Program-made: the position numbers and the translations under genes
Shown: positions 1 to 64,000 of the stretch, in pieces
Layout: each line of letters opens with the position of its first letter
Numbering within the stretch: position 1 is the first letter of the stretch
Notes under the pieces: generated by a model
The model's input: the letters and a program-made list of their open reading frames with translations, nothing else
What the model was told of the DNA's origin: nothing
Database searches by the model: none
Origin: Hyphomonadaceae bacterium
GTDB lineage: Bacteria; Pseudomonadota; Alphaproteobacteria; Caulobacterales; Aquidulcibacteraceae
DNA length: 64,000 bases
NCBI GenBank assembly: GCA_019753105.1
Contig: JAIELJ010000003.1
Span: forward strand, 1-64,000
Reading direction: 5' to 3'

Positions 1-116
1 ATGCGCCTGATCGCGCCGTTTACGGCCTCAACCAACCGCTTCGCTCGCGCGCCGCACAGCGACAACACCGCGATATACCTGGTAAAGGGCTGGTCTGGGA
101 CTTTTCAAACAGTCAC

Positions 117-743
117 TTAGAGCGAGAGCTCTATCTCATCGCTTTGAACGAATGCGCGGATCGCGCTTTGGTGCGCGAGAAAAAGTTGCGGCCAATCGCG
201 CTCTAGCACGCTCAAAACATCGAAGAGGTCGAACGGACCGAGCGAGGATTTGTAATCGCCATAGCGCGCTTGCAGATCCCGCCACGCTCCTTCGCCGCCT
301 TCGTGCTTCACCAGCGCGAACGCAGCGCCATCGCGGATGACGAGGTGCAGATTATTCGTGCCCGGTTCATCGATGCGCCAAGGCGGATAGCGGCGGTTGT
401 CCGCAGCGTTGTAAATGCAGATGCGGTTGCCGGCGGGATCGCGCAGCCAAGCTTCATGCCAAAGCCAGCTCTGCGCCTTCGGCGCCGCCTCGATCGCGTA
501 GCCGGCGAGACGCATGCGGCTCACTTCGAAATCGACGTCGAGCACTTCGAAATAGAGATGCGGAGCGTTGTCGCGGGGGATCGCGCCGTCGGTGACGTGC
601 ATCGAAAACGTGGCTTCGCCCTCCGGCAGTTCAAAGCGCGCGTAGTGTGGGCTCTTGACGATCAGGCGGAGCCCAAGCGCTTTATAAAACGCGATCGACG
701 CATCGAGGTCGGTGGCGGCGACAGTGATCTGGTTGAGGCGCAT
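117..743 (-). CDS. VOC/glyoxalase-fold protein
   Basis: A 208-residue protein whose first ~115 residues look like a vicinal-oxygen-chelate (glyoxalase/bleomycin-resistance) domain: it opens with MRLNQITVAATDLDASIAFY and has the closing DPAGNRICIYNA strand typical of VOC enzymes. The remaining ~90 residues are an extension I do not recognise. VOC proteins bind a divalent metal and act in dioxygenase, isomerase or resistance chemistry, so the substrate cannot be told. It lies 42 bp downstream of the tetR gene on the same strand and is probably co-transcribed with it and controlled by the operator at 1393-1427. Confidence 0.8.
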   Translation of the reverse strand: MRLNQITVAATDLDASIAFYKALGLRLIVKSPHYARFELPEGEATFSMHVTDGAIPRDNAPHLYFEVLDVDFEVSRMRLAGYAIEAAPKAQSWLWHEAWLRDPAGNRICIYNAADNRRYPPWRIDEPGTNNLHLVIRDGAAFALVKHEGGEGAWRDLQARYGDYKSSLGPFDLFDVLSVLERDWPQLFLAHQSAIRAFVQSDEIELSL

Positions 744-785
744 AAGCGCAACTTAGCACGCCCACGCGCTGTGGGATAAGCGTCT

Positions 786-1367
786 TTAGTGCGGCAGCAT
801 TGTCGCCGCGAGCGCCTTGATGGCGCGGCAAGCATTCTTGTGGGGCGCGTCGCTGCGCTGCGCTTTCGATATGACGAACGCGCCTTCCATCGCTGTCAGC
901 ATTGCGGATGCGAAGATGGCCGCGTGAGGTTTGCTCATGCCGCGCGCTTCAACGGCAATCCGAATCTCGGCTTCCCACGAATTGAACGCGCCGCGCACGG
1001 CGTCGGCCAGGATCACGTCATTGCTGCCGAAGCCTGTGGCGATCGCGGCCATCGGGCAGGAGGCGCAATATTCGCGCTCTTTGCTTTCCTTGGCGGTGGC
1101 CTTGAACACTTGATCGATAAAGCCATCGAGATTGACGCCGCTTTCATGCAGCACACGAAAACGTGAAGCCACCTCAGCGCCAACGCGGGCGACGACTTCG
1201 GCGCCGATTTGCTGCTTCCCACCGGGGAAATGGAAATAGAGAGACCCGCGCGGAGAGCCTGATTTCTCCAACAATTCGGCGATGCCGACGCCCTCATAAC
1301 CGCGCGCGCGAAAAAGGTCGGTTGCGACCGCCAGCATGTCTTCGCGGGCCGATGAAACTTTTGCCAT
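786..1367 (-). CDS. TetR/AcrR-family transcriptional regulator
   Basis: A 193-residue regulator. The N-terminal helix-turn-helix is clear (residues ~8-55: REDMLAVATDLFRARGYEGV, then a recognition helix ending SPRGSLYFHFPGGKQ). The C-terminal half is a ligand-binding/dimerisation domain containing a CASCPM motif, seen in the YxaF/LmrA-like branch of the family. It starts at an ATG facing the divergent gene at 1469, and a 10-bp inverted repeat sits between them, consistent with autorepression. The VOC gene just downstream is its likely operon partner; the effector is unknown. Confidence 0.9.
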   Translation of the reverse strand: MAKVSSAREDMLAVATDLFRARGYEGVGIAELLEKSGSPRGSLYFHFPGGKQQIGAEVVARVGAEVASRFRVLHESGVNLDGFIDQVFKATAKESKEREYCASCPMAAIATGFGSNDVILADAVRGAFNSWEAEIRIAVEARGMSKPHAAIFASAMLTAMEGAFVISKAQRSDAPHKNACRAIKALAATMLPH

Positions 1368-1392
1368 AGCGTCAATTTAGCACTTGTATGAC

Positions 1393-1427
1393 GACCGGTC
1401 TAGTGATAACCGCATAATAGACCGGTC
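1393..1427. promoter_or_regulatory. Probable TetR operator (perfect inverted repeat)
   Basis: GACCGGTCTA (1393-1402) and TAGACCGGTC (1418-1427) form a perfect 10-bp inverted repeat; each half also contains the self-complementary GACCGGTC. It lies 25 bp upstream of the tetR start and 42 bp upstream of the divergent secreted-protein gene, so it could govern both. ACCGGT-centred half-sites are common for this kind of repressor. Binding is inferred from position and symmetry only. Confidence 0.7.
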
Positions 1428-1468
1428 ATCATAGTCCGGCGTCTCTTCTCCCCGGAGGGTTAATCCTT

Positions 1469-1774
1469 ATGAAAAAGCTTATTGTTGCAGCACTCGCGCT
1501 CACCGCTTTCGGCCTCCCTGGCGTCGCCTCGGCCGATACCGCCGCTGACCGCCAAGCCGCCATCTCGCTCTGCCGCGCCGACATCGCCGCTCAGGCCAAT
1601 GTCGATCCGGCCTCGATCGAACTCGACAACATCCGCGTTCGCGCCGGCCTGATCCGTGTCGATTTCGACCTCTGGCACAATGGCAGCCTGCAAAACATCC
1701 GCTGCGAAGTTTCGCGCGGCGCAGAACTCACCGTCGCGTCGATCACGCCGACGCTGACTGCCTCGGCCCGCTAA
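1469..1774 (+). CDS. Small secreted protein of unknown function
   Basis: 101 residues beginning with a signal peptide (MKKLIVAALALTAFGLPGVASA), so the mature periplasmic protein is about 80 residues. Two cysteines (in the SLCRAD and IRCEV segments) could form a disulfide. A strong ribosome-binding site, CGGAGGG, precedes the ATG, and a good intrinsic terminator follows. No family recognised. It is divergent from tetR across the operator at 1393-1427. Confidence 0.75.
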   Translation: MKKLIVAALALTAFGLPGVASADTAADRQAAISLCRADIAAQANVDPASIELDNIRVRAGLIRVDFDLWHNGSLQNIRCEVSRGAELTVASITPTLTASAR

Positions 1775-1827
1775 CGGCCATTGCCCGCGCATCCGTCGCC
1801 TCCCGCGCGGATGTGTTGATCGCCTTG

Positions 1828-1857
1828 AAGCGCTCCCGTTCGCGGGAGCGCTTTTTT
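1828..1857 (+). terminator. Intrinsic terminator
   Basis: The stem GCGCTCCCG / CGGGAGCGC with a TTCG tetraloop is followed by six T residues. It ends the transcript of the small secreted protein at 1469-1774. Confidence 0.9.
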
Positions 1858-1909
1858 GCGTGGGGAATGGAGTTGAAGCAAAGCGGCCCGCGCGCTCTAA
1901 GCTCGGCGC

Positions 1910-2512
1910 ATGGCTGACATCGCTTCGCTCTTCGTGACGAAACTCTACCGCGCCGCACTCGACGGCGTGGACGTGCGCGACCTCTCGAAATCCTGCCGCG
2001 CGATTGCCGCTGACGATGTTGCGGGGCAGGCGTGGAGCAAGGAAAAGAACTATCGCGGCTACACCTCCTATGCCTCGCTCGACGATTTGCCGAAGCGCGA
2101 TCCCAGTATGGCCGCACTGGTGAAGGTGTTGGATAAGCACGCCGCAGCCTTTGCGCGTGAGCTTCATCTTGAGTTCGGCGGGCGCAAGCTGAAGCTCGAT
2201 TCCATCTGGATCAATGTGCTGGAGCCCGGCGGCGTTCACAGCGGCCACATTCATCCGCACTCCGTGCTGAGCGGCACGTTCTATGTCGAGACGCCGCCTG
2301 GCTCGTCCGCGCTGAAGCTCGAAGATCCGCGCCATCCGATGATGATGGCCGCACCCATGCGCAGCGAAGATGCGCCGGAGAGTGAGCGAACGTTCGTTTA
2401 CGTGACTCCGAAAGCTGGCGAGGTTCTCATGTGGGAGAGCTTCGTGCGCCACGAAGTGCCGGCGAACGCGGCGAAGAAGCCGCGCATTTCGATCAGCTTC
2501 AACTACGCCTGA
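1910..2512 (+). CDS. Putative 2OG-Fe(II) oxygenase (TIGR02466-like)
   Basis: A 200-residue protein resembling the TIGR02466 group of putative 2-oxoglutarate/Fe(II) dioxygenases. The proximal metal-binding region is GGVHSGHIHPHSVLSGTFYV, the distal histidine is in WESFVRHEVPAN, and the arginine of KPRISISFNYA would bind 2-oxoglutarate. Substrate unknown. Its end is five bases from the converging end of the gene at 2517. Confidence 0.8.
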   Translation: MADIASLFVTKLYRAALDGVDVRDLSKSCRAIAADDVAGQAWSKEKNYRGYTSYASLDDLPKRDPSMAALVKVLDKHAAAFARELHLEFGGRKLKLDSIWINVLEPGGVHSGHIHPHSVLSGTFYVETPPGSSALKLEDPRHPMMMAAPMRSEDAPESERTFVYVTPKAGEVLMWESFVRHEVPANAAKKPRISISFNYA

Positions 2513-2516
2513 AGCA

Positions 2517-2951
2517 TCAGCGGACGCCTGCGCCAACGACGGGGCGTGCCGTGATGCGGCCGCTCGGCGCGTTCAAGCACTCGCCGCGCGCGATGGTGAT
2601 GCGCGAAGGAAACGTGGCGCGTTGAAAGCTGATCGTCGCAATGCCCCAGCGACGCCACGTATTGCCTTCGGCATCCGTTAGAGCGGCGGGGCACGCGGCG
2701 CCCGCATCGTCATTCTCGACCCAGTAGGCTTGATAGGCGCCGCGGCCTTCGTATTGGCCGGCGAGACCGACGACGAAGATTTGGCCGCGGCCGTCACCTT
2801 GTTCGGGCACGTAGGTGAGCACGGCGGTGTCGCCGACATCGCGATCGTACACCAATTGGTTGCCACTCGGCAGTGACCAGACTTCGTCGGCGCTCGCCGG
2901 CGCGGCGATCAGGGTGAGCGCGAGTGCGGCGAGCATGGTGCGGAGCTTCAT
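2517..2951 (-). CDS. Exported hypothetical protein
   Basis: About 144 residues from the ATG giving MKLRTMLAALALTLIAAPASADEV, an obvious signal peptide; an upstream in-frame start would place 18 unlikely residues before it. The mature part is rich in Gly, Tyr and Trp and has two cysteines. Family not recognised. It converges on the 2OG oxygenase gene. Confidence 0.65.
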   Translation of the reverse strand: MKLRTMLAALALTLIAAPASADEVWSLPSGNQLVYDRDVGDTAVLTYVPEQGDGRGQIFVVGLAGQYEGRGAYQAYWVENDDAGAACPAALTDAEGNTWRRWGIATISFQRATFPSRITIARGECLNAPSGRITARPVVGAGVR

Positions 2952-3414
2952 GAGTGGCGTATCCTTCCGATGATCAAGTTCCATTGTGCCGCGGGCGCGC
3001 GCCAACGCAAGCGAACGCTTTGCGAAAGCGGCTTTGGCTTTGACGAAATTGGTACGGGCGGTGCGCGTCAGCTTGAGTCACGTCTTTGCGGCCAGGCCTG
3101 TTTGGCTTGGGTTGTGAACTCATCCGCATGATCGACGCGGTGCTCGTACTCCGCGGAGCAGGCGAGCACCGCGGCGAGCGTGTGCGGGCGCGCGTGGAGG
3201 CGAGCGGAGAGGCGGCGCGCAGCGGGGAGCGGATGTTTGCTGGCTTTCGCGCGCCCAGTGGCTCGCCCGCGCGCATGCCTGAACCTTCCGCGCCCCACCC
3301 TCACCCAACCCTCTCCCTCCCATTGGAGGGAGAGGGCGATGCGTCGGATTGGCGGCGCGCCTGTTCTTTAAAGAAGGATCGCGCGCAAAGCGCGCGTCCG
3401 GAATAACGGATCAG
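2952..3414. other. Gene-free stretch with intergenic repeat hairpin
   Basis: About 460 bp with no convincing gene. It contains one perfect long hairpin (listed separately), then a second GCGCGC-rich palindrome near 3380-3400. Several open frames cross it, but none has a ribosome-binding site or recognisable product. Confidence 0.6.
3309..3336. repeat. Perfect 12-bp hairpin, common intergenic repeat type
   Basis: CCCTCTCCCTCC, loop CATT, GGAGGGAGAGGG. It is preceded by CACCCTCACCCAA. This resembles a palindromic repeat widely scattered between genes in alphaproteobacteria. No T-run follows, so it is not a standard terminator. Confidence 0.7.
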
Positions 3415-3993
3415 CTATTGATCGCTTTGAGCCTCCAGTCGGCGAACATCTGCGCCGAACTCCGGCACTAGAGCGAGAAGGCGAGCGATGTTAACGGCGT
3501 CGTCTAGGCCGGAGTGATGGCGCCCGATCATTTCTTGTTTGAGGAGCTTGGAAGCTGAGGCGAGACCGCAGCTGCGGACGTCGAGCGTCTTGGCGAACGC
3601 AGTCTTCAAGTTGAGATGGCGGAGCGCCTCATGAGGGTCGGCGCAGCCTGTACGCGGCAGTCGCGCTCGAACTGGCCCTTGTCGTAGTTCCCCCAGCTCG
3701 CCCAGGCCGTGAGGCCACGTGCCTCAGCGAGCCAAGCGCTGTACTGAGCGCACGCTTGGGAAACCAAGGCGCTGCGTCGACTTGTGTCTGCGTGATGCCC
3801 GTCAGTTCGGTGCAAAACGCGGTCAGCCTCGGTGTGATCGTAGGACGTACAAACGATGGAAGCGATTGACGATTTCCATGGTACTGAGATCGACGCGCGC
3901 CGCGCCGATCTCAATGACTTCCATTGCGGTTCGCGCGATGCGTTGATCCGTATCGCACGTCGCTTCGAGATCGACGATGACAAGTTCGGGCAT
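3415..3993 (-). pseudogene. 3'-5' exonuclease (DEDD family), frameshifted
   Basis: The start reads MPELVIVDLEATCDT, the ExoI DxE motif of a DnaQ-like/KapD-like exonuclease. Reading then has to change frame three times: near 3850 (one T apparently missing after FHR), near 3760, and near 3620. With those changes the product continues through LTAFCTELTGIT, AWASWGNYDKGQFERDC, LRHLNLKTAFAK and finally HHSGLDDAVNIARLLA, the ExoIII region. The gene sits 15 bp downstream of rpoD. Either it is decayed or the assembly has local errors; three frameshifts in under 300 bp need explaining. Confidence 0.75.
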
Positions 3994-4008
3994 CGCGGCC
4001 CCTGCGTC

Positions 4009-6090
4009 CTAGTTGTCCAAGAAGCTCCGCAGCTTCCGTGAGCGCGACGGATGCTTCAGCTTGCGCAGCGCTTTCGCTTCGATCTGGCGGATACGTTCGC
4101 GTGTAACCGAGAACTGCTGACCCACTTCTTCCAGCGTATGATCCGTGTTCATCCCAATCCCGAAGCGCATGCGCAGCACGCGTTCTTCGCGCGGGGTGAG
4201 CGAGGCCAACACGCGGGTGGTGGTTTCGCGCAGATTGCTTTGGATCGCGGCGTCTACCGGCAGGATGGCGTTTTTGTCTTCGATGAAGTCCCCGAGGTGT
4301 GAATCTTCTTCGTCGCCGATCGGCGTTTCCAAGGAGATCGGCTCTTTGGCGATCTTCATCACCTTGCGGACTTTTTCGAGCGGGAGGCCCAGCTTTTCGG
4401 CAAGCTCTTCCGGCGTCGGCTCGCGGCCGATTTCGTGGAGCATCTGACGGCTGGTGCGCACGAGCTTGTTGATCGTCTCGATCATGTGGACCGGGATACG
4501 GATCGTGCGCGCTTGGTCGGCAATGCTGCGCGTGATCGCTTGGCGGATCCACCACGTGGCGTACGTGGAGAACTTGTAGCCGCGGCGATACTCGAACTTA
4601 TCGACGGCTTTCATCAGGCCGATGTTTCCTTCTTGGATCAGATCCAGGAATTGCAGGCCGCGGTTGGTGTACTTTTTCGCGATGGAGATGACGAGGCGGA
4701 GGTTCGCTTCGACCATTTCCTTCTTGGCTTGGCGCGCTTCGCGTTCGCCTTTTTGCACGGCGTGAACGATGCGGCGGTATTCGTCGATCGGCACGCCGGT
4801 CTCTTGGGCGAGTACGCCGATTTCGCCGCGAATGTCGGCGATGTCGTCAACTTCCGCGGCGACGAACTTGGCCCAGTTCTTCGACCGAGCGGCGACCTTC
4901 TCGGTCCACTTCGGATCGAGTTCGCTGCCTTGATAAGCTTCGAGGAATTGGCTGCGCGGCACGCCATTTGAATCGGCCAGACGCATCAGCTTGCCTTCAA
5001 GCTGAATGAGTTTGCGATTGATGGCGTAGAGCTGCTCGACCAGGCTCTCGATACGCGCATTGTTGAGCTTCAGCTTCTTCAGCTCTTCGATGATCGTGTT
5101 CTGCGCGGTCTCGTAGGCTTCGTTCTTGGCGCCGGGCAGCGCCTTGCCTTGCAGGCGAAGTTCGATGCGCTTTTCCTGCAGCTTGCGGAACTGGCCGAAG
5201 GCTTCGGCGATGGCGTCGAGCGTCGACATCACGCCTTCTTTAAGTTCGGCTTCCATCGCCGACATCGAGATCGCCTGTTCGTCGTCGAACTCGCTGTCGC
5301 TATCGGCTTCAGCGGCGGCTTCGCCCGGATCTTTCGGTTCGCCGTCCTCGTCGGTGGCGGGAGCGGGCTTCGGCGCAGAGCGCGCAGCGACCGCTTCGGC
5401 CTTCTTGCGCTCCATCTCGGCGATTTCGATCTTGGCTTGCTCAGGATCGACGAGGCCGTCAGCGTTCACGCCGGGCGCCGATTGCGGGACGATGCCCATC
5501 TCGGCGCCGTAGGTGGCTTCAAGATCGATGATGTCGCGCAGCAGGATCTTCTGCTCACGGAGTTCGTCGCGCCACACCATGATGGCTTCGAACGTGAGCG
5601 GGCTTTCGCACAAGCCGCGGATCATCGCGTCGCGGCCGGCTTCGATGCGTTTGGCGATGGCGATTTCGCCTTCGCGGCTGAGCAGCTCGACGCTGCCCAT
5701 TTCGCGCAGATACATGCGCACCGGATCGTCGGTGCGGTCAGCGTCTTCGCGGGTGTTGGTGACGGCGACCTTCGTGGTCGCTTCGTCGCGGGTGGCGACG
5801 GCCTTGGAGCCTTCTTCCTCGGCGGCTTCGCCTTCTTCTTCATTGTCGACGACATTGATGCCCATCTCATTGAGCTGGCTCATCACGTCTTCGATCTGCT
5901 CGGACGAGAACTCTTCCGACGGCAGCACTTTGTTGAGCTCTTCGTGGGTGACGAAGCCGCGCGCTTTCGCGGCTTTGATCATCTTCTTCACGGCGGCGTC
6001 CGAGAGGTCGAGGATCGGGCCTTCCGGCGCGTCCTTCTCCTCAGCAGCGGACTCTTCGCTCTTGCTCATCGAAACTTTGCTCTTTGCCAT
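4009..6090 (-). CDS. rpoD: RNA polymerase primary sigma factor (sigma-70/RpoD)
   Basis: 693 residues, typical for an alphaproteobacterial RpoD. It has an acidic N-terminal region 1.1 and a long non-conserved insert rich in Glu/Ala. Region 2 is unmistakable ([20 protein letters not shown] through [13 protein letters not shown]), and the C-terminal region 4 helix-turn-helix contains [17 protein letters not shown]. It directs core RNA polymerase to housekeeping promoters. It follows dnaG by 18 bp on the same strand, the classic macromolecular-synthesis arrangement but without rpsU. Confidence 0.98.
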
Positions 6091-6108
6091 CGAGATAGGT
6101 GTCTTTCT

Positions 6109-8055
6109 TTAGCCGGCGAGGTCTTCGCCAGCCTCTCCGGGAATGCTGATCTCAGTCAGGTAGGCTCCGGCCTCAATGGCCTTTGCCTCTTTCAGAAGCG
6201 CCTGATGCCGTCTCTGTGCGTCGAGAGCTTCGGCGCCGTCTCCAGCTGCCACCGCCATCAACTCCGCCATCTCCTCCTTGATCGCGGGAAGAACGATGTC
6301 TCGAGCGGCACGCGCACGCCACTCCGCAGGATGGGAGACAGCTACCTGCCGGTCGCGGTCCTTTCCCAACGCTTCGCGGTCGTTCTTCCAGCGCAGGACG
6401 CGCGCCGCAGCGCGTTCCCGACCCAATCGGGTCAAATGGAGGCTCAATGCCTCCCGGTCAATGGCCCCAACCGCCTCAGGGGTATCGGCAAGCTCAACCA
6501 AGGCGATCCGGATTTCTGAAAGCTCTGGGTCGGCAATATCCAGGCGATCCAGCCATTCAACATACTGAGCCAGGACGCCCGGATAATCGACGGCCGCTCG
6601 CAGGAATGCCTCGGCTGCTGGCCGCGGCCTTATGGGCGCCTGGAGCTTCAGCTCCTGGGTCGGCGGCAGGATCTGGGGACCGCGCTTCCAGCCGCCTTTG
6701 CCTTGCGGTTGGCCTTGATTTTGGCCCGGATACTGGCCTTGCGGGCGGGGCTCGAACGCCGGGCGCTGGGCCCGCATGGCGGCGTTGGCGCGGCCGAGCA
6801 TGTCGTAGAAATAGGCTTTCGACGTGTCCTTATCCGCGATCGAGTTGGACGCGGTTTTGAGTGCGGCTTGCAGCGCAGCGCGCGCTTCCGGGGTGGCGAG
6901 GCCGTGGCGGGCGAGTTCGCGGTCGAAAAGCGCGGTCGAGAACGGGACGGCGGCTTCGAGCAGGGCGGTGAGCGCTTCGGCGCCGCCGGCGCGGTAGATG
7001 TCGTCTGGGTCCTGGCCTTGCGGGGCGTAGGCGATCTTGAGCGTGAGGCCGGGCGCCAGATGCGGCAGCGCCAGGTCCATCGCGCGGTCGGCAGCGCGGC
7101 GGCCGGCATCGTCGCCATCAAAGCAAAGCGTGGGCTCGCCGCCTGAACGCCAGAGCAATTGCAGCTGATCTTCCGTCAGCGCCGTGCCGCAGGGCGCCAC
7201 AGCGGCGATGCCTGCGCGCTCGAAGGCGATGACATCGAGATAGCCTTCGCCGACGACGAAGCCCGGCGCTTTCGTCCGCGCCAGCAGCTCGCGCGCTTGC
7301 TTGATGCGATAGAGCACGCGGCCTTTGGAATAGAGCGCGCTCTCGGGCGAGTTGATGTATTTGGCCTTGGCGTCTTTCGCGAGCGCGCGGCCGCCGAAGC
7401 CGATGATCTTGCCGCTGGTGTCGGTGATCTCGAAGGTGACGCGGCCACGGAAAGTATCGATGGCGCGCTTGCCCTCGTCGCCTTCGCGCACAACGCCAGC
7501 GGCGACCATTTCCTCGACCGTGTAGCCTTCGGCTTTCAGCTTATCGAGCGCCCAGGTCCATTTGTCGGGCGCGAGGCCAATACCGAAGCGCTCCCAATCG
7601 TCGGGCGTCAGCCCACGGCCTTGCAGATATTTGCGTGCATCAGCGCCGCCGGAAGAGCGCAGCGCATCGGCGTAGAGCTTGCCGACATGCGCCGTGATCG
7701 CAAAGAGGCGCTTCCTGCGGTCGTCCTGGCCGCGATCTTCATATTCGTCCTTCGGCAGCGGCACGCCTGCATATTCGGCGATCTTCTCGACCGCTTCCGG
7801 AAAGTTCAGGCCCTCTAGCTTCATGGCGAGCGTGAACACGTCGCCCTTCTCGCCGCAGCCGAAGCAGTTGAAGATGCCCTTCTGATCGAGGACGTGGAAA
7901 GACGAGCTCTTTTCCTGGTGGAACGGGCAGCACGCCCAGTAATCTCCGGCCGACGGACGAGTCTTGCGCTTATCCCAGTTCAACCTCTTGCCGGCATAAT
8001 CGGCAATCGAGACCCGGTCGCGCACCTGTCGCAGCAAGGTGTCGGAGAAACGCAT
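6109..8055 (-). CDS. dnaG: DNA primase
   Basis: 648 residues. The N-terminal CHC2 zinc-binding domain is visible (CCPFHQEKSSSFHV ... FNCFGCGEKGDV, residues ~42-75). The TOPRIM core follows with VVGEGYLDVIAF and CFDGDDAGRRA. The C-terminal third has a Gln/Gly/Pro-rich linker (residues ~430-460), then a helicase-interacting domain. It makes RNA primers for replication with DnaB and is co-directional with and immediately upstream of rpoD. Confidence 0.98.
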   Translation of the reverse strand: MRFSDTLLRQVRDRVSIADYAGKRLNWDKRKTRPSAGDYWACCPFHQEKSSSFHVLDQKGIFNCFGCGEKGDVFTLAMKLEGLNFPEAVEKIAEYAGVPLPKDEYEDRGQDDRRKRLFAITAHVGKLYADALRSSGGADARKYLQGRGLTPDDWERFGIGLAPDKWTWALDKLKAEGYTVEEMVAAGVVREGDEGKRAIDTFRGRVTFEITDTSGKIIGFGGRALAKDAKAKYINSPESALYSKGRVLYRIKQARELLARTKAPGFVVGEGYLDVIAFERAGIAAVAPCGTALTEDQLQLLWRSGGEPTLCFDGDDAGRRAADRAMDLALPHLAPGLTLKIAYAPQGQDPDDIYRAGGAEALTALLEAAVPFSTALFDRELARHGLATPEARAALQAALKTASNSIADKDTSKAYFYDMLGRANAAMRAQRPAFEPRPQGQYPGQNQGQPQGKGGWKRGPQILPPTQELKLQAPIRPRPAAEAFLRAAVDYPGVLAQYVEWLDRLDIADPELSEIRIALVELADTPEAVGAIDREALSLHLTRLGRERAAARVLRWKNDREALGKDRDRQVAVSHPAEWRARAARDIVLPAIKEEMAELMAVAAGDGAEALDAQRRHQALLKEAKAIEAGAYLTEISIPGEAGEDLAG

Positions 8056-8176
8056 CAGAACCTGGGGGTGGGTGAAGTCCCTATTATACAGCGATTCGCC
8101 GAAACGATTCTCGGATGACCCCGTTTTCGGCAGTCAAATGCCTCTGTCCGGCCTAAAGTGCGGCGGGGAGAACATC

Positions 8177-9697
8177 ATGATCCAACGTCGATTGATGGCC
8201 GCTTGCGCGGCCTTGGCTGTCAGCGCTTGCGCCAGCACGAGCGCTGCGCCGGACGCGCAGACGGCGGCGTGGTGGGCGACGACTGCGGCTCTTTCCGGCG
8301 ATGACATGGAGGTGCGCGATACCGGCTCGCTCGGCTATGAGCGCGCTGCGGCTTATGTGGCCGATCGCTTCCAGCGCGCGGGCCTTCAGCCAGCGGGCGA
8401 GGGCGGGACGTATTTTCAGCGCATCACGTTCGACGACATCGAGGTCGTCAGTGAAGGCACGGCTATCAGCGTCGGCGCGCGCAGCTTGCGCTTCCTGCAT
8501 GAAGTCTCGGTGACGCCGACTTGGGGCATGGCCCAAAGCATCGACGCGCCGCTGGTCTTCCGTGGTTATTGCAGTGCGCAAGACATGACGGGCGTGCGCG
8601 GCGCCGTCGTTCTCTGTTTTGGCACGCGCCGTACTGGGCAAACGCTGATCGCGGCGCAGGGTGAGGCAGCAACCGCCGCAGGCGCGGTCGCCTTAGTGCG
8701 TGTCGACGACATGGGCTTCACCATTGAGCCGCCGCGCTGGCCGCTTGCCTACGCTCGAACGGTTGCGCCCGCCGACGGCTCGCCGCGTGCGCGAACGATC
8801 CCATCGATACGTCTCAGCGCGCCCGCCTTCATCGAGATCGCCAACACAGCGGGTCAGGACGGCGCTGCCATTCTTTCGCGCGGCGCGGGTGGCGAGCCGA
8901 TGGCGGCGTTCGATTTCGGCGTCCGCTTCACGGCGCGCTTTGCAACGCGCGAGCGGAGCTACACGTCCGCCAATGTGCTCGCCATGCTGCCTGGGACCGA
9001 CCCAGCGCTCGCCGATGAGCCCGTGCTGCTGATCGCGCACCTCGACGGCTACGGCTATGGCACGCCGGTCAACGGCGATAATCTCTATAATGGCGCGCTC
9101 GATGACGCGGCTTATGTCGCCACGCTCATCACCCTCGCCGATGCGCGCAACGGGCGCGGTTCTCGCCGTCCGATCATTTTCGCGGCGGTGACTGCGGAGG
9201 AGAAGGGCTTGTGGGGCTCGCGCTGGCTTGCCGCGCACCCGACGCCCGCGGCGCCGACGCCGATTGCGGTGCTCAATCTCGATCAGTTGCGCCCGCTCTA
9301 TCCGTTGCGTGTGTTGACGACGCTCGGTCTCGACGATTCAACGCTCGGCCAAACCGTGCGTGATGTTGCGGGACCAATGGGCATTGAGGTGCGCGGCGAT
9401 CTTGAGCCGGAGCGCAATCTGTTGCGCCGCACCGATCACTGGCCGTTCATGCAGCGCGGCGTGCCGGCGGTGAGTTTTCTCTTTGGCTTCGATGAAAGCG
9501 ATGCCGAAGCGAGGGCGCGCTACCGCGAGTGGTACGAAAACCGCTACCACGCGCCGCAAGACGATATCACCACGCCGATCGACTTCCAGGCGCAGGCGGA
9601 GTTCCACCGCTTCTATTTTGCGCTGACCGAAGCGGTCGCCAACGCGGATGCGCCGCCGGAATGGCTGCCGGACAGTCCGCACCGCCCGCGCCAATAA
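8177..9697 (+). CDS. M28-family zinc aminopeptidase, probable lipoprotein
   Basis: 506 residues from the ATG preceded by GGGGAG. The N-terminus MIQRRLMAACAALAVSACAS has a lipobox (VSAC), indicating an outer- or inner-membrane-anchored enzyme. A PA-like insert (residues ~110-230) precedes the M28 catalytic domain. Metal ligands are recognisable in IAHLDGYG, NGALDDAA, AVTAEEKGLWGS and the late LLRRTDHWPF. M28 enzymes remove N-terminal residues from peptides. It is divergent from dnaG. Confidence 0.88.
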   Translation: MIQRRLMAACAALAVSACASTSAAPDAQTAAWWATTAALSGDDMEVRDTGSLGYERAAAYVADRFQRAGLQPAGEGGTYFQRITFDDIEVVSEGTAISVGARSLRFLHEVSVTPTWGMAQSIDAPLVFRGYCSAQDMTGVRGAVVLCFGTRRTGQTLIAAQGEAATAAGAVALVRVDDMGFTIEPPRWPLAYARTVAPADGSPRARTIPSIRLSAPAFIEIANTAGQDGAAILSRGAGGEPMAAFDFGVRFTARFATRERSYTSANVLAMLPGTDPALADEPVLLIAHLDGYGYGTPVNGDNLYNGALDDAAYVATLITLADARNGRGSRRPIIFAAVTAEEKGLWGSRWLAAHPTPAAPTPIAVLNLDQLRPLYPLRVLTTLGLDDSTLGQTVRDVAGPMGIEVRGDLEPERNLLRRTDHWPFMQRGVPAVSFLFGFDESDAEARARYREWYENRYHAPQDDITTPIDFQAQAEFHRFYFALTEAVANADAPPEWLPDSPHRPRQ

Positions 9698-9755
9698 GCG
9701 CGCTTCCGTCGCGCGATGCTAGCGGCGTTGGCGATGCCGGTGCATAAACGCCCGC

Positions 9756-10661
9756 ATGACCAAATCCGCGCTCCTGATCCATCCGCCGCTCGGCCTCTTT
9801 GAGATGCGTCTTGCCGATTATGAGATTGTGCACTGGCCGACGGATCGCACAGACATCCGCGCTGCCGTAACCATCGGGCATGTCGGCATTTCCAACGCTA
9901 TGATCGACGCGTTGCCGGAGCTGCGCTGTATCGTGTGCTTTGGTGTCGGCGTGGATGGCATCGATCTCGATTACGCCGCTAAGCGCGGCATTGCCGTAAC
10001 ACACGGCCGCGAGATCAATCACGAAGATGTCGCCGACGTAGCGCTCGGGCTTATCATTTGCGTCGCGCGCGATTTCACGCGTGGGGAGCGCGTGCTGCGC
10101 GAGGGCACATGGACGCCGCCGCTGGCCGTGCCGCCGCAACGGCGCTTCCGCGGACGTAAGCTTGGCATTGTCGGCATGGGCGCCATCGGCCAAGCCATTG
10201 CGCATCGCGCGCAGGCGTTTGGTATGGAGATTCAGTGGAACGGGCCGCGCGCGAAGGCCGACGTAGCGTATCCCTATCAGCCGAACCTGAAAGCGCTGGC
10301 CGAATGGACCGACATTCTCGCCGTGGCCGCGCGCGGCGATCAGGCCGGCATCATCAGCGCCGATATCATCAAGGCGCTCGGCAATGATGGCATCCTCATC
10401 AACATCTCGCGCGGCACGCTTATCGACGAAGACGCGCTAATCGCGGCGCTCAAATCCGGCGAGCTCGCCGGCGCCGGGCTCGATGTGTTCACCGAAGAAC
10501 CGACGCCCCGCGAGCGCTGGGCCGATGTGCCGAACTGCACCCTGACACCGCACTTGGGCGGCGGCACGCGCGAGGCGCTTTATGCCGGCTCGCAGAACGT
10601 GCTCGAAAACTTGCGCCGCTTCTATGCCGGCGAAGCGCTGCTGACTCCTGTCCAAACCTAG
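9756..10661 (+). CDS. D-isomer-specific 2-hydroxyacid dehydrogenase
   Basis: 301 residues. The Rossmann dinucleotide motif is GIVGMGAIGQAIA (residues ~139-151). The catalytic Arg is in NISRGTLIDEDAL, the Glu in the segment around FTEEPTPRERW, and the His in LTPHLGGGTREA. These enzymes reduce 2-ketoacids such as glyoxylate or hydroxypyruvate with NAD(P)H; the exact substrate cannot be read from sequence. It is monocistronic or followed by the small membrane protein at 10715. Confidence 0.92.
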   Translation: MTKSALLIHPPLGLFEMRLADYEIVHWPTDRTDIRAAVTIGHVGISNAMIDALPELRCIVCFGVGVDGIDLDYAAKRGIAVTHGREINHEDVADVALGLIICVARDFTRGERVLREGTWTPPLAVPPQRRFRGRKLGIVGMGAIGQAIAHRAQAFGMEIQWNGPRAKADVAYPYQPNLKALAEWTDILAVAARGDQAGIISADIIKALGNDGILINISRGTLIDEDALIAALKSGELAGAGLDVFTEEPTPRERWADVPNCTLTPHLGGGTREALYAGSQNVLENLRRFYAGEALLTPVQT

Positions 10662-10714
10662 TCGCGGGGAACCGCTGCAACTTGGTGCAGTTCTCCGCAG
10701 GCAGGAGAACAATC

Positions 10715-10927
10715 ATGGCAGAACATGCGAGCCGCAGTGGCGGATGGATAGGCATCATTGCGGCGGTCGCGCTGGTAGCTGTCATCGTCGCCGGCATTTA
10801 CGGCTTCACCGCCGGCCAAAGCCGCGATGCCGCGAGCATGGAGATCAACGTCCCTGACATCGATCTGCCTGACTCGCCAACAATCGTCCCGCCTAGCGCG
10901 GAACCGACGCTTGCGCCCGCGCCATAG
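10715..10927 (+). CDS. Small single-pass membrane protein
   Basis: 70 residues starting at an ATG preceded by GCAGGAGAAC. One strong membrane segment (GWIGIIAAVALVAVIVAGIYGF, residues ~12-33) is followed by a short Pro/Asp-rich tail, probably periplasmic. Unknown function. It ends just before a bidirectional terminator. Confidence 0.6.
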   Translation: MAEHASRSGGWIGIIAAVALVAVIVAGIYGFTAGQSRDAASMEINVPDIDLPDSPTIVPPSAEPTLAPAP

Positions 10928-10930
10928 CCA

Positions 10931-10970
10931 AAAAAGAGGCGACGGATCGCTCCGCCGCCTCTTCGTTTTT
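10931..10970. terminator. Bidirectional intrinsic terminator
   Basis: AAGAGGCG (10934-10941) pairs with CGCCTCTT (10956-10963). A-run on the left and T-run on the right allow it to serve both the small membrane-protein gene and the converging SIMPL gene. Confidence 0.85.
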
Positions 10971-10985
10971 CTGAAGCTAACGCGC

Positions 10986-11711
10986 TCAGCGCAGTTCGAA
11001 CGTCACGCTCACCTGCACCTGGGTTTCGATTTCGCCCGGCGCGATTGGCGTTGACGCATCGGCCGCTGCCATGCGCTCCATCGCCATCGGCACCATGGGC
11101 GGACGGAAGCCGCCGCCTTCGCTCACAGCTACAACGCGATGCACGCGCATGCCGAGCGCATTGGCGTAGAGTTCGGCGCGCTCACGCGCATTCGAGATCG
11201 CGTCGCGCCGCGCTGCATTCAGCTGCGCATCCGGATCTTGATACGAGAACGACACGCCATTGACGTTGTTGCCGCCGGCGCCGACAGCCGCATCAATGAC
11301 GCGGCCGGTGTTGCCGATATTGCGCACCTTCGCTGTCACCGTGTTGTTGGCTTGATAGCCGGTGATGCGCGGCGCTTGGCCTTCGCCGTAAACTTGCTGC
11401 GGATAGACCGAGACGTTCGCCGTCTGAATATCACGCTCGGCAACACCGGCGCGGCGGAGCGCCTGGATCAAGGCTTGCGAGCGGCGCGCGTTTTCGGCGA
11501 GCGCTGCGGCGGCGGTTTGGCCTTCGGTGGTGACGCCAACGCTGATCGTCGCCATGTCGGGGCGGCCCTCGACAGAGCCTTCCGCGTTCACGGTGAGCAG
11601 CGTTCCTTCGACAGCGGCTGTGGTCAATTGTGGCTCCTGCGCGACCGCAATCGGCGGCGCGACGAACGTCGCCATCACGGCGAACGCCGCTGCGGCTTTC
11701 AACAAACGCAT
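10986..11711 (-). CDS. SIMPL-domain (DUF541) periplasmic protein
   Basis: About 241 residues from MRLLKAAAAFAVMATFVA, a signal peptide with probable cleavage after AVA-QEP. The SIMPL domain fills the rest: TTAAVEGTLLTVNAEGSVEG, the VGVTTEGQTAAAALAENARR helix, VSVYPQQVYG and the C-terminal TQVQVSVTFELR strand. Family members are exported and some are linked to oxidative stress or outer-membrane homeostasis; a precise role is not known. Confidence 0.88.
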   Translation of the reverse strand: MRLLKAAAAFAVMATFVAPPIAVAQEPQLTTAAVEGTLLTVNAEGSVEGRPDMATISVGVTTEGQTAAAALAENARRSQALIQALRRAGVAERDIQTANVSVYPQQVYGEGQAPRITGYQANNTVTAKVRNIGNTGRVIDAAVGAGGNNVNGVSFSYQDPDAQLNAARRDAISNARERAELYANALGMRVHRVVAVSEGGGFRPPMVPMAMERMAAADASTPIAPGEIETQVQVSVTFELR

Positions 11712-11868
11712 TTCATTTAGCTCCTCAGACCCTTGCACCCCCAAGCCTCACGGGCAGGGCGCCCAAATTACGGCGGCGAAAGGCTTTTCCGCCCCACTCG
11801 CGGAAATGTTAGCGCGCGCAACTTTGTTCCGCGACGGGCGTTGAATTCGGGACACAGGAGCAAACGCC

Positions 11869-12039
11869 ATGACCAAACCCACCCATGACACGCCGAGCGA
11901 CGACGAACCTAACGCCAAGCCCAAAAAAGTCCGCGACGCCGGCCCCGACGCCATGGAAAGCCCGCCAGAAGAGTGGAACGACGTCGACCAAGCGAGCGAT
12001 GAGAGCTTCCCCGCAAGCGATCCACCGTCGAAGTACTAA
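11869..12039 (+). CDS. Small acidic protein with SDESFPASDPPS motif
   Basis: 56 residues, very hydrophilic (Asp, Glu, Pro, Lys rich) and likely disordered, with ACAGGAG upstream of the ATG. The C-terminus contains SDESFPASDPPS, a signature I know from short uncharacterised proteins of many alphaproteobacteria. A strong shared terminator follows. Function unknown. Confidence 0.65.
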   Translation: MTKPTHDTPSDDEPNAKPKKVRDAGPDAMESPPEEWNDVDQASDESFPASDPPSKY

Positions 12040-12051
12040 TCCGCACGCGTA

Positions 12052-12085
12052 GAAACGCCCCGACCGTTTCCGATCGGGGCGTTTC
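12052..12085. terminator. Bidirectional terminator between small gene and tuf
   Basis: GAAACGCCCCGA (12052-12063) and TCGGGGCGTTTC (12074-12085) form a perfect 12-bp stem. It abuts the stop codon of tuf (12089) and lies 12 bp past the stop of the small acidic-protein gene. Confidence 0.9.
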
Positions 12086-12088
12086 ACG

Positions 12089-13273
12089 TCACGCGGTCAC
12101 GTCAGTCACCAAGCCGGCGCCGACGGTTTTGCCGCCTTCGCGGATGGCGAAGCGCATGCCCTTTTCGATGCCGACCGGCTTCCGGAGATCGAAGCTGACC
12201 TCCGCTTGGTCGCCGGGCGACACGATGGCTTCGTCAGCGACGTTGATCACGCCGGTGACGTCGGTGACGCCGAAGAAGAATTGCGGTTGGTAGCCGCTGG
12301 CGAACGGCGTGTGCCGGCCGCCTTCTTCCTTGGTCAGGACAAAGATTTGCGCTTTGCCCTGGGTGCGCGCCTTGATCGCGCCGGGCGCGGACAGAACTTG
12401 CCCGCGCTCGACATCGTCACGCTTCAGACCGCGGAGCAGGAGCCCCACGTTCATGCCCGCGCGCGCTTGCGGAATGTCCTTCCGGAACGCTTGCGTGCCG
12501 GTGACGACGACTTCAGCGCCTTCGTTGTCGAGGCCGACGATTTCGACTTTGTCACCAACCTTCAGCACGCCACGCTCGACACGGCCCGACACGACAGTGC
12601 CGCGGCCTTCAATCGTGTGCACGCCTTCGATCGGCATCAGGAACGGGGCGTCGAAGTCCCGCACCGGGTCGGGGATGTGCGTGTCCAAAGCCGAGACGAG
12701 GTCGGCGATGTTGCTCACATCCGCGTCAGCCAGATCGCCGCGCGCCACGGCTTCGAGCGCTTTCAGAGCGCTGCCGAACACGAACGGCGTGTTCTCGTAA
12801 CCTTGCGCTTCGAGCAGCGCGTTGGTTTCGAGCTGGATCAACGCTTTCATGTCGTCGCGCTCATCTGCTGCCAACGCGTCCATCTTGTTGACGAACACGA
12901 CCATGTGGCGAACGCCCACCTGACGCGCGAGCAGGATGTGCTCGATCGTTTGCTTGGCGGCGCCCTTGGTGGCGTCGACGAGCAGGATCGCGCCGTCCAT
13001 TTGCGACGCGCCGGTGATCATGTTCTTCACGTAGTCGGCGTGGCCGGGGCAGTCGATGTGCGCGTAGTGGCGCGCATCGGACTCGTACTCGACGTGCGTC
13101 GTGTTGATGGTGATGCCACGCGCCTTTTCTTCGGGCGCGCGGTCGATCTCATCGAACGCAAGGCCTTTGCCGCCAAGACGCTTGGCCTGAACCTGCGTGA
13201 TCGCAGCGGTCAGGGTCGTCTTGCCGTGGTCGACGTGGCCGATTGTGCCGACGTTTACATGCACTTTGCTCAT
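12089..13273 (-). CDS. tuf: Translation elongation factor Tu
   Basis: 394 residues. G1 is [10 protein letters not shown]2 lies in [18 protein letters not shown]3 is [22 protein letters not shown], and G4 is [10 protein letters not shown]. Domains 2 and 3 include [18 protein letters not shown] and [20 protein letters not shown]. It delivers aminoacyl-tRNA to the ribosome. The gene stands alone, not next to fusA/rpsG or tRNA-Trp-secE. The sequence departs from the usual alphaproteobacterial EF-Tu: it lacks the FERNKPH leader and has [16 protein letters not shown] where the G3-G4 segment normally reads close to CSAADGPMPQTREH. Confidence 0.95.
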
Positions 13274-13401
13274 TTCATCACGCTTACTTCCTTCATGTGC
13301 GCCGCTGTGTTGGAGTGATCAGGTCCAACCCAGCGGCCATTGGCATTGGCGCGCCAATTCAGTGCGAACGCGCGTTTTCACGCGGGTTCAAAACGAAAAA
13401 T

Positions 13402-13422
13402 CCCCCAGACAAAGTCTGGGGG
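13402..13422 (-). terminator. Intrinsic terminator (minus strand)
   Basis: CCCCCAGAC, loop AAA, GTCTGGGGG: a perfect 9-bp stem with AAAAAT on the plus-strand left side, giving a U-run on the minus transcript. It sits about 130 bp upstream of tuf and shields tuf from upstream transcription. Confidence 0.8.
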
Positions 13423-13637
13423 ACGGACCGGCGGGATGATGGAGAGATCAAACCCGAAGTCCGTCGAACGGCTCCGGGCGAATGCGCGGAGCTTCTAGGT
13501 TGCGTTTGCCCATGCGGCCTCAGCCGCGCGCAGCATCGCTGTGCGCACGTCGGCTGGGGTTTTGAGGCTCGATAGCCCTGGCATTCGCTCAATCCTTCCG
13601 ATGCGCGGCGGTGGCCGCGCAGAAAAACGCAACAAAA

Positions 13638-13666
13638 AACCCTGGGAGGCGGGGCCAACCAGGGTT
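13638..13666 (-). terminator. Intrinsic terminator (minus strand)
   Basis: AACCCTGG (13638-13645) pairs with CCAGGGTT (13659-13666), preceded by an A6 run at 13634-13639. It probably ends the transcript of the hypothetical gene at 13798-14130. Confidence 0.65.
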
Positions 13667-13797
13667 CGAACGAACACGAGGAGAGGCCGCGCCTCTCAAA
13701 CGAGAGACGTTATGCGTTGCTGCTATACGATTCTGGTGTGCGTAGGTCTTTCATCGAGGGGCGCAGATAACACTGCACGCGATGAGTTTCAAGGCGC

Positions 13798-14130
13798 TTA
13801 GCTTCTGCAGGCGAAGCCTTCGGGTGAGTGCGTGCATGTGAACGACATCGCCATGCCCGGGATGGCGGCTCCGTCTGAGCGATGAATGAAGCTCAGGCGC
13901 GCCGCGGATGCCTCGAATCGCACCATCAGATCGTAACGATCGAGCACGTCGCATCGCCGCGTGGTTTGGCTGGTGCAGAAGGCATCGTATGCGGCTTGCA
14001 CCGCAGCGCCGGAGAGCGTGAACACAACGCCGCCATCGCGCGCGCCGTAGTCTCGTTGCTGCGCATCAGCGCAACCGATGTTCGCGAGCGCGAGAGCGCC
14101 AAGCGCCGCGAGCCATTGAATATCAGTCAT
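13798..14130 (-). CDS. Exported hypothetical protein
   Basis: 110 residues from MTDIQWLAALGALALANIGCADAQ; the ATG follows AGGAGGCCGCC. The N-terminus is hydrophobic and ends in a possible lipobox (NIGC). Two further cysteine pairs are present in the C-terminal part (FCTSQTTRRCD and FTCTHSPEGFACRS), suggesting disulfides in the periplasm. No family recognised. Confidence 0.6.
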   Translation of the reverse strand: MTDIQWLAALGALALANIGCADAQQRDYGARDGGVVFTLSGAAVQAAYDAFCTSQTTRRCDVLDRYDLMVRFEASAARLSFIHRSDGAAIPGMAMSFTCTHSPEGFACRS

Positions 14131-14303
14131 GGCGGCCTCCTGGGTCGGGCGGTCCTCAATCGGGCGCCGCGCCCCTTCAAAACCTGACGTGCGTTGTTTC
14201 ACGCCGTGGTTATTTTTGGCAAGCGGAGGTTGAGGCGAATTGGGGGCGAGCGTTGGGCGCTAGTGATACGCACTCTGCCCGCGTGGGCTAAGCTTGCCAG
14301 CGC

Positions 14304-15488
14304 CTAAGCCGCGCTCTTGGCCTTCTTCGCCATCAGCTTCGCAAACCGCTCGAACAGGTAGTGACTATCTTGCGGGCCTGGTGACGCTTCCGGGTGGTAC
14401 TGCACCGAGAACACCGGTTTGCCTTCCACTTCGATGCCGCAATTGGAGCCGTCGAAGAGCGAGACGTGGGTTTCTTTGACGCCTTTCGGCAGCGTCGCCG
14501 TATCGATGGCGAAGCCGTGGTTCATCGAGACGATCTCGACCTTGCCGGTCGATTGATCTTTCACCGGATGGTTCGCGCCGTGATGGCCTTGCGGCATTTT
14601 CAACGTCTTCGCACCGAGCGCTAAGCCCAGCATTTGGTGGCCGAGGCACACGCCCATCGTGGGCAGGCCGCTATCGACAAGCTTCTTGATTTCAGGCGCG
14701 GCGTAAACGCCAGTGGCCGCCGGATCGCCGGGGCCGTTGGAGAGCAGCACGCCGTCAGGCTTGTGTGCGAGCACCTCTTCGGCGGTGGCGGTCGCGGGCA
14801 GCACGATGGTGCGCGCGCCGATGTCGCCGAGCGCGCGCAGGATGTTGCGCTTCACGCCGTAGTCGATGACGACGACGGTGAATTTCGGTTTTGCGATTTC
14901 TTGTACGCCAAGCGGCCACTGCCAGCGCCCTTCATTGACGACGTAGCTTTGCGCCGTCGTGACTTCTTTCGCGAGATCGAGACCAAGGAGGCCTGGCCAA
15001 GCCGCGGCGCGCTTCTTTAGTTTTTCTAGATCGAACTTGCCGTTTTGCGCGTGCGCGATGACGGCGTTCGGCATGCCTTGTTCGCGAATGCGGCGGGTGA
15101 GGGCGCGCGTATCGAGGCCTGCGAGGCCGATGACGTTGCGCTTCTTCATCCAGGTCGAGAGATCGTCTTCGCTGCGCCAGTTCGACGGCATCGTCGGCGC
15201 CGTGCGGAAGATCGCGCCGCGCGCGGCTGCGGCGGCAGCGGGCGATGAAGTTTCGATGTCTTCGTTGTTCGTGCCGACATTGCCGATGTGCGGGAATGTG
15301 AAGGCGACGATTTGGGCGGCGTAGGAGGGATCCGTCAGGATCTCCTGATAGCCGGTCATCGAGGTGTTGAAGCAGACCTCGCCATCAGCTTCGCCGACAG
15401 CCCCTAGGCCCTCGCCCAAAAAGACGGTTCCATCGGCGAGAACAAGCGCGCCGGTGGCGGCGGGAGGGGTGCGAGTCGATTTGGCCAA
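14304..15488 (-). CDS. carA: Carbamoyl-phosphate synthase small subunit
   Basis: 394 residues. The N-terminal CPSase small-chain domain contains [19 protein letters not shown]. The C-terminal class-I glutamine amidotransferase domain has the nucleophile in [13 protein letters not shown] and the His/Glu pair in YHPEASPGP. It supplies ammonia from glutamine to CarB for arginine and pyrimidine synthesis. carB is not adjacent in this window, so the two subunits are encoded apart. Confidence 0.97.
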
Positions 15489-15631
15489 AGCGCAGGGGAG
15501 ATAAGGCGCGCCGGGCGGGGTGTCAAAACGGGTGTGTCAGCCAATCCGCCGCCCCACCCTTGCCGTAAAGGTGAACACCCTGTCAGCCATACGAGTTGGC
15601 CGGGGGATGACGGCCCGGTAAGGTTCACCCC

Positions 15632-17815
15632 GTGGGGACGAGAACGAGGACATTCTGGGCCGGAGCGGCCATCGCTCTGGGGCTCCTGACCGCCGTTGCC
15701 GGGTGCGGCCCGCGGCCGGACGCGACTGCGCCAGCGGCTGCGCCCGTTCTGATCGCGCGCGCGGACCTGTTCGGCGAGGCGGTGCGCTTTGGGGCGCAGC
15801 TTTCGCCCCGCGGCGACCGGGTGGCTTTCCTGGCGGCGCGAGACGGGGTGACGAACCTTTGGGTGCTGTCCGTCGGCGCGATGGATGAGGCGCGGCCACT
15901 GACCGACGATCGCGGGCGCGGCGTGCGCTCGTTCGCCTGGGGGCCGGATAGCGCCACTTTGATCTACGCGCTCGATCCTGCAGGTGATGGGAACACGCAA
16001 CTCCGCGCCGTCAGCGCCGATGGCGGCGAAGCGCGCGATCTCACGCCCGCCGGCGCGCGCGCCGAAATCGCTGGCGTCAGCCTCTCCGATCCGGATGGCG
16101 TGATGATCACGCTTAACCAGCGCGATGCGGCGTGGCCGGATTTGATGCGCGTCGATCTGGCGACGGGTTCGCGCACTTTGGTTCAGCGCAATGGCGCGAG
16201 CGCTGCGACGCGCTTTACCCGCTTTGTTTTGGACCGCGAGAACCGGTTGCGGCTGGCGCTGCGCACACAGGCCAATGGCAGCGTCGATGTGCAATCGCGC
16301 TCCGCCGAGGGCGCGTGGTCGACATTGTTCACGATCCCGTTCGAAGACGTGCCGCTCTCGTCGCCGATCGCGTTTGTGGCGGGGGGCGAGTCATTCGTGA
16401 TGTACGATTCCGCCGGCCGCGATCGGGCGGTGTTGATGCGTGTCGATGCGCGCACGGGCGTGAAGACGGTGCTCGGCGAGAGCGCACGCGCGGATGTAGC
16501 GGATGTTTGGCTCGATCCGGCGACGAACGAGCCCGAAGCGTTCGCGGCGAATTATTTGCGCGCCGAATGGCGCGCGCTTGAGATCGACGCGCAGGCCGAT
16601 CTTGAGTTTCTCGATGCGCAGCTCACCGGTGATTTCCGCGTCACCTCGCGCAGCGCCGATGATAGCCGCTGGATCGTTGTCGAAGAAGGTCCAGCGGTTG
16701 CCACACGCACCCACGTCTATGATCGCGCTGATCGCGCAAACCGGCGTATTTCGCTGCTTTTCCGCCATCGGCCTGGCCTGGACGCAGCACCCTTGCAACC
16801 GATGACGCCGATCGAGATTGAAGCGCGCGATGGCTTAACGCTTGTCTCCTATCTGACGCTCCCGATTGGCGCCGACACAAACGGCGACGCGCGCCCTGAA
16901 ACGCCGGTGCCGCTTGTGTTGCTGCCGCATGACGGGCCGTGGGCGCGTGATGCCTTCGGCTTCAACACGATGCACCAATGGCTCGCCAATCGTGGCTATG
17001 CGGTGCTGAGCGTAAACTTCCGCGGCTCGACCGGTTTTGGCGAAGCGTTCGTCACAGCGGGCAATCGCGAATGGGGCGGGCGCATTCAGGAAGATCTGCA
17101 GGACGCGCTGCAATGGGCGATCGATAACGGTGTTGCGCAATCGGATCGCGTCGCGATCGTGGGCTCAGGCTTTGGCGGCTATGCAGCGGTTGCGGGGCTG
17201 ACGTTCACGCCCGAACAATTCCGTTGTGCTGTTGCATTCGGTGCGCCGACCAATCTGAGCCGCCTCGTCGAAGCAGCGACCGTCTCGCAGCGCGATACTT
17301 GGTACCTTCGCGTCGGCGATACGCGTACGGCGGAGGGGCGCCAGGCGTTGCGCGGACGATCCCCTGCGCAACGTGTCGGGCAAATTCGCCGGCCGTTGCT
17401 GATTGGCGTCGGCGCTTTGGATCGCGTCGGTTCGCGCGCGGAGTTCGATCAGGTCGCGCTATCGCTGCGCCTCCGCGCAGTGCCATTGGTTTCATTGGTG
17501 TTTCCGGATGAGGGCGGCGATTTCACGCGGCCGCAAAACCGGCTCGCGTACGCTGCAATCGTTGAGCAGTTTCTCGGCGAATGTCTGGGCGGGCGTATCG
17601 AACCGGTTGGCGCCGCGTTCGATGGTGCGAACATGATTGTGTTTGACGGCGCGGCGAGCGTTCCTGGCTTGCAAGCCTTCCAGCGCCGCCCCGCCGCAGC
17701 GCCTGCGCAGCCGCGCACGCCGGTCTCCGCTGATGGAGTCGCTGTCGCGCCGGAGATGAACGATAGCCTCGATGATGAGCCGCGTCCGCTGGCTGCGCCG
17801 CCGCCGCAGAACTAA
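15632..17815 (+). CDS. S9 prolyl-oligopeptidase-like lipoprotein, catalytically degenerate
   Basis: 727 residues from a GTG start; the N-terminus WAGAAIALGLLTAVAGCGP is a lipoprotein signal. The N-terminal half is a beta-propeller-like region with DPP-IV/acylaminoacyl-peptidase-type repeats. The C-terminal alpha/beta-hydrolase domain is recognisable, but the nucleophile elbow usually written GGSYGGY reads GSGFGGY (Gly513 in place of Ser), and the usual PDEGHGF histidine site reads PDEGGDF (Gly629). Both catalytic residues are therefore lost, so it is probably a binding or scaffolding pseudo-peptidase. It overlaps the converging gene by 4 bp. Confidence 0.85.
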   Translation: MGTRTRTFWAGAAIALGLLTAVAGCGPRPDATAPAAAPVLIARADLFGEAVRFGAQLSPRGDRVAFLAARDGVTNLWVLSVGAMDEARPLTDDRGRGVRSFAWGPDSATLIYALDPAGDGNTQLRAVSADGGEARDLTPAGARAEIAGVSLSDPDGVMITLNQRDAAWPDLMRVDLATGSRTLVQRNGASAATRFTRFVLDRENRLRLALRTQANGSVDVQSRSAEGAWSTLFTIPFEDVPLSSPIAFVAGGESFVMYDSAGRDRAVLMRVDARTGVKTVLGESARADVADVWLDPATNEPEAFAANYLRAEWRALEIDAQADLEFLDAQLTGDFRVTSRSADDSRWIVVEEGPAVATRTHVYDRADRANRRISLLFRHRPGLDAAPLQPMTPIEIEARDGLTLVSYLTLPIGADTNGDARPETPVPLVLLPHDGPWARDAFGFNTMHQWLANRGYAVLSVNFRGSTGFGEAFVTAGNREWGGRIQEDLQDALQWAIDNGVAQSDRVAIVGSGFGGYAAVAGLTFTPEQFRCAVAFGAPTNLSRLVEAATVSQRDTWYLRVGDTRTAEGRQALRGRSPAQRVGQIRRPLLIGVGALDRVGSRAEFDQVALSLRLRAVPLVSLVFPDEGGDFTRPQNRLAYAAIVEQFLGECLGGRIEPVGAAFDGANMIVFDGAASVPGLQAFQRRPAAAPAQPRTPVSADGVAVAPEMNDSLDDEPRPLAAPPPQN

Positions 17816-18312
17816 GCCAGCGTCAGCAAATCCGCGCAGATCGCTTCAAGGCACGCCTGATCGGTTTCATCGAACGCATTGAACTGGGTTGAATCGACAT
17901 CGAGCACGGCTGCGAGTGCGCCTTGCGCGTCAAACACCGGCGTCACGATCTCCGAATTCGAGCGGCTGTCGCAGGCGATGTGACCGGGAAAAGCGTGCAC
18001 GTCCGGCACGATGATCGTCTCGCGTTGCGCAGCGGCGGCGCCGCAGACGCCCTTGCCGAACGGAATGCGCAAGCAGCCAAGCGTGCCTTGATAGGGACCG
18101 ACGACAAGTTCGTTAGGCTTGAGCGGATCGACGACGTAGAATCCGGTCCAGAAGAAGCGCTCTGGAAACGCTTGCGCGAGCAGCGAGGCGGCCGTTGCGT
18201 AGCGTGCGGTGACGTTGGGTTCGCCAGCGATCACGGCGCCGATTTCGGCGCGCAGTGCTGCGTACCGCTCTGTCTTGTCAGCCGGTAGTTCGGCGCGTTG
18301 CGCTTCGGCCAT
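17812..18312 (-). CDS. Free methionine-(R)-sulfoxide reductase (GAF domain)
   Basis: 166 residues, a single GAF domain of the fRMsr/MsrC (YebR) type. The three cysteines of this enzyme class are present: GCLRIPFGKGVCGAAA and HIACDSRSNSEIVTPV. These enzymes reduce free methionine-(R)-sulfoxide in the cytoplasm using thioredoxin. It is followed 2 bp after its start region by a small membrane gene on the same strand. Confidence 0.92.
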   Translation of the reverse strand: MAEAQRAELPADKTERYAALRAEIGAVIAGEPNVTARYATAASLLAQAFPERFFWTGFYVVDPLKPNELVVGPYQGTLGCLRIPFGKGVCGAAAAQRETIIVPDVHAFPGHIACDSRSNSEIVTPVFDAQGALAAVLDVDSTQFNAFDETDQACLEAICADLLTLA

Positions 18313-18314
18313 GT

Positions 18315-18488
18315 CTATTCGCGGTTCGACTTGCGGTGCTTAAGCGCGCCGGAGGCTTTGAGCCCCGTCATCTTCTCTTCCCGCGTCATCGGTTGGCGCG
18401 TTGGCCGAGAGAGGATGCGGCCCACAAGCACGGATGCGCCGATGACGATCAGAATCGTGATCGTGATGCCAATCCAAAAACCTGTCAT
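18315..18488 (-). CDS. Small single-pass membrane protein
   Basis: 57 residues: MTGFWIGITITILIVIGASVL forms one membrane segment, followed by a basic cytoplasmic-looking tail (SRPTRQPMTREEKMTG ... KHRKSNRE). It ends 2 bp before the start of the fRMsr gene, so the two are very likely co-transcribed. Unknown function. Confidence 0.6.
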   Translation of the reverse strand: MTGFWIGITITILIVIGASVLVGRILSRPTRQPMTREEKMTGLKASGALKHRKSNRE

Positions 18489-18531
18489 TCCGGCCTCCGG
18501 CTCTGAATCTAGGGGGCGGGAGCGGGCTTGG

Positions 18532-19377
18532 CTAGGCCGCGACGCTGGCTGCGGCGTTGAACTCCGCCCGCCAGCCTTCGACCAGGGTCCGGTTATCGTG
18601 ATCCCACGGATGGAAACCCGGGCGGTACCAAGCGAAGTAGGTTTTCCAGCCACGGCTGAAGAGGCCGGGCTTCGACCAGACAAAGCCGCGCACAGCCTTC
18701 TGCGCCTGCTTGTAGGTATAGCCATCCGCCTCCAGCAGGCGGGCGGCATAGTGGATGATGTTGCGCGTAAAGAAGAAGCTGACGAGCGCCATCACAATAC
18801 ATCGGCGCAGATAACGCCGGATCGGCGGCCAGTCGCGCGTCACGTGCAGGAAGACATCGTAAGCGACCGCCTTGTGCTCGGTCTCCTCCATGGCGTGCCA
18901 GCGCCACATGCGCTCGACGCCGGGCGGGGTGTTGTCGAACAAATCCTGATGGCGCGCATGCGCGTCGGCCATCATGGCGGTGAAGTGCTCGAGCGCGATG
19001 GTTGCGAGCAACATCCGCATCGGGCCGCGCGAGCGCGCGAAAGCGACGCGCTCACGCACTGCCGCTTCGATTTCCTCAACCGGATAGCGGCTGCGATCGA
19101 TGAGTTGGTTGAGCTGATGATGCTCGCGGGAATGAATGGCCTCTTGCGCGATGAAGCCGCGCACATCTTCCGCGAGCTTGCCGCTGACTTCGCCGCGATA
19201 ATGGCGCACCGCGTCCATGAACATGCGCTCGCCGTCCGGAAAGGTGAGCGAGAGAGCGTTAAACACGGCCGTGCCCACAGGATCGCCGCCGAGCCAGTGG
19301 CTGTCCGCGCCGGTCACATCGAAGCGGATGTCGCGGGGCGGGATGGTGACGTCGGCGGGTGTGGCTTTGGCGGTCAT
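18532..19377 (-). CDS. Predicted metal-dependent hydrolase (PF10118-like)
   Basis: 281 residues. Conserved His/Glu motifs of the family are visible: FIAQEAIHSREHHQLN, ALEHFTAMMADAHAR and WHAMEETEHKAVAYDVF, arranged like a di-metal ferritin-like four-helix bundle. Substrate unknown; relatives are often next to lipid or TetR genes, as here, where the divergent tetR gene at 19462 probably controls it. Confidence 0.88.
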   Translation of the reverse strand: MTAKATPADVTIPPRDIRFDVTGADSHWLGGDPVGTAVFNALSLTFPDGERMFMDAVRHYRGEVSGKLAEDVRGFIAQEAIHSREHHQLNQLIDRSRYPVEEIEAAVRERVAFARSRGPMRMLLATIALEHFTAMMADAHARHQDLFDNTPPGVERMWRWHAMEETEHKAVAYDVFLHVTRDWPPIRRYLRRCIVMALVSFFFTRNIIHYAARLLEADGYTYKQAQKAVRGFVWSKPGLFSRGWKTYFAWYRPGFHPWDHDNRTLVEGWRAEFNAAASVAA

Positions 19378-19449
19378 TGCGTGTCTGAGCCCTTTGTCCG
19401 TTCCTGTGGGAGGTGAGAAAAGACTTGCGCTTGAGCTTAGGATTTGGCG

Positions 19450-19471
19450 TTATCGACAAAAATGTCAATAA
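19450..19471. promoter_or_regulatory. Probable TetR operator overlapping start codon
   Basis: TTATCGACA, spacer AAAA, TGTCAATAA: 8 of 9 positions are symmetric. The right arm covers the ATG at 19462, so a bound repressor would block both the divergent hydrolase promoter and its own gene. Inferred from symmetry and position. Confidence 0.6.
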
Positions 19472-20064
19472 GAAAAACTGGTAAGGTTCGCGTGCGCCGC
19501 CAGCCAGAGGCGGCGCGGGAACACATCCTAGCGGCGGCGGAAAAGCTGCTGATTGAGGATGGCCCGCTGGCTCTCAAGCTGGCGGACGTGGCGGCTGCGT
19601 CTGACGTCGCCAACGGCACGGTGCTGCATCATTTCGAGTCGATCGATGGGCTCCATGCTGCGCTGATGGAGCGGATGACGGAACAACTCGTCGCCAACGT
19701 CTTTGCCGCCGCAATGCGCGAGCACGATCCGGACGCGCAGCATGAAGCCGTGATGGAAGCATTGTTTGATACGTTCGAGACGCGCGGCGCCGCGCGCCTG
19801 GCGGCATGGCTCGAACTCACCGGAGAATGGCGCAGGCTGACAAACGTGCGCGAGGCGGTGCGGGTTGTCGCCGCCAAGCGCGCGGAGCGTGGTGATACGA
19901 AAGCCGCCGACGTTGAGGACTTGGTGCTGGTGGCGGTGGTGATGGCGATGGGCGCAGGGCTGTTCGGCCGCTCGCTCGGCCAACTGATCGGCAAACCAGC
20001 GGGGCGGGCGCGTAAACTGGCTGTGGATATGTTGCGCGCGCAAGCAGCAAAGCTCGGGTCCTAA
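19462..20064 (+). CDS. TetR-family transcriptional regulator
   Basis: 200 residues. After a basic leader (MSIRKTGKVRVRRQPEAARE) comes the helix-turn-helix, with LADVAAASDVANGTVLHHFE as the recognition region. The C-terminal domain is all-helical. The ATG lacks an obvious ribosome-binding site; a TTG 18 bp upstream is the alternative. It is divergent from the metal-dependent hydrolase gene and shares an operator-like palindrome with it. Confidence 0.88.
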   Translation: MSIRKTGKVRVRRQPEAAREHILAAAEKLLIEDGPLALKLADVAAASDVANGTVLHHFESIDGLHAALMERMTEQLVANVFAAAMREHDPDAQHEAVMEALFDTFETRGAARLAAWLELTGEWRRLTNVREAVRVVAAKRAERGDTKAADVEDLVLVAVVMAMGAGLFGRSLGQLIGKPAGRARKLAVDMLRAQAAKLGS

Positions 20065-20146
20065 AGCAACCACCTGATCGTGGGGTGCCGGCGTGCTTGC
20101 GCCTCTAGGTGGTGCTCGCCAGAGTGTCGGGCCTGGAGGATAGCGC

Positions 20147-20947
20147 GTGCCGGTTGAGGCGATTGTCATCAATCTTGAACGCGACGCCGCACGCATGGTC
20201 CACATGCGCGGCGAGCTTGAGCGCTGCGGGATCAACTATTCGCGCTTCTCCGCCATTGATGGCGCGCAGCTTCCTGCCAACTACGCGCGCTACTTTCCAG
20301 ACAGCGCTCAAAGCGTGCTCTCGCGCGGTGAAGTCGGCTGTTATGCGAGCCACCTCGCCGTATGCGGGATGATTGCGCGTGGAGAGGTCGCGTCGCCAAC
20401 GTTGGTGCTGGAAGATGATGTAGCGCTGACGGATGCGCTCCCGGATATTCTGAACAACTTGATTGAGACGCTCCCGGCCGGCTGGGACCTCGTGCGGCTC
20501 TCCAACAACGCCAAGCATGCCTGCATCGAGGAAAGCGATCTCGGCGAAGGCCGCCATCTTGTGCGCTATTCGAACGTGCCGTCGAGCGCGGGCGCAATTC
20601 TGTGGAGCAAATCGGGCGCCGAGAAGTTTCTGGCAGCGCGTGTGCGCACGCTGCCGGTGGATCAGGATTTACGGCTGGTGTGGGCGTGGGATCTCGACAC
20701 GTATGGTGTCTTGCCGGCGCCCGTTCTGCGCGATCGCTGCGGCGCGTCACGCATAGATGCGATGGCGCCAAAAGGCTGGCGTGAAGAGGCGCGGCACTTA
20801 CGTTTCATCCGCGGCGCGCGCAGGCGTGACGTGTTGCATCGCCACGCACACGGCGTGCGCGCGTTCGGCGCGCGGCGTTGGTTCGCTGCGGAGGCGTTCA
20901 ATTTGCTGAAGCGTTTGGGTGGCGGCGCACCGCCGCTTATCCGCTGA
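20147..20947 (+). CDS. Glycosyltransferase family 25 protein
   Basis: 266 residues from a GTG start (VPVEAIVINLERDAARM). The GT25 hallmarks are the INLERD opening, GEVGCYASHLAVCGMI, and the DxD-like VLEDDVAL. GT25 enzymes add galactose or related sugars to lipooligosaccharide. The C-terminal ~60 residues are highly basic. It converges with the phosphodiesterase gene, overlapping by 11 bp; a second GT25 gene lies on the other side of that gene. Confidence 0.88.
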   Translation: MPVEAIVINLERDAARMVHMRGELERCGINYSRFSAIDGAQLPANYARYFPDSAQSVLSRGEVGCYASHLAVCGMIARGEVASPTLVLEDDVALTDALPDILNNLIETLPAGWDLVRLSNNAKHACIEESDLGEGRHLVRYSNVPSSAGAILWSKSGAEKFLAARVRTLPVDQDLRLVWAWDLDTYGVLPAPVLRDRCGASRIDAMAPKGWREEARHLRFIRGARRRDVLHRHAHGVRAFGARRWFAAEAFNLLKRLGGGAPPLIR

Positions 20948-22550
20948 CCGCTTCGAGCGGCCGGCCGCTCAACCGATTGGGCGGCGCAGCGCCCAAGAGT
21001 TGCAGCACGCTCGGCACAACATCGAACGCGCTGCCGACACCATGATGTCCTGCCGCGATGCCGGGGCCATGAAAGTAGGCAAAGCCGTGATCGCCAGTGT
21101 GGCCGCCGGTGCGGCGATACGGGAGCGGGCCGATGAGCCCGGCTTGCGGATGCGAGAGACCGAGCGGCGGCGCCATCGTCCAGGTGACGATGATGTCTGC
21201 GCCGGATTCGCCAAGCGTCAGCGGATCGCCCGCGAAGATGTCGACGCCATCGACAGCAGGCTGGCCGGTGATCGGATCGGTGCTTTGTCTGAGATAATCC
21301 GCGATCTCGGCGCAGAAGCGGCGATAGTCGCTGGCCTCAACGAGGCCGCTGGCTTCGCGCCCCTTCAGATTGATGCGGATGCGGCCATCATAGAACGAAG
21401 GCAGCGCGAACGCGGGCATGTCACGCCAGTAGGGCGCATAGCGCGTCGCCGGCATCCAGGAGAGCGACGGCTCGCCCGCTTTCTTGGCTTTCTTAGGCGT
21501 CATCGCGCGCCGCCATGCTTCACGCACCGCGCCGATCGCGCCATCGTCTTCTTCGTAGAGCCGCGCGAGTTCGCGTTGCCAGCGCTGATCTTCGCCGAGC
21601 AGCGGCACGCCGGTCTCCGTGGTGCGCCACTTGCCTTGGCGCATCAGCGGTTTGCCGAAGGCTTTGCGGTACATGAGCTCCGGCAGCAACGCCATGCTGG
21701 CGTTGTCGCTGTTGTTTGGCCCCATGCCGTGGAGATTGAAGACGACGAACGCGGCGTCCGGAAACCGCGCCATCAGATCGGCGATCAAGCGATCGCTGGC
21801 TTCGTACACGCCCTCAATGCCGCGCTTGGCCGCCGGCGCCGACGGCAACTTGTGCAGCGGATGCGTTGGATCAACACCGTGCCACATGGCTTCGATCGCC
21901 GAGTGATACTCGCTGATGACAACGAGCCCCAAGCGCCAGTCCGGAAACCGCTCGGCCAGCATCCATTGGCTGAGCGCGCTGCGTTGTTCGACTGCGCGCA
22001 CGATCTCATCGGCCATGCGCTCGGATTTTTCGGCGGACGGCCAAACGAAGCCATAGATCCAAGGCTTGGCGGCGTAGGCGCCAAAACGCGTGCTGACTTC
22101 CTCGAGCAATTCGGGCGGATGCGAACTTGCGGGCACGCCTGGATCGTGCGCGCCCCAGGCAACGAGGCCGTGCGCGTTGGTTTTGCTGAGATCGAAATAG
22201 GGTGGATCGACGACGACTGTTGGCACATCGACGAAGGCGCTGAACGGCGTAAGATTTGTGGCGCGTTGCGTCGCCGCATACGTGGCGGCGTTGAAGTCCA
22301 CTGCGGCCCATCGTTCGGCGGCGTCAGGATCAAGGCCACTCGCGACGTGCTCCCAAGCGAGGCCGGTGCGCTTCGCGTCGCCATGCTCAAGCAAAAAGCA
22401 CACGCCTTCGCTGAGCAGGCGTTGCATTGCCGGCAGCTTGCCTTCGTCCATCATCGCGCGCGCGACGCTGGGTTCACAGCCATCGAGGCCGATCATCACG
22501 ACACGCTGATAGGTGGCCTTCGTGCTCAGCATGCCCCCGCGCCCCACCAT
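20937..22550 (-). CDS. Alkaline-phosphatase superfamily / type I phosphodiesterase
   Basis: 537 residues. The N-terminal VVMIGLDGCEPSVARAMMDEGKLPAM is typical of the type I phosphodiesterase/nucleotide pyrophosphatase family. Late metal-binding motifs are also present (VVFNLHGMGPNNSDN and GGHTGDHGFAYFHGPGI). Such enzymes cleave phosphodiesters or transfer phospho-groups. No signal peptide is evident. Being flanked on both sides by GT25 genes suggests a role in surface-glycan metabolism, which is inference. Confidence 0.82.
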   Translation of the reverse strand: MVGRGGMLSTKATYQRVVMIGLDGCEPSVARAMMDEGKLPAMQRLLSEGVCFLLEHGDAKRTGLAWEHVASGLDPDAAERWAAVDFNAATYAATQRATNLTPFSAFVDVPTVVVDPPYFDLSKTNAHGLVAWGAHDPGVPASSHPPELLEEVSTRFGAYAAKPWIYGFVWPSAEKSERMADEIVRAVEQRSALSQWMLAERFPDWRLGLVVISEYHSAIEAMWHGVDPTHPLHKLPSAPAAKRGIEGVYEASDRLIADLMARFPDAAFVVFNLHGMGPNNSDNASMALLPELMYRKAFGKPLMRQGKWRTTETGVPLLGEDQRWQRELARLYEEDDGAIGAVREAWRRAMTPKKAKKAGEPSLSWMPATRYAPYWRDMPAFALPSFYDGRIRINLKGREASGLVEASDYRRFCAEIADYLRQSTDPITGQPAVDGVDIFAGDPLTLGESGADIIVTWTMAPPLGLSHPQAGLIGPLPYRRTGGHTGDHGFAYFHGPGIAAGHHGVGSAFDVVPSVLQLLGAAPPNRLSGRPLEAVSG

Positions 22551-22621
22551 TTGACGTCGCGGCGAAAGCCTAGTTCAAAGCCGCGCAGCGCGGCAACGGT
22601 TTGGCGCCGGAGAGTGGGGCG

Positions 22622-23416
22622 ATGAGACCGGTTCTGTGGATCAATCTTGACGCCCGCACTGACCGTCGCGCTTTCATGGAACAACAATTCGCCGACTTGG
22701 GGCTCAGAGCCGATCGCGTTGCTGCGGTAACGCCTGCAGACTTGGGCGCGCGCGTCGCCGCATTGAGCGCCAGCGAGCAGTGCGTGACGGAAAGCCATCG
22801 CGCTGCGTGGCGCGCCATCGCGGAAGGCGGGCGTGATTACGCGCTCATCCTTGAAGATGACGCCTTGCTCTCACCGGCGCTGCCGGGCTTTTTCGACGAT
22901 ATCGCGCCTGCGATGGCGCACTTGGACATCGTGCGAATCGAAACAGGCCCGCGGCGGGTGAAGCTCTCTCCGGCTCTGATGCGCGCAGGCGCTGTTGCGT
23001 TGCATAGAGCGTACTCCGATCAATGGGGCACGGCGGGTTACATCATAAGCAGAGCGTGCGCCGCGCGCTTGCTCGATGAGCCGCTTGTTTATGAGCGCGC
23101 GCTTGATCGCTGCTTGTTCGATCCGCGCGGCGCGTTGTTTGCGAAGACTGAGTGGCGCCAATGCGCACCCGGCTTGTGCATTCAGGGCGATCAGCTCGAC
23201 GCGGTCGAAACGCTGTGGCGGAGCGATGTGTCGGCGGAGCGCGATGAGGCGCGCGTGCGTGGGCGGGTAAAGCGGAGCGTGGCGCAGAAGATAGGACGTG
23301 AGCTGGGGCGCGTGGGCGCGCAGGTGCTTGATGCGGTTCGCGATGGCGCAGATGCAGTTCGTGGCGTCAGCTGGCGGCGGATTGCGTTCGCGCGCGATGG
23401 CGTGAGTCATCCGTAG
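22622..23416 (+). CDS. Glycosyltransferase family 25 protein
   Basis: 264 residues from the ATG giving MRPVLWINLDARTDRR. The GT25 pattern is complete: VTESHRAAWRAIAEGG followed by LILEDDALL (the DxD-like motif). Only modestly similar to the GT25 at 20147-20947, so the two are paralogs with probably different acceptor or donor. The C-terminal tail is basic and probably membrane-proximal. Confidence 0.85.
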   Translation: MRPVLWINLDARTDRRAFMEQQFADLGLRADRVAAVTPADLGARVAALSASEQCVTESHRAAWRAIAEGGRDYALILEDDALLSPALPGFFDDIAPAMAHLDIVRIETGPRRVKLSPALMRAGAVALHRAYSDQWGTAGYIISRACAARLLDEPLVYERALDRCLFDPRGALFAKTEWRQCAPGLCIQGDQLDAVETLWRSDVSAERDEARVRGRVKRSVAQKIGRELGRVGAQVLDAVRDGADAVRGVSWRRIAFARDGVSHP

Positions 23417-23850
23417 TTCGCGGGCGGAGAGTGCAGCCCTCCTTCGCCAAGGCTTCGGAGGGCATCCTTCGCTCCGCTCCGCGAGCGTAGGATGGTGGGC
23501 CCGGAGCCACGCACTTTCGCTTACGACGAGATGAGGCGACTTATCGAGCGCAAGCCGGAGTTCGAAAAGCTGTTTGTCGCTCGCGGCTTACGCCATCCGC
23601 ACCCGGAAGTCCGTTGGCGGAAGAAGCGCTGAGGCGTCAGAAGACTTGCTCGTTGCGGCTTTGCGAGAGGCGATTTGAGGCGACGCGAGCGTGAGGCAGG
23701 CTGAGGCGACGAACTGGCCGCGTTCGATGTGGCGCGGATTGAGGCGTCGCATCCATCGAAGATTTTCTCAGCGAGCGAACAACCTCGGCTTTGAGGAACT
23801 CGGCGTCCGCCGGTATGTGCGTGGTGCATTCACGACATACGGAGAAACGG
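23417..23850. other. Intergenic region with nested hairpins
   Basis: No supported gene in about 430 bp. A double hairpin lies just after the GT25 gene: GCCCTCC / GGAGGGC (23436-23442 / 23457-23463), followed directly by CATCCT ... AGGATG (23463-23494) with a further GC-rich inner pairing. A minus-strand T-run is absent. A 33-codon plus frame ending at 23632 has no recognisable features. Confidence 0.5.
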
Positions 23851-25038
23851 ATGCCACGGTTTACGAGGCAGGCGCTTTACGATTTGGTTTGGGCCAATCC
23901 CGTGCGCACCGTCGCCGGCGAACTCGGCTTGTCTGACGTCGGCCTGAAGAAGATTTGCGCGCGCTTCGACATCCCTGTGCCGCACCGCGGCTATTGGGCG
24001 CGACTCACAGCCGGCCAGCGCGTGCATCAAACTCCGCTGCCACCTCGTGGTCCGGGCATGCCTGAATTTGCGTTCGGCGAGGCGCGCAGCTCCTACCGGT
24101 GGCCGCCGGACCCCGCCGCGGAGCTCGCCGAACCGGAGCCCATTGAGCCGCTTTTCGAGGAGACCCTGGACGCCGTTGAGGCGCGCATCCGCAAGACGGT
24201 CGGCAAGGTGGCCGGCGCGCACGCTCTCACCGATCCGCACCCCCAGCTGCGCAGACTGATCGTCAAGGATGATGATCGTCGGCGAAAGCATGCCGCCAGT
24301 GGATATTCTTGGGATGCGCCTGTCTTTGATGCTCCTTTCGAGCAGCGTCGGCTTCGGATCATCAACACCTTGTTCTGGGGGCTGACGCGCGTGGGCGCGA
24401 AACCATCTCTCAGCGGTCAAGCCGCGCGTGGACTGAGCATCGGCATCGGCGGGCAGCATATCCACGTCCAACTTGATCACCCCAGCGCCAAGCGGAGCCG
24501 ATGGAATGAGGAGCAAGTGCATGGCGGCAAGGTGGATACGCTTCGACTCGAAATCCCCTCGCTCGCGGATGAAGGCCGCGCAGCCGTTTGGTCCGATGTG
24601 GAAGGGCGAAAGCTCGAGAGTCAGCTGACAGAGATTATCGTGATGTTGCATCTCGCCGCCGAGGCCCAGTATCGGCGCTCCGCGCTACACTCCTACAAGT
24701 ACACGCTCGAGAGCCGAGAGAAGGCGCGTGTGGAACTCATTCGCTTGCGCGAAGAAGCAGAGCGCAAAGAGCGAGAGAGGCTGGCGGAGTTGGAGCGGCA
24801 GCGGCGCGAACGGTTGCTCGGCTATGCCCGCGATCACCGGGCCGCCGAAGACATGCGCGCGTTCATGGCGATCGTCGAAAGCAAGGCAGAGGCGCGGGTG
24901 GGCGTCAGGGAATGGCTGAATTGGGCGCGCTCTGTCGCGGACCGTCTCGACCCGCTGACCACGATGGCTTTTCTCGCCGGTGAGTTGGCCGATTCCACTG
25001 GCAGGGCCGGCGGCAACGACCAACCGAGCGAGACTTGA
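23851..25038 (+). CDS. Conserved hypothetical protein with N-terminal HTH-like segment
   Basis: 395 residues from the ATG preceded by GGAGAAACGG. The start, MPRFTRQALYDLVWANPV, followed by VAGELGLSDVGLKKICARFDI and PVPHRGYWARL, is a signature I know from uncharacterised alphaproteobacterial proteins; it looks like a helix-turn-helix with the second helix around SDVGLKKIC. Residues ~285-345 form a charged coiled coil (Glu/Arg-rich). It sits just upstream of tRNA-Ile at the edge of the accessory region. Function unknown. Confidence 0.7.
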   Translation: MPRFTRQALYDLVWANPVRTVAGELGLSDVGLKKICARFDIPVPHRGYWARLTAGQRVHQTPLPPRGPGMPEFAFGEARSSYRWPPDPAAELAEPEPIEPLFEETLDAVEARIRKTVGKVAGAHALTDPHPQLRRLIVKDDDRRRKHAASGYSWDAPVFDAPFEQRRLRIINTLFWGLTRVGAKPSLSGQAARGLSIGIGGQHIHVQLDHPSAKRSRWNEEQVHGGKVDTLRLEIPSLADEGRAAVWSDVEGRKLESQLTEIIVMLHLAAEAQYRRSALHSYKYTLESREKARVELIRLREEAERKERERLAELERQRRERLLGYARDHRAAEDMRAFMAIVESKAEARVGVREWLNWARSVADRLDPLTTMAFLAGELADSTGRAGGNDQPSET

Positions 25039-25082
25039 CGAGCGGGACCGGCTCAAAGCAGATGCCCGCCGAGCGACTACGG

Positions 25083-25158
25083 GGGCCCGTAGCTCAATGG
25101 TTAGAGCCGGCCGCTCATAACGGTCTGGTTCCTGGTTCGAGTCCAGGCGGGCCCACCA
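25083..25158 (+). tRNA. tRNA-Ile (anticodon CAT, lysidine-type)
   Basis: 76 bp with encoded CCA. Acceptor GGGCCCG pairs with CGGGCCC; D-stem GCTC/GAGC; anticodon stem GGCCG/CGGTC with loop CTCATAA, giving anticodon CAT; T-stem CCTGG/CCAGG around TTCGAGT. The overall sequence resembles tRNA-Ile2, whose C34 is modified to lysidine to read AUA, rather than the elongator or initiator tRNA-Met. The gene marks a classic integration hot-spot, with accessory genes on both sides. Confidence 0.93.
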
Positions 25159-25191
25159 CCGCTTCCAGCCGCGCGAACCGATCGAGCAGGG

Positions 25192-26043
25192 TTGTTTTGT
25201 TTGAGCCAAGATGGCGACTCCGAAGACCGCGTTGCTGCCGCAGCCTGGTTTACCGCCCGTTGGCAACCGGGGCGTTGGCTGGCGATTGCGCCGGGCGAAG
25301 ACATCCCGGTTTTCTTGGCCGCGCACGAGCGAACCTTCGCCCACATGTCTCAGCTCGCGTTCACGCCCGAGATCGAACGGCGGATTGCGGCGGGCACATT
25401 GCCAGATGGCTTCATGATCGATTTCGCGCAGCAACTGCAGCCGCCTGATCGCAAGCCGCTCGTTCGCTTCAACGATGAGGTGCGGGGCATCGTCAAACTC
25501 AGCCGGGACGCACCGGCGCACGAAGAAGGTCATTTGACCGGTCAGCACTTAGAACACATTGAGGCCTTCGACCTAGTCGACGACGAACTCGATTGCGGTC
25601 ACTTCACCGCGTATTTTACGGGCCGCGCATGGGCGATGACCTTCGACTTCCGGTCAGGGCGCGCCAAGGCGCTGCACTACATCGAGCGCGCTAGCCAGTT
25701 TGCGGCAACGGCCCGTTTCTCCATTGAGAAGGGATTTGGAAGCGTCGCTACCGACAATCTCTTCAGCGCCTGCGAACTGTTGTCGAAGGTGCAGCTCATG
25801 CTGCATCAAAGCCCAGCCGCGCGCGCCAAGACGCACGGGCCGATCGGTTCTGCGATCAATGCCTGGGGCCGCCTTGGCAATGTCGCGCCTGATTTTCTTC
25901 AGCTCTTCAACCGGCTATCTAACGACCGCGCACCAGCCCGTTACGATGTGAGCGGCGATTTCGAGCCGTCGACCCTAAGTGATGTGGAAATTGTCGAACG
26001 CATCGCCGAAGACTTGCGCCTGCGTGTAAGCCCGCGCGTTTAG
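25192..26043 (+). CDS. Hypothetical protein, possible HEPN-like C-terminal domain
   Basis: Up to 283 residues. The start is uncertain: TTG at 25192, TTG at 25201, or ATG at 25345. The C-terminal ~120 residues (TARFSIEKGFGSVATDNLFSA... LSKVQLMLHQS ... KTHGPIGSAINAWGRLG) are helical and resemble HEPN-type domains in their spacing, but I see no clear RxxxxH motif. It begins 33 bp after tRNA-Ile. Function unknown. Confidence 0.6.
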   Translation: MFCLSQDGDSEDRVAAAAWFTARWQPGRWLAIAPGEDIPVFLAAHERTFAHMSQLAFTPEIERRIAAGTLPDGFMIDFAQQLQPPDRKPLVRFNDEVRGIVKLSRDAPAHEEGHLTGQHLEHIEAFDLVDDELDCGHFTAYFTGRAWAMTFDFRSGRAKALHYIERASQFAATARFSIEKGFGSVATDNLFSACELLSKVQLMLHQSPAARAKTHGPIGSAINAWGRLGNVAPDFLQLFNRLSNDRAPARYDVSGDFEPSTLSDVEIVERIAEDLRLRVSPRV

Positions 26044-26049
26044 CGCGGG
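26031..26049. terminator. Hairpin between converging genes
   Basis: CCCGCGC, loop GTTTA, GCGCGGG spans both stop codons of the converging genes at 25192-26043 and 26040-26543. There is no T-run, so it may act by stalling or as a transcript end stabiliser. Confidence 0.45.
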
Positions 26050-26543
26050 CACAACAGCAGGGTGACGTGCGGGTCGAGCAGTAGCCCAAGCGGCGCGTGA
26101 ATGATTGTATAGAAGCCCGCCGCATACCCTGCGAGCGCGATGGCGAGCACGACGTACAAGAGGATTGAGAAGCCTAGCAGTGCACAGCCCGCTTTCTGCG
26201 CTTCTTCACCGATGAGGTCTCGATTGCCGGCGCGCATGGCCTCAATGCCGCCGCGCCAGGAATAGGTGAATACGGTCAGAACCTGCGCCACAAGAATGGC
26301 CACCGCACCAAAGCCAAATTCCATGGCGACCGGCCGAAAGGCGAGCCAGTTGCAAATTTTGTGGTCGAGCGCGGCGTTGAAACAAAGCAGAAGTCCGCTG
26401 GCGTTGCCGGCCAAGAGCCAGATGCTCAGCCGGTCGGTGAGGCGGGCCATGGTGTTTTCGCCAAGCTCTTGATTCCAGGCGAGACTAGGAAGTTTGAGCT
26501 TTTGAGCTGGCGGAGGCGGAGGCGGCGCGGGCGTTTCTGACAT
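26040..26543 (-). CDS. Membrane protein of unknown function
   Basis: 167 residues from MSETPAPPPPPPAQK; an upstream start at 26588 would add 15 residues. A Pro-rich cytoplasmic leader is followed by about four membrane segments (around LSIWLLAGNASGLLLC, AVAILVAQVLTVFTYS, ALLGFSILLYVVLAIALAGY and a weaker C-terminal one). It is divergent from the DUF4238-like gene with only about 60 bp between, so they may share regulation. No family recognised. Confidence 0.6.
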   Translation of the reverse strand: MSETPAPPPPPPAQKLKLPSLAWNQELGENTMARLTDRLSIWLLAGNASGLLLCFNAALDHKICNWLAFRPVAMEFGFGAVAILVAQVLTVFTYSWRGGIEAMRAGNRDLIGEEAQKAGCALLGFSILLYVVLAIALAGYAAGFYTIIHAPLGLLLDPHVTLLLCPR

Positions 26544-26603
26544 GCAGTATATTTCGTCCGAGTCGCCCGCGCGCTCGATACGCATCATACGGATGGTCAG
26601 GTC

Positions 26604-27851
26604 ATGAGTGCAGGATTGGACGCGCCGCCGCCTGGCCGCAGCGCTATTCTAAAGCTCTTTCCAGACGCCGATCTTGCCTTGGTCGATGCGCTCGCGCGGG
26701 TGTGGGACGAGGTGGTGGGCCGCATCGTTCGCGCACTGATGGAGATGAGCACGGCCGACGAGCCTGAGCTGCACATCAATGTCCGCGAGGACATGGTGCT
26801 GGAAATTGCGCAGTTGCATTTGTTCTTAATCGAAGCCGTTATCAAGAAGCGCACCGCCGGACGCGAGCTAGCTGCCGTAGATCCTGAACAGGAGCGCCTG
26901 GAAACGCTGGGGCCTGACGGCGCGGCGACCATCACCAACACCGCGAAACTCTTTTACGAGCAAAGTTGGCGCGAACTCATACTGAAACGCTGGGGGCCGC
27001 GTTCGAAACGTGCGCTGGAGCGTGAGGCCAATCCGCCCAAGACGACGCTGCCGATCAAGCCGGTCAACAAGAACCACTTCATTCCGAAATGGTTCATTCG
27101 CGACCACTGGGCGCGCGATGGTGAAGTGACGATCTGGCGGCGTGAAAACGAACGCTGGTCTTCAAGGCGGCGCGCATTCGGCAAATGGGGACATCGGCCC
27201 AACCTCTACAGCGATCGCCTGGAAGCCTATTTGAGTTTGTTGGAAGGTGATGCGCGCGAGCCGTTGCAGATGCTGTTGGACACACGCCCACTCAATCAGC
27301 CGCAACGCGCATCGTGGATCGGCTTCCTGGTTGTGCAGGTCATCCGCAATCCGTTCTTCATCGAGATGATGCATGCGGGACATTCGGACTTGGTCGCAGA
27401 ACTCGCCGAAGAGAAGCGGCCGACGGCGCGACAGCTCTACGAGACACTCTACGACAATAACGAGTTCTACGATCAGATGGCGCGGCCGCTGATGTGGAGC
27501 CGTTGGGCCATCGTTAAAAGCGAGGCGCCGCTCTTCGTATTGCCGGATACGTTCTGCGCGCAAACAGGACTGAAACAGGATTTTCGCATCATCGCGCCGC
27601 TGACGCCGCACTATTGCTTCGTCACGCTGCAGAGCCGCGAACAGGAAAAACGCATTGTCCCGTTGCGCCTCACCGCAACCGCGGCGCTGGCGGCGCGGAT
27701 AGCAGGCGTGCTGATGCGCCGCGCCAAGCAGGAATTTCTTGCCGATCCAGCATTTGACCCGAGGCAGGCGACGGACGCGCGCTTCGACGATGTGCTGCGT
27801 GATATCGAAACCGCGATCGACGCAACTGTCCAAAGTCCGCGCATGGAATGA
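26604..27851 (+). CDS. DUF4238-like protein
   Basis: 415 residues. The central block starting KNHFIPKWFIRDHWARDGEV, followed by an RPNLYSDRLEAYLSLLEG-type helix and a conserved VVQVIRNPFF segment, resembles DUF4238 proteins (usual opening HYVPQFYLKNF). An extra N-terminal helical region of about 150 residues precedes it. DUF4238 proteins are common in accessory islands; biochemical function is not known. Confidence 0.65.
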   Translation: MSAGLDAPPPGRSAILKLFPDADLALVDALARVWDEVVGRIVRALMEMSTADEPELHINVREDMVLEIAQLHLFLIEAVIKKRTAGRELAAVDPEQERLETLGPDGAATITNTAKLFYEQSWRELILKRWGPRSKRALEREANPPKTTLPIKPVNKNHFIPKWFIRDHWARDGEVTIWRRENERWSSRRRAFGKWGHRPNLYSDRLEAYLSLLEGDAREPLQMLLDTRPLNQPQRASWIGFLVVQVIRNPFFIEMMHAGHSDLVAELAEEKRPTARQLYETLYDNNEFYDQMARPLMWSRWAIVKSEAPLFVLPDTFCAQTGLKQDFRIIAPLTPHYCFVTLQSREQEKRIVPLRLTATAALAARIAGVLMRRAKQEFLADPAFDPRQATDARFDDVLRDIETAIDATVQSPRME

Positions 27852-27875
27852 GCAGGTGGCCGACGCAGACTGTCG

Positions 27876-28115
27876 CTACGGCCAGGTCTCATAAGACTCG
27901 CGGGCGCGCAGGAGGCGGTTCAGGACGACGATTGCGAGGGCGCCGAGACCAAGCGCTTCCAGACCGTCGAACCCATGCCGGTGCGCAAGCCAGACCACAA
28001 GCAGGCCCAGCGCGAGTTTTGGCGTCCAGCGTACGAGCGACAGTGTGATCGCGTAACCTGCTTCCAGCAGCACCATGAGGATGAGCGCGGCGACGGCGAC
28101 AATCAGCGCTTCCAT
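27876..28115 (-). CDS. Small membrane protein
   Basis: 79 residues with two to three hydrophobic segments (MEALIVAVAALILMVLLEAG, VRWTPKLALGLLVVWLA, LEALGLGALAIVVLNRLL). Its start overlaps the end of the HNH-like gene by 13 bp, suggesting translational coupling. No family recognised. Confidence 0.55.
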   Translation of the reverse strand: MEALIVAVAALILMVLLEAGYAITLSLVRWTPKLALGLLVVWLAHRHGFDGLEALGLGALAIVVLNRLLRARESYETWP

Positions 28116-28441
28116 GGCGGCGCTCCGAAGGTTTGATGCTGTTTCTCGAACGGGCGGCCGCGTAATTTTGGGCCATACTTGCGACGGCGGTGGTATTGGC
28201 CTAGCGCGTCCTCGCCGCGCAGCCGCTTCACTTTCCAGATGGCTTTAATGTCGCGCAGCGTTTTGACTTTGTGACACGAAGCGCACATCAGCTGATCGGG
28301 CTTTGCGTGTGCCCATGCATTCGGCGTTGAGTGCTCGCCGATTAAATCTTCGGTCTCGTCGCAATCATCGACGCAGCACATGCCGTCCTGCTTCAAGAGC
28401 AAGGCTTCGTACTCGCGTGCAGTCAAATAGAGCCGGCGCAT
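28103..28441 (-). CDS. HNH-endonuclease-like protein
   Basis: 112 residues. The arrangement CCVDDCDETEDLIGEH, then LMCASCHKVKTLRD, gives two CxxC-type zinc knuckles flanking a central EH pair, as in HNH/ββα-Me nucleases. Only the short core is present, without a DNA-binding partner domain. Members cut DNA in mobile elements, restriction and phage packaging. Likely part of the accessory region; activity is inferred. Confidence 0.6.
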   Translation of the reverse strand: MRRLYLTAREYEALLLKQDGMCCVDDCDETEDLIGEHSTPNAWAHAKPDQLMCASCHKVKTLRDIKAIWKVKRLRGEDALGQYHRRRKYGPKLRGRPFEKQHQTFGAPPWKR

Positions 28442-28573
28442 ATGCGTCCTCCATCGCGAAAGCGATGGGGCGCGGCGTCGTCACAGGATGGCTCTCGTGC
28501 GAGCCAAACGGTCCCCAGAAATCGTGAGAACAAAAGAAGCACAAACGTGCTTCGTGTGTCAACACTTCAGGTG

Positions 28574-28891
28574 ATGGCCTATTGGACGCCGCCTTTGCCG
28601 AAGCGTTTCGGACAAGTGCCTTTCGGGCACGGGCTCGTTTTCACCTGTGTGCATTGCGGACGCCACCAAGCGGTGTCGCGAGATGGCGCGCTCGAAGCAT
28701 GGGGGCGATTGGGAATTATCGAAGAGGTCGCTAAGCGCACGCGGTGCAGATACGACCGTTGCGAGAAGCGCAAGCGTCGTGGCCATACGGTCGTGATCGC
28801 GCCTTACAAAGCAAAACTTGGATCAGTGCAGGAGCTCGACGCGCTCGTGCGAAGGATCCAAGCGCTCAAACCAAATCGGAAAGTGGGGTGA
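28574..28891 (+). CDS. Small zinc-ribbon-like hypothetical protein
   Basis: 105 residues from the ATG giving MAYWTPPLPKRFGQVPFG; frames extending further upstream are low-complexity and overlap the divergent gene. CVHC and a later CRYDRC could bind zinc. The rest is basic (KRKRRGH). Function not recognised. Confidence 0.5.
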   Translation: MAYWTPPLPKRFGQVPFGHGLVFTCVHCGRHQAVSRDGALEAWGRLGIIEEVAKRTRCRYDRCEKRKRRGHTVVIAPYKAKLGSVQELDALVRRIQALKPNRKVG

Positions 28892-28920
28892 GATCTAGAC
28901 GGGCGAACCCGCGTTCGCGC

Positions 28921-28992
28921 GGGACGCGCTCTCGTGAACCGAGCCGCGCCGACCTGAAGAAGAGGCGCGTCTCGGCCCTACGGGCTTCGATC
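28921..28992. repeat. Dispersed intergenic repeat, copy 1
   Basis: Contains CTCTCGTGAACCGAGCCGC and, 20 bp later, CTCGGCCCTACGGGCTTCGAT. The first CCGAG can pair with the CTCGG of the second part. The same two blocks recur at 57972-58068 and, in varying completeness, at 60152, 60661 and 61246. Confidence 0.7.
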
Positions 28993-29040
28993 GCTTTCGC
29001 ACTGCCGTATCGTCAGGTATGAGATACGCTTGCGTGATGG

Positions 29041-29898
29041 ATGCCAATGAAACTCTTTGAATCAGACGATCCGCGCCCGTTCTACGATCTGGTGCGCGAA
29101 GATCCTCATGCGTTGCGCGCCTCGTTCGAAGCGTTGCTGGACGAGGACTTGCCGGAGCAAGCCTATCAACGACACCTTGAGCAACACACTGAACTGGTGC
29201 CGCGCGAATTTGTGCAAAACCACGGCGTTCATTTCGATCTCGTGTTTCGCAAACTGCCGTTTGGCACGAACTACAAGAGTGACTTCTTCTATCTCTCCAA
29301 GAGTTCGGATGATTGGAATTGCGTATTCATCGAGCTGGAGCGGCCGCAAGCAAAATTTTTCAAGCCGAAGTCCAACGACCTCACCGCTGAATTTCTTGCG
29401 GGGCTCAATCAGATCGACACTTGGCGCGGTTGGTTTCTAAATCCAGCGAACCGCCAGTTCTTTCTCGATTCGACGCTTGCCGATGTCCGCAAACCACTCG
29501 GCAGCAATCCTGCCTATATGAAGTACGTACTCGTTATCGGCCGGCGATCCGAGTACGCGGGCAATGACACGCGGCGCCAGCTGGTGAAGGCGAAGGAGGC
29601 CGACGACTTCAAGATCATTACTTACGACAGCCTCATGGAGGATTTGAAGCGTAAGTACCCGCTCTACATAGCCGCCCGCCGGAACGACTACGTCGACATC
29701 CTCTCAGATGAACTTGTCGGAGAGAGCATGTTTGCGTGGATGCAGCCTGAGCAAATTCGAGTGGGTGCGGCGTTGCTGGACAAAATCAAGACCCATCGCA
29801 CCAACCACTTTCGCACCGATGGAGGTAAGCGGTCCGAGGTTTTTAGATTCGTGGAGGATCGTTTACGCGTTCGGAATTCGCCTCCAGAGGAGGACTGA
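29041..29898 (+). CDS. Shedu/DUF4263-like nuclease candidate
   Basis: 285 residues. The middle (residues ~78-135) matches the PD-(D/E)XK layout of DUF4263/Shedu proteins: NYKSDFFYLSKSSDDWNCVF then IELERPQAKFF, and a following LNQIDTWRGW helix. Shedu is an anti-phage single-gene system whose nuclease is of this type, and proteins of this family also sit in other accessory roles. The usual ELK triad reads ELE here, so catalysis is uncertain. An alternative start is six bases downstream. Confidence 0.65.
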   Translation: MPMKLFESDDPRPFYDLVREDPHALRASFEALLDEDLPEQAYQRHLEQHTELVPREFVQNHGVHFDLVFRKLPFGTNYKSDFFYLSKSSDDWNCVFIELERPQAKFFKPKSNDLTAEFLAGLNQIDTWRGWFLNPANRQFFLDSTLADVRKPLGSNPAYMKYVLVIGRRSEYAGNDTRRQLVKAKEADDFKIITYDSLMEDLKRKYPLYIAARRNDYVDILSDELVGESMFAWMQPEQIRVGAALLDKIKTHRTNHFRTDGGKRSEVFRFVEDRLRVRNSPPEED

Positions 29899-29919
29899 GC
29901 TCAATCAGTGCGCTCGTCG

Positions 29920-30258
29920 TTACTCCGACGTTGAGCGGCGCGCGTTGATCCAGCGGTCGAGGTCGACGGGATCATAACGGATCGCTCTATCCGTAGACTT
30001 CACAAACCGCGGTCCTCTTCCCGCGCCGCGCATCTTGTCGAGAGTTGATTTTGAAAGGCCGAGCCGGGCGGCGGCTTGACGAACATTGAGCAGCGCGTCC
30101 GGCGTGGGTTGGCTGCTTTGATTGGCACGCAATGCCGGACCGGCCGCGCGCGCTGCTTTCGCTGCGCGCGATTTTTTGGACGCCAGCGGCGGGGCGCCGC
30201 CGAACAGATCAGCCTGCTTTTCCTCATCCTTTGCTCTGGCGCCCGAGCGTTTCGTCAT
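29920..30258 (-). CDS. AlpA/excisionase-like HTH protein
   Basis: 112 residues. A basic, low-complexity N-terminus (~45 residues) precedes an HTH_17-type domain: LLNVRQAAARLGLSKSTLDK, then GRGPRFVKSTDRAIRYDPVDLDRWI, typical of MerR-like AlpA/excisionase proteins. Its start overlaps the end of trbI (ATGA), making it the last gene of the conjugation operon. It may regulate excision or the operon; the target is unknown. Confidence 0.8.
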   Translation of the reverse strand: MTKRSGARAKDEEKQADLFGGAPPLASKKSRAAKAARAAGPALRANQSSQPTPDALLNVRQAAARLGLSKSTLDKMRGAGRGPRFVKSTDRAIRYDPVDLDRWINARRSTSE

Positions 30259-31418
30259 CGGCGATAAGGTCTCAGCACAATATCCTGGCTGACTAGGACG
30301 CGGACGGGAGCGCCGGCGCGAATGCGAAGCGTTGGACGCACGCTGAGTTCGCGATCGACAATACGTCCGCCCACGCGGGCCGCTTCTTGCGCGGCGGCGT
30401 TGCCGACGCTTTCAGTCAAACGATCGGCGTCGTCGCCTTCGGCTTCATTGGCGGCGACAGATAAGGCGCCTGACAGAAGCGATGCGACGGCGATACGGCC
30501 AAGGTGGGCATCGACGCTGTCGCTCACGCCCGATGCGCCTGCCGCGTCCGTGCCCGGCATGCCGCGGAGCGCGATCGACCAGCCGTTCGGCATCACCAGG
30601 CGATTCCAAACGATGAGGAGGCGTTGATCGCCGTGAATGGTGGCGGCGTCGTATGAACCCAGGAGGCGCGCGCCTTGCGGCACCAAGAGATGCTCACCGG
30701 TCACGCTGTCGTACACATCCTCCGTCACCTGCGCGACAACGCGGCCTGGCTGATCGGAATTGAGTGCGGTGACGAGCGCCGCCGAGATCGTTGATCCGGC
30801 TTGCACCGTGTAACGCGAGCGTGGCGGCCGATATGCGGCGTCGAGCACGCCGTCGTCGCGGCCGCGTTGGCTTGCAAGGAACGCGGCGCCCGGTCCCGGC
30901 GCCAAAGCAGCGTTGTCGCCGATCGGTGGCGATGCGCCAGGACGCTGTGCTTCGGCGCCAAAGCGAATGGCGGAAATTCTAGCGGCGTCTGCTTCCAATG
31001 CGAGCGGCGAGGGTGCAGCCGGTTCGCTTGGCGCGGAGGCTTCCATCGCTTCTGCTTGTCCCTCCGGGCGCTGGTCCCCCCACAGGAAGTCGTGTCCTTC
31101 TTCGAGCGGCGGCCGCAAATCTTCGTCGCTATATTCGGCTTCCGCCAGACGGACGCTTTCTGGCGGAGACGCCGGCTGCACAGGTTGCGAACTCTCGGCC
31201 GCAGCTCTGGTGCGGTCGCGATCCGACAAACCATTCACGAGGGCGAAGGCGACGACGGCGCTCAAGACCAGCGACGCCGCCATCAATGTCTTGCGCGAGA
31301 GCCGCTTTGGTTTGGGCGGCGCTGCGCGAATGGCCGTCACCGGCGGCACATGCGACTTTGGTTGCAGGGGTTGGGCGGGATCATCATCGACCGCCGCCGC
31401 TTCTCCATCAGCGCTCAT
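30255..31418 (-). CDS. trbI: T4SS protein TrbI (VirB10 family)
   Basis: 387 residues. A short cytoplasmic N-terminus and one membrane segment (LMAASLVLSAVVAFALVNGL, residues ~45-64) are followed by a long Pro/Ala/Glu-rich periplasmic linker. The VirB10 C-terminal domain then follows (SRYTVQAGSTISAALVTALN ... PQGARLLGSYD ... LVMPNGWSIALRGMPGTDAAG). It bridges the inner- and outer-membrane parts of the mating-pair channel. Overlaps trbG and the HTH gene by 4 bp. Confidence 0.95.
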   Translation of the reverse strand: MSADGEAAAVDDDPAQPLQPKSHVPPVTAIRAAPPKPKRLSRKTLMAASLVLSAVVAFALVNGLSDRDRTRAAAESSQPVQPASPPESVRLAEAEYSDEDLRPPLEEGHDFLWGDQRPEGQAEAMEASAPSEPAAPSPLALEADAARISAIRFGAEAQRPGASPPIGDNAALAPGPGAAFLASQRGRDDGVLDAAYRPPRSRYTVQAGSTISAALVTALNSDQPGRVVAQVTEDVYDSVTGEHLLVPQGARLLGSYDAATIHGDQRLLIVWNRLVMPNGWSIALRGMPGTDAAGASGVSDSVDAHLGRIAVASLLSGALSVAANEAEGDDADRLTESVGNAAAQEAARVGGRIVDRELSVRPTLRIRAGAPVRVLVSQDIVLRPYRR

Positions 31419-32359
31419 CGTCTGCCTCCCACGCTGCGAGGGCGTTCGCGGCTGATGCGGACGATGGTCTGTTGCTGGGCGCCAAGGCGGAGCTCAGCGA
31501 CGTCGAACAGACGGTCGATCACGTAGCGATTGCCCGAGACGCGGTAGTTGACGAGAGCGACTTGCGCGCCGTCCCGGAGGAAGAGCGGTGGTGCTTCACT
31601 CGTCGAGATGTCGAGTGGAAACTCGATATAGGTTCTGCGCCCGTCGTCGAACACGCGCACCGGGCGCCAGGACGGGAACCTTCCACGTGTCACATCGATG
31701 CGATAGCGAAAGTTCAGGTCGTCGAGCGCGACGCCGCTTATGCCGCCGGAATTGTGCTCAGCTTCACGATTGGGATAGCGCCAGGCCGTCTGCGCTGAAT
31801 AGGCTGAGCCTTGCACGGCGATGGCTTCGATCAAATAGGTGCGCCGGTCGGTCGCCAGCACGATGTTGGTGCGGATGCCCGCGCGCGTTGGTTTGATCAG
31901 CAACAGAGTGCGCGGGTCGGCGAGGTCGCCTGACGTCGTCTCTTCGACCATCCAGCGTGTCGTATCCCCAGCGGCCACGGTGACGATGGCTTCGCCCGAT
32001 TCAAGCAGAATGGTCGAGAGATAGCCTGGCGCGGCGTAAACTTCGTAGAGCGCGCCCGGCGTGTAGTCATACATCTGCGTCGCATCGACAAACGCATCGG
32101 GATCGGGACGCCTACGCGCTTCTGCATTTGCACTCGTCAACGCGCTGATCGGCGCGACGGCGCGCGCTCTGCGCGGCGGCGATGGCGGCTGAGCTTGTGG
32201 GGGGAGGAGGTCTTCAGCGGCGGCCGGGACGCTCGGGGCGGGCAGATCGGCGGTTGGTTGACCCAAATCGAGCGCGGCGGGTGAATCTTCCATGCTGGTT
32301 GTTGCGCATGCCGACAGCATCAAGAGAGCGCCTAGTGTGTTGCGAAGCGCGCTTTTCAT
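31415..32359 (-). CDS. trbG: T4SS protein TrbG (VirB9 family)
   Basis: 314 residues with a lipoprotein signal (GALLMLSACATTS), as usual for the outer-membrane core component. The VirB9/CagX region includes MYDYTPGALYEVYAAPGYLS, TTRWMVEETTSG, GIRTNIVLATDRRTYLIEA and a late TYIEFP. With TrbI and TrbF it forms the channel core. Its start overlaps the end of trbF by 4 bp. Confidence 0.95.
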   Translation of the reverse strand: MKSALRNTLGALLMLSACATTSMEDSPAALDLGQPTADLPAPSVPAAAEDLLPPQAQPPSPPRRARAVAPISALTSANAEARRRPDPDAFVDATQMYDYTPGALYEVYAAPGYLSTILLESGEAIVTVAAGDTTRWMVEETTSGDLADPRTLLLIKPTRAGIRTNIVLATDRRTYLIEAIAVQGSAYSAQTAWRYPNREAEHNSGGISGVALDDLNFRYRIDVTRGRFPSWRPVRVFDDGRRTYIEFPLDISTSEAPPLFLRDGAQVALVNYRVSGNRYVIDRLFDVAELRLGAQQQTIVRISRERPRSVGGRR

Positions 32360-33063
32360 TGCTGACCTCCACGCAGCGTGGCGGCGGGCGCCTCGGGCGA
32401 GAACGAAAACTCAGTGATGAAAAGACCAAGCGGGTTGCGGGCGAGCGCATCGGAACTGCGTGGACGTTCAAACCGGATGGTGAAGAGGCCGGTATAGGCG
32501 CTTCGCGCGCCGCCATTGGCGCCGTGCGTGGCTTCGATCCAGGACACCTGCCAGGTCTCGTCCGACCGTTGCACGATCGAGGTGATAATGGCGGTGCGCG
32601 CGGTCGTGCCGAGAAGCGAGAACGGATCTTCTTCGCGGGCGACTTCGTTCAGATGCTGCGCCGCTTGCGGGGTCAGGAAGCGATAGGCTTGCAGCCAATT
32701 TTCTCTGAGCACTACGCCATCGGTCGGCACGCCGCGCACAAGCTTGACGAAATGACCAAGGAAGTAGCTGACCTGCGCGTCCGTTGGGGTGTACTCGCCG
32801 CCGGCGGGACGCACGGACAGAACCGCGCCTTGCGGGCTCACTTCGACGACATGCACGAAGGTGCGCTTCTGGAGCGCGACCAGAGTCATTCCAATAGCGA
32901 GCGTGACTGCGAGCGCTCCTAAACTCATCGCCACCCAACGCCACGTCACTGCGGCCTGCACGGCGCTGCCCATGCGCCGGTCCCAGGCTTGCTGGGCGCG
33001 CATGTGCGGCGTGTCGGCAGGCTCCGGCGCGTAGCTTTTGGGCGGTTGTCGAAAGGCAAGCAT
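32356..33063 (-). CDS. trbF: T4SS protein TrbF (VirB8 family)
   Basis: 235 residues from MLAFRQPPKSYAPEP. One membrane segment (ALAVTLAIGMTLVALQK) anchors a periplasmic VirB8-type domain (FLGHFVKLVRGVPTDGVVLREN ... SIVQRSDETWQVSWIEATHG). It acts as a nucleation factor for the channel. Separated from trbL by 10 bp. Confidence 0.93.
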   Translation of the reverse strand: MLAFRQPPKSYAPEPADTPHMRAQQAWDRRMGSAVQAAVTWRWVAMSLGALAVTLAIGMTLVALQKRTFVHVVEVSPQGAVLSVRPAGGEYTPTDAQVSYFLGHFVKLVRGVPTDGVVLRENWLQAYRFLTPQAAQHLNEVAREEDPFSLLGTTARTAIITSIVQRSDETWQVSWIEATHGANGGARSAYTGLFTIRFERPRSSDALARNPLGLFITEFSFSPEAPAATLRGGQQ

Positions 33064-33073
33064 GAGGGCTCCG

Positions 33074-34066
33074 TCAAGATTTGCGTTGGGGTTTCGGTTG
33101 CATCGCTGCGTAGTTTGGCGCACTGCGCGCGCCGCCTTGGCCGCCGCGCACGGTCGGAGGACGCCCGCCGCCACGGGCGCCGCGCACGGCGCGGCCTGCG
33201 CCAGATGCGAGGACCTTGGTGGTGACGGCTGCGCCCACGCCCATGCCGACCGCGGCAATGCCGCCTTGGATCGGTTGCGCGGCTGAAAGGCTTGGGTTGC
33301 CTTGCATCACTTCGCTCGCGAGCGAAGGCGCAAGGAATGAGAGCGCGAGGATGGTAAGACCGAACAAGAGCACGTCGAGCGCGCCGCCATTCTCCAGTGT
33401 CATCGTTTGCGGCAGCGTGGCGACGAAGGTGATGGCGACACTGGCGACGAAGGCCAGGAGAAAGAGCCGAACCGCCGAACTCGCGACCCACCCAAGCGGT
33501 CGCTCCGCAACCCATGCCGTGCCGGAGAAAACACCCCAGGGCAGCGCAATGAACGCGGCGAGCGAGCCGAGCTTAAAGGCGATGAGCTGCACGAAGATTT
33601 GCAGCGCCAGCACGAAGAAGGCGACGAGGATGATGACGCCTGCGAGAAGTATGGTCGCGAGCGTCAGGAAGTCGGTGAAGATATTCATGCCGTCGCCCAT
33701 TTCCATGGTGCGGCCGAAGAGTTCTTTGCCTTGTGCTGCGACGCTTGCGGGATCGTGCAATTGAGCCAAGCTCATGCCTGAACCGCCGGCCTTCAATCCA
33801 AGCAGCGCGCCCGATTGATTGATGGCGCCGGCGATCGCGTTCCAATTATTGACCAGGAAAGCAAAGAGACCGACGAACAGCACCTTCCGAAAGAAGGGTG
33901 CAATCGGCGCTTCGCCCTTTAAGGCCCACATCGCGCCCGCAAGCGTCACCGAGATGACGATGAGCGTGTTCAGGACGAACGCGACATCGCCTTGAATGAG
34001 GCCAAAGCCCGCGTCCGCGAGACCTAAGAACCGCTCCAGAAATCCGTTGACGTTGTCGCCTTGCAT
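33074..34066 (-). CDS. trbL: T4SS protein TrbL (VirB6 family)
   Basis: 330 residues with at least five membrane segments (for example NTLIVISVTLAGAMWALKG, ILLAGVIILVAFFVLALQIF, LGSLAAFIALPWGVFSG, VLLFGLTILALSFLAPSLA). The C-terminal ~60 residues are Gly/Arg-rich and basic. It is the polytopic inner-membrane component of the transfer channel. Its start is 15 bp after trbJ. Confidence 0.92.
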   Translation of the reverse strand: MQGDNVNGFLERFLGLADAGFGLIQGDVAFVLNTLIVISVTLAGAMWALKGEAPIAPFFRKVLFVGLFAFLVNNWNAIAGAINQSGALLGLKAGGSGMSLAQLHDPASVAAQGKELFGRTMEMGDGMNIFTDFLTLATILLAGVIILVAFFVLALQIFVQLIAFKLGSLAAFIALPWGVFSGTAWVAERPLGWVASSAVRLFLLAFVASVAITFVATLPQTMTLENGGALDVLLFGLTILALSFLAPSLASEVMQGNPSLSAAQPIQGGIAAVGMGVGAAVTTKVLASGAGRAVRGARGGGRPPTVRGGQGGARSAPNYAAMQPKPQRKS

Positions 34067-34081
34067 GGGTGTGCGCTCCGA

Positions 34082-34795
34082 TCAAAAGCGCGGCGTGACA
34101 GGTTGAGCGGGCCGATCGACCTCGGTCGGAAAGGCGCGCCGGCGGATTTCGCGCGAGCGTTCTTCCTGGGCGATGCGTTCGAGCCGTTCGGTCGCCAGGG
34201 CGCGCGCTTGAGCGGCCTGCAGGGCTTGCAATTGCGCGATCTGGGAGGAGAGAACACCGATTGCTTGGGTCGTGGCCTGTTCGGCCGAGGTTTGACCTTG
34301 CGCGTTCGAGCTTGCTTGAAGAGCGCGAGACATCGCGCCTTCCGCGTCGTCCAGCCCATCGCTGCTGGCCGAAGCGCTGATCGTCATCAGCGCTTCGACG
34401 CTGTTGCGGCTCTCCTCAAGCCAGCGATCCGATTGTCCTAGTAGGCCATCCAAGTCGAAGTTGGAGACATCCTCGGGATAGAGGTCGCGCATGTCGCCGG
34501 CGATGGTCTCGGCATTCTGCTGCAAACCCTCAGCTTCACGGAGCAGGTCGCGAACGCTTCCGATCGAGGCTGACAGCTCCGGCGACATTTCGAGACCCAG
34601 GCTCTCAAGCATCTGCGCTTGCTGGCGGATCTGTTCGATCTGGTTGTTGATCTGCGAGATCATGTGCGTGACCTGGGTAATGCTCTGCGCCAGATTGGCG
34701 GGATCGAGCACAACCCATTGTGCGCGCGCGGGCGCAGTCGCGAGCGTCAGCGCGACCGCGCAAGCGGCGATGAAGAGACGTGCCTTGCCTTTCAT
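34082..34795 (-). CDS. trbJ: T4SS protein TrbJ (VirB5 family)
   Basis: 237 residues with a signal peptide (MKGKARLFIAACAVALTLATAPARA-QWVV). The mature part is a long helical bundle (ITQVTHMISQINNQIEQIRQ QAQMLE region and several Gln/Glu/Ala-rich coiled stretches), the expected form of this minor pilus or channel protein. Start overlaps trbE by 4 bp (ATGA). Confidence 0.92.
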   Translation of the reverse strand: MKGKARLFIAACAVALTLATAPARAQWVVLDPANLAQSITQVTHMISQINNQIEQIRQQAQMLESLGLEMSPELSASIGSVRDLLREAEGLQQNAETIAGDMRDLYPEDVSNFDLDGLLGQSDRWLEESRNSVEALMTISASASSDGLDDAEGAMSRALQASSNAQGQTSAEQATTQAIGVLSSQIAQLQALQAAQARALATERLERIAQEERSREIRRRAFPTEVDRPAQPVTPRF

Positions 34796-37293
34796 GTGAG
34801 CCTCCCATTGTGGGCTTCTGTGAATTCGAGTTCGGCCTGCGCGGGCGGTGACGGCTGGCGCGATGCGGCGTCGAAGCGCGAGATCGCCTCAGCGGCGCGT
34901 GAAAGCCCGCGGCGCTGGAGCCAGGCTTCTGAGAACGGGCACGAATGGCCCTCGGCGATCACAGCATCGATGGCGGCCTGATCTTGTGGTGTTGAAGCGC
35001 CGAGAAAGGCGAGGGCCGCAGGTCCAAGCGCAAGATCGAGAAGGCGCGCGCCGGCGCGCGTCTGTACGTAATAGTCCCGCTTGGGCGCAGCTTCCGTGAT
35101 GATGGCGATCTGGCGCTGATTAAGCCCCAGGCCTTCATAGAAGGCGCGCGTCCTGGGTTCGCGCGCGCGATCGTTCGGAAGGTAGATGCGGGTTGGGCAC
35201 GCTTCAAAGATGGTCGCCGCGATCGCGCTTTGCTCGACGTCAGCAAGCTCTTGCGTTGCGAACACGACCGCGACGTTCTTCTTGCGCAAGGTCTTCAGCC
35301 AGGCCTGAATTTGGCCAGCGAACGCCTCATCGCGGAGATAGGCCCACGCTTCGTCGAGCACGAGCAATGTCGGGCGCCCATTAAAGCGCGCCTCCAATGC
35401 GTGAACGAGACAGGGGAGCACGGCCGCGAGCGCATCCGGGCGCGAAAGCAGTTCGCCCATCTCGAACGCCTGTACGTCATGATCCGAGAGCTTGGCGGCG
35501 TCGGCGTCGATGAGCCGCCCCCATGGCCCCGCATGCGTGAACGGCTCCAGTGCGAGCCGAATTTCGGCGTCTTGCACGAGGCCTGAGAAGACCGAGAGCG
35601 TGCGTTCAGCCGGTGGACGCGCGGCGAGAACGCCGAGTGCGCGCCAGACTTCATCCTTGCGCGCAGGATCAAGCGCGACATGCGTCCGTGTCAGAAGTGC
35701 AATGAGCCAATCGCGCGCCCAGGCGCGTTCGCTTTCTTCGGAGATGTCCGCGAGCGGTTGCAGCGCAAGAGAACTATCCTGCGCGTCTTCGCCGAGCAGA
35801 TCGACGAATGCCCCGCCCAGTCCCAGCGTCAGCGCGCGGCTCGATCGCCCAGCATCGAAGATGAAGACCTGTGCGTTCGGATAGCGGCGCCATTGCGCTG
35901 CGAGGAGACCAAGCAGCACAGACTTACCGGCGCCCGTGGGGCCCACGATCAAAGTGTGGCCAACATCGCCGTGGTGGAGGTTGAGCCTGAAAGGTGTCGC
36001 GCCATCGGTCGCCGCAACAAGAAGCGGGGGACCGTTGAGATGGCGGTTGGCGGTTTCGCCCGCCCAGACCGCCGAGAGCGGCAAGAGATGCGCAAGGTTT
36101 GGCGTCAGCAGGATCGGCCGGCGCAGATCTGCGTAGGGTTGACCAGGCAGGGAGCCCAGCCAAGCTTCCACGGCGTTGATCGTCTCAAGGATGGTGACGA
36201 AGCCCAGCCCATCGGCGACCTGGCGAAGCTGGCGGATGCGTTCGAGCGCCACCGCTTCGCTTTGGTCGGCCACAATGATGGTGAGCGTAACGAACGCCGC
36301 GCCGGCCGCTTCGCCGTTCACTTCCTGAAGCGCCGCGTCCGCGTCTTCGGCCTGAGCGGTCGCGTCATTGTCCAGAAGCGTTGCTTCCTCGCGGTAGAGC
36401 GCTTCGCGCAATAGTGTGAGTATGCCTTTGCGCTTGGAAAACCAACGCTTGCGGATCTTCTCAATTTCCTTTCTGGCGTCCTCGCGATCCATCGGAATGA
36501 CGCGCGTCGTCCACCGATACGGAATGCCCAGGCGGTTCAGCGCATCTAACAGGCCAGGCTCGGTCTCGCTGACATAAGCGCGAACGGAGAGCACTTTAAC
36601 GAAGTGATCGCCCAGTTTCGGCGCAATGCCGCCCAGAAGCGGCGCGTCTGCGATGAGTTCGTCGATATGAAAGGGCGTCGAAGGAACGGCGACGCGGTGC
36701 GCCCGATCGGACACGCACGAATGAAGATAGGTGAGCGTCTCGCTATCATCGAGGAAGCGCGCTTCGACCATGACGAGATCGAGGAGCGCCTTGAAGCTTT
36801 GCGTCTCCTCGATGAAGCTTTGCAAGCAAGCGCGGTAGTCGATACGCGCCGCGCTCGCGCCATTGGCGCCTTCAAACAATGCGGCTTCGAACTTGCCGCT
36901 GGCTTCGCTCGGCGGGAGCCAAGACAGTGTGAGATAGTAGGCGCTTTCAAAGCGTCCGCCCGCGGCTGCGAAATCCTGGCGCCGTTCTTCATCGATGAGC
37001 CATGAGAGCGCCTCCGGCCAGTCGCTGTTTGGATAGGCCGTGGTCCCCGTTCGCCGCGCTTCAACATGGAGGCACCAGGCCGAGCCGAAGCGCTTCAAGG
37101 CGTTGTCGAGCCGTCGTGAGGCGCCGATCAGTTCCGATGGCGTGGAGGAATCCAGATCGGGTCCGCGGAATCGAAGCGTGCGCTGAAAGGCGCCGTCCTT
37201 GTTGAGCACAACACCAGCCGCGACGAAGCCTGCCCATGGCAGCCAATCGGCGAGGCGGGCTTCATTTTGCTTGAAGGGGCGCAGGTCCATCAT
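34792..37293 (-). CDS. trbE: T4SS ATPase TrbE (VirB4 family)
   Basis: About 834 residues from MMDLRPFKQNEARLADWLPW; a GTG (GTGA overlapping the trbD stop) 15 bases upstream is an alternative. The CagE/VirB4 N-terminal domain is followed by the ATPase core: Walker A GPTGAGKSVLLGLLAAQW, Walker B LLVLDEAWAYL, then VVFATQELADVEQS. It powers pilus or channel assembly at the inner membrane. Confidence 0.95.
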   Translation of the reverse strand: MMDLRPFKQNEARLADWLPWAGFVAAGVVLNKDGAFQRTLRFRGPDLDSSTPSELIGASRRLDNALKRFGSAWCLHVEARRTGTTAYPNSDWPEALSWLIDEERRQDFAAAGGRFESAYYLTLSWLPPSEASGKFEAALFEGANGASAARIDYRACLQSFIEETQSFKALLDLVMVEARFLDDSETLTYLHSCVSDRAHRVAVPSTPFHIDELIADAPLLGGIAPKLGDHFVKVLSVRAYVSETEPGLLDALNRLGIPYRWTTRVIPMDREDARKEIEKIRKRWFSKRKGILTLLREALYREEATLLDNDATAQAEDADAALQEVNGEAAGAAFVTLTIIVADQSEAVALERIRQLRQVADGLGFVTILETINAVEAWLGSLPGQPYADLRRPILLTPNLAHLLPLSAVWAGETANRHLNGPPLLVAATDGATPFRLNLHHGDVGHTLIVGPTGAGKSVLLGLLAAQWRRYPNAQVFIFDAGRSSRALTLGLGGAFVDLLGEDAQDSSLALQPLADISEESERAWARDWLIALLTRTHVALDPARKDEVWRALGVLAARPPAERTLSVFSGLVQDAEIRLALEPFTHAGPWGRLIDADAAKLSDHDVQAFEMGELLSRPDALAAVLPCLVHALEARFNGRPTLLVLDEAWAYLRDEAFAGQIQAWLKTLRKKNVAVVFATQELADVEQSAIAATIFEACPTRIYLPNDRAREPRTRAFYEGLGLNQRQIAIITEAAPKRDYYVQTRAGARLLDLALGPAALAFLGASTPQDQAAIDAVIAEGHSCPFSEAWLQRRGLSRAAEAISRFDAASRQPSPPAQAELEFTEAHNGRLT

Positions 37294-37304
37294 GGCATTG
37301 GTGC

Positions 37305-37568
37305 TCACACGTTGAAGAAGGCGGGCTTGGCCATGGCGCGAGGCCAGGTTTCGAGGAACCAAGCGTCGCGCGCGCTCGCATAGGCGCCGGCGCTCTGGAT
37401 CACGAGCCAAAGCGGCAAGCCGATCAAAGGCTGCTGCAAACCGAAGGCGATCGCGGCGGCGACCGTTGCGTTGAGGATGGCGAATGTGCGGGGCACACCG
37501 CCCAGCAGCAGCGGGCGTGTCAGCGAGGTGCGGAGCGGAATGCAATAGCCTTCGAGTTCGTCGCGCAT
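37305..37568 (-). CDS. trbD: T4SS protein TrbD (VirB3 family)
   Basis: 87 residues from MRDELEGYCIPLRTSLTRPL. Two membrane segments (FAILNATVAAAIAFGLQQ and LPLWLVIQSAGAYASA). This is the small inner-membrane component that partners TrbE. It begins 1 bp after the trbC stop. Confidence 0.88.
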   Translation of the reverse strand: MRDELEGYCIPLRTSLTRPLLLGGVPRTFAILNATVAAAIAFGLQQPLIGLPLWLVIQSAGAYASARDAWFLETWPRAMAKPAFFNV

Positions 37569-37569
37569 C

Positions 37570-37890
37570 TCAAAGCACCGCACCGCCGGCAAAGCCGAAG
37601 AAATCGAGGAAGAATGAGACCGCGGCGAACATGATGGCGACGCCCAAGCCCACGAAGGCGAGCTTCCGGATGCCGCCGCCGCCTTCGCCGAAGATGATGC
37701 CGATGCCGGAGATGATGATGGCGATAACGGCGGCTGCGCGCGCGACAGGTCCGGTGATGGAGTCGACGACTTGTTCGAGCGGACCTTCCCAGGGCATGCC
37801 TGAGCCGCCCGCATAGGCGGGTGTCGCGGTGACCACGACGAGCGCGACGATCGCGAGCGTCGTTTCGACACGAAACGCGTTCTTCCTCAT
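37570..37890 (-). CDS. trbC: T4SS major pilin TrbC (VirB2 family)
   Basis: 106 residues. A long signal/membrane segment (ETTLAIVALVVVTATPAYAGG) and two hydrophobic pilin segments (VARAAAVIAIIISGIGIIFGE; LAFVGLGVAIMFAAVSFFLD) separated by a Gly-rich loop fit the cyclic pilin TrbC/VirB2. Start overlaps the trbB stop by 4 bp. Confidence 0.9.
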   Translation of the reverse strand: MRKNAFRVETTLAIVALVVVTATPAYAGGSGMPWEGPLEQVVDSITGPVARAAAVIAIIISGIGIIFGEGGGGIRKLAFVGLGVAIMFAAVSFFLDFFGFAGGAVL

Positions 37891-38852
37891 ATCACTCTCT
37901 CCCCATGTGCTTTGGAGGCCTCTCGCAGCACGACAAACTCTTCGATGCGCCGCCCGCTTGGCGTGCGGGCCATGAACACGATGGCGTCGACCGCCGATTG
38001 GATGAGGCGTTGCGGTGCGCTCAAGCCCGCTTCGATGCAGAGGTCTTCAAGTCGGAGCAGCGAGTCCGCGGCGGAATTGGCGTGAATGGTGAGGAGCCCG
38101 CCGGGATGGCCTGTGTTCCAGGCCTTCAATACTTCGAGCGCTGCCGCATCACGTACTTCGCCCACGACGATGCGGTCGGGCCGAAGGCGGAGCGTCATCT
38201 GCACCAGATCGCGCATTGAGACCTGTGGTGCGGCGCGCTTGGTCAGGAGTTGGACGACGTCGGCGCCGGCACACTGAAGCTCGGCGGTGTCTTCAAGAAT
38301 GAGTACGCGGGCCTTTGCGAACTCGGCTTCGGCGAGCAGTGCGTTGAGCAAAGTGGTTTTGCCCGAACCCGTGCCGCCGGCGACCACGATGTTGCGCCGC
38401 GCAACGATTGCCGCGCGCATCTGTGCGACCTGCGCCAAGGTCGCCGCGCCAGTGTGCACATAATCATCCAGGGTGAAGATGACCGAGGGGCGTTTGCGGA
38501 TGGCGAATGTTGGCGCCGTAACGATGGGCGGGATCATGGCCTGCACACGCGCACCTGATCCTGGCAACGTCGCTGCGAGGTAGGGCTGATGTTCGGTCAC
38601 GGTGACGTGGGCTTCCGCCGCGAGCAGCCGCACCGCCGTTTCGCGCTCTGCCGTTGAGAGCCAGATGTTCGTCGCTTCAATGCCGCTGCCGACGCGGTCT
38701 ATCCGCAATCGTCCGTCTGCGTTTATAAGGATTTCGACGACGGCTTCGTCGGCCAGTGCTTCGGCGAGGGCGGGGCCAAGAGCGCGCGCGAGCGAAGCAA
38801 GCCGCCGTTGGGCGACACGATCGTTCGGGGCTGGAGCGAGGGACGCGCTCAT
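37887..38852 (-). CDS. trbB: T4SS ATPase TrbB (VirB11 family)
   Basis: 321 residues. Walker A is VVAGGTGSGKTTLLNALLAEA; the Asp box and Walker B region read RVLILEDTAELQ and LRLRPDRIVVGEVRDAAALE; the HxN segment GHPGGLLTIHANSA follows. This hexameric traffic ATPase drives pilus biogenesis and substrate transfer. Overlaps both neighbours by 4 bp. Confidence 0.95.
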   Translation of the reverse strand: MSASLAPAPNDRVAQRRLASLARALGPALAEALADEAVVEILINADGRLRIDRVGSGIEATNIWLSTAERETAVRLLAAEAHVTVTEHQPYLAATLPGSGARVQAMIPPIVTAPTFAIRKRPSVIFTLDDYVHTGAATLAQVAQMRAAIVARRNIVVAGGTGSGKTTLLNALLAEAEFAKARVLILEDTAELQCAGADVVQLLTKRAAPQVSMRDLVQMTLRLRPDRIVVGEVRDAAALEVLKAWNTGHPGGLLTIHANSAADSLLRLEDLCIEAGLSAPQRLIQSAVDAIVFMARTPSGRRIEEFVVLREASKAHGERVI

Positions 38853-39295
38853 GCTCGCGCCTCCGTGTCGGCGCTCGCGCCATTCAGATGGCCGTGCGGC
38901 GCCGCGGCGAAGAGCGTGCGGCCTGGCTGCAAACTCTCGGCAAGCAGCTCAAGAAAGGATTGGAAACGGCGCTCGGCGATCGCGTGCGTCGCAGGCAATG
39001 TCGCTTCGTCGGGCGCCGGATTGTGCTCGAGCCAGACACGAATGAAGAGAAGCAGTGTCTCCTTGATGATGGCGATCTCGCGGGCGCGCACGACTTCGCG
39101 TTTCTCGAGACGGTCGAGCCGCATCTTCACGGTGTCGGCGACCGCTTCGTCCTTCTCGTCGAGATAGATGCGGCGCATGGCGTCGGCCGCAGCGCGCGTA
39201 GTGGCAAGACCTCGAAGACGCGCATCGACATCGAGCGCACGCGCCAAATCGTCTTCAAGGTAGATCGTGATCTTCTTTCTTGGGCGCGCGCTCAT
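38849..39295 (-). CDS. Ribbon-helix-helix (CopG-like) protein
   Basis: 148 residues. The N-terminus ARPRKKITIYLEDDLARALD is a typical ribbon-helix-helix DNA-binding strand and helix; the remainder is helical with many charged residues. It lies between traG and trbB with 4-bp overlaps on both sides. A CopG-like gene here is a recurring feature of alphaproteobacterial trb clusters and probably serves as an autoregulator of transfer genes. Confidence 0.82.
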   Translation of the reverse strand: MSARPRKKITIYLEDDLARALDVDARLRGLATTRAAADAMRRIYLDEKDEAVADTVKMRLDRLEKREVVRAREIAIIKETLLLFIRVWLEHNPAPDEATLPATHAIAERRFQSFLELLAESLQPGRTLFAAAPHGHLNGASADTEARA

Positions 39296-41355
39296 GATGG
39301 CGTCTCCGAACCACCACCGCCGCCGGCTTCGCGGGGTCGCAAGTCGAAGCCGACAGGCGTATGCGGCGGCGATGGTGGCGGGGGAGGAGAGGGAGGCGAC
39401 GTCGACTCGACGGACTCCGGCGGCGGCGCATCCGCAGGACGATCAATCAAGGTCAGGAGATCGGCTTGCTGTTCGCTTGCACGCGGGCGTGATCGCAACG
39501 GCCCTTGGCGCACGACGGCGCGAGCAACTGCGCCGTCCCGGCCAGGCGCCTTCTCCGCTTGGGTCGGCGGCGCTGCGTCGCGGAGGCCGAGCGAACGCAT
39601 CGCCGCCCACGGCGAGGGAAGGGCAGGGCGCGCTTGCGGAGATGGCAAGGCGAAGAGCCGAGATGCGAAGAGAGGCTCTTCATCGTAGCGCAGCTTCTTT
39701 GCGCGGAGAGGCTTCGCACCGGTCACGAAGATAAGTTCATCGCGCTCTGGCAACTGGCGAACTTCCGCCGGCATCAGCAGCGGACGGCGTTCCTCGGGAT
39801 AGGTTATGGCGCGATGATCGAGGCCGAAGAGCTGACGCTTGCCCGACCAGGTCTCTTGCGGGCGCATCTCATAAAGATCGCCGGCAAGCTTCGAGACGGT
39901 CTCCGCGGTCTCGACATCGGTCGCGGCAAAACTGGTGACGATCTGACAATTGTCGAGGATGGTGTGATAGCGCCCGTAGGCTTGGGTCACCTGGTGCAGG
40001 CTTTGCGTGACGATAAAGGCGCGCACCCCATAGCCCGCCATTGCACCCATCGATTGCTCGAACAGATCGAGCTTACCAAGTTGCGGGAATTCATCGAGCA
40101 ACAGCAGGAGCGGACGCTTCTTCGCGCGCCCGTCGGCTGCGCGCTCCTGATGCTCCATCAGATCGCGGAGCACCGCGCCGAAGACGAGCCGCATCAACGG
40201 CTTCACACGCTTGGAATCGTTTGGCGGCCAGCAGAGATAGAGCGTGACGGGTTTGTCGGCGCACATGAGGTCCGAAATGCGGAAGCTCGACGCCGCCGTG
40301 TTCTGCTGCACCAGCGGATCGGCAAAGATGCCGAGATAGCTCTCAGCGGTCGCTTTGATTCCGGCGCGGAGCTTCTCGTGATAGGCGGCGTAAGATTGTG
40401 CCGCGCGGCGCACCTCAGGGTGCGTTTCAGGATTTCCGTCGGCGCCCAAGCGATGAAGCGTCGCTTCCATCAGCTTTACGGTGTCATCGAAGCGCGCGAG
40501 CAGTTCGAACACGCGATAGAGCGTCTTGCGATCTTCGGGTTCGGCATAGGCGACGTGAAGGATAACGCCGGCGATCACCTGTTTGGCGGCGCGGTCCCAG
40601 AATTCCTGGAAGCGCTGATCGCCATAAGGATCGGCGATGAGCTCGGTCAGGTTCTGAACGTCGCGAACTTCCTGCGGACCTGGCCTTATAGTGTCTAAGA
40701 GATTGAAGCGGTCGGACGTAGGCGAGGTCGGATCGAAGCGCAGGACTGGGCCGAGCTTGGCGCGCCAGCCGGCCGTCCCCGGAAAGCCGACGCGCGCATC
40801 GCCCGAGTGCAGTTCGCCCTTAAGGTCGAGCGACACGACAGAGTGCGGCGTCGCCAGCAGGGTTGGGATAACGGCGCCGCGCGTCTTGCCCGAGCGCGTG
40901 CCGCCTGTGAGCAACAGATGATGCGGGCCGTCATAGGCGAGAATCTCAGCGCCCATCTTACCGATGACAATGCCGCCCTCGGCGAAGAGCCCGGCAGCTG
41001 CCGCGTCATCAGCGCCACCCCATGCGTCTTTGCCGAATATACCAGACGTGGGCCGGTGTGAGCGCAGGCCAAACAGCAAGACGCCGGCGGCGGCCAGGAA
41101 GCCCAGAAAGACAATAAGCTTCGGCACGAAGAAGGCGCGGGGGTAAACCGGCGACCAGCGCTTCGACCAATCGAGGATCGAGAACGGCGCATAGACCGGC
41201 GTCGACCCAATCGACAACAATGGGCGTCCGAGTGCGGGTTGATAGTCGAACGTTCGCGCACACGATTGCGTCGCCGCAAAGCCAGCGACGATGCTGATCG
41301 CAAACGCTGCGACACAGCTCCAAATCGATCGCGCAGTAAGCTTGCCCACCAACAT
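39292..41355 (-). CDS. traG: Conjugal-transfer coupling protein TraG (VirD4 family)
   Basis: 687 residues from the ATG giving MLVGKLTARSIWSC; a TTG 45 bases upstream is possible. Two N-terminal membrane segments precede the ATPase: Walker A LTGGTRSGKTRGAVIP, Walker B PLLLLLDEFPQLGKLDLFEQ, and TQSLHQVTQAYG. A Pro/Ser-rich C-terminal tail follows. VirD4/TraG couples the relaxase-DNA complex to the channel. It is the first gene of the operon and is divergent from the luxR gene at 41534, with about 180 bp between. Confidence 0.94.
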   Translation of the reverse strand: MLVGKLTARSIWSCVAAFAISIVAGFAATQSCARTFDYQPALGRPLLSIGSTPVYAPFSILDWSKRWSPVYPRAFFVPKLIVFLGFLAAAGVLLFGLRSHRPTSGIFGKDAWGGADDAAAAGLFAEGGIVIGKMGAEILAYDGPHHLLLTGGTRSGKTRGAVIPTLLATPHSVVSLDLKGELHSGDARVGFPGTAGWRAKLGPVLRFDPTSPTSDRFNLLDTIRPGPQEVRDVQNLTELIADPYGDQRFQEFWDRAAKQVIAGVILHVAYAEPEDRKTLYRVFELLARFDDTVKLMEATLHRLGADGNPETHPEVRRAAQSYAAYHEKLRAGIKATAESYLGIFADPLVQQNTAASSFRISDLMCADKPVTLYLCWPPNDSKRVKPLMRLVFGAVLRDLMEHQERAADGRAKKRPLLLLLDEFPQLGKLDLFEQSMGAMAGYGVRAFIVTQSLHQVTQAYGRYHTILDNCQIVTSFAATDVETAETVSKLAGDLYEMRPQETWSGKRQLFGLDHRAITYPEERRPLLMPAEVRQLPERDELIFVTGAKPLRAKKLRYDEEPLFASRLFALPSPQARPALPSPWAAMRSLGLRDAAPPTQAEKAPGRDGAVARAVVRQGPLRSRPRASEQQADLLTLIDRPADAPPPESVESTSPPSPPPPPSPPHTPVGFDLRPREAGGGGGSETPS

Positions 41356-41518
41356 ATCGAAAGCGTCGCTGCGATCGGCGGAGCGGGCCACAGCTTGCAA
41401 CTATGTGAGGCGCCGCAGCAGTGCGTGCTCGACGCGCGTGCGATTTTCGTCACCGGCATTGGTGTTAAGTGATCAATTTGGGCAGACGCGAAGTGGTGAA
41501 GTGGCGCGAGAAAGATGC

Positions 41519-41524
41519 TATACT
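41519..41524 (+). promoter_or_regulatory. Possible -10 element of luxR1
   Basis: TATACT, ten bases before the ATG at 41534, in GATGCTATACTTCGGG. A matching -35 box is not convincing. If used, the transcript would begin at or near the start codon (leaderless or very short leader). Confidence 0.3.
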
Positions 41525-41533
41525 TCGGGTTGC

Positions 41534-42268
41534 ATGAGCTTTGGTGTCGTTACCGGCGAGTTAGTGACGTTCGCTTCGCGATGCGATGCGGCGCAGTCCC
41601 TTGTCGAACTCGAAACGATCTGGCGTCAGCGCATGAGTGAACTCGGCTTCACTTTCGCGGCGATAGGCGCGCATGTTGATCCGCTGAAGCCCGAGCGCGC
41701 TAGTTACGTCTTTCAAAATTATCCGGGCGACTGGATCGCGCACTTTTCAGAGCAGCGCTATCATCTCATCGATCCTGTCTTCCGTGCAGCCGATGCGGGC
41801 GTCGCGGACTTCGCTTGGACCGACCCTGAATTCGTGGCGCCGCTGTCGTGGCGACAGCGGCGCATCTTGAACGAGGCCAGCGAATTGGGGCTGCACTTTG
41901 GGCGGACGCACGCATTGGCGTCGATGCTTCGCCTCAAGGCCTCGGGGCATTTGGTGGCGGGCGAGCCCGACATGCCGGAAGATGTCTACACCGCCGGCAA
42001 GATCGCAAATGTTCTCGTGCATCACCGCGCCGCGCAGCTTTGCGCCGAGGTCGCGCCAAGTTTTGAGCCGTTGCGACGGCGAGAACGTCAGTGTCTCGAA
42101 CTTTGCGCAAGCGGCCTGACCGATGCAGAAGCCGCGGCGAAGCTTCAGATCGGGGTAGCCACCGTGCGGCGTCACATCGAGCGCGCGCGCGTTCGGCTGG
42201 GCGCTGGCACGCGCATTCAGGCCGCCGCGCGCGCTATCAGTTCAGGCCAGATCAAGCCTATTATTTGA
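41534..42268 (+). CDS. LuxR-family quorum-sensing regulator (luxR1)
   Basis: 244 residues. The N-terminal autoinducer-binding domain keeps the Trp, Asp-Pro and second Trp of the family with exact spacing (DWIAHFSEQRYHLIDPV ... FAW) and the later conserved Gly; Phe stands where Tyr is usual, and the motif after that Gly reads GRTHA rather than the more common GITIP. The C-terminal LuxR HTH is LRRRERQCLELCASGLTDAE ... VATVRRHIERARVRLG. It is the first of two luxR genes and faces away from traG. Confidence 0.9.
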   Translation: MSFGVVTGELVTFASRCDAAQSLVELETIWRQRMSELGFTFAAIGAHVDPLKPERASYVFQNYPGDWIAHFSEQRYHLIDPVFRAADAGVADFAWTDPEFVAPLSWRQRRILNEASELGLHFGRTHALASMLRLKASGHLVAGEPDMPEDVYTAGKIANVLVHHRAAQLCAEVAPSFEPLRRRERQCLELCASGLTDAEAAAKLQIGVATVRRHIERARVRLGAGTRIQAAARAISSGQIKPII

Positions 42269-42423
42269 TCGCCGCCTCGACCGCATTCGAAAATTTTGGG
42301 GAAGATTTCTCACAATATTTCCAGGCTGCTCGCACGTCCAACAACACGTCATGAATTTGTCACGCGCGGCCTTGTCACCGAGGGCCCTTCGCCATCTAAA
42401 GTTGCGTGGGCAAGGAGACAATC

Positions 42424-43155
42424 ATGCAAGCGCGCGTGAACTGGGCGTTCGCGGAAATCTGCGACGGCGCCGCAAGTGTTGCAGACCTGCAGGCAGCTTT
42501 CATGCGCGAGATGCGCGCCCTGGGTTTCAGTTATGCGGCGTGCGCCTCGCATGTCGATCCGCTCAAGCCACCGGCGGAGGCTGTGATGATGGTCGACTAT
42601 CCGCAGACGTGGCTTGAGCGCTTCAGCGCAAAGAACTACGCGACGCGCGATCCGGTGTTCAGAGCCGCGCGTCAGCAGACGCTGCCGTTTCAGTGGAGCG
42701 ACGTGCGCTTCCGGCGAGGTCTTGCCGCCGATCAGTTGCGCATTCTGCACGAAGCGGCAGAGGCAGGTCTTGGCGACGGCATCACCATTCCCATTCACGC
42801 GCCCGATGCGTTGCCGGCGTCCTGTTCGCTTGTGATCGGTCCGGACGGGATTGACCCGCTCAATGCACAGAGGGCGACATGGTTTGGGGTGTACGCGCAC
42901 GAATGCGCGCGCCGCCTGCAGATGGCGCAGTTGCCGGCGAAACCTCAATTGAGCCCTCGCGAACGCCAGTGCGTGCAACTACTGGGGCAGGGCAAGGATG
43001 ACGGCGCGATGGCGGTCATCTTGGGCCTCAGCGAACACACGGTGCACAACATCGTTCGCCGCGCCATGAACAAATACGGCGTTGCCAGCCGTGTACAGGC
43101 TTTCGTGCGTGCGTTGAAGGACGGACAAATTCGTCTGGAGGACGTCGCCACCTGA
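42424..43155 (+). CDS. LuxR-family quorum-sensing regulator (luxR2)
   Basis: 243 residues from the ATG preceded by AAGGAG. The autoinducer-binding domain has all expected landmarks (TWLERFSAKNYATRDPV, FQWSDV, and GDGITIPIHAP). The HTH is LSPRERQCVQLLGQGKDDGAMAV ... EHTVHNIVRRAMNKYG. It lies 96 bp upstream of the luxI-type gene, the standard pairing for an acyl-homoserine-lactone circuit. Paralog of luxR1. Confidence 0.93.
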   Translation: MQARVNWAFAEICDGAASVADLQAAFMREMRALGFSYAACASHVDPLKPPAEAVMMVDYPQTWLERFSAKNYATRDPVFRAARQQTLPFQWSDVRFRRGLAADQLRILHEAAEAGLGDGITIPIHAPDALPASCSLVIGPDGIDPLNAQRATWFGVYAHECARRLQMAQLPAKPQLSPRERQCVQLLGQGKDDGAMAVILGLSEHTVHNIVRRAMNKYGVASRVQAFVRALKDGQIRLEDVAT

Positions 43156-43163
43156 TCATTTTT

Positions 43164-43192
43164 ACGAGCGTGTCAATAGGCACGTTCGTGCC
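43164..43192. promoter_or_regulatory. Candidate lux-box-like operator upstream of luxI
   Basis: ACGAGCGTG (43164-43172) and CACGTTCGT (43181-43189) match at 8 of 9 positions as an inverted repeat with an 8-bp spacer. Overlapping it, GGCACG TT CGTGCC (43179-43192) is a perfect palindrome. Both lie 60-88 bp upstream of the luxI-type start, a natural place for LuxR binding. Sequence differs from the canonical lux box, so this is inference. Confidence 0.5.
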
Positions 43193-43251
43193 CGTTTTCG
43201 CCAGCGCGTTCCCTGCGCAAACTCTGGGCTCTGACCGAGCCCGGAGGCCCT

Positions 43252-43881
43252 ATGATCCACATCATCACCGCCGATAACCGGCGCCACTACCATCACGCGC
43301 TGATGGAGATGCACCGCCAGCGCAAGGAGGTGTTTATCGACCAGATGAAATGGCGCCTCGATGAAAGCGCTGGCATTGAGATCGACGCCTACGACTGCCC
43401 GGAGGCGATCTATTTGATCGAAGCGGCCGCGCCACGCGCGCCAGTGATGGGCTCGGCCCGCTTGCTGCCGACCGATCGGCCGCATCTGCTCGGCGATCAT
43501 TTTGGCTTCCTGTGCGATGGCGACCTGCCGGCCGGCCCAGATGTTTGGGAAGCGACGCGGTTTTGTCCAGCGCCCGATACGGCGCCGGGCCAGCCCAGAC
43601 ACGATCTCCTCGCGCGCATGATCGCCGCCATCATGGAGACCGCGCTTATCTTCGGCATCGAGCAAGTCACGTTTGTTTCGAGCGCTGCGCTCACGCCATT
43701 GGCGGCGAAGGCTGGCTGGGACGCCCAGCCGCTGGGCGCGGCCCGCCGGGTGGGACGCGACCGACTGACGGTCTTTGTCGCCGCCATCGACCAGCGCGGG
43801 CTTCGGCGCGTGCGCGAACGCAACAACATCAAGACACCAGTGACCCGCTTTTTTGGCGGCGAACTCATCCAAGCGGCGTGA
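43252..43881 (+). CDS. LuxI-family acyl-homoserine-lactone synthase
   Basis: 209 residues, GGAG seven bases upstream. Family landmarks are present: the N-terminal MHRQRKEVFIDQMKWRLDES, then EIDAYDCPEAIYL, MGSARLLPTDRPHLL, and WEATRFCPAPD. The enzyme makes an acyl-homoserine lactone from SAM and an acyl carrier protein or CoA; the acyl chain cannot be predicted. It is the first gene of the run luxI, 2OG oxygenase, gntR, lasso genes. Confidence 0.95.
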   Translation: MIHIITADNRRHYHHALMEMHRQRKEVFIDQMKWRLDESAGIEIDAYDCPEAIYLIEAAAPRAPVMGSARLLPTDRPHLLGDHFGFLCDGDLPAGPDVWEATRFCPAPDTAPGQPRHDLLARMIAAIMETALIFGIEQVTFVSSAALTPLAAKAGWDAQPLGAARRVGRDRLTVFVAAIDQRGLRRVRERNNIKTPVTRFFGGELIQAA

Positions 43882-43893
43882 AGGAGAGACATC

Positions 43894-44793
43894 ATGATGA
43901 AGGCCTCGAACGTCGTTTCGTTTGCTCCAGCACATCAGGATCATTTTTCCACGCTCGAACGCGACGGCTTTGTCGTTCTCGACAGCGTGCTCGATGAGCG
44001 CCAATGCCAAACGTTGGACCGCGAGTTGGAGCCGCTGTTTGAAGCAACGCCGCGCTGCCAGGGCGACTTCTATGGCTGGAACACGACGCGTGTCGGCGGG
44101 CTCCTATCGAAGGCGCCCAGCGTACGCAATCTTGTGCTCGATCCTTACATCCTCGCGATCGCGGAGGCGTTGCTGGCGCCGAATTGCGATTGCATTCAGT
44201 TGAACCTAACGCAAGCTGTGCGCGTGCACGGACAGGAGCGGCCGCAAGCGCCCCATCGCGATGAAGAGATGTGGCCATGGCCGACGAATGGGCGCCATTG
44301 GCTCCTCAACGTGATGTGGGCGGTCAGCGATTTTACCGACGAGAACGGCGCGACGCGACTCTGGAAGGGGAGTCACCGTGGCGACCTCGATCGTAACGCC
44401 GATCCCTCGCAAAGCATCCCTGGCGCGATGAAGCGCGGTTCGGCGCTCCTCTTTCTGGGATCGCTCACGCACGGCGCAGGGCAAAACCTGACGGCGTTGC
44501 CGCGCACCGGCATCATCGTTAGCTATTGCTTGGGCTGGTTGAAGACGTACGAAAATCAGTTTCTCGCTTATCCGCGCGAAGTCGCAGCGAGCTTCCCCGA
44601 AGATCTACAGCGTCTCATCGGCTATCGCATGCACCGGCCCAATCTCGGCGGTTGGGAAGGACAAGATCCAATCGCCTATCTTCGCGATCGGCGCGGGCCC
44701 ATGCCGCATGTCGACGCGTTGACGCCGGAGATCGAGGCGCAGCTTCGCAATCATTACGGCGAGTACCAGAAGCGAGGCGGGGATGGCGCTTGA
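43894..44793 (+). CDS. Phytanoyl-CoA dioxygenase-family 2OG-Fe(II) oxygenase
   Basis: 299 residues, strong AAGGAGAG upstream. The iron-binding HxD is in QAPHRDEEMWPW, the distal His in FLGSLTHGAGQNLT, and the 2-oxoglutarate-binding Arg in RTGIIVSYCLGW. The Leu/Asp-rich N-terminus (DGFVVLDSVLD) is typical of PhyH proteins. It starts 12 bp after luxI and overlaps gntR, so it belongs to the same transcript as the lasso genes. It could hydroxylate a lasso residue or an unrelated small molecule. Confidence 0.9.
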   Translation: MMKASNVVSFAPAHQDHFSTLERDGFVVLDSVLDERQCQTLDRELEPLFEATPRCQGDFYGWNTTRVGGLLSKAPSVRNLVLDPYILAIAEALLAPNCDCIQLNLTQAVRVHGQERPQAPHRDEEMWPWPTNGRHWLLNVMWAVSDFTDENGATRLWKGSHRGDLDRNADPSQSIPGAMKRGSALLFLGSLTHGAGQNLTALPRTGIIVSYCLGWLKTYENQFLAYPREVAASFPEDLQRLIGYRMHRPNLGGWEGQDPIAYLRDRRGPMPHVDALTPEIEAQLRNHYGEYQKRGGDGA

Positions 44794-45394
44794 TCCGCGT
44801 CCCGGCGAGCGCGTCTATCAGGAGATCAAGCAGGCAATTTTGTCGGGGGAGCTTGTCATTCTGCAACGCCTGGACATCGACAAGCTCGCTTCTCAGTTTG
44901 GCGTGAGCGCCACCCCGGTTCGATATGCTTTGGCGATTCTGGCTGCAGAGCGCCTCGTTAGATTGAATACGTCGCGGATCTATCAAGTCGCGTTTTGGTC
45001 GGAGCGCGAGTTGCGCGAACTCTATCAATGGCGCCAACAGCTGACGAAGTGGGCGCTCCAATCGTATTCGCCAGCCTCCGCACCGGTCGCGCTAAACGGC
45101 AATGATTATGCGGGGGCGTACCTAACATTGATGGGCCATATTGACCGCAACGCCAACACCGAGGCGCGGCGCGCCGGCCGTTCTGCGGACGAAAGGCTTC
45201 AGCAGGCGCTTCGCGCAGAAGCGGAGGTCCTTCCAGGTGCGTCTGATGATATCAGGAAAATCGTCGCTTCTCTCAACCGCGGCGGCGCGTCCCCGGGAAA
45301 TACGCTGCGAAGATATTTTGAACGACGCATCAGTCATTGCGCGCTCATACGAAGCGCCGCGCACGCCAAGGCGATGCCGAACAATGGCGCCTAA
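44783..45394 (+). CDS. GntR-family transcriptional regulator
   Basis: 203 residues; ATG overlaps the preceding stop by 11 bp. The N-terminal winged HTH is GERVYQEIKQAILSGELV followed by DKLASQFGVSATPVRYALAIL. The C-terminal domain is shorter and less regular than FCD or UTRA domains. From memory, GntR-type regulators also occur beside astexin-type lasso clusters. It probably acts on the lasso genes that follow after a 112-bp gap. Confidence 0.85.
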   Translation: MALDPRPGERVYQEIKQAILSGELVILQRLDIDKLASQFGVSATPVRYALAILAAERLVRLNTSRIYQVAFWSERELRELYQWRQQLTKWALQSYSPASAPVALNGNDYAGAYLTLMGHIDRNANTEARRAGRSADERLQQALRAEAEVLPGASDDIRKIVASLNRGGASPGNTLRRYFERRISHCALIRSAAHAKAMPNNGA

Positions 45395-45506
45395 TCGTAC
45401 TTCGAAAAACTTCCAACGAAATCTTTAGTCAGATAGTCCGCCAAATCTTGCCTCGCAGCGGCAAGCTGTCACTCGCCGCAAAGTCATGCGGTGGATGGAG
45501 AGTGCA

Positions 45507-45632
45507 ATGCGTGAAGATACGGAACGCCAAGAAGACATCGTGGACCTCGGCGCTGCGACGGAAGTGACGCAAGGGATCTATGATCCCGTGAAGAAGGAAA
45601 ACCTCGTCACGCCGCAAGCGCGCGATTTCTGA
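45507..45632 (+). CDS. Lasso-peptide precursor A1
   Basis: 41 residues; the ATG is chosen because GGAG lies six bases upstream, as for A2 (upstream ATGs at 45486 and 45495 lack this). The leader ends DLGAATEVTQ with Thr at -2, as in known lasso precursors. The predicted core is GIYDPVKKENLVTPQARDF: Gly1 would bond to Glu9, closing a nine-residue ring, with a ten-residue tail. By hand, the macrolactam core mass would be about 2171.14 Da monoisotopic. Ring closure is predicted from position only. Confidence 0.85.
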   Translation: MREDTERQEDIVDLGAATEVTQGIYDPVKKENLVTPQARDF

Positions 45633-45640
45633 TCCGCCCT

Positions 45641-45672
45641 CTGCGGCGCGGGCGTTGTCGTTTGCGCCGCAG
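45641..45672. repeat. Hairpin between precursors A1 and A2
   Basis: CTGCGGCGC (45641-45649) pairs perfectly with GCGCCGCAG (45664-45672). No T-run follows, so it is not a typical terminator; it may stabilise or process the transcript. A matching hairpin follows A2. Confidence 0.75.
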
Positions 45673-45696
45673 ATCAGCTTCTGAAGGAGCTTTGTG

Positions 45697-45828
45697 ATGG
45701 AAAACCGCGAAGACCTGGATCACGATGAGATCGTGACCGACCTGGGCGCCGCGAGCGAGGTCACGCTCGGGGTTTGGGACCCGATTTTCAAAGAAAACTT
45801 CGTGTCGCCGCACATGCGCGACATGTGA
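45697..45828 (+). CDS. Lasso-peptide precursor A2
   Basis: 43 residues; GGAG lies seven bases upstream of the ATG. The leader ends DLGAASEVTL, again with Thr at -2. The core is GVWDPIFKENFVSPHMRDM, with Gly1-Glu9 as the expected macrolactam. It shares 10 of 19 core positions with A1 (G1, D4, P5, K8, E9, N10, V12, P14, R17, D18), so the pair arose by duplication. Hand-calculated macrolactam mass is about 2286.07 Da monoisotopic. Confidence 0.87.
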   Translation: MENREDLDHDEIVTDLGAASEVTLGVWDPIFKENFVSPHMRDM

Positions 45829-45840
45829 CCTCGTGAGGAA

Positions 45841-45866
45841 CGCCGGGCGCGATCAGGCGCCCGGCG
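45841..45866. repeat. Hairpin between precursor A2 and the B gene
   Basis: CGCCGGGCGC (45841-45850), loop GATCAG, GCGCCCGGCG (45857-45866): perfect 10-bp stem. It ends 8 bp before the ATG of the leader-peptidase gene, and no T-run follows. It may limit translation or stability downstream relative to the precursors. Confidence 0.8.
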
Positions 45867-45874
45867 TCGCAGCC

Positions 45875-46519
45875 ATGACACTCTACCAACTAAGCCCGTA
45901 CGTCCGCGCATGCAGGGACGGCGGCTACATTGTCTTTCTTGATTTGCGTCTCGATCGCTACTGGAGCGTCCCAGCGCAAACTGCTCCCGTCATCCCCGGA
46001 CTCGTGGAGGGTGAATGTGCGCATGGCCGGGGCGCCCGGCTCATTGAGATGGGGCTGATCGAGCCTGCCAGTGCCGGTTCGGACCTTGTTGAGCCGCGCG
46101 CGGCAGCGCCAGAGCAGAAACTTTTGCCCACGAACCAATCTGGGGCGTCGCCGTTCGAGTATGGTCTGTGCGCGTCTGCATGCTGGTGGGCGGCCAGAAC
46201 GCTCGCGCGCCGCAGATTGGATCTGACGCTTGCTAGCTTGGCCGAGCTCAAGTCGCGCGCTGCGAAGCCCAAGGCAGATGCGCAACATTTGATTGGCGTG
46301 TTCGAGGAAGTTCGACCTTGGTTTCCGCGTCAGCGCGTGTGTCTCTTCGACGCCCTGGCGCTTTTCCGCTTCATGGTGATGCGTGGGCTGAAACCGGACA
46401 TCGTCTTTGGCGTGCGCACCGCGCCTTTCGCCGCTCATTGCTGGGTCGAGTGGCAAGGCAGGCTCGCCGGCGACAGTTCTGATCATTGCGCGTCCTTCAC
46501 TCCGATAGCCTGGGTGTGA
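45875..46519 (+). CDS. Lasso-peptide biosynthesis B protein (fused B1/B2)
   Basis: 214 residues from ATG 45875; an earlier GTG at 45833 would put the hairpin inside the gene. Residues ~1-75 are the leader-binding B1 (PqqD-like) part (LYQLSPYVRACRDGGYIVFL DLRLDRYWSV). The C-terminal B2 domain is a transglutaminase-like cysteine protease with Cys156 (RVCLFDALALFRF), His188 (PFAAHCWVEW) and Asp200 (LAGDS). It cuts off the leader before ring closure. Ends 3 bp before the synthetase gene. Confidence 0.92.
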   Translation: MTLYQLSPYVRACRDGGYIVFLDLRLDRYWSVPAQTAPVIPGLVEGECAHGRGARLIEMGLIEPASAGSDLVEPRAAAPEQKLLPTNQSGASPFEYGLCASACWWAARTLARRRLDLTLASLAELKSRAAKPKADAQHLIGVFEEVRPWFPRQRVCLFDALALFRFMVMRGLKPDIVFGVRTAPFAAHCWVEWQGRLAGDSSDHCASFTPIAWV

Positions 46520-46522
46520 CCC

Positions 46523-48322
46523 ATGGCGTTCGTTGGTTTGCGCTGGACGCCAGGAGAGCGCGAGCAGACACGCGCTGCGCGCGCGTTTGCCGAACGTCTA
46601 ACCGAGGGCGCCACGAATCTCATCGACTGGCGTGGCCTTGTGCTGCTTCATCGCGGAGCAGGGCCCATCGAGAGTCTACCTCATGGCATGGGCTTCGTTT
46701 TCGGCGAACGCTTCGGGCGCGAGCCTGATCCCTCGCCGCCATGCGAGTCGTGCATCGATCCCACGCCAACATGGATCGCCGACCGATGGGGCGCTTACAT
46801 CGCCGTGCTGATCGATCGCGGCTTTGACATTGTTCGCGTGCTTCGCGAGCCAAGCGGCGCGCGTTCTTGCTTCCTCTCCGAGATCAATGGCGTGCGCATC
46901 TTCTTCTCCGATGCTGAAGACTTCCTTCGCTTAGCACCTGATACCCGCGCCGACCTTGGGTTCATTCGCGCATTCTTGCGATACCCACCGCATGTTGGCC
47001 GGCGAACCGGCCTTGAAGGCGTTGAGGAACTCGCGCCTGGAGAGTGCGCGATCTATCCGCGGCAAGGTTGGTCGATTGAGGCGGCCTGGACGCCACGGGA
47101 TTTCGCGCGCGCCAAAAAGCCGCTTGATTGGTGCGAAGGCAAAGAGGCGTTGCGCAGCGCGGCGGACGCGACCGTAAAGGCGTGGGGCGGACCGCACGGG
47201 CGGATCGCGCTTCGGCTGTCAGGCGGTTTGGATTCATCAGTCATGCTGGGACTGCTCCGCCGCAACACCGAGGCGGAGGTCATCTGCGTCACGGAATACT
47301 GGGAAGGCGCGCCCGAGGGCGACGAGCGCTGCTACGCGCACGCTGTGGCAGGCGCAAATGGAGCGGAACTCAAGGAGCTGCGCTTCGATCCCGCGCGGGT
47401 AACCTATGCGCTGTGCTTGAACGCGGGGCTTACGGCCAAACCCACACTTTCGTTGCTCAGTCTGGGCAATCGCGATCTCACGGCGTTCTACGACGGCCTT
47501 GGCGCTAGCCTTGTTACATCCGGTCAAGGCGGAGACCATCTCTTCCAGCGCAGCCGCACGCCTTGGATCGCAGCCGATGCGCTTTGCGACGGCGTGCGTC
47601 CCGGTAGGCTCATGGAGATCGCGCTCGACACGGCGCGGCTCACCGGACAATCGGTCTGGGATGTGTTAGCCGCCATGATAGTCGGCGCGGCGCGGCTGAA
47701 GTCGCCGGTTCGGCCTCACTCCAGTGTCATGGGCGCCCTCACACCGGCAGGGGACGATGCTGAGGCGCCGCCAGACCATGCGTGGCTGGCCAAGCTGCGA
47801 TGGGCGGCGCCTGCGCGCGTGCTCAGAATTCATCAGCTGCTGCAAGCGCTCAGCTATTTTGATGAAGGCGCGCTACCCGGCGGCGGCCGAACGCACCCGT
47901 TGCTGTTATCGCAGCCGATCGTCGAAACCTGTCTACGCGTCCCGCCTTATGTGATGACGGCAGGCGGCAAGGAGCGTGCTCTGGCACGCGCGGCGTTCGC
48001 GGATCTCGTTTCTCTCGATGTCGCGCGCCGCGTCACCAAGGGCGAAACTACGCGCTATTTTGCGGCCGTCCTTGCGTCCAACGAAGCTTGGATTCGTGAC
48101 CTCCTGCGCAGAGGCAGGCTCGTTGAAAGCGGCGTCGTCAATTCCGAGGCGCTTGAACGGGCGCTCGCCGGCGGCTGGCTGCAAGATGGAATGGCGGCTG
48201 ACGGTCTCTATGCACTGATCGCCGCCGAATGTTGGCTCAGGAACTTGGAGACGGCGCGCGAGCGGGCCATCTCGGCGCTAGCGGCGGCCAGTGCGGTCCC
48301 GCAGGGCACGCCAACGGTCTAG
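46523..48322 (+). CDS. Lasso-peptide macrolactam synthetase (asparagine-synthetase-like)
   Basis: 599 residues. The PP-loop ATP-binding motif SGGLDSS lies at about residue 233, as expected for the C protein, which adenylates the Glu9 side chain and joins it to the N-terminal amine. The N-terminal region (residues ~1-190) is the degenerate class-II glutaminase-like half without a Cys1. It ends in a 45-bp tail-to-tail overlap with the isopeptidase gene on the other strand. Confidence 0.93.
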   Translation: MAFVGLRWTPGEREQTRAARAFAERLTEGATNLIDWRGLVLLHRGAGPIESLPHGMGFVFGERFGREPDPSPPCESCIDPTPTWIADRWGAYIAVLIDRGFDIVRVLREPSGARSCFLSEINGVRIFFSDAEDFLRLAPDTRADLGFIRAFLRYPPHVGRRTGLEGVEELAPGECAIYPRQGWSIEAAWTPRDFARAKKPLDWCEGKEALRSAADATVKAWGGPHGRIALRLSGGLDSSVMLGLLRRNTEAEVICVTEYWEGAPEGDERCYAHAVAGANGAELKELRFDPARVTYALCLNAGLTAKPTLSLLSLGNRDLTAFYDGLGASLVTSGQGGDHLFQRSRTPWIAADALCDGVRPGRLMEIALDTARLTGQSVWDVLAAMIVGAARLKSPVRPHSSVMGALTPAGDDAEAPPDHAWLAKLRWAAPARVLRIHQLLQALSYFDEGALPGGGRTHPLLLSQPIVETCLRVPPYVMTAGGKERALARAAFADLVSLDVARRVTKGETTRYFAAVLASNEAWIRDLLRRGRLVESGVVNSEALERALAGGWLQDGMAADGLYALIAAECWLRNLETARERAISALAAASAVPQGTPTV

Positions 48323-50308
48323 GCGGCCCGGGTCCTCGGGCTCCTCGCGTTCGATGCCGCGTAACCAGAAATCGAGCCAGTCCATTGCCCGTGTCTGTGC
48401 GGCCAAGAGCTGAGCCGGCCGCCATTTGATGTGATAAGCGCCCGGATAGACGTAAGCGTCGACGGGACGATTGAGTTCTTCGAGCCGCGTCGCCAATGGA
48501 AATCCCATGATGGCTTCGCTTTCAGCGAGGTTCATGAGTAGAGGCGCGCGTATCCGCTCCGCATGCAGCGCTGTCGTGTTGCGCGCCCACCAGGCCGCCC
48601 ACGGATCGTCGCCTACGGCGTAGGGCCCGCGCATACCCTCGCTCAAGAGGCTCTGGCGGAACGCGCGTGAGCCGAGCGTCCATGCCGTCGTGTCCGTGGG
48701 CTGCGTGCTGGCGACGGCCGCTGCGAACAGCTCCGAATTGGTGATCGCCCAATAGAGGGTCTCCGCGCCGTCGCTGAGCCCAGTGATGCCGATGCGGCGT
48801 GGATTGCTGAGGCCGCGCCGGTCAAGCTCAGCGAGCATGGCCTCAAGCGCGGACTGCTTCATTAGATTCTCGGAGTTATCCAACGCTGTTCGCTGATCGA
48901 GCTCCGCTTGGGGAAGGGATGCCTCGGCGCCGCGCCATTCGGGACGATCGACACTCAGCACGAAGTAACCGCGGCCGGCCAGCGGCAGAATGGGATACTC
49001 GCCGCCGACGCCGCCGCGCAGAAACCCGCGCGAGCGGTACTGGACCACAACGACGGGATAACGACGCCCGGGTCGATAGTTTGCGGGGAAGACGAGATGG
49101 GCGAAGGAGTCGTTACCGTAAGCGTCGTTGACTTCGATGGTCTCAATGCGGGGCTGATCGAACGCACGCCAATCAGGATTTGGATCGTAAAGTTGGGCGA
49201 GATCGCCCGTATCGACGTCGATGGAGACAATGCGGCGCGGCTGGAGCGGGCCCTCCTGCAGGCAGATCAGCCGCGCGGCCGCGCGGCCACAAGCAAACAA
49301 TTCTTCGTCTTCTCTTCGGATGCGGCGAACCGTGTTTGCGCGCCAGTCCCATGCATAAAGCGCGGTCAGACCGCCCCCGTGTCCTTCCATCCGGCGAAAC
49401 ACAATCCGATCGGCGAAGATCCATGCGCCAAGCATGCGTCCGCTGCAGGCGGGATCATCGCACGTCATGACGTCGCGACCTTCGTCGGCGGCGTAGTAGA
49501 GGCCGAGCGCGGGGGTCGAGGCTTGATCGCCGGCGATGCGCGGCGCAATCCAGGCAACCGCGTCGCTGGTTCGATCATTTGCAATAGCATTGAGCGGCGC
49601 AGGACGGCGTGGCTGGACGTTGAGTTGCGCGCTCTCGTCGGGCGACGCTGCCCGCTCTGCGCGCGTTGCAGCATTGACGACAAGCTGCACGCGCGCGTGA
49701 TCGATCGTCGCGCGCGGTGTGAGGCTCGCGTAAGGCGTGAAGAAGTCGTCGGGATGGAAGCCGTACGTCGCTGCATGTGATGAGGCAGCGCTCAAGGCGT
49801 CGCGTGGAGCGGCTGTTTCCACGACGAGATTGGTCTCGTCGAGCCACACAAAGCGAAGCACTTCACCGGGTCCATCGACGAGCAACTGAGCGGCCGCGCC
49901 GTCCGGCGAGACGCGCCAGAGTTCGGCGCGCCCATCGCGTTCAGCGATGTAAGCAAGATAGCGTCCATCGGGCGACCAAACCGGCGCCCGGTCCGCTGCG
50001 GCGCCGGTCGGGCCATAGGGAGTATCGCGCAAAATGATGTCGCCTGCGTCGGCGATCTCGCGTGGCGAACCTCCCGCGCTCGGCATCACGAGAAGCCGAT
50101 AGCGGTAGTCATTCTCCCGCACGCGCGTTTCGCGGGCGAACACCGCCAGCGTTTGGCCATCGGGCGAGATAGACAGGCCGCCGCGATAGTCGCCCAATTC
50201 GAGGAGCGCGAGCAGATCTTCCGCAGTTGGGGGGCGCGCCGCTGCTTGGCCTGAAAAGAGGAGGGTGAGCCCCGCCAATGCAGCGGCGCGCGTGAAGCGC
50301 GCTACCAA
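48278..50308 (-). CDS. Lasso-peptide isopeptidase (S9 family, AtxE-like)
   Basis: 676 residues with a signal peptide (AAALAGLTLLFSGQAAA). A beta-propeller occupies residues ~40-390; the hydrolase domain has the nucleophile Ser512 (ITGLSDGAE), His626 (PGAYHIKW) and probably Glu596 (NLAESEAIMG), the Glu-containing triad I recall for AtxE2. Such enzymes open the isopeptide bond of threaded lasso peptides in the periplasm. It overlaps the receptor gene by 7 bp and is translated after it. Confidence 0.9.
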   Translation of the reverse strand: MVARFTRAAALAGLTLLFSGQAAARPPTAEDLLALLELGDYRGGLSISPDGQTLAVFARETRVRENDYRYRLLVMPSAGGSPREIADAGDIILRDTPYGPTGAAADRAPVWSPDGRYLAYIAERDGRAELWRVSPDGAAAQLLVDGPGEVLRFVWLDETNLVVETAAPRDALSAASSHAATYGFHPDDFFTPYASLTPRATIDHARVQLVVNAATRAERAASPDESAQLNVQPRRPAPLNAIANDRTSDAVAWIAPRIAGDQASTPALGLYYAADEGRDVMTCDDPACSGRMLGAWIFADRIVFRRMEGHGGGLTALYAWDWRANTVRRIRREDEELFACGRAAARLICLQEGPLQPRRIVSIDVDTGDLAQLYDPNPDWRAFDQPRIETIEVNDAYGNDSFAHLVFPANYRPGRRYPVVVVQYRSRGFLRGGVGGEYPILPLAGRGYFVLSVDRPEWRGAEASLPQAELDQRTALDNSENLMKQSALEAMLAELDRRGLSNPRRIGITGLSDGAETLYWAITNSELFAAAVASTQPTDTTAWTLGSRAFRQSLLSEGMRGPYAVGDDPWAAWWARNTTALHAERIRAPLLMNLAESEAIMGFPLATRLEELNRPVDAYVYPGAYHIKWRPAQLLAAQTRAMDWLDFWLRGIEREEPEDPGRLDRWRALRDRTGRR

Positions 50309-53292
50309 CGCTGCCTCACTTCGACCATGACAACGCGTCCCACCGGCGAGGCGTTCAACGTATCGAAACCCATGCCAATCGGATTGTTGGCGAATGGAGG
50401 ATCCTCGTCAGTGAGATTGCGAACGTCGAGCGTAATCTCTGTCCCTGCGCCGTCATCGCCGACCTGGAAGTGGCGTGAGAGGCGCGCGTCGAACGTCGAC
50501 CACGATGAGATGTCACGGGCCGGCGTGCTGAACGTGTCGCGGTAGTCGTCCGTGTATTGCATCGAGAGCGCGCCGCGCCACGCGCCGGTGTCGAGCGCGA
50601 CGCCCGCACGGGCGCGCCAGTCCACCGGGTTGAGCATGGTATCGAGCACGTCGGCGCTCGCGAGCGACGGATTGTTCTGTCGCGAGAACTGCAACAGGCC
50701 GCTTGCGGTGGCGAACAGTGAGAGTTCGCCGAAGCGTGTGTCGAAGGCATAGGACGCGTTGAGGTCGACGCCGCGCACGCGCAGCGAGGCCAGGTTGGTC
50801 AGCCGCTCGTCCCAGATGACTTCAATCCCATCCGGCGGAATAACGCCGGATACATCGTCAGTCAGTCCTAAATAGAAGGCGATCTGATCCGGCGTTGGGT
50901 TGCGAATGAAATAGCCTTCGTATTGTTCGGGGTTCTGGAAGGCGTCGAGAATAAAGCCGGGGATTGCGATCCGGTTCGAGAAGGTGATGTCGAAATACGT
51001 GGCCGAGAGCCGGAATCCGTTGAGCCAACCCGGCGCAAGTTCAAAGCCCGCGGTCCAGGTCTCGGCTTCCTCTGGCTCAAGCTCACGATTGGCCCCGAGA
51101 ATTTGCAGTAGTCCGGTGGATCCGTTGGTGGCGTCAGGATCTAGAAAAGCCGGAAGCGAACCGATCGTGGCGCCGGTCCCTCCCAGCATCTGGGCAAACT
51201 GCGGCGCCTTGAAGGACTCACCCCAAGTCGCTCGCAGAGTGAGATCAGTGAACGGCGTCCATTGCAGGCCGATCTTCGGCGTAGTTGCGTCGCCGAAGTC
51301 AGAAGAGTCTTCGCGGCGCACCGAGAGCGACAAGGATACGGTGTCGAACACGGGCAAGAACGCCTCGGCATAAATCGCATCGGTGGTGCGCTCGCCCGGC
51401 TCTTGCGTGAATGGATTGGTGATAAGGCCCGAACCAGAGGTCTCGGTTCGGTCGATGCTGAAGGTCTCGTCGCGCCGTTCGATCCCCAATGCGACACGCG
51501 CGCGACCGCCGGGTAGATCGAACACACCGCCATCAGCGCGCAGCGCGTAACCCGTCAGCTCTGAATCGGTCTCAATATGCTGGCGCATTGTAAGTGCGGC
51601 CAGCGCCGCGGCGGGCGTATCACCGCCGTCGCCAAACGGATTGAACGCAATTGAAGGATCCGAACTGGCAAGCGCCGCGCCGATCGCCCCGGAATCGGCG
51701 ATGTTGGTGTTATCCACCTCGTCGGCGTGAAAGCCGTAAGAGATGCTCGCCTCGACGCGCCAATCCGAGCGCAGCGCGAATTCCAGACCTGCCGCCGTCG
51801 CGATGGTGTCGGACTGTGTATCCGTCATCAGCGGACCGAGATCGTCGCCGAAGAAATAAGCGAGGTAGATGTCGCCATCTCCGGCAAACAAGCCGTTCTG
51901 TTGGCGATAGTAGTTCGTCTCCGGAACGGCGACGACACCGCCGAGCTGCGCCTTCTCGGCGTGAGCCTCACGTTGCGACGCCAACACATCGACGAAGAGG
52001 CGGACGTTCGCGTTGAAATCGTGGCTGAGCGATCCAAACAGCGAGTGGCTCTGCTGCTCCGGCAACAAGAACGAGCCCTCATTGCCGTTTTGCAGATTGA
52101 CCACGCCGTTGAGCAGATCGCCTTCGCTAAGCGTAAGACCGTCCTGACCGTCTGGGATTGCGAGTGTGACGGGCGCGCCGCCCACCAGAATGATGTTCCC
52201 TGGTGAAGCCGTGAAGCGGGAAAAGTTCGTGCCGCCGAACGGCGTGAGATCTGTGTTTGCCGCGTAATCGCGGTCGGACGCAGCGAGCGCATCGCGCTGG
52301 CGATACTCATAGCCGGCGATCAACGAGCCGCCGGACCAGTCCGTACCCAGTACATGAGAAAATCCAATCTCATTCATGCCGTCGGCGACGCTGAACCGGG
52401 CGCTTGTTTCAGGATGGTCCAGCGTGCGCCGAAGCAGGACGTTCACCACGCCGCCCACTGCGTCGCTGCCATACGTGGCCGATGCGCCGTCAGCGAGCAC
52501 TTCGACGCGCTCGATCGCGGCCAGAGGGATGGCGGAGATATCAACGAAGTTGCCAAGGCCCGCCGGCGCGAGGCGGCGCCCGTTGAGCAGGGTAAGTGTT
52601 GCGTCGGAGCCCAAACCGCGAAGGTCGACCGTCGAGCCCAATGCGATGTTGTTGCCGGGCGCCGTTGAGTTGAGCTGAGTGAGTTCGCCTTGGCTGCCTG
52701 GAAAGACCTGCGGAAGTGTTTGCAGTAGGTCTTGGACGGTCGTGCGGCCGCTCTCTTCTATATCGCCGCGATCAAGCGTGAGGAGATTGGCGCCGGCGGG
52801 CACGGCGCCGCGGATGCGCGTGCCGGTGATTACGATCTCTTCGTCCGGCGGGGCGGCGGCCTCTGACGCATCTGCGGTTGCTTGATTGGAATCAACGGCG
52901 CCGTTCGCGGCGCTCTCCCGCTGGGGGCGGGAGGATTGCTCCTGCGCCAGCACGAGATTGCCGCCATTGATGCGGCCACTATAGCCAGAGCGCGCCAACA
53001 GCCGCGTCAGCGCCTCTTCGGGCGTGAACGAACCGCGCAGCGCCGGGGAGGAGAGGCCGCGCAGGTCGTCTGAGAAATAGAGCGCGTTGACGCGAGCCTG
53101 GCGCGCGAACTCGCTCAAGGCGCTGCTCAAGGGCTGAGCGGCGATATCGAACTCGACGCGCTCGTCGGCGCTGACGCGCTGTAATTCTTGCGCGAGCGCG
53201 GGTTCTGCGCTGATTGCGCTCATCGCGCCGATCATCAACGCGGCGGCCAGCTTTCGCTGGCGCTCTTCGCGCTTCGTGGTCTTGCCCTTCAT
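50302..53292 (-). CDS. TonB-dependent receptor with STN signalling domain
   Basis: 996 residues: signal peptide (residues ~1-34), then an STN domain (VEFDIAAQPLSSALSEFARQ ... LRGSFTPEEALTRLLARSGY, ~46-105), a TonB-box/plug start (EEIVITGTRIRG, ~150), and the 22-strand barrel ending VVMVEVRQRW. An STN domain signals ligand binding to a FecR-type anti-sigma regulator. It forms an operon with the isopeptidase and likely imports or senses the lasso peptides. Confidence 0.92.
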   Translation of the reverse strand: MKGKTTKREERQRKLAAALMIGAMSAISAEPALAQELQRVSADERVEFDIAAQPLSSALSEFARQARVNALYFSDDLRGLSSPALRGSFTPEEALTRLLARSGYSGRINGGNLVLAQEQSSRPQRESAANGAVDSNQATADASEAAAPPDEEIVITGTRIRGAVPAGANLLTLDRGDIEESGRTTVQDLLQTLPQVFPGSQGELTQLNSTAPGNNIALGSTVDLRGLGSDATLTLLNGRRLAPAGLGNFVDISAIPLAAIERVEVLADGASATYGSDAVGGVVNVLLRRTLDHPETSARFSVADGMNEIGFSHVLGTDWSGGSLIAGYEYRQRDALAASDRDYAANTDLTPFGGTNFSRFTASPGNIILVGGAPVTLAIPDGQDGLTLSEGDLLNGVVNLQNGNEGSFLLPEQQSHSLFGSLSHDFNANVRLFVDVLASQREAHAEKAQLGGVVAVPETNYYRQQNGLFAGDGDIYLAYFFGDDLGPLMTDTQSDTIATAAGLEFALRSDWRVEASISYGFHADEVDNTNIADSGAIGAALASSDPSIAFNPFGDGGDTPAAALAALTMRQHIETDSELTGYALRADGGVFDLPGGRARVALGIERRDETFSIDRTETSGSGLITNPFTQEPGERTTDAIYAEAFLPVFDTVSLSLSVRREDSSDFGDATTPKIGLQWTPFTDLTLRATWGESFKAPQFAQMLGGTGATIGSLPAFLDPDATNGSTGLLQILGANRELEPEEAETWTAGFELAPGWLNGFRLSATYFDITFSNRIAIPGFILDAFQNPEQYEGYFIRNPTPDQIAFYLGLTDDVSGVIPPDGIEVIWDERLTNLASLRVRGVDLNASYAFDTRFGELSLFATASGLLQFSRQNNPSLASADVLDTMLNPVDWRARAGVALDTGAWRGALSMQYTDDYRDTFSTPARDISSWSTFDARLSRHFQVGDDGAGTEITLDVRNLTDEDPPFANNPIGMGFDTLNASPVGRVVMVEVRQRW

Positions 53293-53453
53293 TGTCTTCC
53301 CCCTTGCCGCTCTTTTGACGAGCGTTGTCAGGGTGGAGACACTTCAGTTGGCCAAGTGCGTCACGAGTCGGCGAAAAAGTAATCTGACCCGCGGCTAGTT
53401 GGAGCACGAACGGCTAACCCGCCGTTCGCCGCCGTGTTGTCGAAGCAGCCGGA

Positions 53454-54011
53454 CTAAGTGTTCGCGCGCTGTCTGATAAAACGCAAAACGAGACTGACGC
53501 CGAATGCGACGACGAGGCCCGCGCCAATGAAGGGTAGGGCGTGTTGGAATTGTGCGCCGACGAGGTCGCCGAGTGTTGCAAAGAGCGCAAAGGTCGCTCC
53601 CAGGTATAGAGCGCCCGTCAGCGTGATGAGTAACAAAAACCGGTGGAACGGCGCGCGAAAGACGCCGCAGGCGAGATAGAGCGGTATCCGTGTTCCGGGA
53701 ATGAAGCGCGCGCTGAGGAGCGCCATGGCGAGGCGCCCCAACACCGCCTCCCGCAGCGCGGCGACCTTCGGCGTGCGCGCCCAACGCGCCGCGGGCGGCC
53801 ATGCTTGGGCGTAATAGCCGGCCCAATACTTCCAGGCGTCGCTCAGAACGAGGCCCAGCAACGAGACGAAGAAAATTCCCGCAGCGTCAGCTGGATGTAT
53901 CGAAGCGGCTGAGGCCGAACCCACCACCGCTGCATCCTCTTGCAGGAATGGCGCAATGAACAGCGCGAGGTAGATCGCCGAGATTTCGGGCATGAAAAAC
54001 TCGCCGCTCAT
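53454..54011 (-). CDS. DedA-family membrane protein
   Basis: About 185 residues from MSGEFFMPEISAIYL, the ATG overlapping the CE15 stop (ATGA). The DedA/SNARE-associated pattern is visible: an acidic/hydrophobic lead, FVSLLGLVLSDAWKYWAGYY, and RFIPGTRIPLYLACGVFRAPFHRF, followed by two membrane segments. DedA proteins take part in lipid flipping and envelope homeostasis. Coupled to the esterase upstream. Confidence 0.85.
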   Translation of the reverse strand: MSGEFFMPEISAIYLALFIAPFLQEDAAVVGSASAASIHPADAAGIFFVSLLGLVLSDAWKYWAGYYAQAWPPAARWARTPKVAALREAVLGRLAMALLSARFIPGTRIPLYLACGVFRAPFHRFLLLITLTGALYLGATFALFATLGDLVGAQFQHALPFIGAGLVVAFGVSLVLRFIRQRANT

Positions 54012-55345
54012 GGGCGCGCTTGCGCATATCGCGTCCCATTGCGGTGAGCGTCGAGGAAGGCGATGGCCGCGGTCCAATCGAGATCGCGGATGCCGTGGCG
54101 GCCTGGGCGCATGAAGAAGGCGATGTCGGCGGAATAGTCTGGCGTTTCGATCGATGATTGCGTCAGGCCATGACCGCCGAACAATCGATAGACGTCATTG
54201 GTAGCGGCCGCGCCTTCGTATGACCCGACGGGATCCGACCAACGATCAAGACTGGCGCCGCCCAACAAAATCGCGCGTGGTGCGATCAGTGCGAGCAGCG
54301 CCTCCTGATCCAGGTTTGGCGCGTTTTCGCGCGCCGATTGCGCAACAATTGGAAACCAGTGTGGGAAACGCCGGCTGAGCTCGTTGAGCGACTCGCCGAC
54401 GTTGCGCGCGCTGGGCGCCGCGCCGAGGCGGCCCGACTGATTGGCGATGACAGCCGTGATCCGCTCATCGAGCGCGGCGGCAAGCAGTGCGGCCTTGCCA
54501 AATCTAGAATGGCCGAAGACCGCTACGTGGGAGTGATCAAACCTTGCGTCGGCGGCGACGATGTCGACTGCACGGGAGATCGACCAGGCCCATGCCCCTA
54601 CCGCGCCCATTGTGGGTCCGCGGTCCTGACCGGGAAGGCGGGCTATCGCTTCAGCCGCCAGCATGGGTTCGTCGGGCACGATTTCGCCGGGATAGAAGGT
54701 GACCACGGCGTAGCCGGCGCGCAGCAAGCGCTCGAACGGTGGGCGGATGATGTTTTGGCCATGAATGAAACGCGTGATCGTCCTATTGGCGAGCGTGCGG
54801 CAACGGCTGGGCAACCAGGCGCCGTGATCGAGCGCGCTATCGCTAAAGCCAAGAGCCGCCTCGTTGCCGCAGAAGTTCGGGGCGATGATCACGGGCGCAT
54901 TCGTCGCCGTGTTGGATTGAGGCAAAAAGATCACTGCTCGAAACAAGACTGGCGCACCGGCGCCATCCAATCGCACAGTCACCTCTTCGATGCTGCGCGC
55001 ATCGGGATAGGCGCCGGTCGCGATTTGACGCCGTGTCGTGACGCGCGCGCCATCGTCCGCCGGCAACCAGCCATAGATGCGATTCTGAAATGCGGCGCGC
55101 AGCAGGGGCGCGCGTCGCGCGTTCCATTCGGCGGCGTTTGTAACCGCCGGATCGTCATCCAACCGCGAAAGCAAGGAAGGGATTTGAATAGGCTGTCTAT
55201 CTTGGGTGTCGACGTGGAGGCCTGCCTGCACGCAGCCGGCGGCAGCCAAGGCGAGCGCGGCGAGGCCAAGAGCTGCGCTTCTCCACTGCGTCTTTCGGTT
55301 GGCCGGAGCTGGGGAAGGCGCAAACGTTGCGCGTGTCTGCGGCAT
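54008..55345 (-). CDS. CE15-like glucuronoyl methylesterase-family lipoprotein
   Basis: 445 residues with a lipobox (ALAAAGC). The alpha/beta-hydrolase nucleophile elbow is VAVFGHSRFGKAALLAAALD, followed by ITAVIANQSGRLGAAPSARNVGES; a later LFGGHGLTQ could hold the His. This is the GCSRxGK-type pattern of glucuronoyl esterases, which cut ester links between lignin and glucuronoxylan. Substrate is inferred. Its stop overlaps the DedA start. Confidence 0.82.
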   Translation of the reverse strand: MPQTRATFAPSPAPANRKTQWRSAALGLAALALAAAGCVQAGLHVDTQDRQPIQIPSLLSRLDDDPAVTNAAEWNARRAPLLRAAFQNRIYGWLPADDGARVTTRRQIATGAYPDARSIEEVTVRLDGAGAPVLFRAVIFLPQSNTATNAPVIIAPNFCGNEAALGFSDSALDHGAWLPSRCRTLANRTITRFIHGQNIIRPPFERLLRAGYAVVTFYPGEIVPDEPMLAAEAIARLPGQDRGPTMGAVGAWAWSISRAVDIVAADARFDHSHVAVFGHSRFGKAALLAAALDERITAVIANQSGRLGAAPSARNVGESLNELSRRFPHWFPIVAQSARENAPNLDQEALLALIAPRAILLGGASLDRWSDPVGSYEGAAATNDVYRLFGGHGLTQSSIETPDYSADIAFFMRPGRHGIRDLDWTAAIAFLDAHRNGTRYAQARP

Positions 55346-55420
55346 TCCTCCCCCAAGAGCTTTACGTCTAACAGACGATACGGGGGACCGACGGTCGGAG
55401 TTTCGGCTAACGCGGAATTA

Positions 55421-55681
55421 TTAGACTCGGATGTCCACCAGCCCGCCGACCGCGCTCACTTCTTGGCCGACGTTCTTGTGATCGACCTGGTCGAGGCGGA
55501 CGCCGAACGCGAGAGCGTCGCGGCGGCGGGTCGGGTCGCTCGCGGCATTCACATTGTAAGGCCCGCTTTGCGGGTGAGCGGGATCGATGTGCTTTTTGGC
55601 GTAAGCGACATCGGTGCAGTTGTTGCAGCTATAGCCGTTCACCTGAACCGGCGTGCGGTAGTTGTTGGACAATGGCGACAT
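55421..55681 (-). CDS. Small hypothetical protein
   Basis: 86 residues starting MSPLSNNYRTPVQVNGYSCN, with AAAGGAACG upstream. A CNNC motif and a DPxHPQSGPYNVNA segment are visible; there is no signal peptide. It starts 12 bp from the NRDE gene's stop. No family recognised. Confidence 0.55.
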   Translation of the reverse strand: MSPLSNNYRTPVQVNGYSCNNCTDVAYAKKHIDPAHPQSGPYNVNAASDPTRRRDALAFGVRLDQVDHKNVGQEVSAVGGLVDIRV

Positions 55682-55692
55682 CGGGCGTTCCT

Positions 55693-56445
55693 TTAGAGCG
55701 TAGCCGCCGTCGCCGCTGAGGGCGCGTGGCGCGATTGCGGGAGCGATACGAGGACGTCAGGCTCAGCCAAACTTCGCGCCACCGCACTTTCGCGGAGCCA
55801 ATATGACATCGCCACCGCGTTGGCCGTCACGCTCACGCGGGTGATGCTCTTGGTGTGAGAGAGAGGCCGCTGCATCATTGGCGTCCACATCTCGGATCCA
55901 CTTTCGCTGTAGCAATGGAAGGCGGCGATTTTGTCGGCAATTGATTGGGGCCCAGCGAGAATTGCAGAGAAGAGATTTCTGCGCTTGGCGCGCACTTCAT
56001 CTTCCTGCCATGACGATGAGGTGAGCATTTCGAGCGGCTGAAGATCGAGGATTTGCCGCGTCATCTGCGCACCGTTCCAATCCATATGTACGCTGTGGTC
56101 GCGATCAAGCAGGAGGCAAGTGAACGGAGAATACTCGCCTGGCGCTGGAGAGAAGGCCAAAGCAGCGTCGCGCGCTGTGGCCGCATCCATCGCCCGCAGC
56201 ACGATCTCGCCGCGGCTGGAGCGCCCTTGCGGCGCCGGATCGTACCGATTGAGCAGGCATGAGATGAGCCCGTATTCGTTTCCGGCGATCCAAGAACCGC
56301 CGGCTTGCTCGTCGCGTGGCGCGATCACGGCGTGGGGCGTACCGGCTCGCATTTCGGGCGGAGATTCTCGCCGCGCCTGTGCGTCGTCGCGATTCATCGT
56401 GACGGTGAGATGATGCTCTTCGCGCCAAATCGTCAGTGTGCACAT
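55693..56445 (-). CDS. NRDE/TANGO2-family protein
   Basis: 250 residues from MCTLTIWREEHHLTVTMNRDD, matching the conserved MCTL...NRDE start, in which Cys2 may be exposed as an N-terminal nucleophile. GGSWIAGNEYGLISCLLNRY is the second conserved block. Family members are linked to Golgi/mitochondrial or heme-related processes in eukaryotes; the bacterial role is unclear. Confidence 0.85.
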   Translation of the reverse strand: MCTLTIWREEHHLTVTMNRDDAQARRESPPEMRAGTPHAVIAPRDEQAGGSWIAGNEYGLISCLLNRYDPAPQGRSSRGEIVLRAMDAATARDAALAFSPAPGEYSPFTCLLLDRDHSVHMDWNGAQMTRQILDLQPLEMLTSSSWQEDEVRAKRRNLFSAILAGPQSIADKIAAFHCYSESGSEMWTPMMQRPLSHTKSITRVSVTANAVAMSYWLRESAVARSLAEPDVLVSLPQSRHAPSAATAATL

Positions 56446-56477
56446 GCGCTGAACTTTGCCTTGCTTCGGGACTGGAT

Positions 56478-57149
56478 TTAGCGGCGCGCCGCGCCGACGA
56501 GACACTCAACTTGTTGAAACGTCCAACCGCGCTGCAGCGACAACAAGATCCCATCGACCACAACATGCGGCGTTCCGATAAACCCTAACCTCCGCGCCAA
56601 TCGCAAATTGCCGTCGGCTCGCGCGATGACGTCCGCCGTCTCCGAGCGCCGCTGGGCAGAGGGAAGATCCAGTCCGGAACGTTGCGCTGCGAGACGGATG
56701 GAGCTGTCTTCAACGCGTCCCGAGATCCCCATCAGGGCGTCATGGAACGCGAGCTGTTTGCCCTGAGCGCCGGCGGCGATGGCGATCCGCGATGCGTTGA
56801 GCGTCCTGTTGCCGGTCGCGCGCGACACCATGGTCCGCCCATAGATGGGATACTCAACGACCGAGATGCGGACATCGGAATTTTCGCGCGCAAACGCGAC
56901 CCACCGCGGATGGAGCGCGCGGCAAGCGGGGCAGGAATAGTCGGCAAACTCGATGATGCGAATGGGACCCGCGCCACGGTCGGCATACGCTGCGTCGCGT
57001 TCGAACGTCGCCAAGATGGGGGCGGCCGCATGTGAAGCCGCGAGCGTCTGTTGTGTCACCCCGCAAGCGCGCGCCGCCTGATCTGGAATCGACGCGCTCG
57101 CCGTCGCCGCGAACGTTGAAAAGATCGCGACCAGCAGAGTTCTGAACAT
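56478..57149 (-). CDS. DsbA-family periplasmic thiol oxidoreductase
   Basis: 223 residues from MFRTLLVAIFSTFAATASAS (signal peptide). The redox motif CPAC is at residues 73-76 in IEFADYSCPACRALHPRW, and the cis-Pro loop is GFIGTPHVVVDG. It is of the DsbA/Com1-like type (disulfide oxidase or isomerase) and probably acts on envelope proteins, for example the disulfide-rich small exported proteins seen in this window. Confidence 0.88.
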   Translation of the reverse strand: MFRTLLVAIFSTFAATASASIPDQAARACGVTQQTLAASHAAAPILATFERDAAYADRGAGPIRIIEFADYSCPACRALHPRWVAFARENSDVRISVVEYPIYGRTMVSRATGNRTLNASRIAIAAGAQGKQLAFHDALMGISGRVEDSSIRLAAQRSGLDLPSAQRRSETADVIARADGNLRLARRLGFIGTPHVVVDGILLSLQRGWTFQQVECLVGAARR

Positions 57150-57265
57150 GCATGCCCCCATATCTCTGTTTACGCGTGGGGATGGTTGCAGGTTACTCGG
57201 TGTTGCGCGGCCGTTCACATACTCACATCGCGTTGCCCTGTGGTCGCGCCGGGAGGCGCAAGGGC

Positions 57266-57949
57266 CTACTTGAGATAGCCGCCGACATATTGGGCGGCTT
57301 CATCATCCGAGACGATCTCCAGCGCATCGGTGGGCAAGACGCGCGCCTGGATGCTTTCGATCTGGTTGGGCGCGGCGGTCAGCCAACGCTTGCAGTCGAG
57401 TTCGCTCGTCAACACGACCGGCATCGCTTTGGCGTGAATGGGGCGCACGAGATCGTTGGCGTCGGTGGTGAGGAAGCTGAACAGCTGATGCGTGCCGACG
57501 TTGGGTTCTTTCTTCGAGCCGTAATCGCCGTACCATTCCCCGCAAATGCCGGCGAAGAACGCCATGGTGCGGTCCGGCGGCGCAAACCAGCGGATCACTT
57601 TCTGGCCCTTGGGCGACGCGTCCTCGTATTCGCTGAACGCGGTGAAGGGCACGAGACAGCGATGCTGGGTCTTGAGGAGTGCGCGCCAATGCGGGCTCTT
57701 CACATTGCGGATGTTGGTCACCGGCGCCGAACCGAATTGCGGAGGACCAGGCAAGCCCCAGCGCATCTTGGTCCATTCGAGTTTGCCGTTTTCGCCGAGC
57801 TTCAAGGCAGGGCCGAAGCTCTTGGGAAAGACTTCTAGAACAGCGTTGCCGAGCAAGGGCGTGATGCGCGTCTCGCTCCATTCCTCGAAGCCGTAGAATT
57901 CCTTCTCTAAGCCGGCTTTGCGGATGTCGGAGGCATAGCGGTTGCACAT
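57266..57949 (-). CDS. SOS-response-associated peptidase (SRAP/HMCES, YedK family)
   Basis: 227 residues starting MCNRYASDIRKAGLEKEF: Cys2 is the residue that forms a covalent adduct with abasic sites once Met1 is removed. The active-site His is in RPIHAKAMPVVL, and KVIRWFAPPDRTMAFFAG is a second conserved block. The protein shields abasic sites in single-stranded DNA. Confidence 0.93.
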   Translation of the reverse strand: MCNRYASDIRKAGLEKEFYGFEEWSETRITPLLGNAVLEVFPKSFGPALKLGENGKLEWTKMRWGLPGPPQFGSAPVTNIRNVKSPHWRALLKTQHRCLVPFTAFSEYEDASPKGQKVIRWFAPPDRTMAFFAGICGEWYGDYGSKKEPNVGTHQLFSFLTTDANDLVRPIHAKAMPVVLTSELDCKRWLTAAPNQIESIQARVLPTDALEIVSDDEAAQYVGGYLK

Positions 57950-57971
57950 AATGGCAAATGTAGAGGCTTGG

Positions 57972-58068
57972 GCGTCGCCGCGCTACGCGCGGCCGGGCTC
58001 TCGTGAACCGAGCCGCACGAGGTGAGGGACGCGCGCGTCTCGGCCCTTCGGGCTTCGATCCCTAACGC
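57972..58068. repeat. Dispersed intergenic repeat, copy 2
   Basis: The most complete copy: a GCGTCGCCGCGCTACGCGCG lead, CTCTCGTGAACCGAGCCGC, a short gap, then CTCGGCCCTTCGGGCTTCGAT and CCCTAACGC. CCGAG of the middle block can pair with CTCGG of the last. Confidence 0.75.
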
Positions 58069-58191
58069 GGCTGCGGGAGATGGCGGCAGCGGCTGGAAGA
58101 CGATCCTGAGTCGCGGATTGCGGAGCTTCGGTGGGCCGCATAGGACAGAGTACGCTTTCGGTTCGGGGCTAGGTTCGCAAGGAGGCCTCGA

Positions 58192-59925
58192 TTGGCTGAT
58201 GTTTTCATTTCGTATCGACGCGCGCACCGCCAAAAAGTGGAGGCGCTGCAGGAGCGACTGAGTAAGCTTGGCGTCACGTGCTGGTTTGACCGTTCCATCG
58301 AAACCGGGGACCAGTACCGCAAGGAGATCAAGGCGCAACTCGCGGCGGCGCGGTCTGTGATTGTTTGCTGGACTGTTGATTGCTTCGCCGATGACGACAG
58401 TGGATGGGTTCGATGGGAGGCGGAAGAGGCGCGCAACAACAAGAAGCTCGTACCCGTCAAGCTTGAGACCGTAGCGACCGAGCCTCCGTTCAACCTTGAT
58501 CAAATCGAGGACCTGCAAACTTGGTTCGCGCTCGTCGAGCATGAACGGGCCGCATTTCAAGCGTGGCAGAGGACCCTTGAGCGGCTCGGGAAACTACTTG
58601 GCCGTCCCGGGCTCGCGGATTTGGAAACTGCCCTTGCCAAGGGCGACCCCAACTCCATGCGCACGTGGTCGGACCGCTATCCCGCCGATCCATCCGCGCG
58701 ACGATTTGCGGTGCAAGAGCGTCAGCAAGATGGCGCCGGCCAACCGCGCCAGCTGAAGTCCAGCAACGTGGAAACCGTATTGCCACGACTTGTTCACCGC
58801 TTCCCTTATGAGCGGAATCGGATGGTGTTTTTCACGGCCGAGAAGACCACGCGCACGGCGCCAGCGCCGGTTCAGTCCATCGTGTTCAGCGGGGATGGCG
58901 AACGCATTCTTTTGACCGGCGGCGACGGCGTTATCCGCCATCACTGGTGTGCGACCGGGGCTCAGATCTTCGCGCACGAACACTCATTGCCACCGCAAAC
59001 GTTTCAGGTCACCGACTTCGGCGGCGATATGATGCCTCAATCCGTAAAGTTCCTAACCTCGCGTGTGAGTTTTCTAAACGACGACAAGATGGTGGGCTAC
59101 GTGGTGCGTCCGAATGCGACGTGGGGCACTGAATGGGGCGTGCTCGACGCGTTCACGGGAGAATGCGTGCTCAAGGGTGAGCAGGGCGAAACGCCGGTGT
59201 TCTCCGAAGTCGGCAATCAGATCCTGGTCTACCGACACGATACGTTCGCCATCTCTCTTGTCCGCTTGGAGGGTTCGTCGTTTGTCAGACGCAGCCTTCC
59301 AAGCCCGATGCCGACCTATGAGGGGAGCTTTGCGATCGGGCGTTTGTTTTTTTCTGGCGGCGCGCCGAGGCTCGGCTATCGGGTCGGCTTTAATCATTCC
59401 GTGCTCGTCGATCCCGCGGCCAACGCGTCGATTATCGAGTTCCCAAACGAATGCGGAGACTTGTTCGATGACGAGTTTCCAAGTGATACGCCCATAATTG
59501 TTTCGCCACGGACCGGGCAGGTCTATTCAGCTGCCGACGGACGCCTGTTGTTGGATGGCGTTGAGCTTCCAGACCTAAGGCGAATGCGGCTCGTTCGCAG
59601 TGACGGCGCCGTCGCGGCGTTGGTCGGTCAGAACGGCTTTGCGCTGATCGACGTCGCCACCGGCGCGACGATCCGGACGACAATCGTACCAAGCGACCTT
59701 GGCGTCGTGTCGCGATGGACCGTTGTGCCTGACTTCTTGGCCGCGGCCGCGGTGGCCGAGCACGGCATGGCCGGCATTCTCAATCTCGGCGTTGAACAAT
59801 CGCCTTACTCGCTTCCCGACCACGGATCAGAATGTTCGGCCATCGGATTATCGCCGCAACTTGACCGCGTTGCAGTTGGCCGCGAGGGCGGTTCGAGTAC
59901 GATCTACCGGTTGCATTGGGAATAG
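58192..59925 (+). CDS. TIR-domain protein with WD40-like C-terminal region
   Basis: 577 residues from a TTG preceded by GGAGG six bases upstream; no ATG fits as well. Residues ~1-110 form a TIR domain: ADVFISYRRAHRQKVEALQE, VTCWFDRSIETGDQYRKEIK, VIVCWTVDCFADD and WEAEEARNNKKLVPVKLE (the WEAEEA Glu is in the place of the catalytic residue). The C-terminal ~380 residues include at least one WD40-like blade (VQSIVFSGDGERILLTGGDG). Bacterial TIR proteins are often NADases in defence; role here inferred. Confidence 0.8.
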   Translation: MADVFISYRRAHRQKVEALQERLSKLGVTCWFDRSIETGDQYRKEIKAQLAAARSVIVCWTVDCFADDDSGWVRWEAEEARNNKKLVPVKLETVATEPPFNLDQIEDLQTWFALVEHERAAFQAWQRTLERLGKLLGRPGLADLETALAKGDPNSMRTWSDRYPADPSARRFAVQERQQDGAGQPRQLKSSNVETVLPRLVHRFPYERNRMVFFTAEKTTRTAPAPVQSIVFSGDGERILLTGGDGVIRHHWCATGAQIFAHEHSLPPQTFQVTDFGGDMMPQSVKFLTSRVSFLNDDKMVGYVVRPNATWGTEWGVLDAFTGECVLKGEQGETPVFSEVGNQILVYRHDTFAISLVRLEGSSFVRRSLPSPMPTYEGSFAIGRLFFSGGAPRLGYRVGFNHSVLVDPAANASIIEFPNECGDLFDDEFPSDTPIIVSPRTGQVYSAADGRLLLDGVELPDLRRMRLVRSDGAVAALVGQNGFALIDVATGATIRTTIVPSDLGVVSRWTVVPDFLAAAAVAEHGMAGILNLGVEQSPYSLPDHGSECSAIGLSPQLDRVAVGREGGSSTIYRLHWE

Positions 59926-59989
59926 GCCGCCCGGCGAGCGTTGTAAGCACGGCTCGCGGCTCAACCTGCCATGACAATTGTCGCGAGAG

Positions 59990-60145
59990 CAGGTCCGCAT
60001 GGACGTAGGCTCCGACGCGCATTTCTCCCAAGGCGGGGTCTTCAAGTTCGAGACGCCAGCCTGTCTGTTGTGAGACCCGCGCGATCGCCTCGTTTAGCGT
60101 CTCGCTGTCGAAAGTCGGTATGTTGTCGCGCCAGGCGAGCGAGAG
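59990..60145 (-). pseudogene. FecR C-terminal fragment
   Basis: The minus strand reads LAWRDNIPTFDSETLNEAIA, then RVSQQTGWRLELEDPALGEM and RVGAYVHAD, closely matching residues near the C-terminus of the intact FecR encoded at 62008-62994. No start or upstream portion is present. The fragment breaks off at about 60145, where the dispersed repeat copy 3 begins. Confidence 0.85.
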
Positions 60146-60151
60146 AGCAGG

Positions 60152-60242
60152 GCGTCGCGCGCTGACGCGCGCCGGGCTTTCGTGATGCGCACCGAGCCGC
60201 TCTTACGAGCGTCTCGGCCCTTCGGGCTTCGATCCCTGACGC
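60152..60242. repeat. Dispersed intergenic repeat, copy 3
   Basis: Same order as copy 2: GCGTCGCGCGCTGACGCGCG, CCGGGCTTTCGTGATGCGCA, CCGAGCCGC, then CTCGGCCCTTCGGGCTTCGAT and CCCTGACGC. It abuts the FecR fragment. Confidence 0.75.
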
Positions 60243-60423
60243 ATGCGGAGCACGCTGGCCGGGGCAAACGCTGGATCTGACAGCGTCGTCTCGGCGGGCG
60301 TGCGAGGCTCCGTTCAAGCGGACTCATCAGCGGGCGAATTCGATCCCAAAACCGCAAAGATTCGAGTGATCACGGAGCGTTTCTGGCCGAGAACCTTGTA
60401 GAGGGACCGACGCCGAACCGCTC

Positions 60424-60594
60424 TTACGGGAAGCGACCGCGCACGAGCGGCTCGTGAGCCTCTGGCCCGTGATGAAAGATCTGCTCCTGGTCGTGCGTGT
60501 CATAAAGCTGGCCGCATGTCGGGCAGCTTTTTTCATCCAACGCGTTTCGTCGATGGGGAAACGGCGGCAGCGGGGGGAGCTTATGCGAATCCAT
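60424..60594 (-). CDS. Small cysteine/histidine-rich protein, possible zinc-binding
   Basis: 56 residues from MDSHKLPPLPPFPHRRNALD. The centre, CPTCGQLYDTHDQEQIFHHG, joins a CxxC knuckle to several histidines (HHGPEAHEP), fitting a small zinc site. Found on its own amid repeats and a pseudogene. Function not recognised. Confidence 0.55.
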   Translation of the reverse strand: MDSHKLPPLPPFPHRRNALDEKSCPTCGQLYDTHDQEQIFHHGPEAHEPLVRGRFP

Positions 60595-60660
60595 ACGTCG
60601 GTACCGTACACGACTCGCGCCGTCGGTCTGCATTATGTCGCATATGGTGCTGTGCTAGCG

Positions 60661-60725
60661 CCGGGTTCTCGCGCTTCGCGCCGCGCCGCTGTCGCATCTC
60701 GGCCCTTCGGGCTTCGATCCCTGAC
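60661..60725. repeat. Dispersed intergenic repeat, copy 4 (shortened)
   Basis: Carries CCGGGTTCTCGCGCTTCGCG and the conserved CTCGGCCCTTCGGGCTTCGAT and CCCTGAC block, but its middle has been replaced. Confidence 0.65.
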
Positions 60726-60835
60726 CCAGAGGAGGAGCCGGGTATTCGCCGGAAGCGCGGCTACTCGGTCGTTATGCCGTTGCAGAGAGACGGGTTTTCG
60801 GATTGCTCAATCTTGTCGTGAATCAGGGGCTGAGC

Positions 60836-61234
60836 ATGAGCAACGAGTTGATGCTGCTGGTGGCCGCCAGTGTTTGGGGCTTCGTCCAACTTGTCGCCGC
60901 TGCGCAGTCGGCCAACGTACAATACGGCCTCAAATGGGCTGCGAGTGCGCGTGACGCGGAAATGCCTCCGCTGAAGCCCATCCCCGGACGCATCAACCGC
61001 AACTTCCGAAATTACATGGAGACGTTTCCGTTCTTCGTGGCGGCGGTTCTCGTTGCCCACGCGGCGGACGTGCACAACGAGCTGACCCTTTGGGGATCTG
61101 TTGCCTATGTCGCCGGACGCGTCGTCTACACCGTGCTTTACGTGTCTGGGATTCCGCTCGTCCGCTCGCTGTTTTGGAATGTCGCGGCCTTTGGCATGCT
61201 CGCGGTTTTCGCGGCGCCATTCGTCTCAAACTGA
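60836..61234 (+). CDS. MAPEG-family membrane protein
   Basis: 132 residues from MSNELMLLVAASVWGFVQLV. Typical MAPEG features: four membrane segments, the cytosolic loop with GRINRNFRNYMETFPFFVAA (the RNxxE/NxxE type motif) and a late VSGIPLVRSLFWNVAAFGML. Eukaryotic relatives are glutathione transferase-like enzymes; bacterial members are mostly uncharacterised. Confidence 0.88.
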   Translation: MSNELMLLVAASVWGFVQLVAAAQSANVQYGLKWAASARDAEMPPLKPIPGRINRNFRNYMETFPFFVAAVLVAHAADVHNELTLWGSVAYVAGRVVYTVLYVSGIPLVRSLFWNVAAFGMLAVFAAPFVSN

Positions 61235-61245
61235 TCTGCGCGTCG

Positions 61246-61308
61246 GCGAGCCGCGTCAGCACTGAGGAAAAGCGCGCCTCGGCGCTTCGGGCTTCGATTC
61301 CCGACGCT
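61246..61308. repeat. Dispersed intergenic repeat, copy 5 (degenerate)
   Basis: Retains GAGCCGCGTCAGC and GCGCCTCGGCGCTTCGGGCT followed by TCGATTCCCGACGC; the spacing is similar to copies 2 and 3. Confidence 0.6.
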
Positions 61309-61334
61309 GGTCGTCCGCTTCGTTGAGGCGAATC

Positions 61335-61946
61335 CTATAGGACGTTGCGCCAGCCCTGGGTGCGAACCTCCTGCTCGGTGGCCTCGTACGGCGCCTTGCC
61401 CCAGCCCCACGGGCAGCTCTGAGTGACGCCGCCCCTTAAGCACGGCGTCGATCTTTGCATCGCAGTCGCAACGCTGCCTACGTTGAAGCCCCAGTGAAGA
61501 TGGCTGTTCGAACCCCAGTTCGCGACTGTTCCGACAGGATCGCCTCGATTCACCGTGGCGCCAACCCTTAGGGTGCTCGTGACGTGTCCGAGAACGTGTT
61601 CTTCCCTCGTCGCAGAATCTCTGATCACCAAATAGGAAAGCTCTGCCGCAGTTGAGGCGGATGCATTGACGAGGACGATCTGACCGCTAACCGGCGCGAC
61701 AACCCGCGTTCCGGCGGACGCGCGAAAGTCTGCGCCCAGATGTTGGCGCCATGAATCGCGCGCGTCTTGAGTGCCGTTGGATCTGCATGGTGTGCGGATG
61801 TAGTTTGGATCGAGAAACCCGCACGTCAAAGTCATGCCTGCGACGGGATCCGTCCAGTCCGTGCGTCCATGCGCGGGGGTTGCCACGGCGACTGCGAGGA
61901 CGCAAGCAGCCAGAAATTGGCGCAAAACGAAGTGTCTTTGATTCAT
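61335..61946 (-). CDS. M23-family metallopeptidase domain protein, exported
   Basis: 203 residues with a signal peptide (FLAACVLAVAVATPAHG). The M23/LytM pattern is present: HLGADFRASAGTRVVAPVSG gives the first HxxxD ligands and GSNSHLHWGFNV the HxH. The central VLGHVTSTLRVGATVNRGDPVG is the conserved glycine-rich turn. Such proteins cut peptidoglycan or act as regulators. Four cysteines suggest disulfides. Confidence 0.88.
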   Translation of the reverse strand: MNQRHFVLRQFLAACVLAVAVATPAHGRTDWTDPVAGMTLTCGFLDPNYIRTPCRSNGTQDARDSWRQHLGADFRASAGTRVVAPVSGQIVLVNASASTAAELSYLVIRDSATREEHVLGHVTSTLRVGATVNRGDPVGTVANWGSNSHLHWGFNVGSVATAMQRSTPCLRGGVTQSCPWGWGKAPYEATEQEVRTQGWRNVL

Positions 61947-62007
61947 CGCATGGCTCCGCTACTCGGAAAACGGTTCCATCTAGCACCGTGTTCCAGTGAA
62001 GCGATGA

Positions 62008-62994
62008 TTACGGAGCAGTGCGGCGCGAAAGGATGACCCGACGCTCGCCTTCGCGTTCGGCCTGCAGATTGAGACTGGTCGACATCAGCTCTATGAACGC
62101 TTCGGGATCGGCGTGGACGTAACCGCCGACGCGTTCAGCGCCGAGCGAGGGATCAGAAAGTTCAAATTGCCAGCCCGTCTGTTGTGAGACTTCAGCGATC
62201 GCCTGGTTTAGTGTCTCCCCATCAAACGCCAACATGTTGTCACGCCATGCAAGGCGGCGGGGGATTGCTTCGGCGTTGATCTCCACCAGTTCGGCATTGC
62301 CTTGTGAAAGCACGATCTCTTCGTTCACCTGCGCGGTGACTGTTGCGCTTTGACCTCCGAGCAGACCTCCGCGGTCGGCGGCGCCGGAGACTGACCCTCG
62401 GAGGACAGTGGTGCGGACTGTATCGCCGGCGATGCGCACCACGAACTCCGTGCCGAGCACGCGAATGTCGCCCTGCGGCGTCTCGACGATGAAGGGCCGG
62501 CGCTCGTCGTGCACGACATCAAAGAGGGCGGAGCCCGCCGTGAGATGAACGCGGCGTTCGTTCTCTTCGATCGCCACCGATGCTTCGCCGGCGCCGGAGA
62601 GCGTGATGGTGGAGCCGTCGTTCAAGGTGATGGTGCGAATTTCGGCGGGTGCGGTGACATAGTGTTGGCCCGGCACCGGCGTAGGGGAGCGCGTGAACCA
62701 GTAGAGGCCGCCGATCGCCATCAGTGCGGACGCGGCGATCGCGATGACGGGCCGCGCCCAGCTGTTGTGCCGTGGCGCGATGTCATTCGCGCCGGCTTGA
62801 CCTTTGAGCGCTGGATTGCCGGCGATCTTCGACCAGGTGCGCTGGAGCGCTTCAAAGGCGGCCGCGTTGGCGGGATCGGCGCTGCGCCAAGCTTCGAACT
62901 CAGCGCGTTCCGCCGCCGACGGCTCGCCGTTCATGCGGACGATCCAATCGCTCGCTTGGCGCTCGGCTTCAGTGAGGGTGCGCCGCCCTGGCAT
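62008..62994 (-). CDS. FecR-family anti-sigma/signal-transducing protein
   Basis: 328 residues. Residues ~1-60 are a cytoplasmic DUF4880-type anti-sigma part (QASDWIVRMNGEPSAAERAE); one membrane segment follows (VIAIAASALMAIGGLYWF), then the FecR domain (APAEIRTITLNDGSTITLSG ... FDVVHDERRPFIVET ... VLGTEFVVR) and a C-terminal STN-like part. It transmits receptor signals to FecI. It follows fecI by 11 bp on the same strand. Confidence 0.92.
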   Translation of the reverse strand: MPGRRTLTEAERQASDWIVRMNGEPSAAERAEFEAWRSADPANAAAFEALQRTWSKIAGNPALKGQAGANDIAPRHNSWARPVIAIAASALMAIGGLYWFTRSPTPVPGQHYVTAPAEIRTITLNDGSTITLSGAGEASVAIEENERRVHLTAGSALFDVVHDERRPFIVETPQGDIRVLGTEFVVRIAGDTVRTTVLRGSVSGAADRGGLLGGQSATVTAQVNEEIVLSQGNAELVEINAEAIPRRLAWRDNMLAFDGETLNQAIAEVSQQTGWQFELSDPSLGAERVGGYVHADPEAFIELMSTSLNLQAEREGERRVILSRRTAP

Positions 62995-63005
62995 TGATCG
63001 CAGTC

Positions 63006-63506
63006 TTAAAGTTCTGGATCGGCAAGCGCGAGGTGCAATTGCGCCAATGCCTCGGTGATGTAGCGCTGGATGGTGCGGCGGGAGACGCCCATGCGCTGGG
63101 CGACTTCCGGTTGGGTCAGGCCTTCGACCAGATGCAAGAGCAGCGCTTGCTTGAGATGCGGCGCGAGCGCGCTCATGGCCGCGTCAGCGGCGGCCGCTTC
63201 TTCGGCGGCGATCAGCTGAGCTTCGGGATCGGCCGTGTAGGCCGGCGCTATGGTTTCGATATCGGCGTGTGCTTCGGTCTTGGCGTTGGTCTGACGGCGG
63301 ATGTCGTTCAGCGCCAGATTGCGCGCGGTGGCGGCGAGGTATGCGCGCGGAGAGGCGATCTCCTCGACGTTCGCGCCCACGAGCTTGGTGAAGGCGTCCT
63401 GGGTGATGTCTTCGGGAGAGACACGAGGGCCAAAGCGGCGGAGGAAGCGCAACAGGCGAGGGGCTTCCTCTTCGAAGAGGTTGGCCCAGTCGAGGGTGGA
63501 GCTCAT
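63006..63506 (-). CDS. FecI-like ECF sigma factor
   Basis: 166 residues. Region 2 is recognisable (FEEEAPRLLRFLRRFGPR, PEDITQDAFTKLV, SPRAYLAATARNLALNDIRR) and region 4 HTH is HLVEGLTQPEVAQRMGVSRR TIQRYI. It starts inside the preceding gene's stop (ATGA), and the FecR gene follows. Natural partner is an STN-type receptor; the one in this window is at 50302-53292. Confidence 0.92.
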   Translation of the reverse strand: MSSTLDWANLFEEEAPRLLRFLRRFGPRVSPEDITQDAFTKLVGANVEEIASPRAYLAATARNLALNDIRRQTNAKTEAHADIETIAPAYTADPEAQLIAAEEAAAADAAMSALAPHLKQALLLHLVEGLTQPEVAQRMGVSRRTIQRYITEALAQLHLALADPEL

Positions 63507-63865
63507 GTGGCGCTCTCCCCGGCGAGGAGAGCGGCAAGCTCGTCAATGCGGGAGAGGGGGTAAGCTTCGATCTCGCCGGTGAGATGAGGCTGGTCTTCAG
63601 CAGTGTAGACGATGGCGGCGCGGGTGAAGTCGCCTTGGGCGATCATGTTTGCGAGGTCGCAATAATCGCCTCGGCCGGCAAATTCGATGCAGCGAACAAC
63701 TGCCGTTCGGTTCGCTGGCCCCAGCAACACGAAGTCGATTGCGCGTGGTGACGCCCATACCTTGGCAATCAGCCTCAAGCCGCTCGCATTGAATGCGCTT
63801 TGAATTCGATCCGTTGGTTCTGAGAGCGACACAGTAGAGCTCACCGACGATACCTGCGTCCGCAC
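63503..63865 (-). CDS. Hypothetical protein, possible PD-(D/E)XK-like fold
   Basis: 120 residues. The alternation of strands around RAIDFVLLGPANRTAVVRCIEF and a later RAAIVYTAEDQPHLTGEI suggests an alpha/beta fold, and the Asp followed by an (R)xIE pattern hints at a restriction-endonuclease-like core without the usual Lys. Overlaps fecI by 4 bp and is divergent from the XRE gene across an operator. Function unknown. Confidence 0.55.
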   Translation of the reverse strand: MRTQVSSVSSTVSLSEPTDRIQSAFNASGLRLIAKVWASPRAIDFVLLGPANRTAVVRCIEFAGRGDYCDLANMIAQGDFTRAAIVYTAEDQPHLTGEIEAYPLSRIDELAALLAGESAT

Positions 63866-63869
63866 AATA

Positions 63870-63894
63870 GGGACTATAGTCCCTGGTGACTATA
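63870..63894. promoter_or_regulatory. Controller-protein (C-box)-like operator
   Basis: GGGACTATAGTCCC (63870-63883) is a perfect 14-bp palindrome, followed after TGGT by a second GACTATA half-site (63888-63894). This GACTATAGTC-TGGTGACTATA order resembles the operators bound by restriction-modification controller proteins and similar XRE regulators. It lies between the divergent genes at 63865 and 63920. Confidence 0.65.
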
Positions 63895-63919
63895 AGCCCG
63901 CTTGCGTTTGTTCTGGTCA

Positions 63920-64000
63920 ATGAATTGGCCGCGCATTGTCGGTGCGAACATACGCCGCCTCCGAAAGGATCGAGGCGCGACTCTTGAGGATATCGGTGAC
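63920..64000 (+). CDS. XRE-family HTH regulator (5' part, cut by window end)
   Basis: First 27 codons only: MNWPRIVGANIRRLRKDRGA then TLEDIGD, the start of a Cro/C1-type helix-turn-helix. The gene continues beyond the window. It faces the hypothetical gene at 63503-63865 across a palindromic operator and is likely the protein that binds it. Confidence 0.75.
   Translation, partial: MNWPRIVGANIRRLRKDRGATLEDIGD

Follow-up and report, generated by a model that had tools for sequence, protein, structure and literature searches.

Lasso peptides of the isopeptidase-type family are reimported by their own receptor and opened by their own isopeptidase; lasso precursors have a leader Thr at position -2, with Gly1 and Glu9 in the core. 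The architecture of such clusters is described as nearly constant, with a GntR gene before the precursor and, downstream of the isopeptidase, a TonB receptor with a sigma/anti-sigma pair (PMC9266682, in the portion drawn on here).

For the quorum-sensing genes considered below, a close described set is the luxR-luxI-phyH of Novosphingobium and other sphingomonads, in which phyH adjoins luxI in four of five pairs; a proposal of a quorum-regulated operon including phyH is cited in the same excerpt (PMC3704786). The paper nowhere uses the word lasso, and its map covers the 5,000 bp surrounding luxI. One of its strains, PP1Y, carries plasmid Lpl, on which the isopeptidase gene starts about 7 kb from luxI, and the C, B, and A genes lie about 9–12 kb from it. 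Capistruin of Burkholderia thailandensis offers a looser parallel, in that lasso output there may be tied indirectly to acyl-homoserine lactone (AHL) levels, AHL raising the expression of the repressor ScmR; unlike the locus described here, the capABCD genes come with an ABC transporter, and the local regulator is listed as unknown (PMC6963729, in part).

Gene content of the window

The window analysed here is a stretch of 64,000 nt from a Hyphomonadaceae bacterium (contig JAIELJ010000003.1). Like the astexin-, benenodin-, and sphingopyxin-type clusters it has predicted precursors, B, C, an AtxE2-family isopeptidase, a TonB receptor, and gntR before the precursor, in convergent order. Unlike them it has luxR-luxI-phyH before gntR, the order of these three genes matching that of the sphingomonad set of PMC3704786, and its sigma/anti-sigma pair is not beside tonB. 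The co-directional series luxI, phyH, gntR, A1, A2, B, C described in the initial annotation was confirmed by translations and family scans, and the two luxR genes before it run in the same direction. Its spacings were reproduced given starts at 45507 (A1), 45697 (A2), and 45875 (B): 12 bp between luxI and phyH, an 11-bp overlap of phyH and gntR, and then gaps of 112 bp (gntR-A1), 64 bp (A1-A2), 46 bp (A2-B), and 3 bp (B-C).

Both luxR genes, likewise found upstream of luxI as annotated, encode autoinducer-binding and GerE domains above cut-off: luxR1 (41534..42268, plus strand; PF03472 67 bits, PF00196 37 bits), with an ORF from 41291 and its probable start at ATG 41534, and luxR2, which adjoins luxI (42406..43155, plus strand; PF03472 107 bits, PF00196 44 bits). 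The putative AHL synthase gene luxI (43252..43881, plus strand; PF00765 70.5 bits) encodes R24, F28, W34, D45, D48, E100, and R103, all invariant among 14 aligned sequences; Arg24, Phe28, and Trp34 are also named in the excerpt of PMC3704786. It is followed by phyH, for a predicted Fe(II)/2-oxoglutarate oxygenase (43894..44793, plus strand; PF05721 101 bits), and by gntR (44783..45394, plus strand; PF00392 53 bits), the seam between the quorum-sensing front and the lasso payload.

The predicted precursors A1 (45507..45632, plus strand; predicted core GIYDPVKKENLVTPQARDF) and A2 (45697..45828, plus strand; predicted core GVWDPIFKENFVSPHMRDM) score 30.4 and 22.2 bits with the benenodin model NF033522, below its cut-off of 33; the leader Thr at -2, Gly1, and Glu9 can be read from sequence. 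The predicted A1 core is identical in the related loci L044 and L050, while that of A2 is identical in L044 and differs by one residue in L050; a simple pattern search for precursors found none in L098, L100, and L102. The leader peptidase B (45875..46519, plus strand) scores 74 bits with NF033537 (cut-off 33) and matches PF13471. The macrolactam synthetase C (46523..48322, plus strand) is above the gathering score for PF00733 (71 bits) and below the NCBIfam cut-offs (NF033561, 94 vs. 300; NF033535, 19 vs. 525). Convergent with C, and overlapping it by 45 bp at the 3′ ends, are the minus-strand genes for the AtxE2-family isopeptidase (48278..50308; NF033523 578 bits, cut-off 400) and a TonB-dependent receptor with an STN domain (50302..53292; PF00593, PF07715, and PF07660 for barrel, plug, and STN). 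The closest FecR/FecI genes are about 9 kb off (FecR 62008–62994); because no sigma/anti-sigma pair adjoins the receptor gene, the cluster is taken as a variant of the isopeptidase type. Of 24 other luxI-bearing loci of the family, 15 have FecI/FecR model hits close to tonB; the plasmid loci L161 and L166 have none.

Over the whole genome, all three luxI genes and all three isopeptidase genes above cut-off are paired in the same layout, 4,421–4,481 bp apart; by simple arithmetic, a random gene has a chance of about 1.6% of falling within 10 kb of any of three luxI genes in 3.87 Mb. Over bases 1–79,900 of the contig, no second copy (14 bases or more) of the 3′ end of a tRNA-Met gene (25083–25158) was found, and the integrase search covered the scanned ORFs; for these reasons no island border is claimed.

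The lux-box-like repeat

An inverted repeat resembling a lux box (43176..43195) ends 56 bp upstream of luxI. It is symmetric at 14 of 20 positions, with p 0.08 if taken alone; the homologous slot is symmetric at 16 or more of 20 positions in 28 of 37 loci, several of these being nearly identical, and at 12 or fewer in seven. The half-sites covary between loci, 7 of the 10 pairs of positions having changed symmetrically, and the box diverges together with the DNA-binding part of LuxR (32 of 37 loci, r 0.67, 0/1000 permutations, relatedness not removed). L013, L029, L031, L043, and L056, which have no clear box, were excluded from both calculations.

No second lux box was found before the precursors or traG among the best four matches per locus (at least 14/20), nor was a further one found before the precursors in the loci of another family and the plasmid loci scanned. 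In four loci of that other family, luxI and gntR-A-B-C point away from each other, and no copy of the locus's own box lies before gntR. The window's box, scanned over 35–58 kb at the same threshold, has one further match, beyond tonB. In L041 a 17/20 copy of the box lies at 1632–1651, immediately 5′ of a fecR frame. The luxI-led layout, the invariant catalytic residues of LuxI, the repeat upstream of luxI, and the lack of any found before the precursors lend partial support to the interpretation in the initial annotation, that cell density controls lasso-peptide production.

Distribution and histories of front and payload

A genome search, suggested as a check on the linkage of luxI to lasso genes, showed that this linkage persists outside the family, including in a gammaproteobacterium. 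Within the GTDB family (60 genomes) there are 32 isopeptidases above cut-off: 24 have luxI at a distance of 4.4–6.1 kb, six are cut by a contig end, and two are without luxI. No isopeptidase lies within 12 kb of 29 of the family's 54 luxI places, in some cases because of contig ends. Outside the family at least 16 genomes encode an isopeptidase; luxI is present anywhere in 11 of these and beside the lasso genes in five. These counts, from 20 of 21 isopeptidase places fetched, are lower bounds, because three candidates were scored per genome.

Other Caulobacterales families, sphingomonad plasmids, and Povalibacter carry versions of the layout that are less tight or have a different gene order. 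In L151, L155, L159, and L168 (by annotation) and in L165 and L056 (by models), several sphingomonad plasmids among them, luxI heads FecI/FecR-TonB-isopeptidase genes; in UT26S, L100, and L102 it is about 4–14 kb from the lasso genes, with other genes between. On a LuxI tree made by a quick method (L132 was dropped by the program), lasso linkage changes at least six times. The initial annotation presented this arrangement as not known to have been described, and no description was found in the open full-text papers searched, but the layout is common in the genomes of the family and therefore constitutes a recurring class.

By sequence comparison, the front (luxR-luxI-phyH) and the payload (B-C-isopeptidase-TonB barrel) have different, largely independent histories. 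Relatives in which both flanks match show, at the level of sequence, that the frame (luxR-luxI-phyH, plus the receptor's N-terminal part) was kept and the payload inside it replaced; in three same-site pairs, LuxR/LuxI are 92–99% identical and B/C 29–36%. Correlations and trees were calculated from loci whose required genes are all unbroken (20, 23, or 21 loci, depending on the analysis). The N-terminal part of the TonB receptor and its plug-barrel correlate with different blocks (21 loci), and there is a weak correlation of the luxI and phyH distances with those of TonB (r 0.23; 5/300 and 7/300). One of four clade tests, that of the lasso block in L033, L034, L012, L038, and L047, gave no conflict (p 0.77); in this test another tree did better than the free lasso tree. 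GntR goes with the front in correlations (21 loci) and with the payload in several close pairs, and blastn breakpoints in relatives fall near or inside gntR. Its sensor half may move with the payload, as seen in some pairs, but both halves correlate with the quorum-sensing side.

Regulation, alternatives, and implications

The locus is best read as a regulatory frame gated by AHL, behind which lasso payloads can be exchanged (probability about 0.6), from which density control of the peptide would follow. The AHL quorum-sensing front would be joined via GntR to an isopeptidase-type A1-A2-B-C set facing the isopeptidase and TonB receptor genes. LuxR2 with LuxI-made AHL would bind the repeat before luxI, and the induced transcript may reach, at least in part, gntR and A-B-C; if so, most of the peptide would be made when cells sharing the signal are dense. 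GntR might add a further control at the promoter of the precursors, and the peptide, by analogy with the chemistry of the family, would be recovered through the receptor and opened by the isopeptidase of its own cluster. A fuller version has somewhat less than even odds: luxR-luxI-phyH and the signalling end of the receptor would stay as a density-gated frame, and peptide, enzymes, isopeptidase, and barrel would swap as one unit, with up to three circuits per genome that differ in lux box and in the DNA-binding helix of LuxR.

A simple single operon is opposed by the 112-bp gntR-A1 gap (45395..45506) and by the rearranged layouts in relatives. By eye, the gap contains an AT-rich block that looks conserved and may be a GntR operator or second promoter. 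This would fit a separate promoter, the two gene sets being mere neighbours, with A-B-C under its own GntR promoter and luxI-phyH-gntR a separate upstream operon. Divergent or rearranged luxI layouts in relatives, the frequent retention of gntR-A-B-C in clusters without luxI, and the largely independent histories all favour separate control; the constancy of the layout in 24 loci of the family, the repeated replacement of payloads behind the same front, and the lack of a clear terminator from luxI to A1 argue against it, and on balance we consider it unlikely. A terminator scan from luxI to A2 found a weak plus-strand site in phyH (44432) and one past A1 (45640). Over 41.2–53.6 kb there are 15 terminator-like sites vs. 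11.3 expected from shuffles (sd 3.2), no clear excess, and a promoter scan of the same region gave 0 sites vs. 2.0 expected. It is still less probable that the lasso genes are passengers of a quorum-sensing system serving conjugation, as TraI/TraR does on rhizobial plasmids. The gene divergent from luxR1 is traG/virD4 (39292..41400, minus strand; PF02534 271 bits), with further T4SS genes at 30.2–38.9 kb. Of 60 fetched loci, seven others have traG beside luxR (L012–L071); virB-type operons are headed by luxR-luxR-luxI-phyH on two sphingomonad plasmids and by luxR-luxI, without phyH, on a Phenylobacterium plasmid; and the only NCBIfam matches of LuxI are TraI models, far below cut-off. However, traG is not seen in most fetched luxI-lasso loci, L032 and L033 of this same genome among them, and lasso linkage survives rearrangement. 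In the window, luxI points away from traG, co-directional with the lasso genes, and does not head the T4SS operon, and the box scan of 35–58 kb has no match by traG.

PhyH might belong to the payload, as a lasso-tailoring hydroxylase rather than a quorum-sensing enzyme. Its gene is flanked by luxI and gntR and co-directional with both, several predicted lasso cores have Asp at or near the end, and CanE (canucin) is an Fe/2-OG enzyme acting on the C-terminal Asp of a lasso precursor (PMC9266682, in the portion cited). The best solved-structure matches of PhyH are SwnH2, DhiD, and PrhA. Its occurrence, however, tracks luxI and not the lasso genes, which makes a tailoring role improbable. In plasmid stretches extending 9–14 kb from the isopeptidase, PhyH is present in all five with luxI and in none of the ten without; it is absent from 15 of 15 luxI-less loci of the order, some of them short; and in one subclade it adjoins luxI in five of five loci, with no lasso genes in the stretch examined. 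Because phyH goes with luxI in this way, the preferred reading has the AHL or its acyl donor as the probable target of modification by PhyH.

If the fuller version is true, lasso peptides of this type would be quorum-controlled public goods, recoverable only by cells with a matching receptor and isopeptidase, which would account for density control as well as for the diversity of payloads. A context would also be gained for the luxI-phyH pair that was noted in sphingomonads in 2013, and the locus would show in nature how payloads are exchanged behind a regulatory frame. Carriers such as Povalibacter uvarum DSM 26723, Sphingomonas paeninsulae, which shares the gene order of the window, and Novosphingobium sp. 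PP1Y make the idea testable, and AHL would be an inducer to try on silent lasso clusters. A linked AHL circuit would predict when lasso peptides are produced and which cells benefit from them.

Gene set and recurrence

The gene set described in the initial annotation is present in the window (43252..53292, preceded by two luxR genes): a quorum-sensing front (luxR-luxI-phyH), gntR, two predicted lasso precursors (A1 and A2), and genes for the B leader peptidase and C macrolactam synthetase. All six spacings it gave are recovered with starts at 45507 (A1), 45697 (A2), and 45875 (B). Lasso precursors follow a rule of Thr at leader position -2, Gly1, and Glu9 in the core; as read from the translated sequence, both precursors have all three, with predicted cores GIYDPVKKENLVTPQARDF and GVWDPIFKENFVSPHMRDM. 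The C gene is met convergently by isopeptidase (AtxE2 family) and TonB receptor genes, which complete the lasso payload. About 9 kb from this receptor are FecR (62008-62994) and FecI (~63009); FecR and/or FecI matches occur near tonB in 15 of 24 other luxI-bearing family loci. The window also encodes a Shedu SduA-like defence protein (29041-29898), close to conjugation genes, and a 577-aa protein with an N-terminal TIR domain (58192-59925).

The window is the beginning of contig 2 of a 3.87 Mb genome, for which Terricaulis (Caulobacterales) and “Hyphomonadaceae” MAGs are the closest named records among the matches listed. This genome has three luxI genes and three isopeptidases over the cut-off, each paired, 4,421-4,481 bp apart, in an identical convergent layout. 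Among 60 genomes of its GTDB family, luxI is found at 54 places (37 genomes) and an isopeptidase over the cut-off at 32 (20 genomes). At 24 of these 32, luxI lies 4.37-6.10 kb from the isopeptidase in the window's layout. Six others are at contig ends, with phyH or gntR still visible up to the edge in five, and two (G035:C7 and G034:C3:1088713) are without luxI, the second having only a C fragment as neighbour, with no B found. Counted from luxI, an isopeptidase lies no more than 12 kb away at 25 of 54 places, including one (G037) where the gene is in two fragments, each below the cut-off; the other 29 have none in that range, several because the contig ends there.

L105 (9130-12095, the same place as L022) has a front with gntR; lasso genes, receptor, and isopeptidase were not found in its 20.6-kb locus. 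In L048 (9121-11586), three separate frames match C and no B was detected, which reads as a decayed payload after an intact-looking front. Two contigs of one assembly (L021 and L024, both G035) begin at the same phyH point and carry different payloads, with 92% DNA identity from the N-terminal part of tonB onward; they may be paralogues or represent mixed strains.

No description of a luxI-led lasso cluster was found among the matches listed in the open full-text literature; most subscription papers lay outside this scope, and prior mention is possible. None appears in passages of PMC3704786, PMC6963729, PMC8776678, PMC13352647, PMC9266682, and PMC7549694.

Distribution outside the family

In a sample of 398 genomes of the order, at least 36 have an isopeptidase match (threshold 1e-80), 20 of them inside the family. 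Of 21 isopeptidase places found outside it, 20 were fetched and five have luxI, which is present somewhere in 11 of the 16 genomes concerned. Four of the five have luxR-luxI divergent from gntR-B-C, with phyH behind luxI in three and the fourth cut by a contig end; the fifth (L056) has luxR-luxI-phyH-gntR ahead of fecI-tonB-isopeptidase.

All 15 isopeptidase-bearing plasmid records were fetched with 9-14 kb of flank. Five carry both luxI and phyH: PP1Y, UT26S, Sphingomonas paeninsulae, Novosphingobium ES2-1, and THN1 (its luxI match split over two frames). The S. paeninsulae plasmid has the window's gene order; in PP1Y, ES2-1, and THN1 the front lies ahead of fecI-fecR-TonB-isopeptidase, and in UT26S about 10 kb separate isopeptidase and luxI. 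Starting from luxI, two further carriers were found, Sphingopyxis indica pMC4 and Blastomonas RAC04.

In a wider genome collection, B and/or C occur in 20 of 79 loci (from the best 80 matches). Among these best matches, three of the 20 lie outside Caulobacterales relatives, in Povalibacter uvarum DSM 26723 (Steroidobacteraceae) and in two MAGs named only as Proteobacteria whose LuxI groups with its own. B is over its cut-off in all three Povalibacter-group loci. The isopeptidases of loci L098 and L100 are below theirs; L098 has a REP-type transposase between phyH and B, and B lies beyond phyH by about 3 kb in L100 and 5.6 kb in L102, which has an ABC exporter.

Separate histories of front and payload

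phyH is present in all five luxI-bearing isopeptidase plasmid stretches and none of the other ten, and was not found in any of 15 luxI-less loci of the order, some of them short. It also adjoins luxI in all five loci of a luxI-phyH subclade (L093-L097), where gntR was not found and lasso genes were not seen, with 10 kb on both sides in L097 only; many lasso loci without luxI carry gntR. The module therefore reads as two halves, one quorum-sensing and one lasso.

Over 20 complete loci (300 permutations), luxR, luxI, phyH, and gntR distances intercorrelate (r 0.43-0.80, 0/300 each), as do those of B, C, isopeptidase, and TonB (0.73-0.82, 0/300). Between the sets there is little correlation (-0.11 to 0.23; luxI-TonB 5/300, phyH-TonB 7/300). 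Block trees (23 loci) disagree at branches with full support, and three of four clade tests, on groups picked after the trees had been inspected, reject agreement (p 0.0009, 0.00008, and 0.0005). Agreement is not rejected in the fourth (p 0.77), which also showed the free lasso tree to be non-optimal.

Replacement is seen in L034 and L047, whose flanks match. Their DNA is 92.5% identical over 7.2 kb, ending mid-gntR; similarity over the next 7.6 kb is limited to stretches of 105 and 191 bases (about 70%), and 89.9% identity resumes inside the TonB N-terminal part. Protein identities are 98% (LuxR), 96% (LuxI), 92% (PhyH), 66% (GntR), 29% (B), 29% (C), and 31% (isopeptidase). The same pattern is found, for LuxR, LuxI, B, and C respectively, in L032/L036 (93, 92, 36, 33%), L042/L049 (97, 99, 33, 30%), and L014/L040 (85, 96, 32, 28%). 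It is reversed in L014/L051 (LuxR 60%, LuxI 67%, B/C/isopeptidase 85-89%, GntR 89%). The TonB correlation switches side at about aligned column 120, which falls between STN and plug; the N-terminal part of the receptor correlates with the front (r 0.35). gntR, which sides with the front in correlations and with the payload in some locus pairs, is the seam of the two.

Lux-box-like repeat and possible regulation

In most loci a 20-bp inverted repeat resembling a lux box begins 70-82 bp ahead of the luxI start. Within a slot of fixed position, at least 16 of 20 positions are symmetric in 28 of 37 loci, of which several are near-identical, and at least 14 in 30; the window's own box (43176..43195) has 14 (p 0.08 alone). 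At least two complementary letter pairs occur at seven of ten symmetric position pairs (22 distinct boxes, 32 loci). Differences between boxes follow those between LuxR DNA-binding segments (r 0.67, 0/1000 permutations, relatedness not removed), and the three copies in the window genome have three different boxes. Repeats are found in similar position in several sphingomonad and Povalibacter-group loci. By eye, L093-L097 are without the usual box and have a different short palindrome about 25 bp before luxI.

Linkage, box, covariation, and payload replacement are established at the sequence level. By the proposed mechanism, an acyl-homoserine lactone (AHL) bound to LuxR2, the LuxR adjoining luxI, would activate a transcript with luxI first, extending to A-B-C. 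No box copy was found ahead of the precursors in the loci scanned. That A-B-C are controlled separately from the quorum-sensing genes is rather doubtful. It is improbable that the quorum-sensing genes instead control conjugation, although luxR-luxR-luxI-phyH do lie ahead of a virB-type T4SS operon in two sphingomonad plasmids, L169 (8342-20495; IS3 transposase between luxI and phyH) and L171 (8343-20426).

Under AHL-LuxR2 activation, GntR might act as a check at the precursor promoter. PhyH may act on the AHL signal; its best matches among solved structures include the natural-product oxygenases SwnH2, DhiD, and PrhA. The peptide would presumably be recovered via its own receptor. In L041, the sole locus scanned that has a second box copy (1632-1651, 17 of 20), this lies directly before the fecR frame, so that the receptor operon there would answer to the same LuxR.
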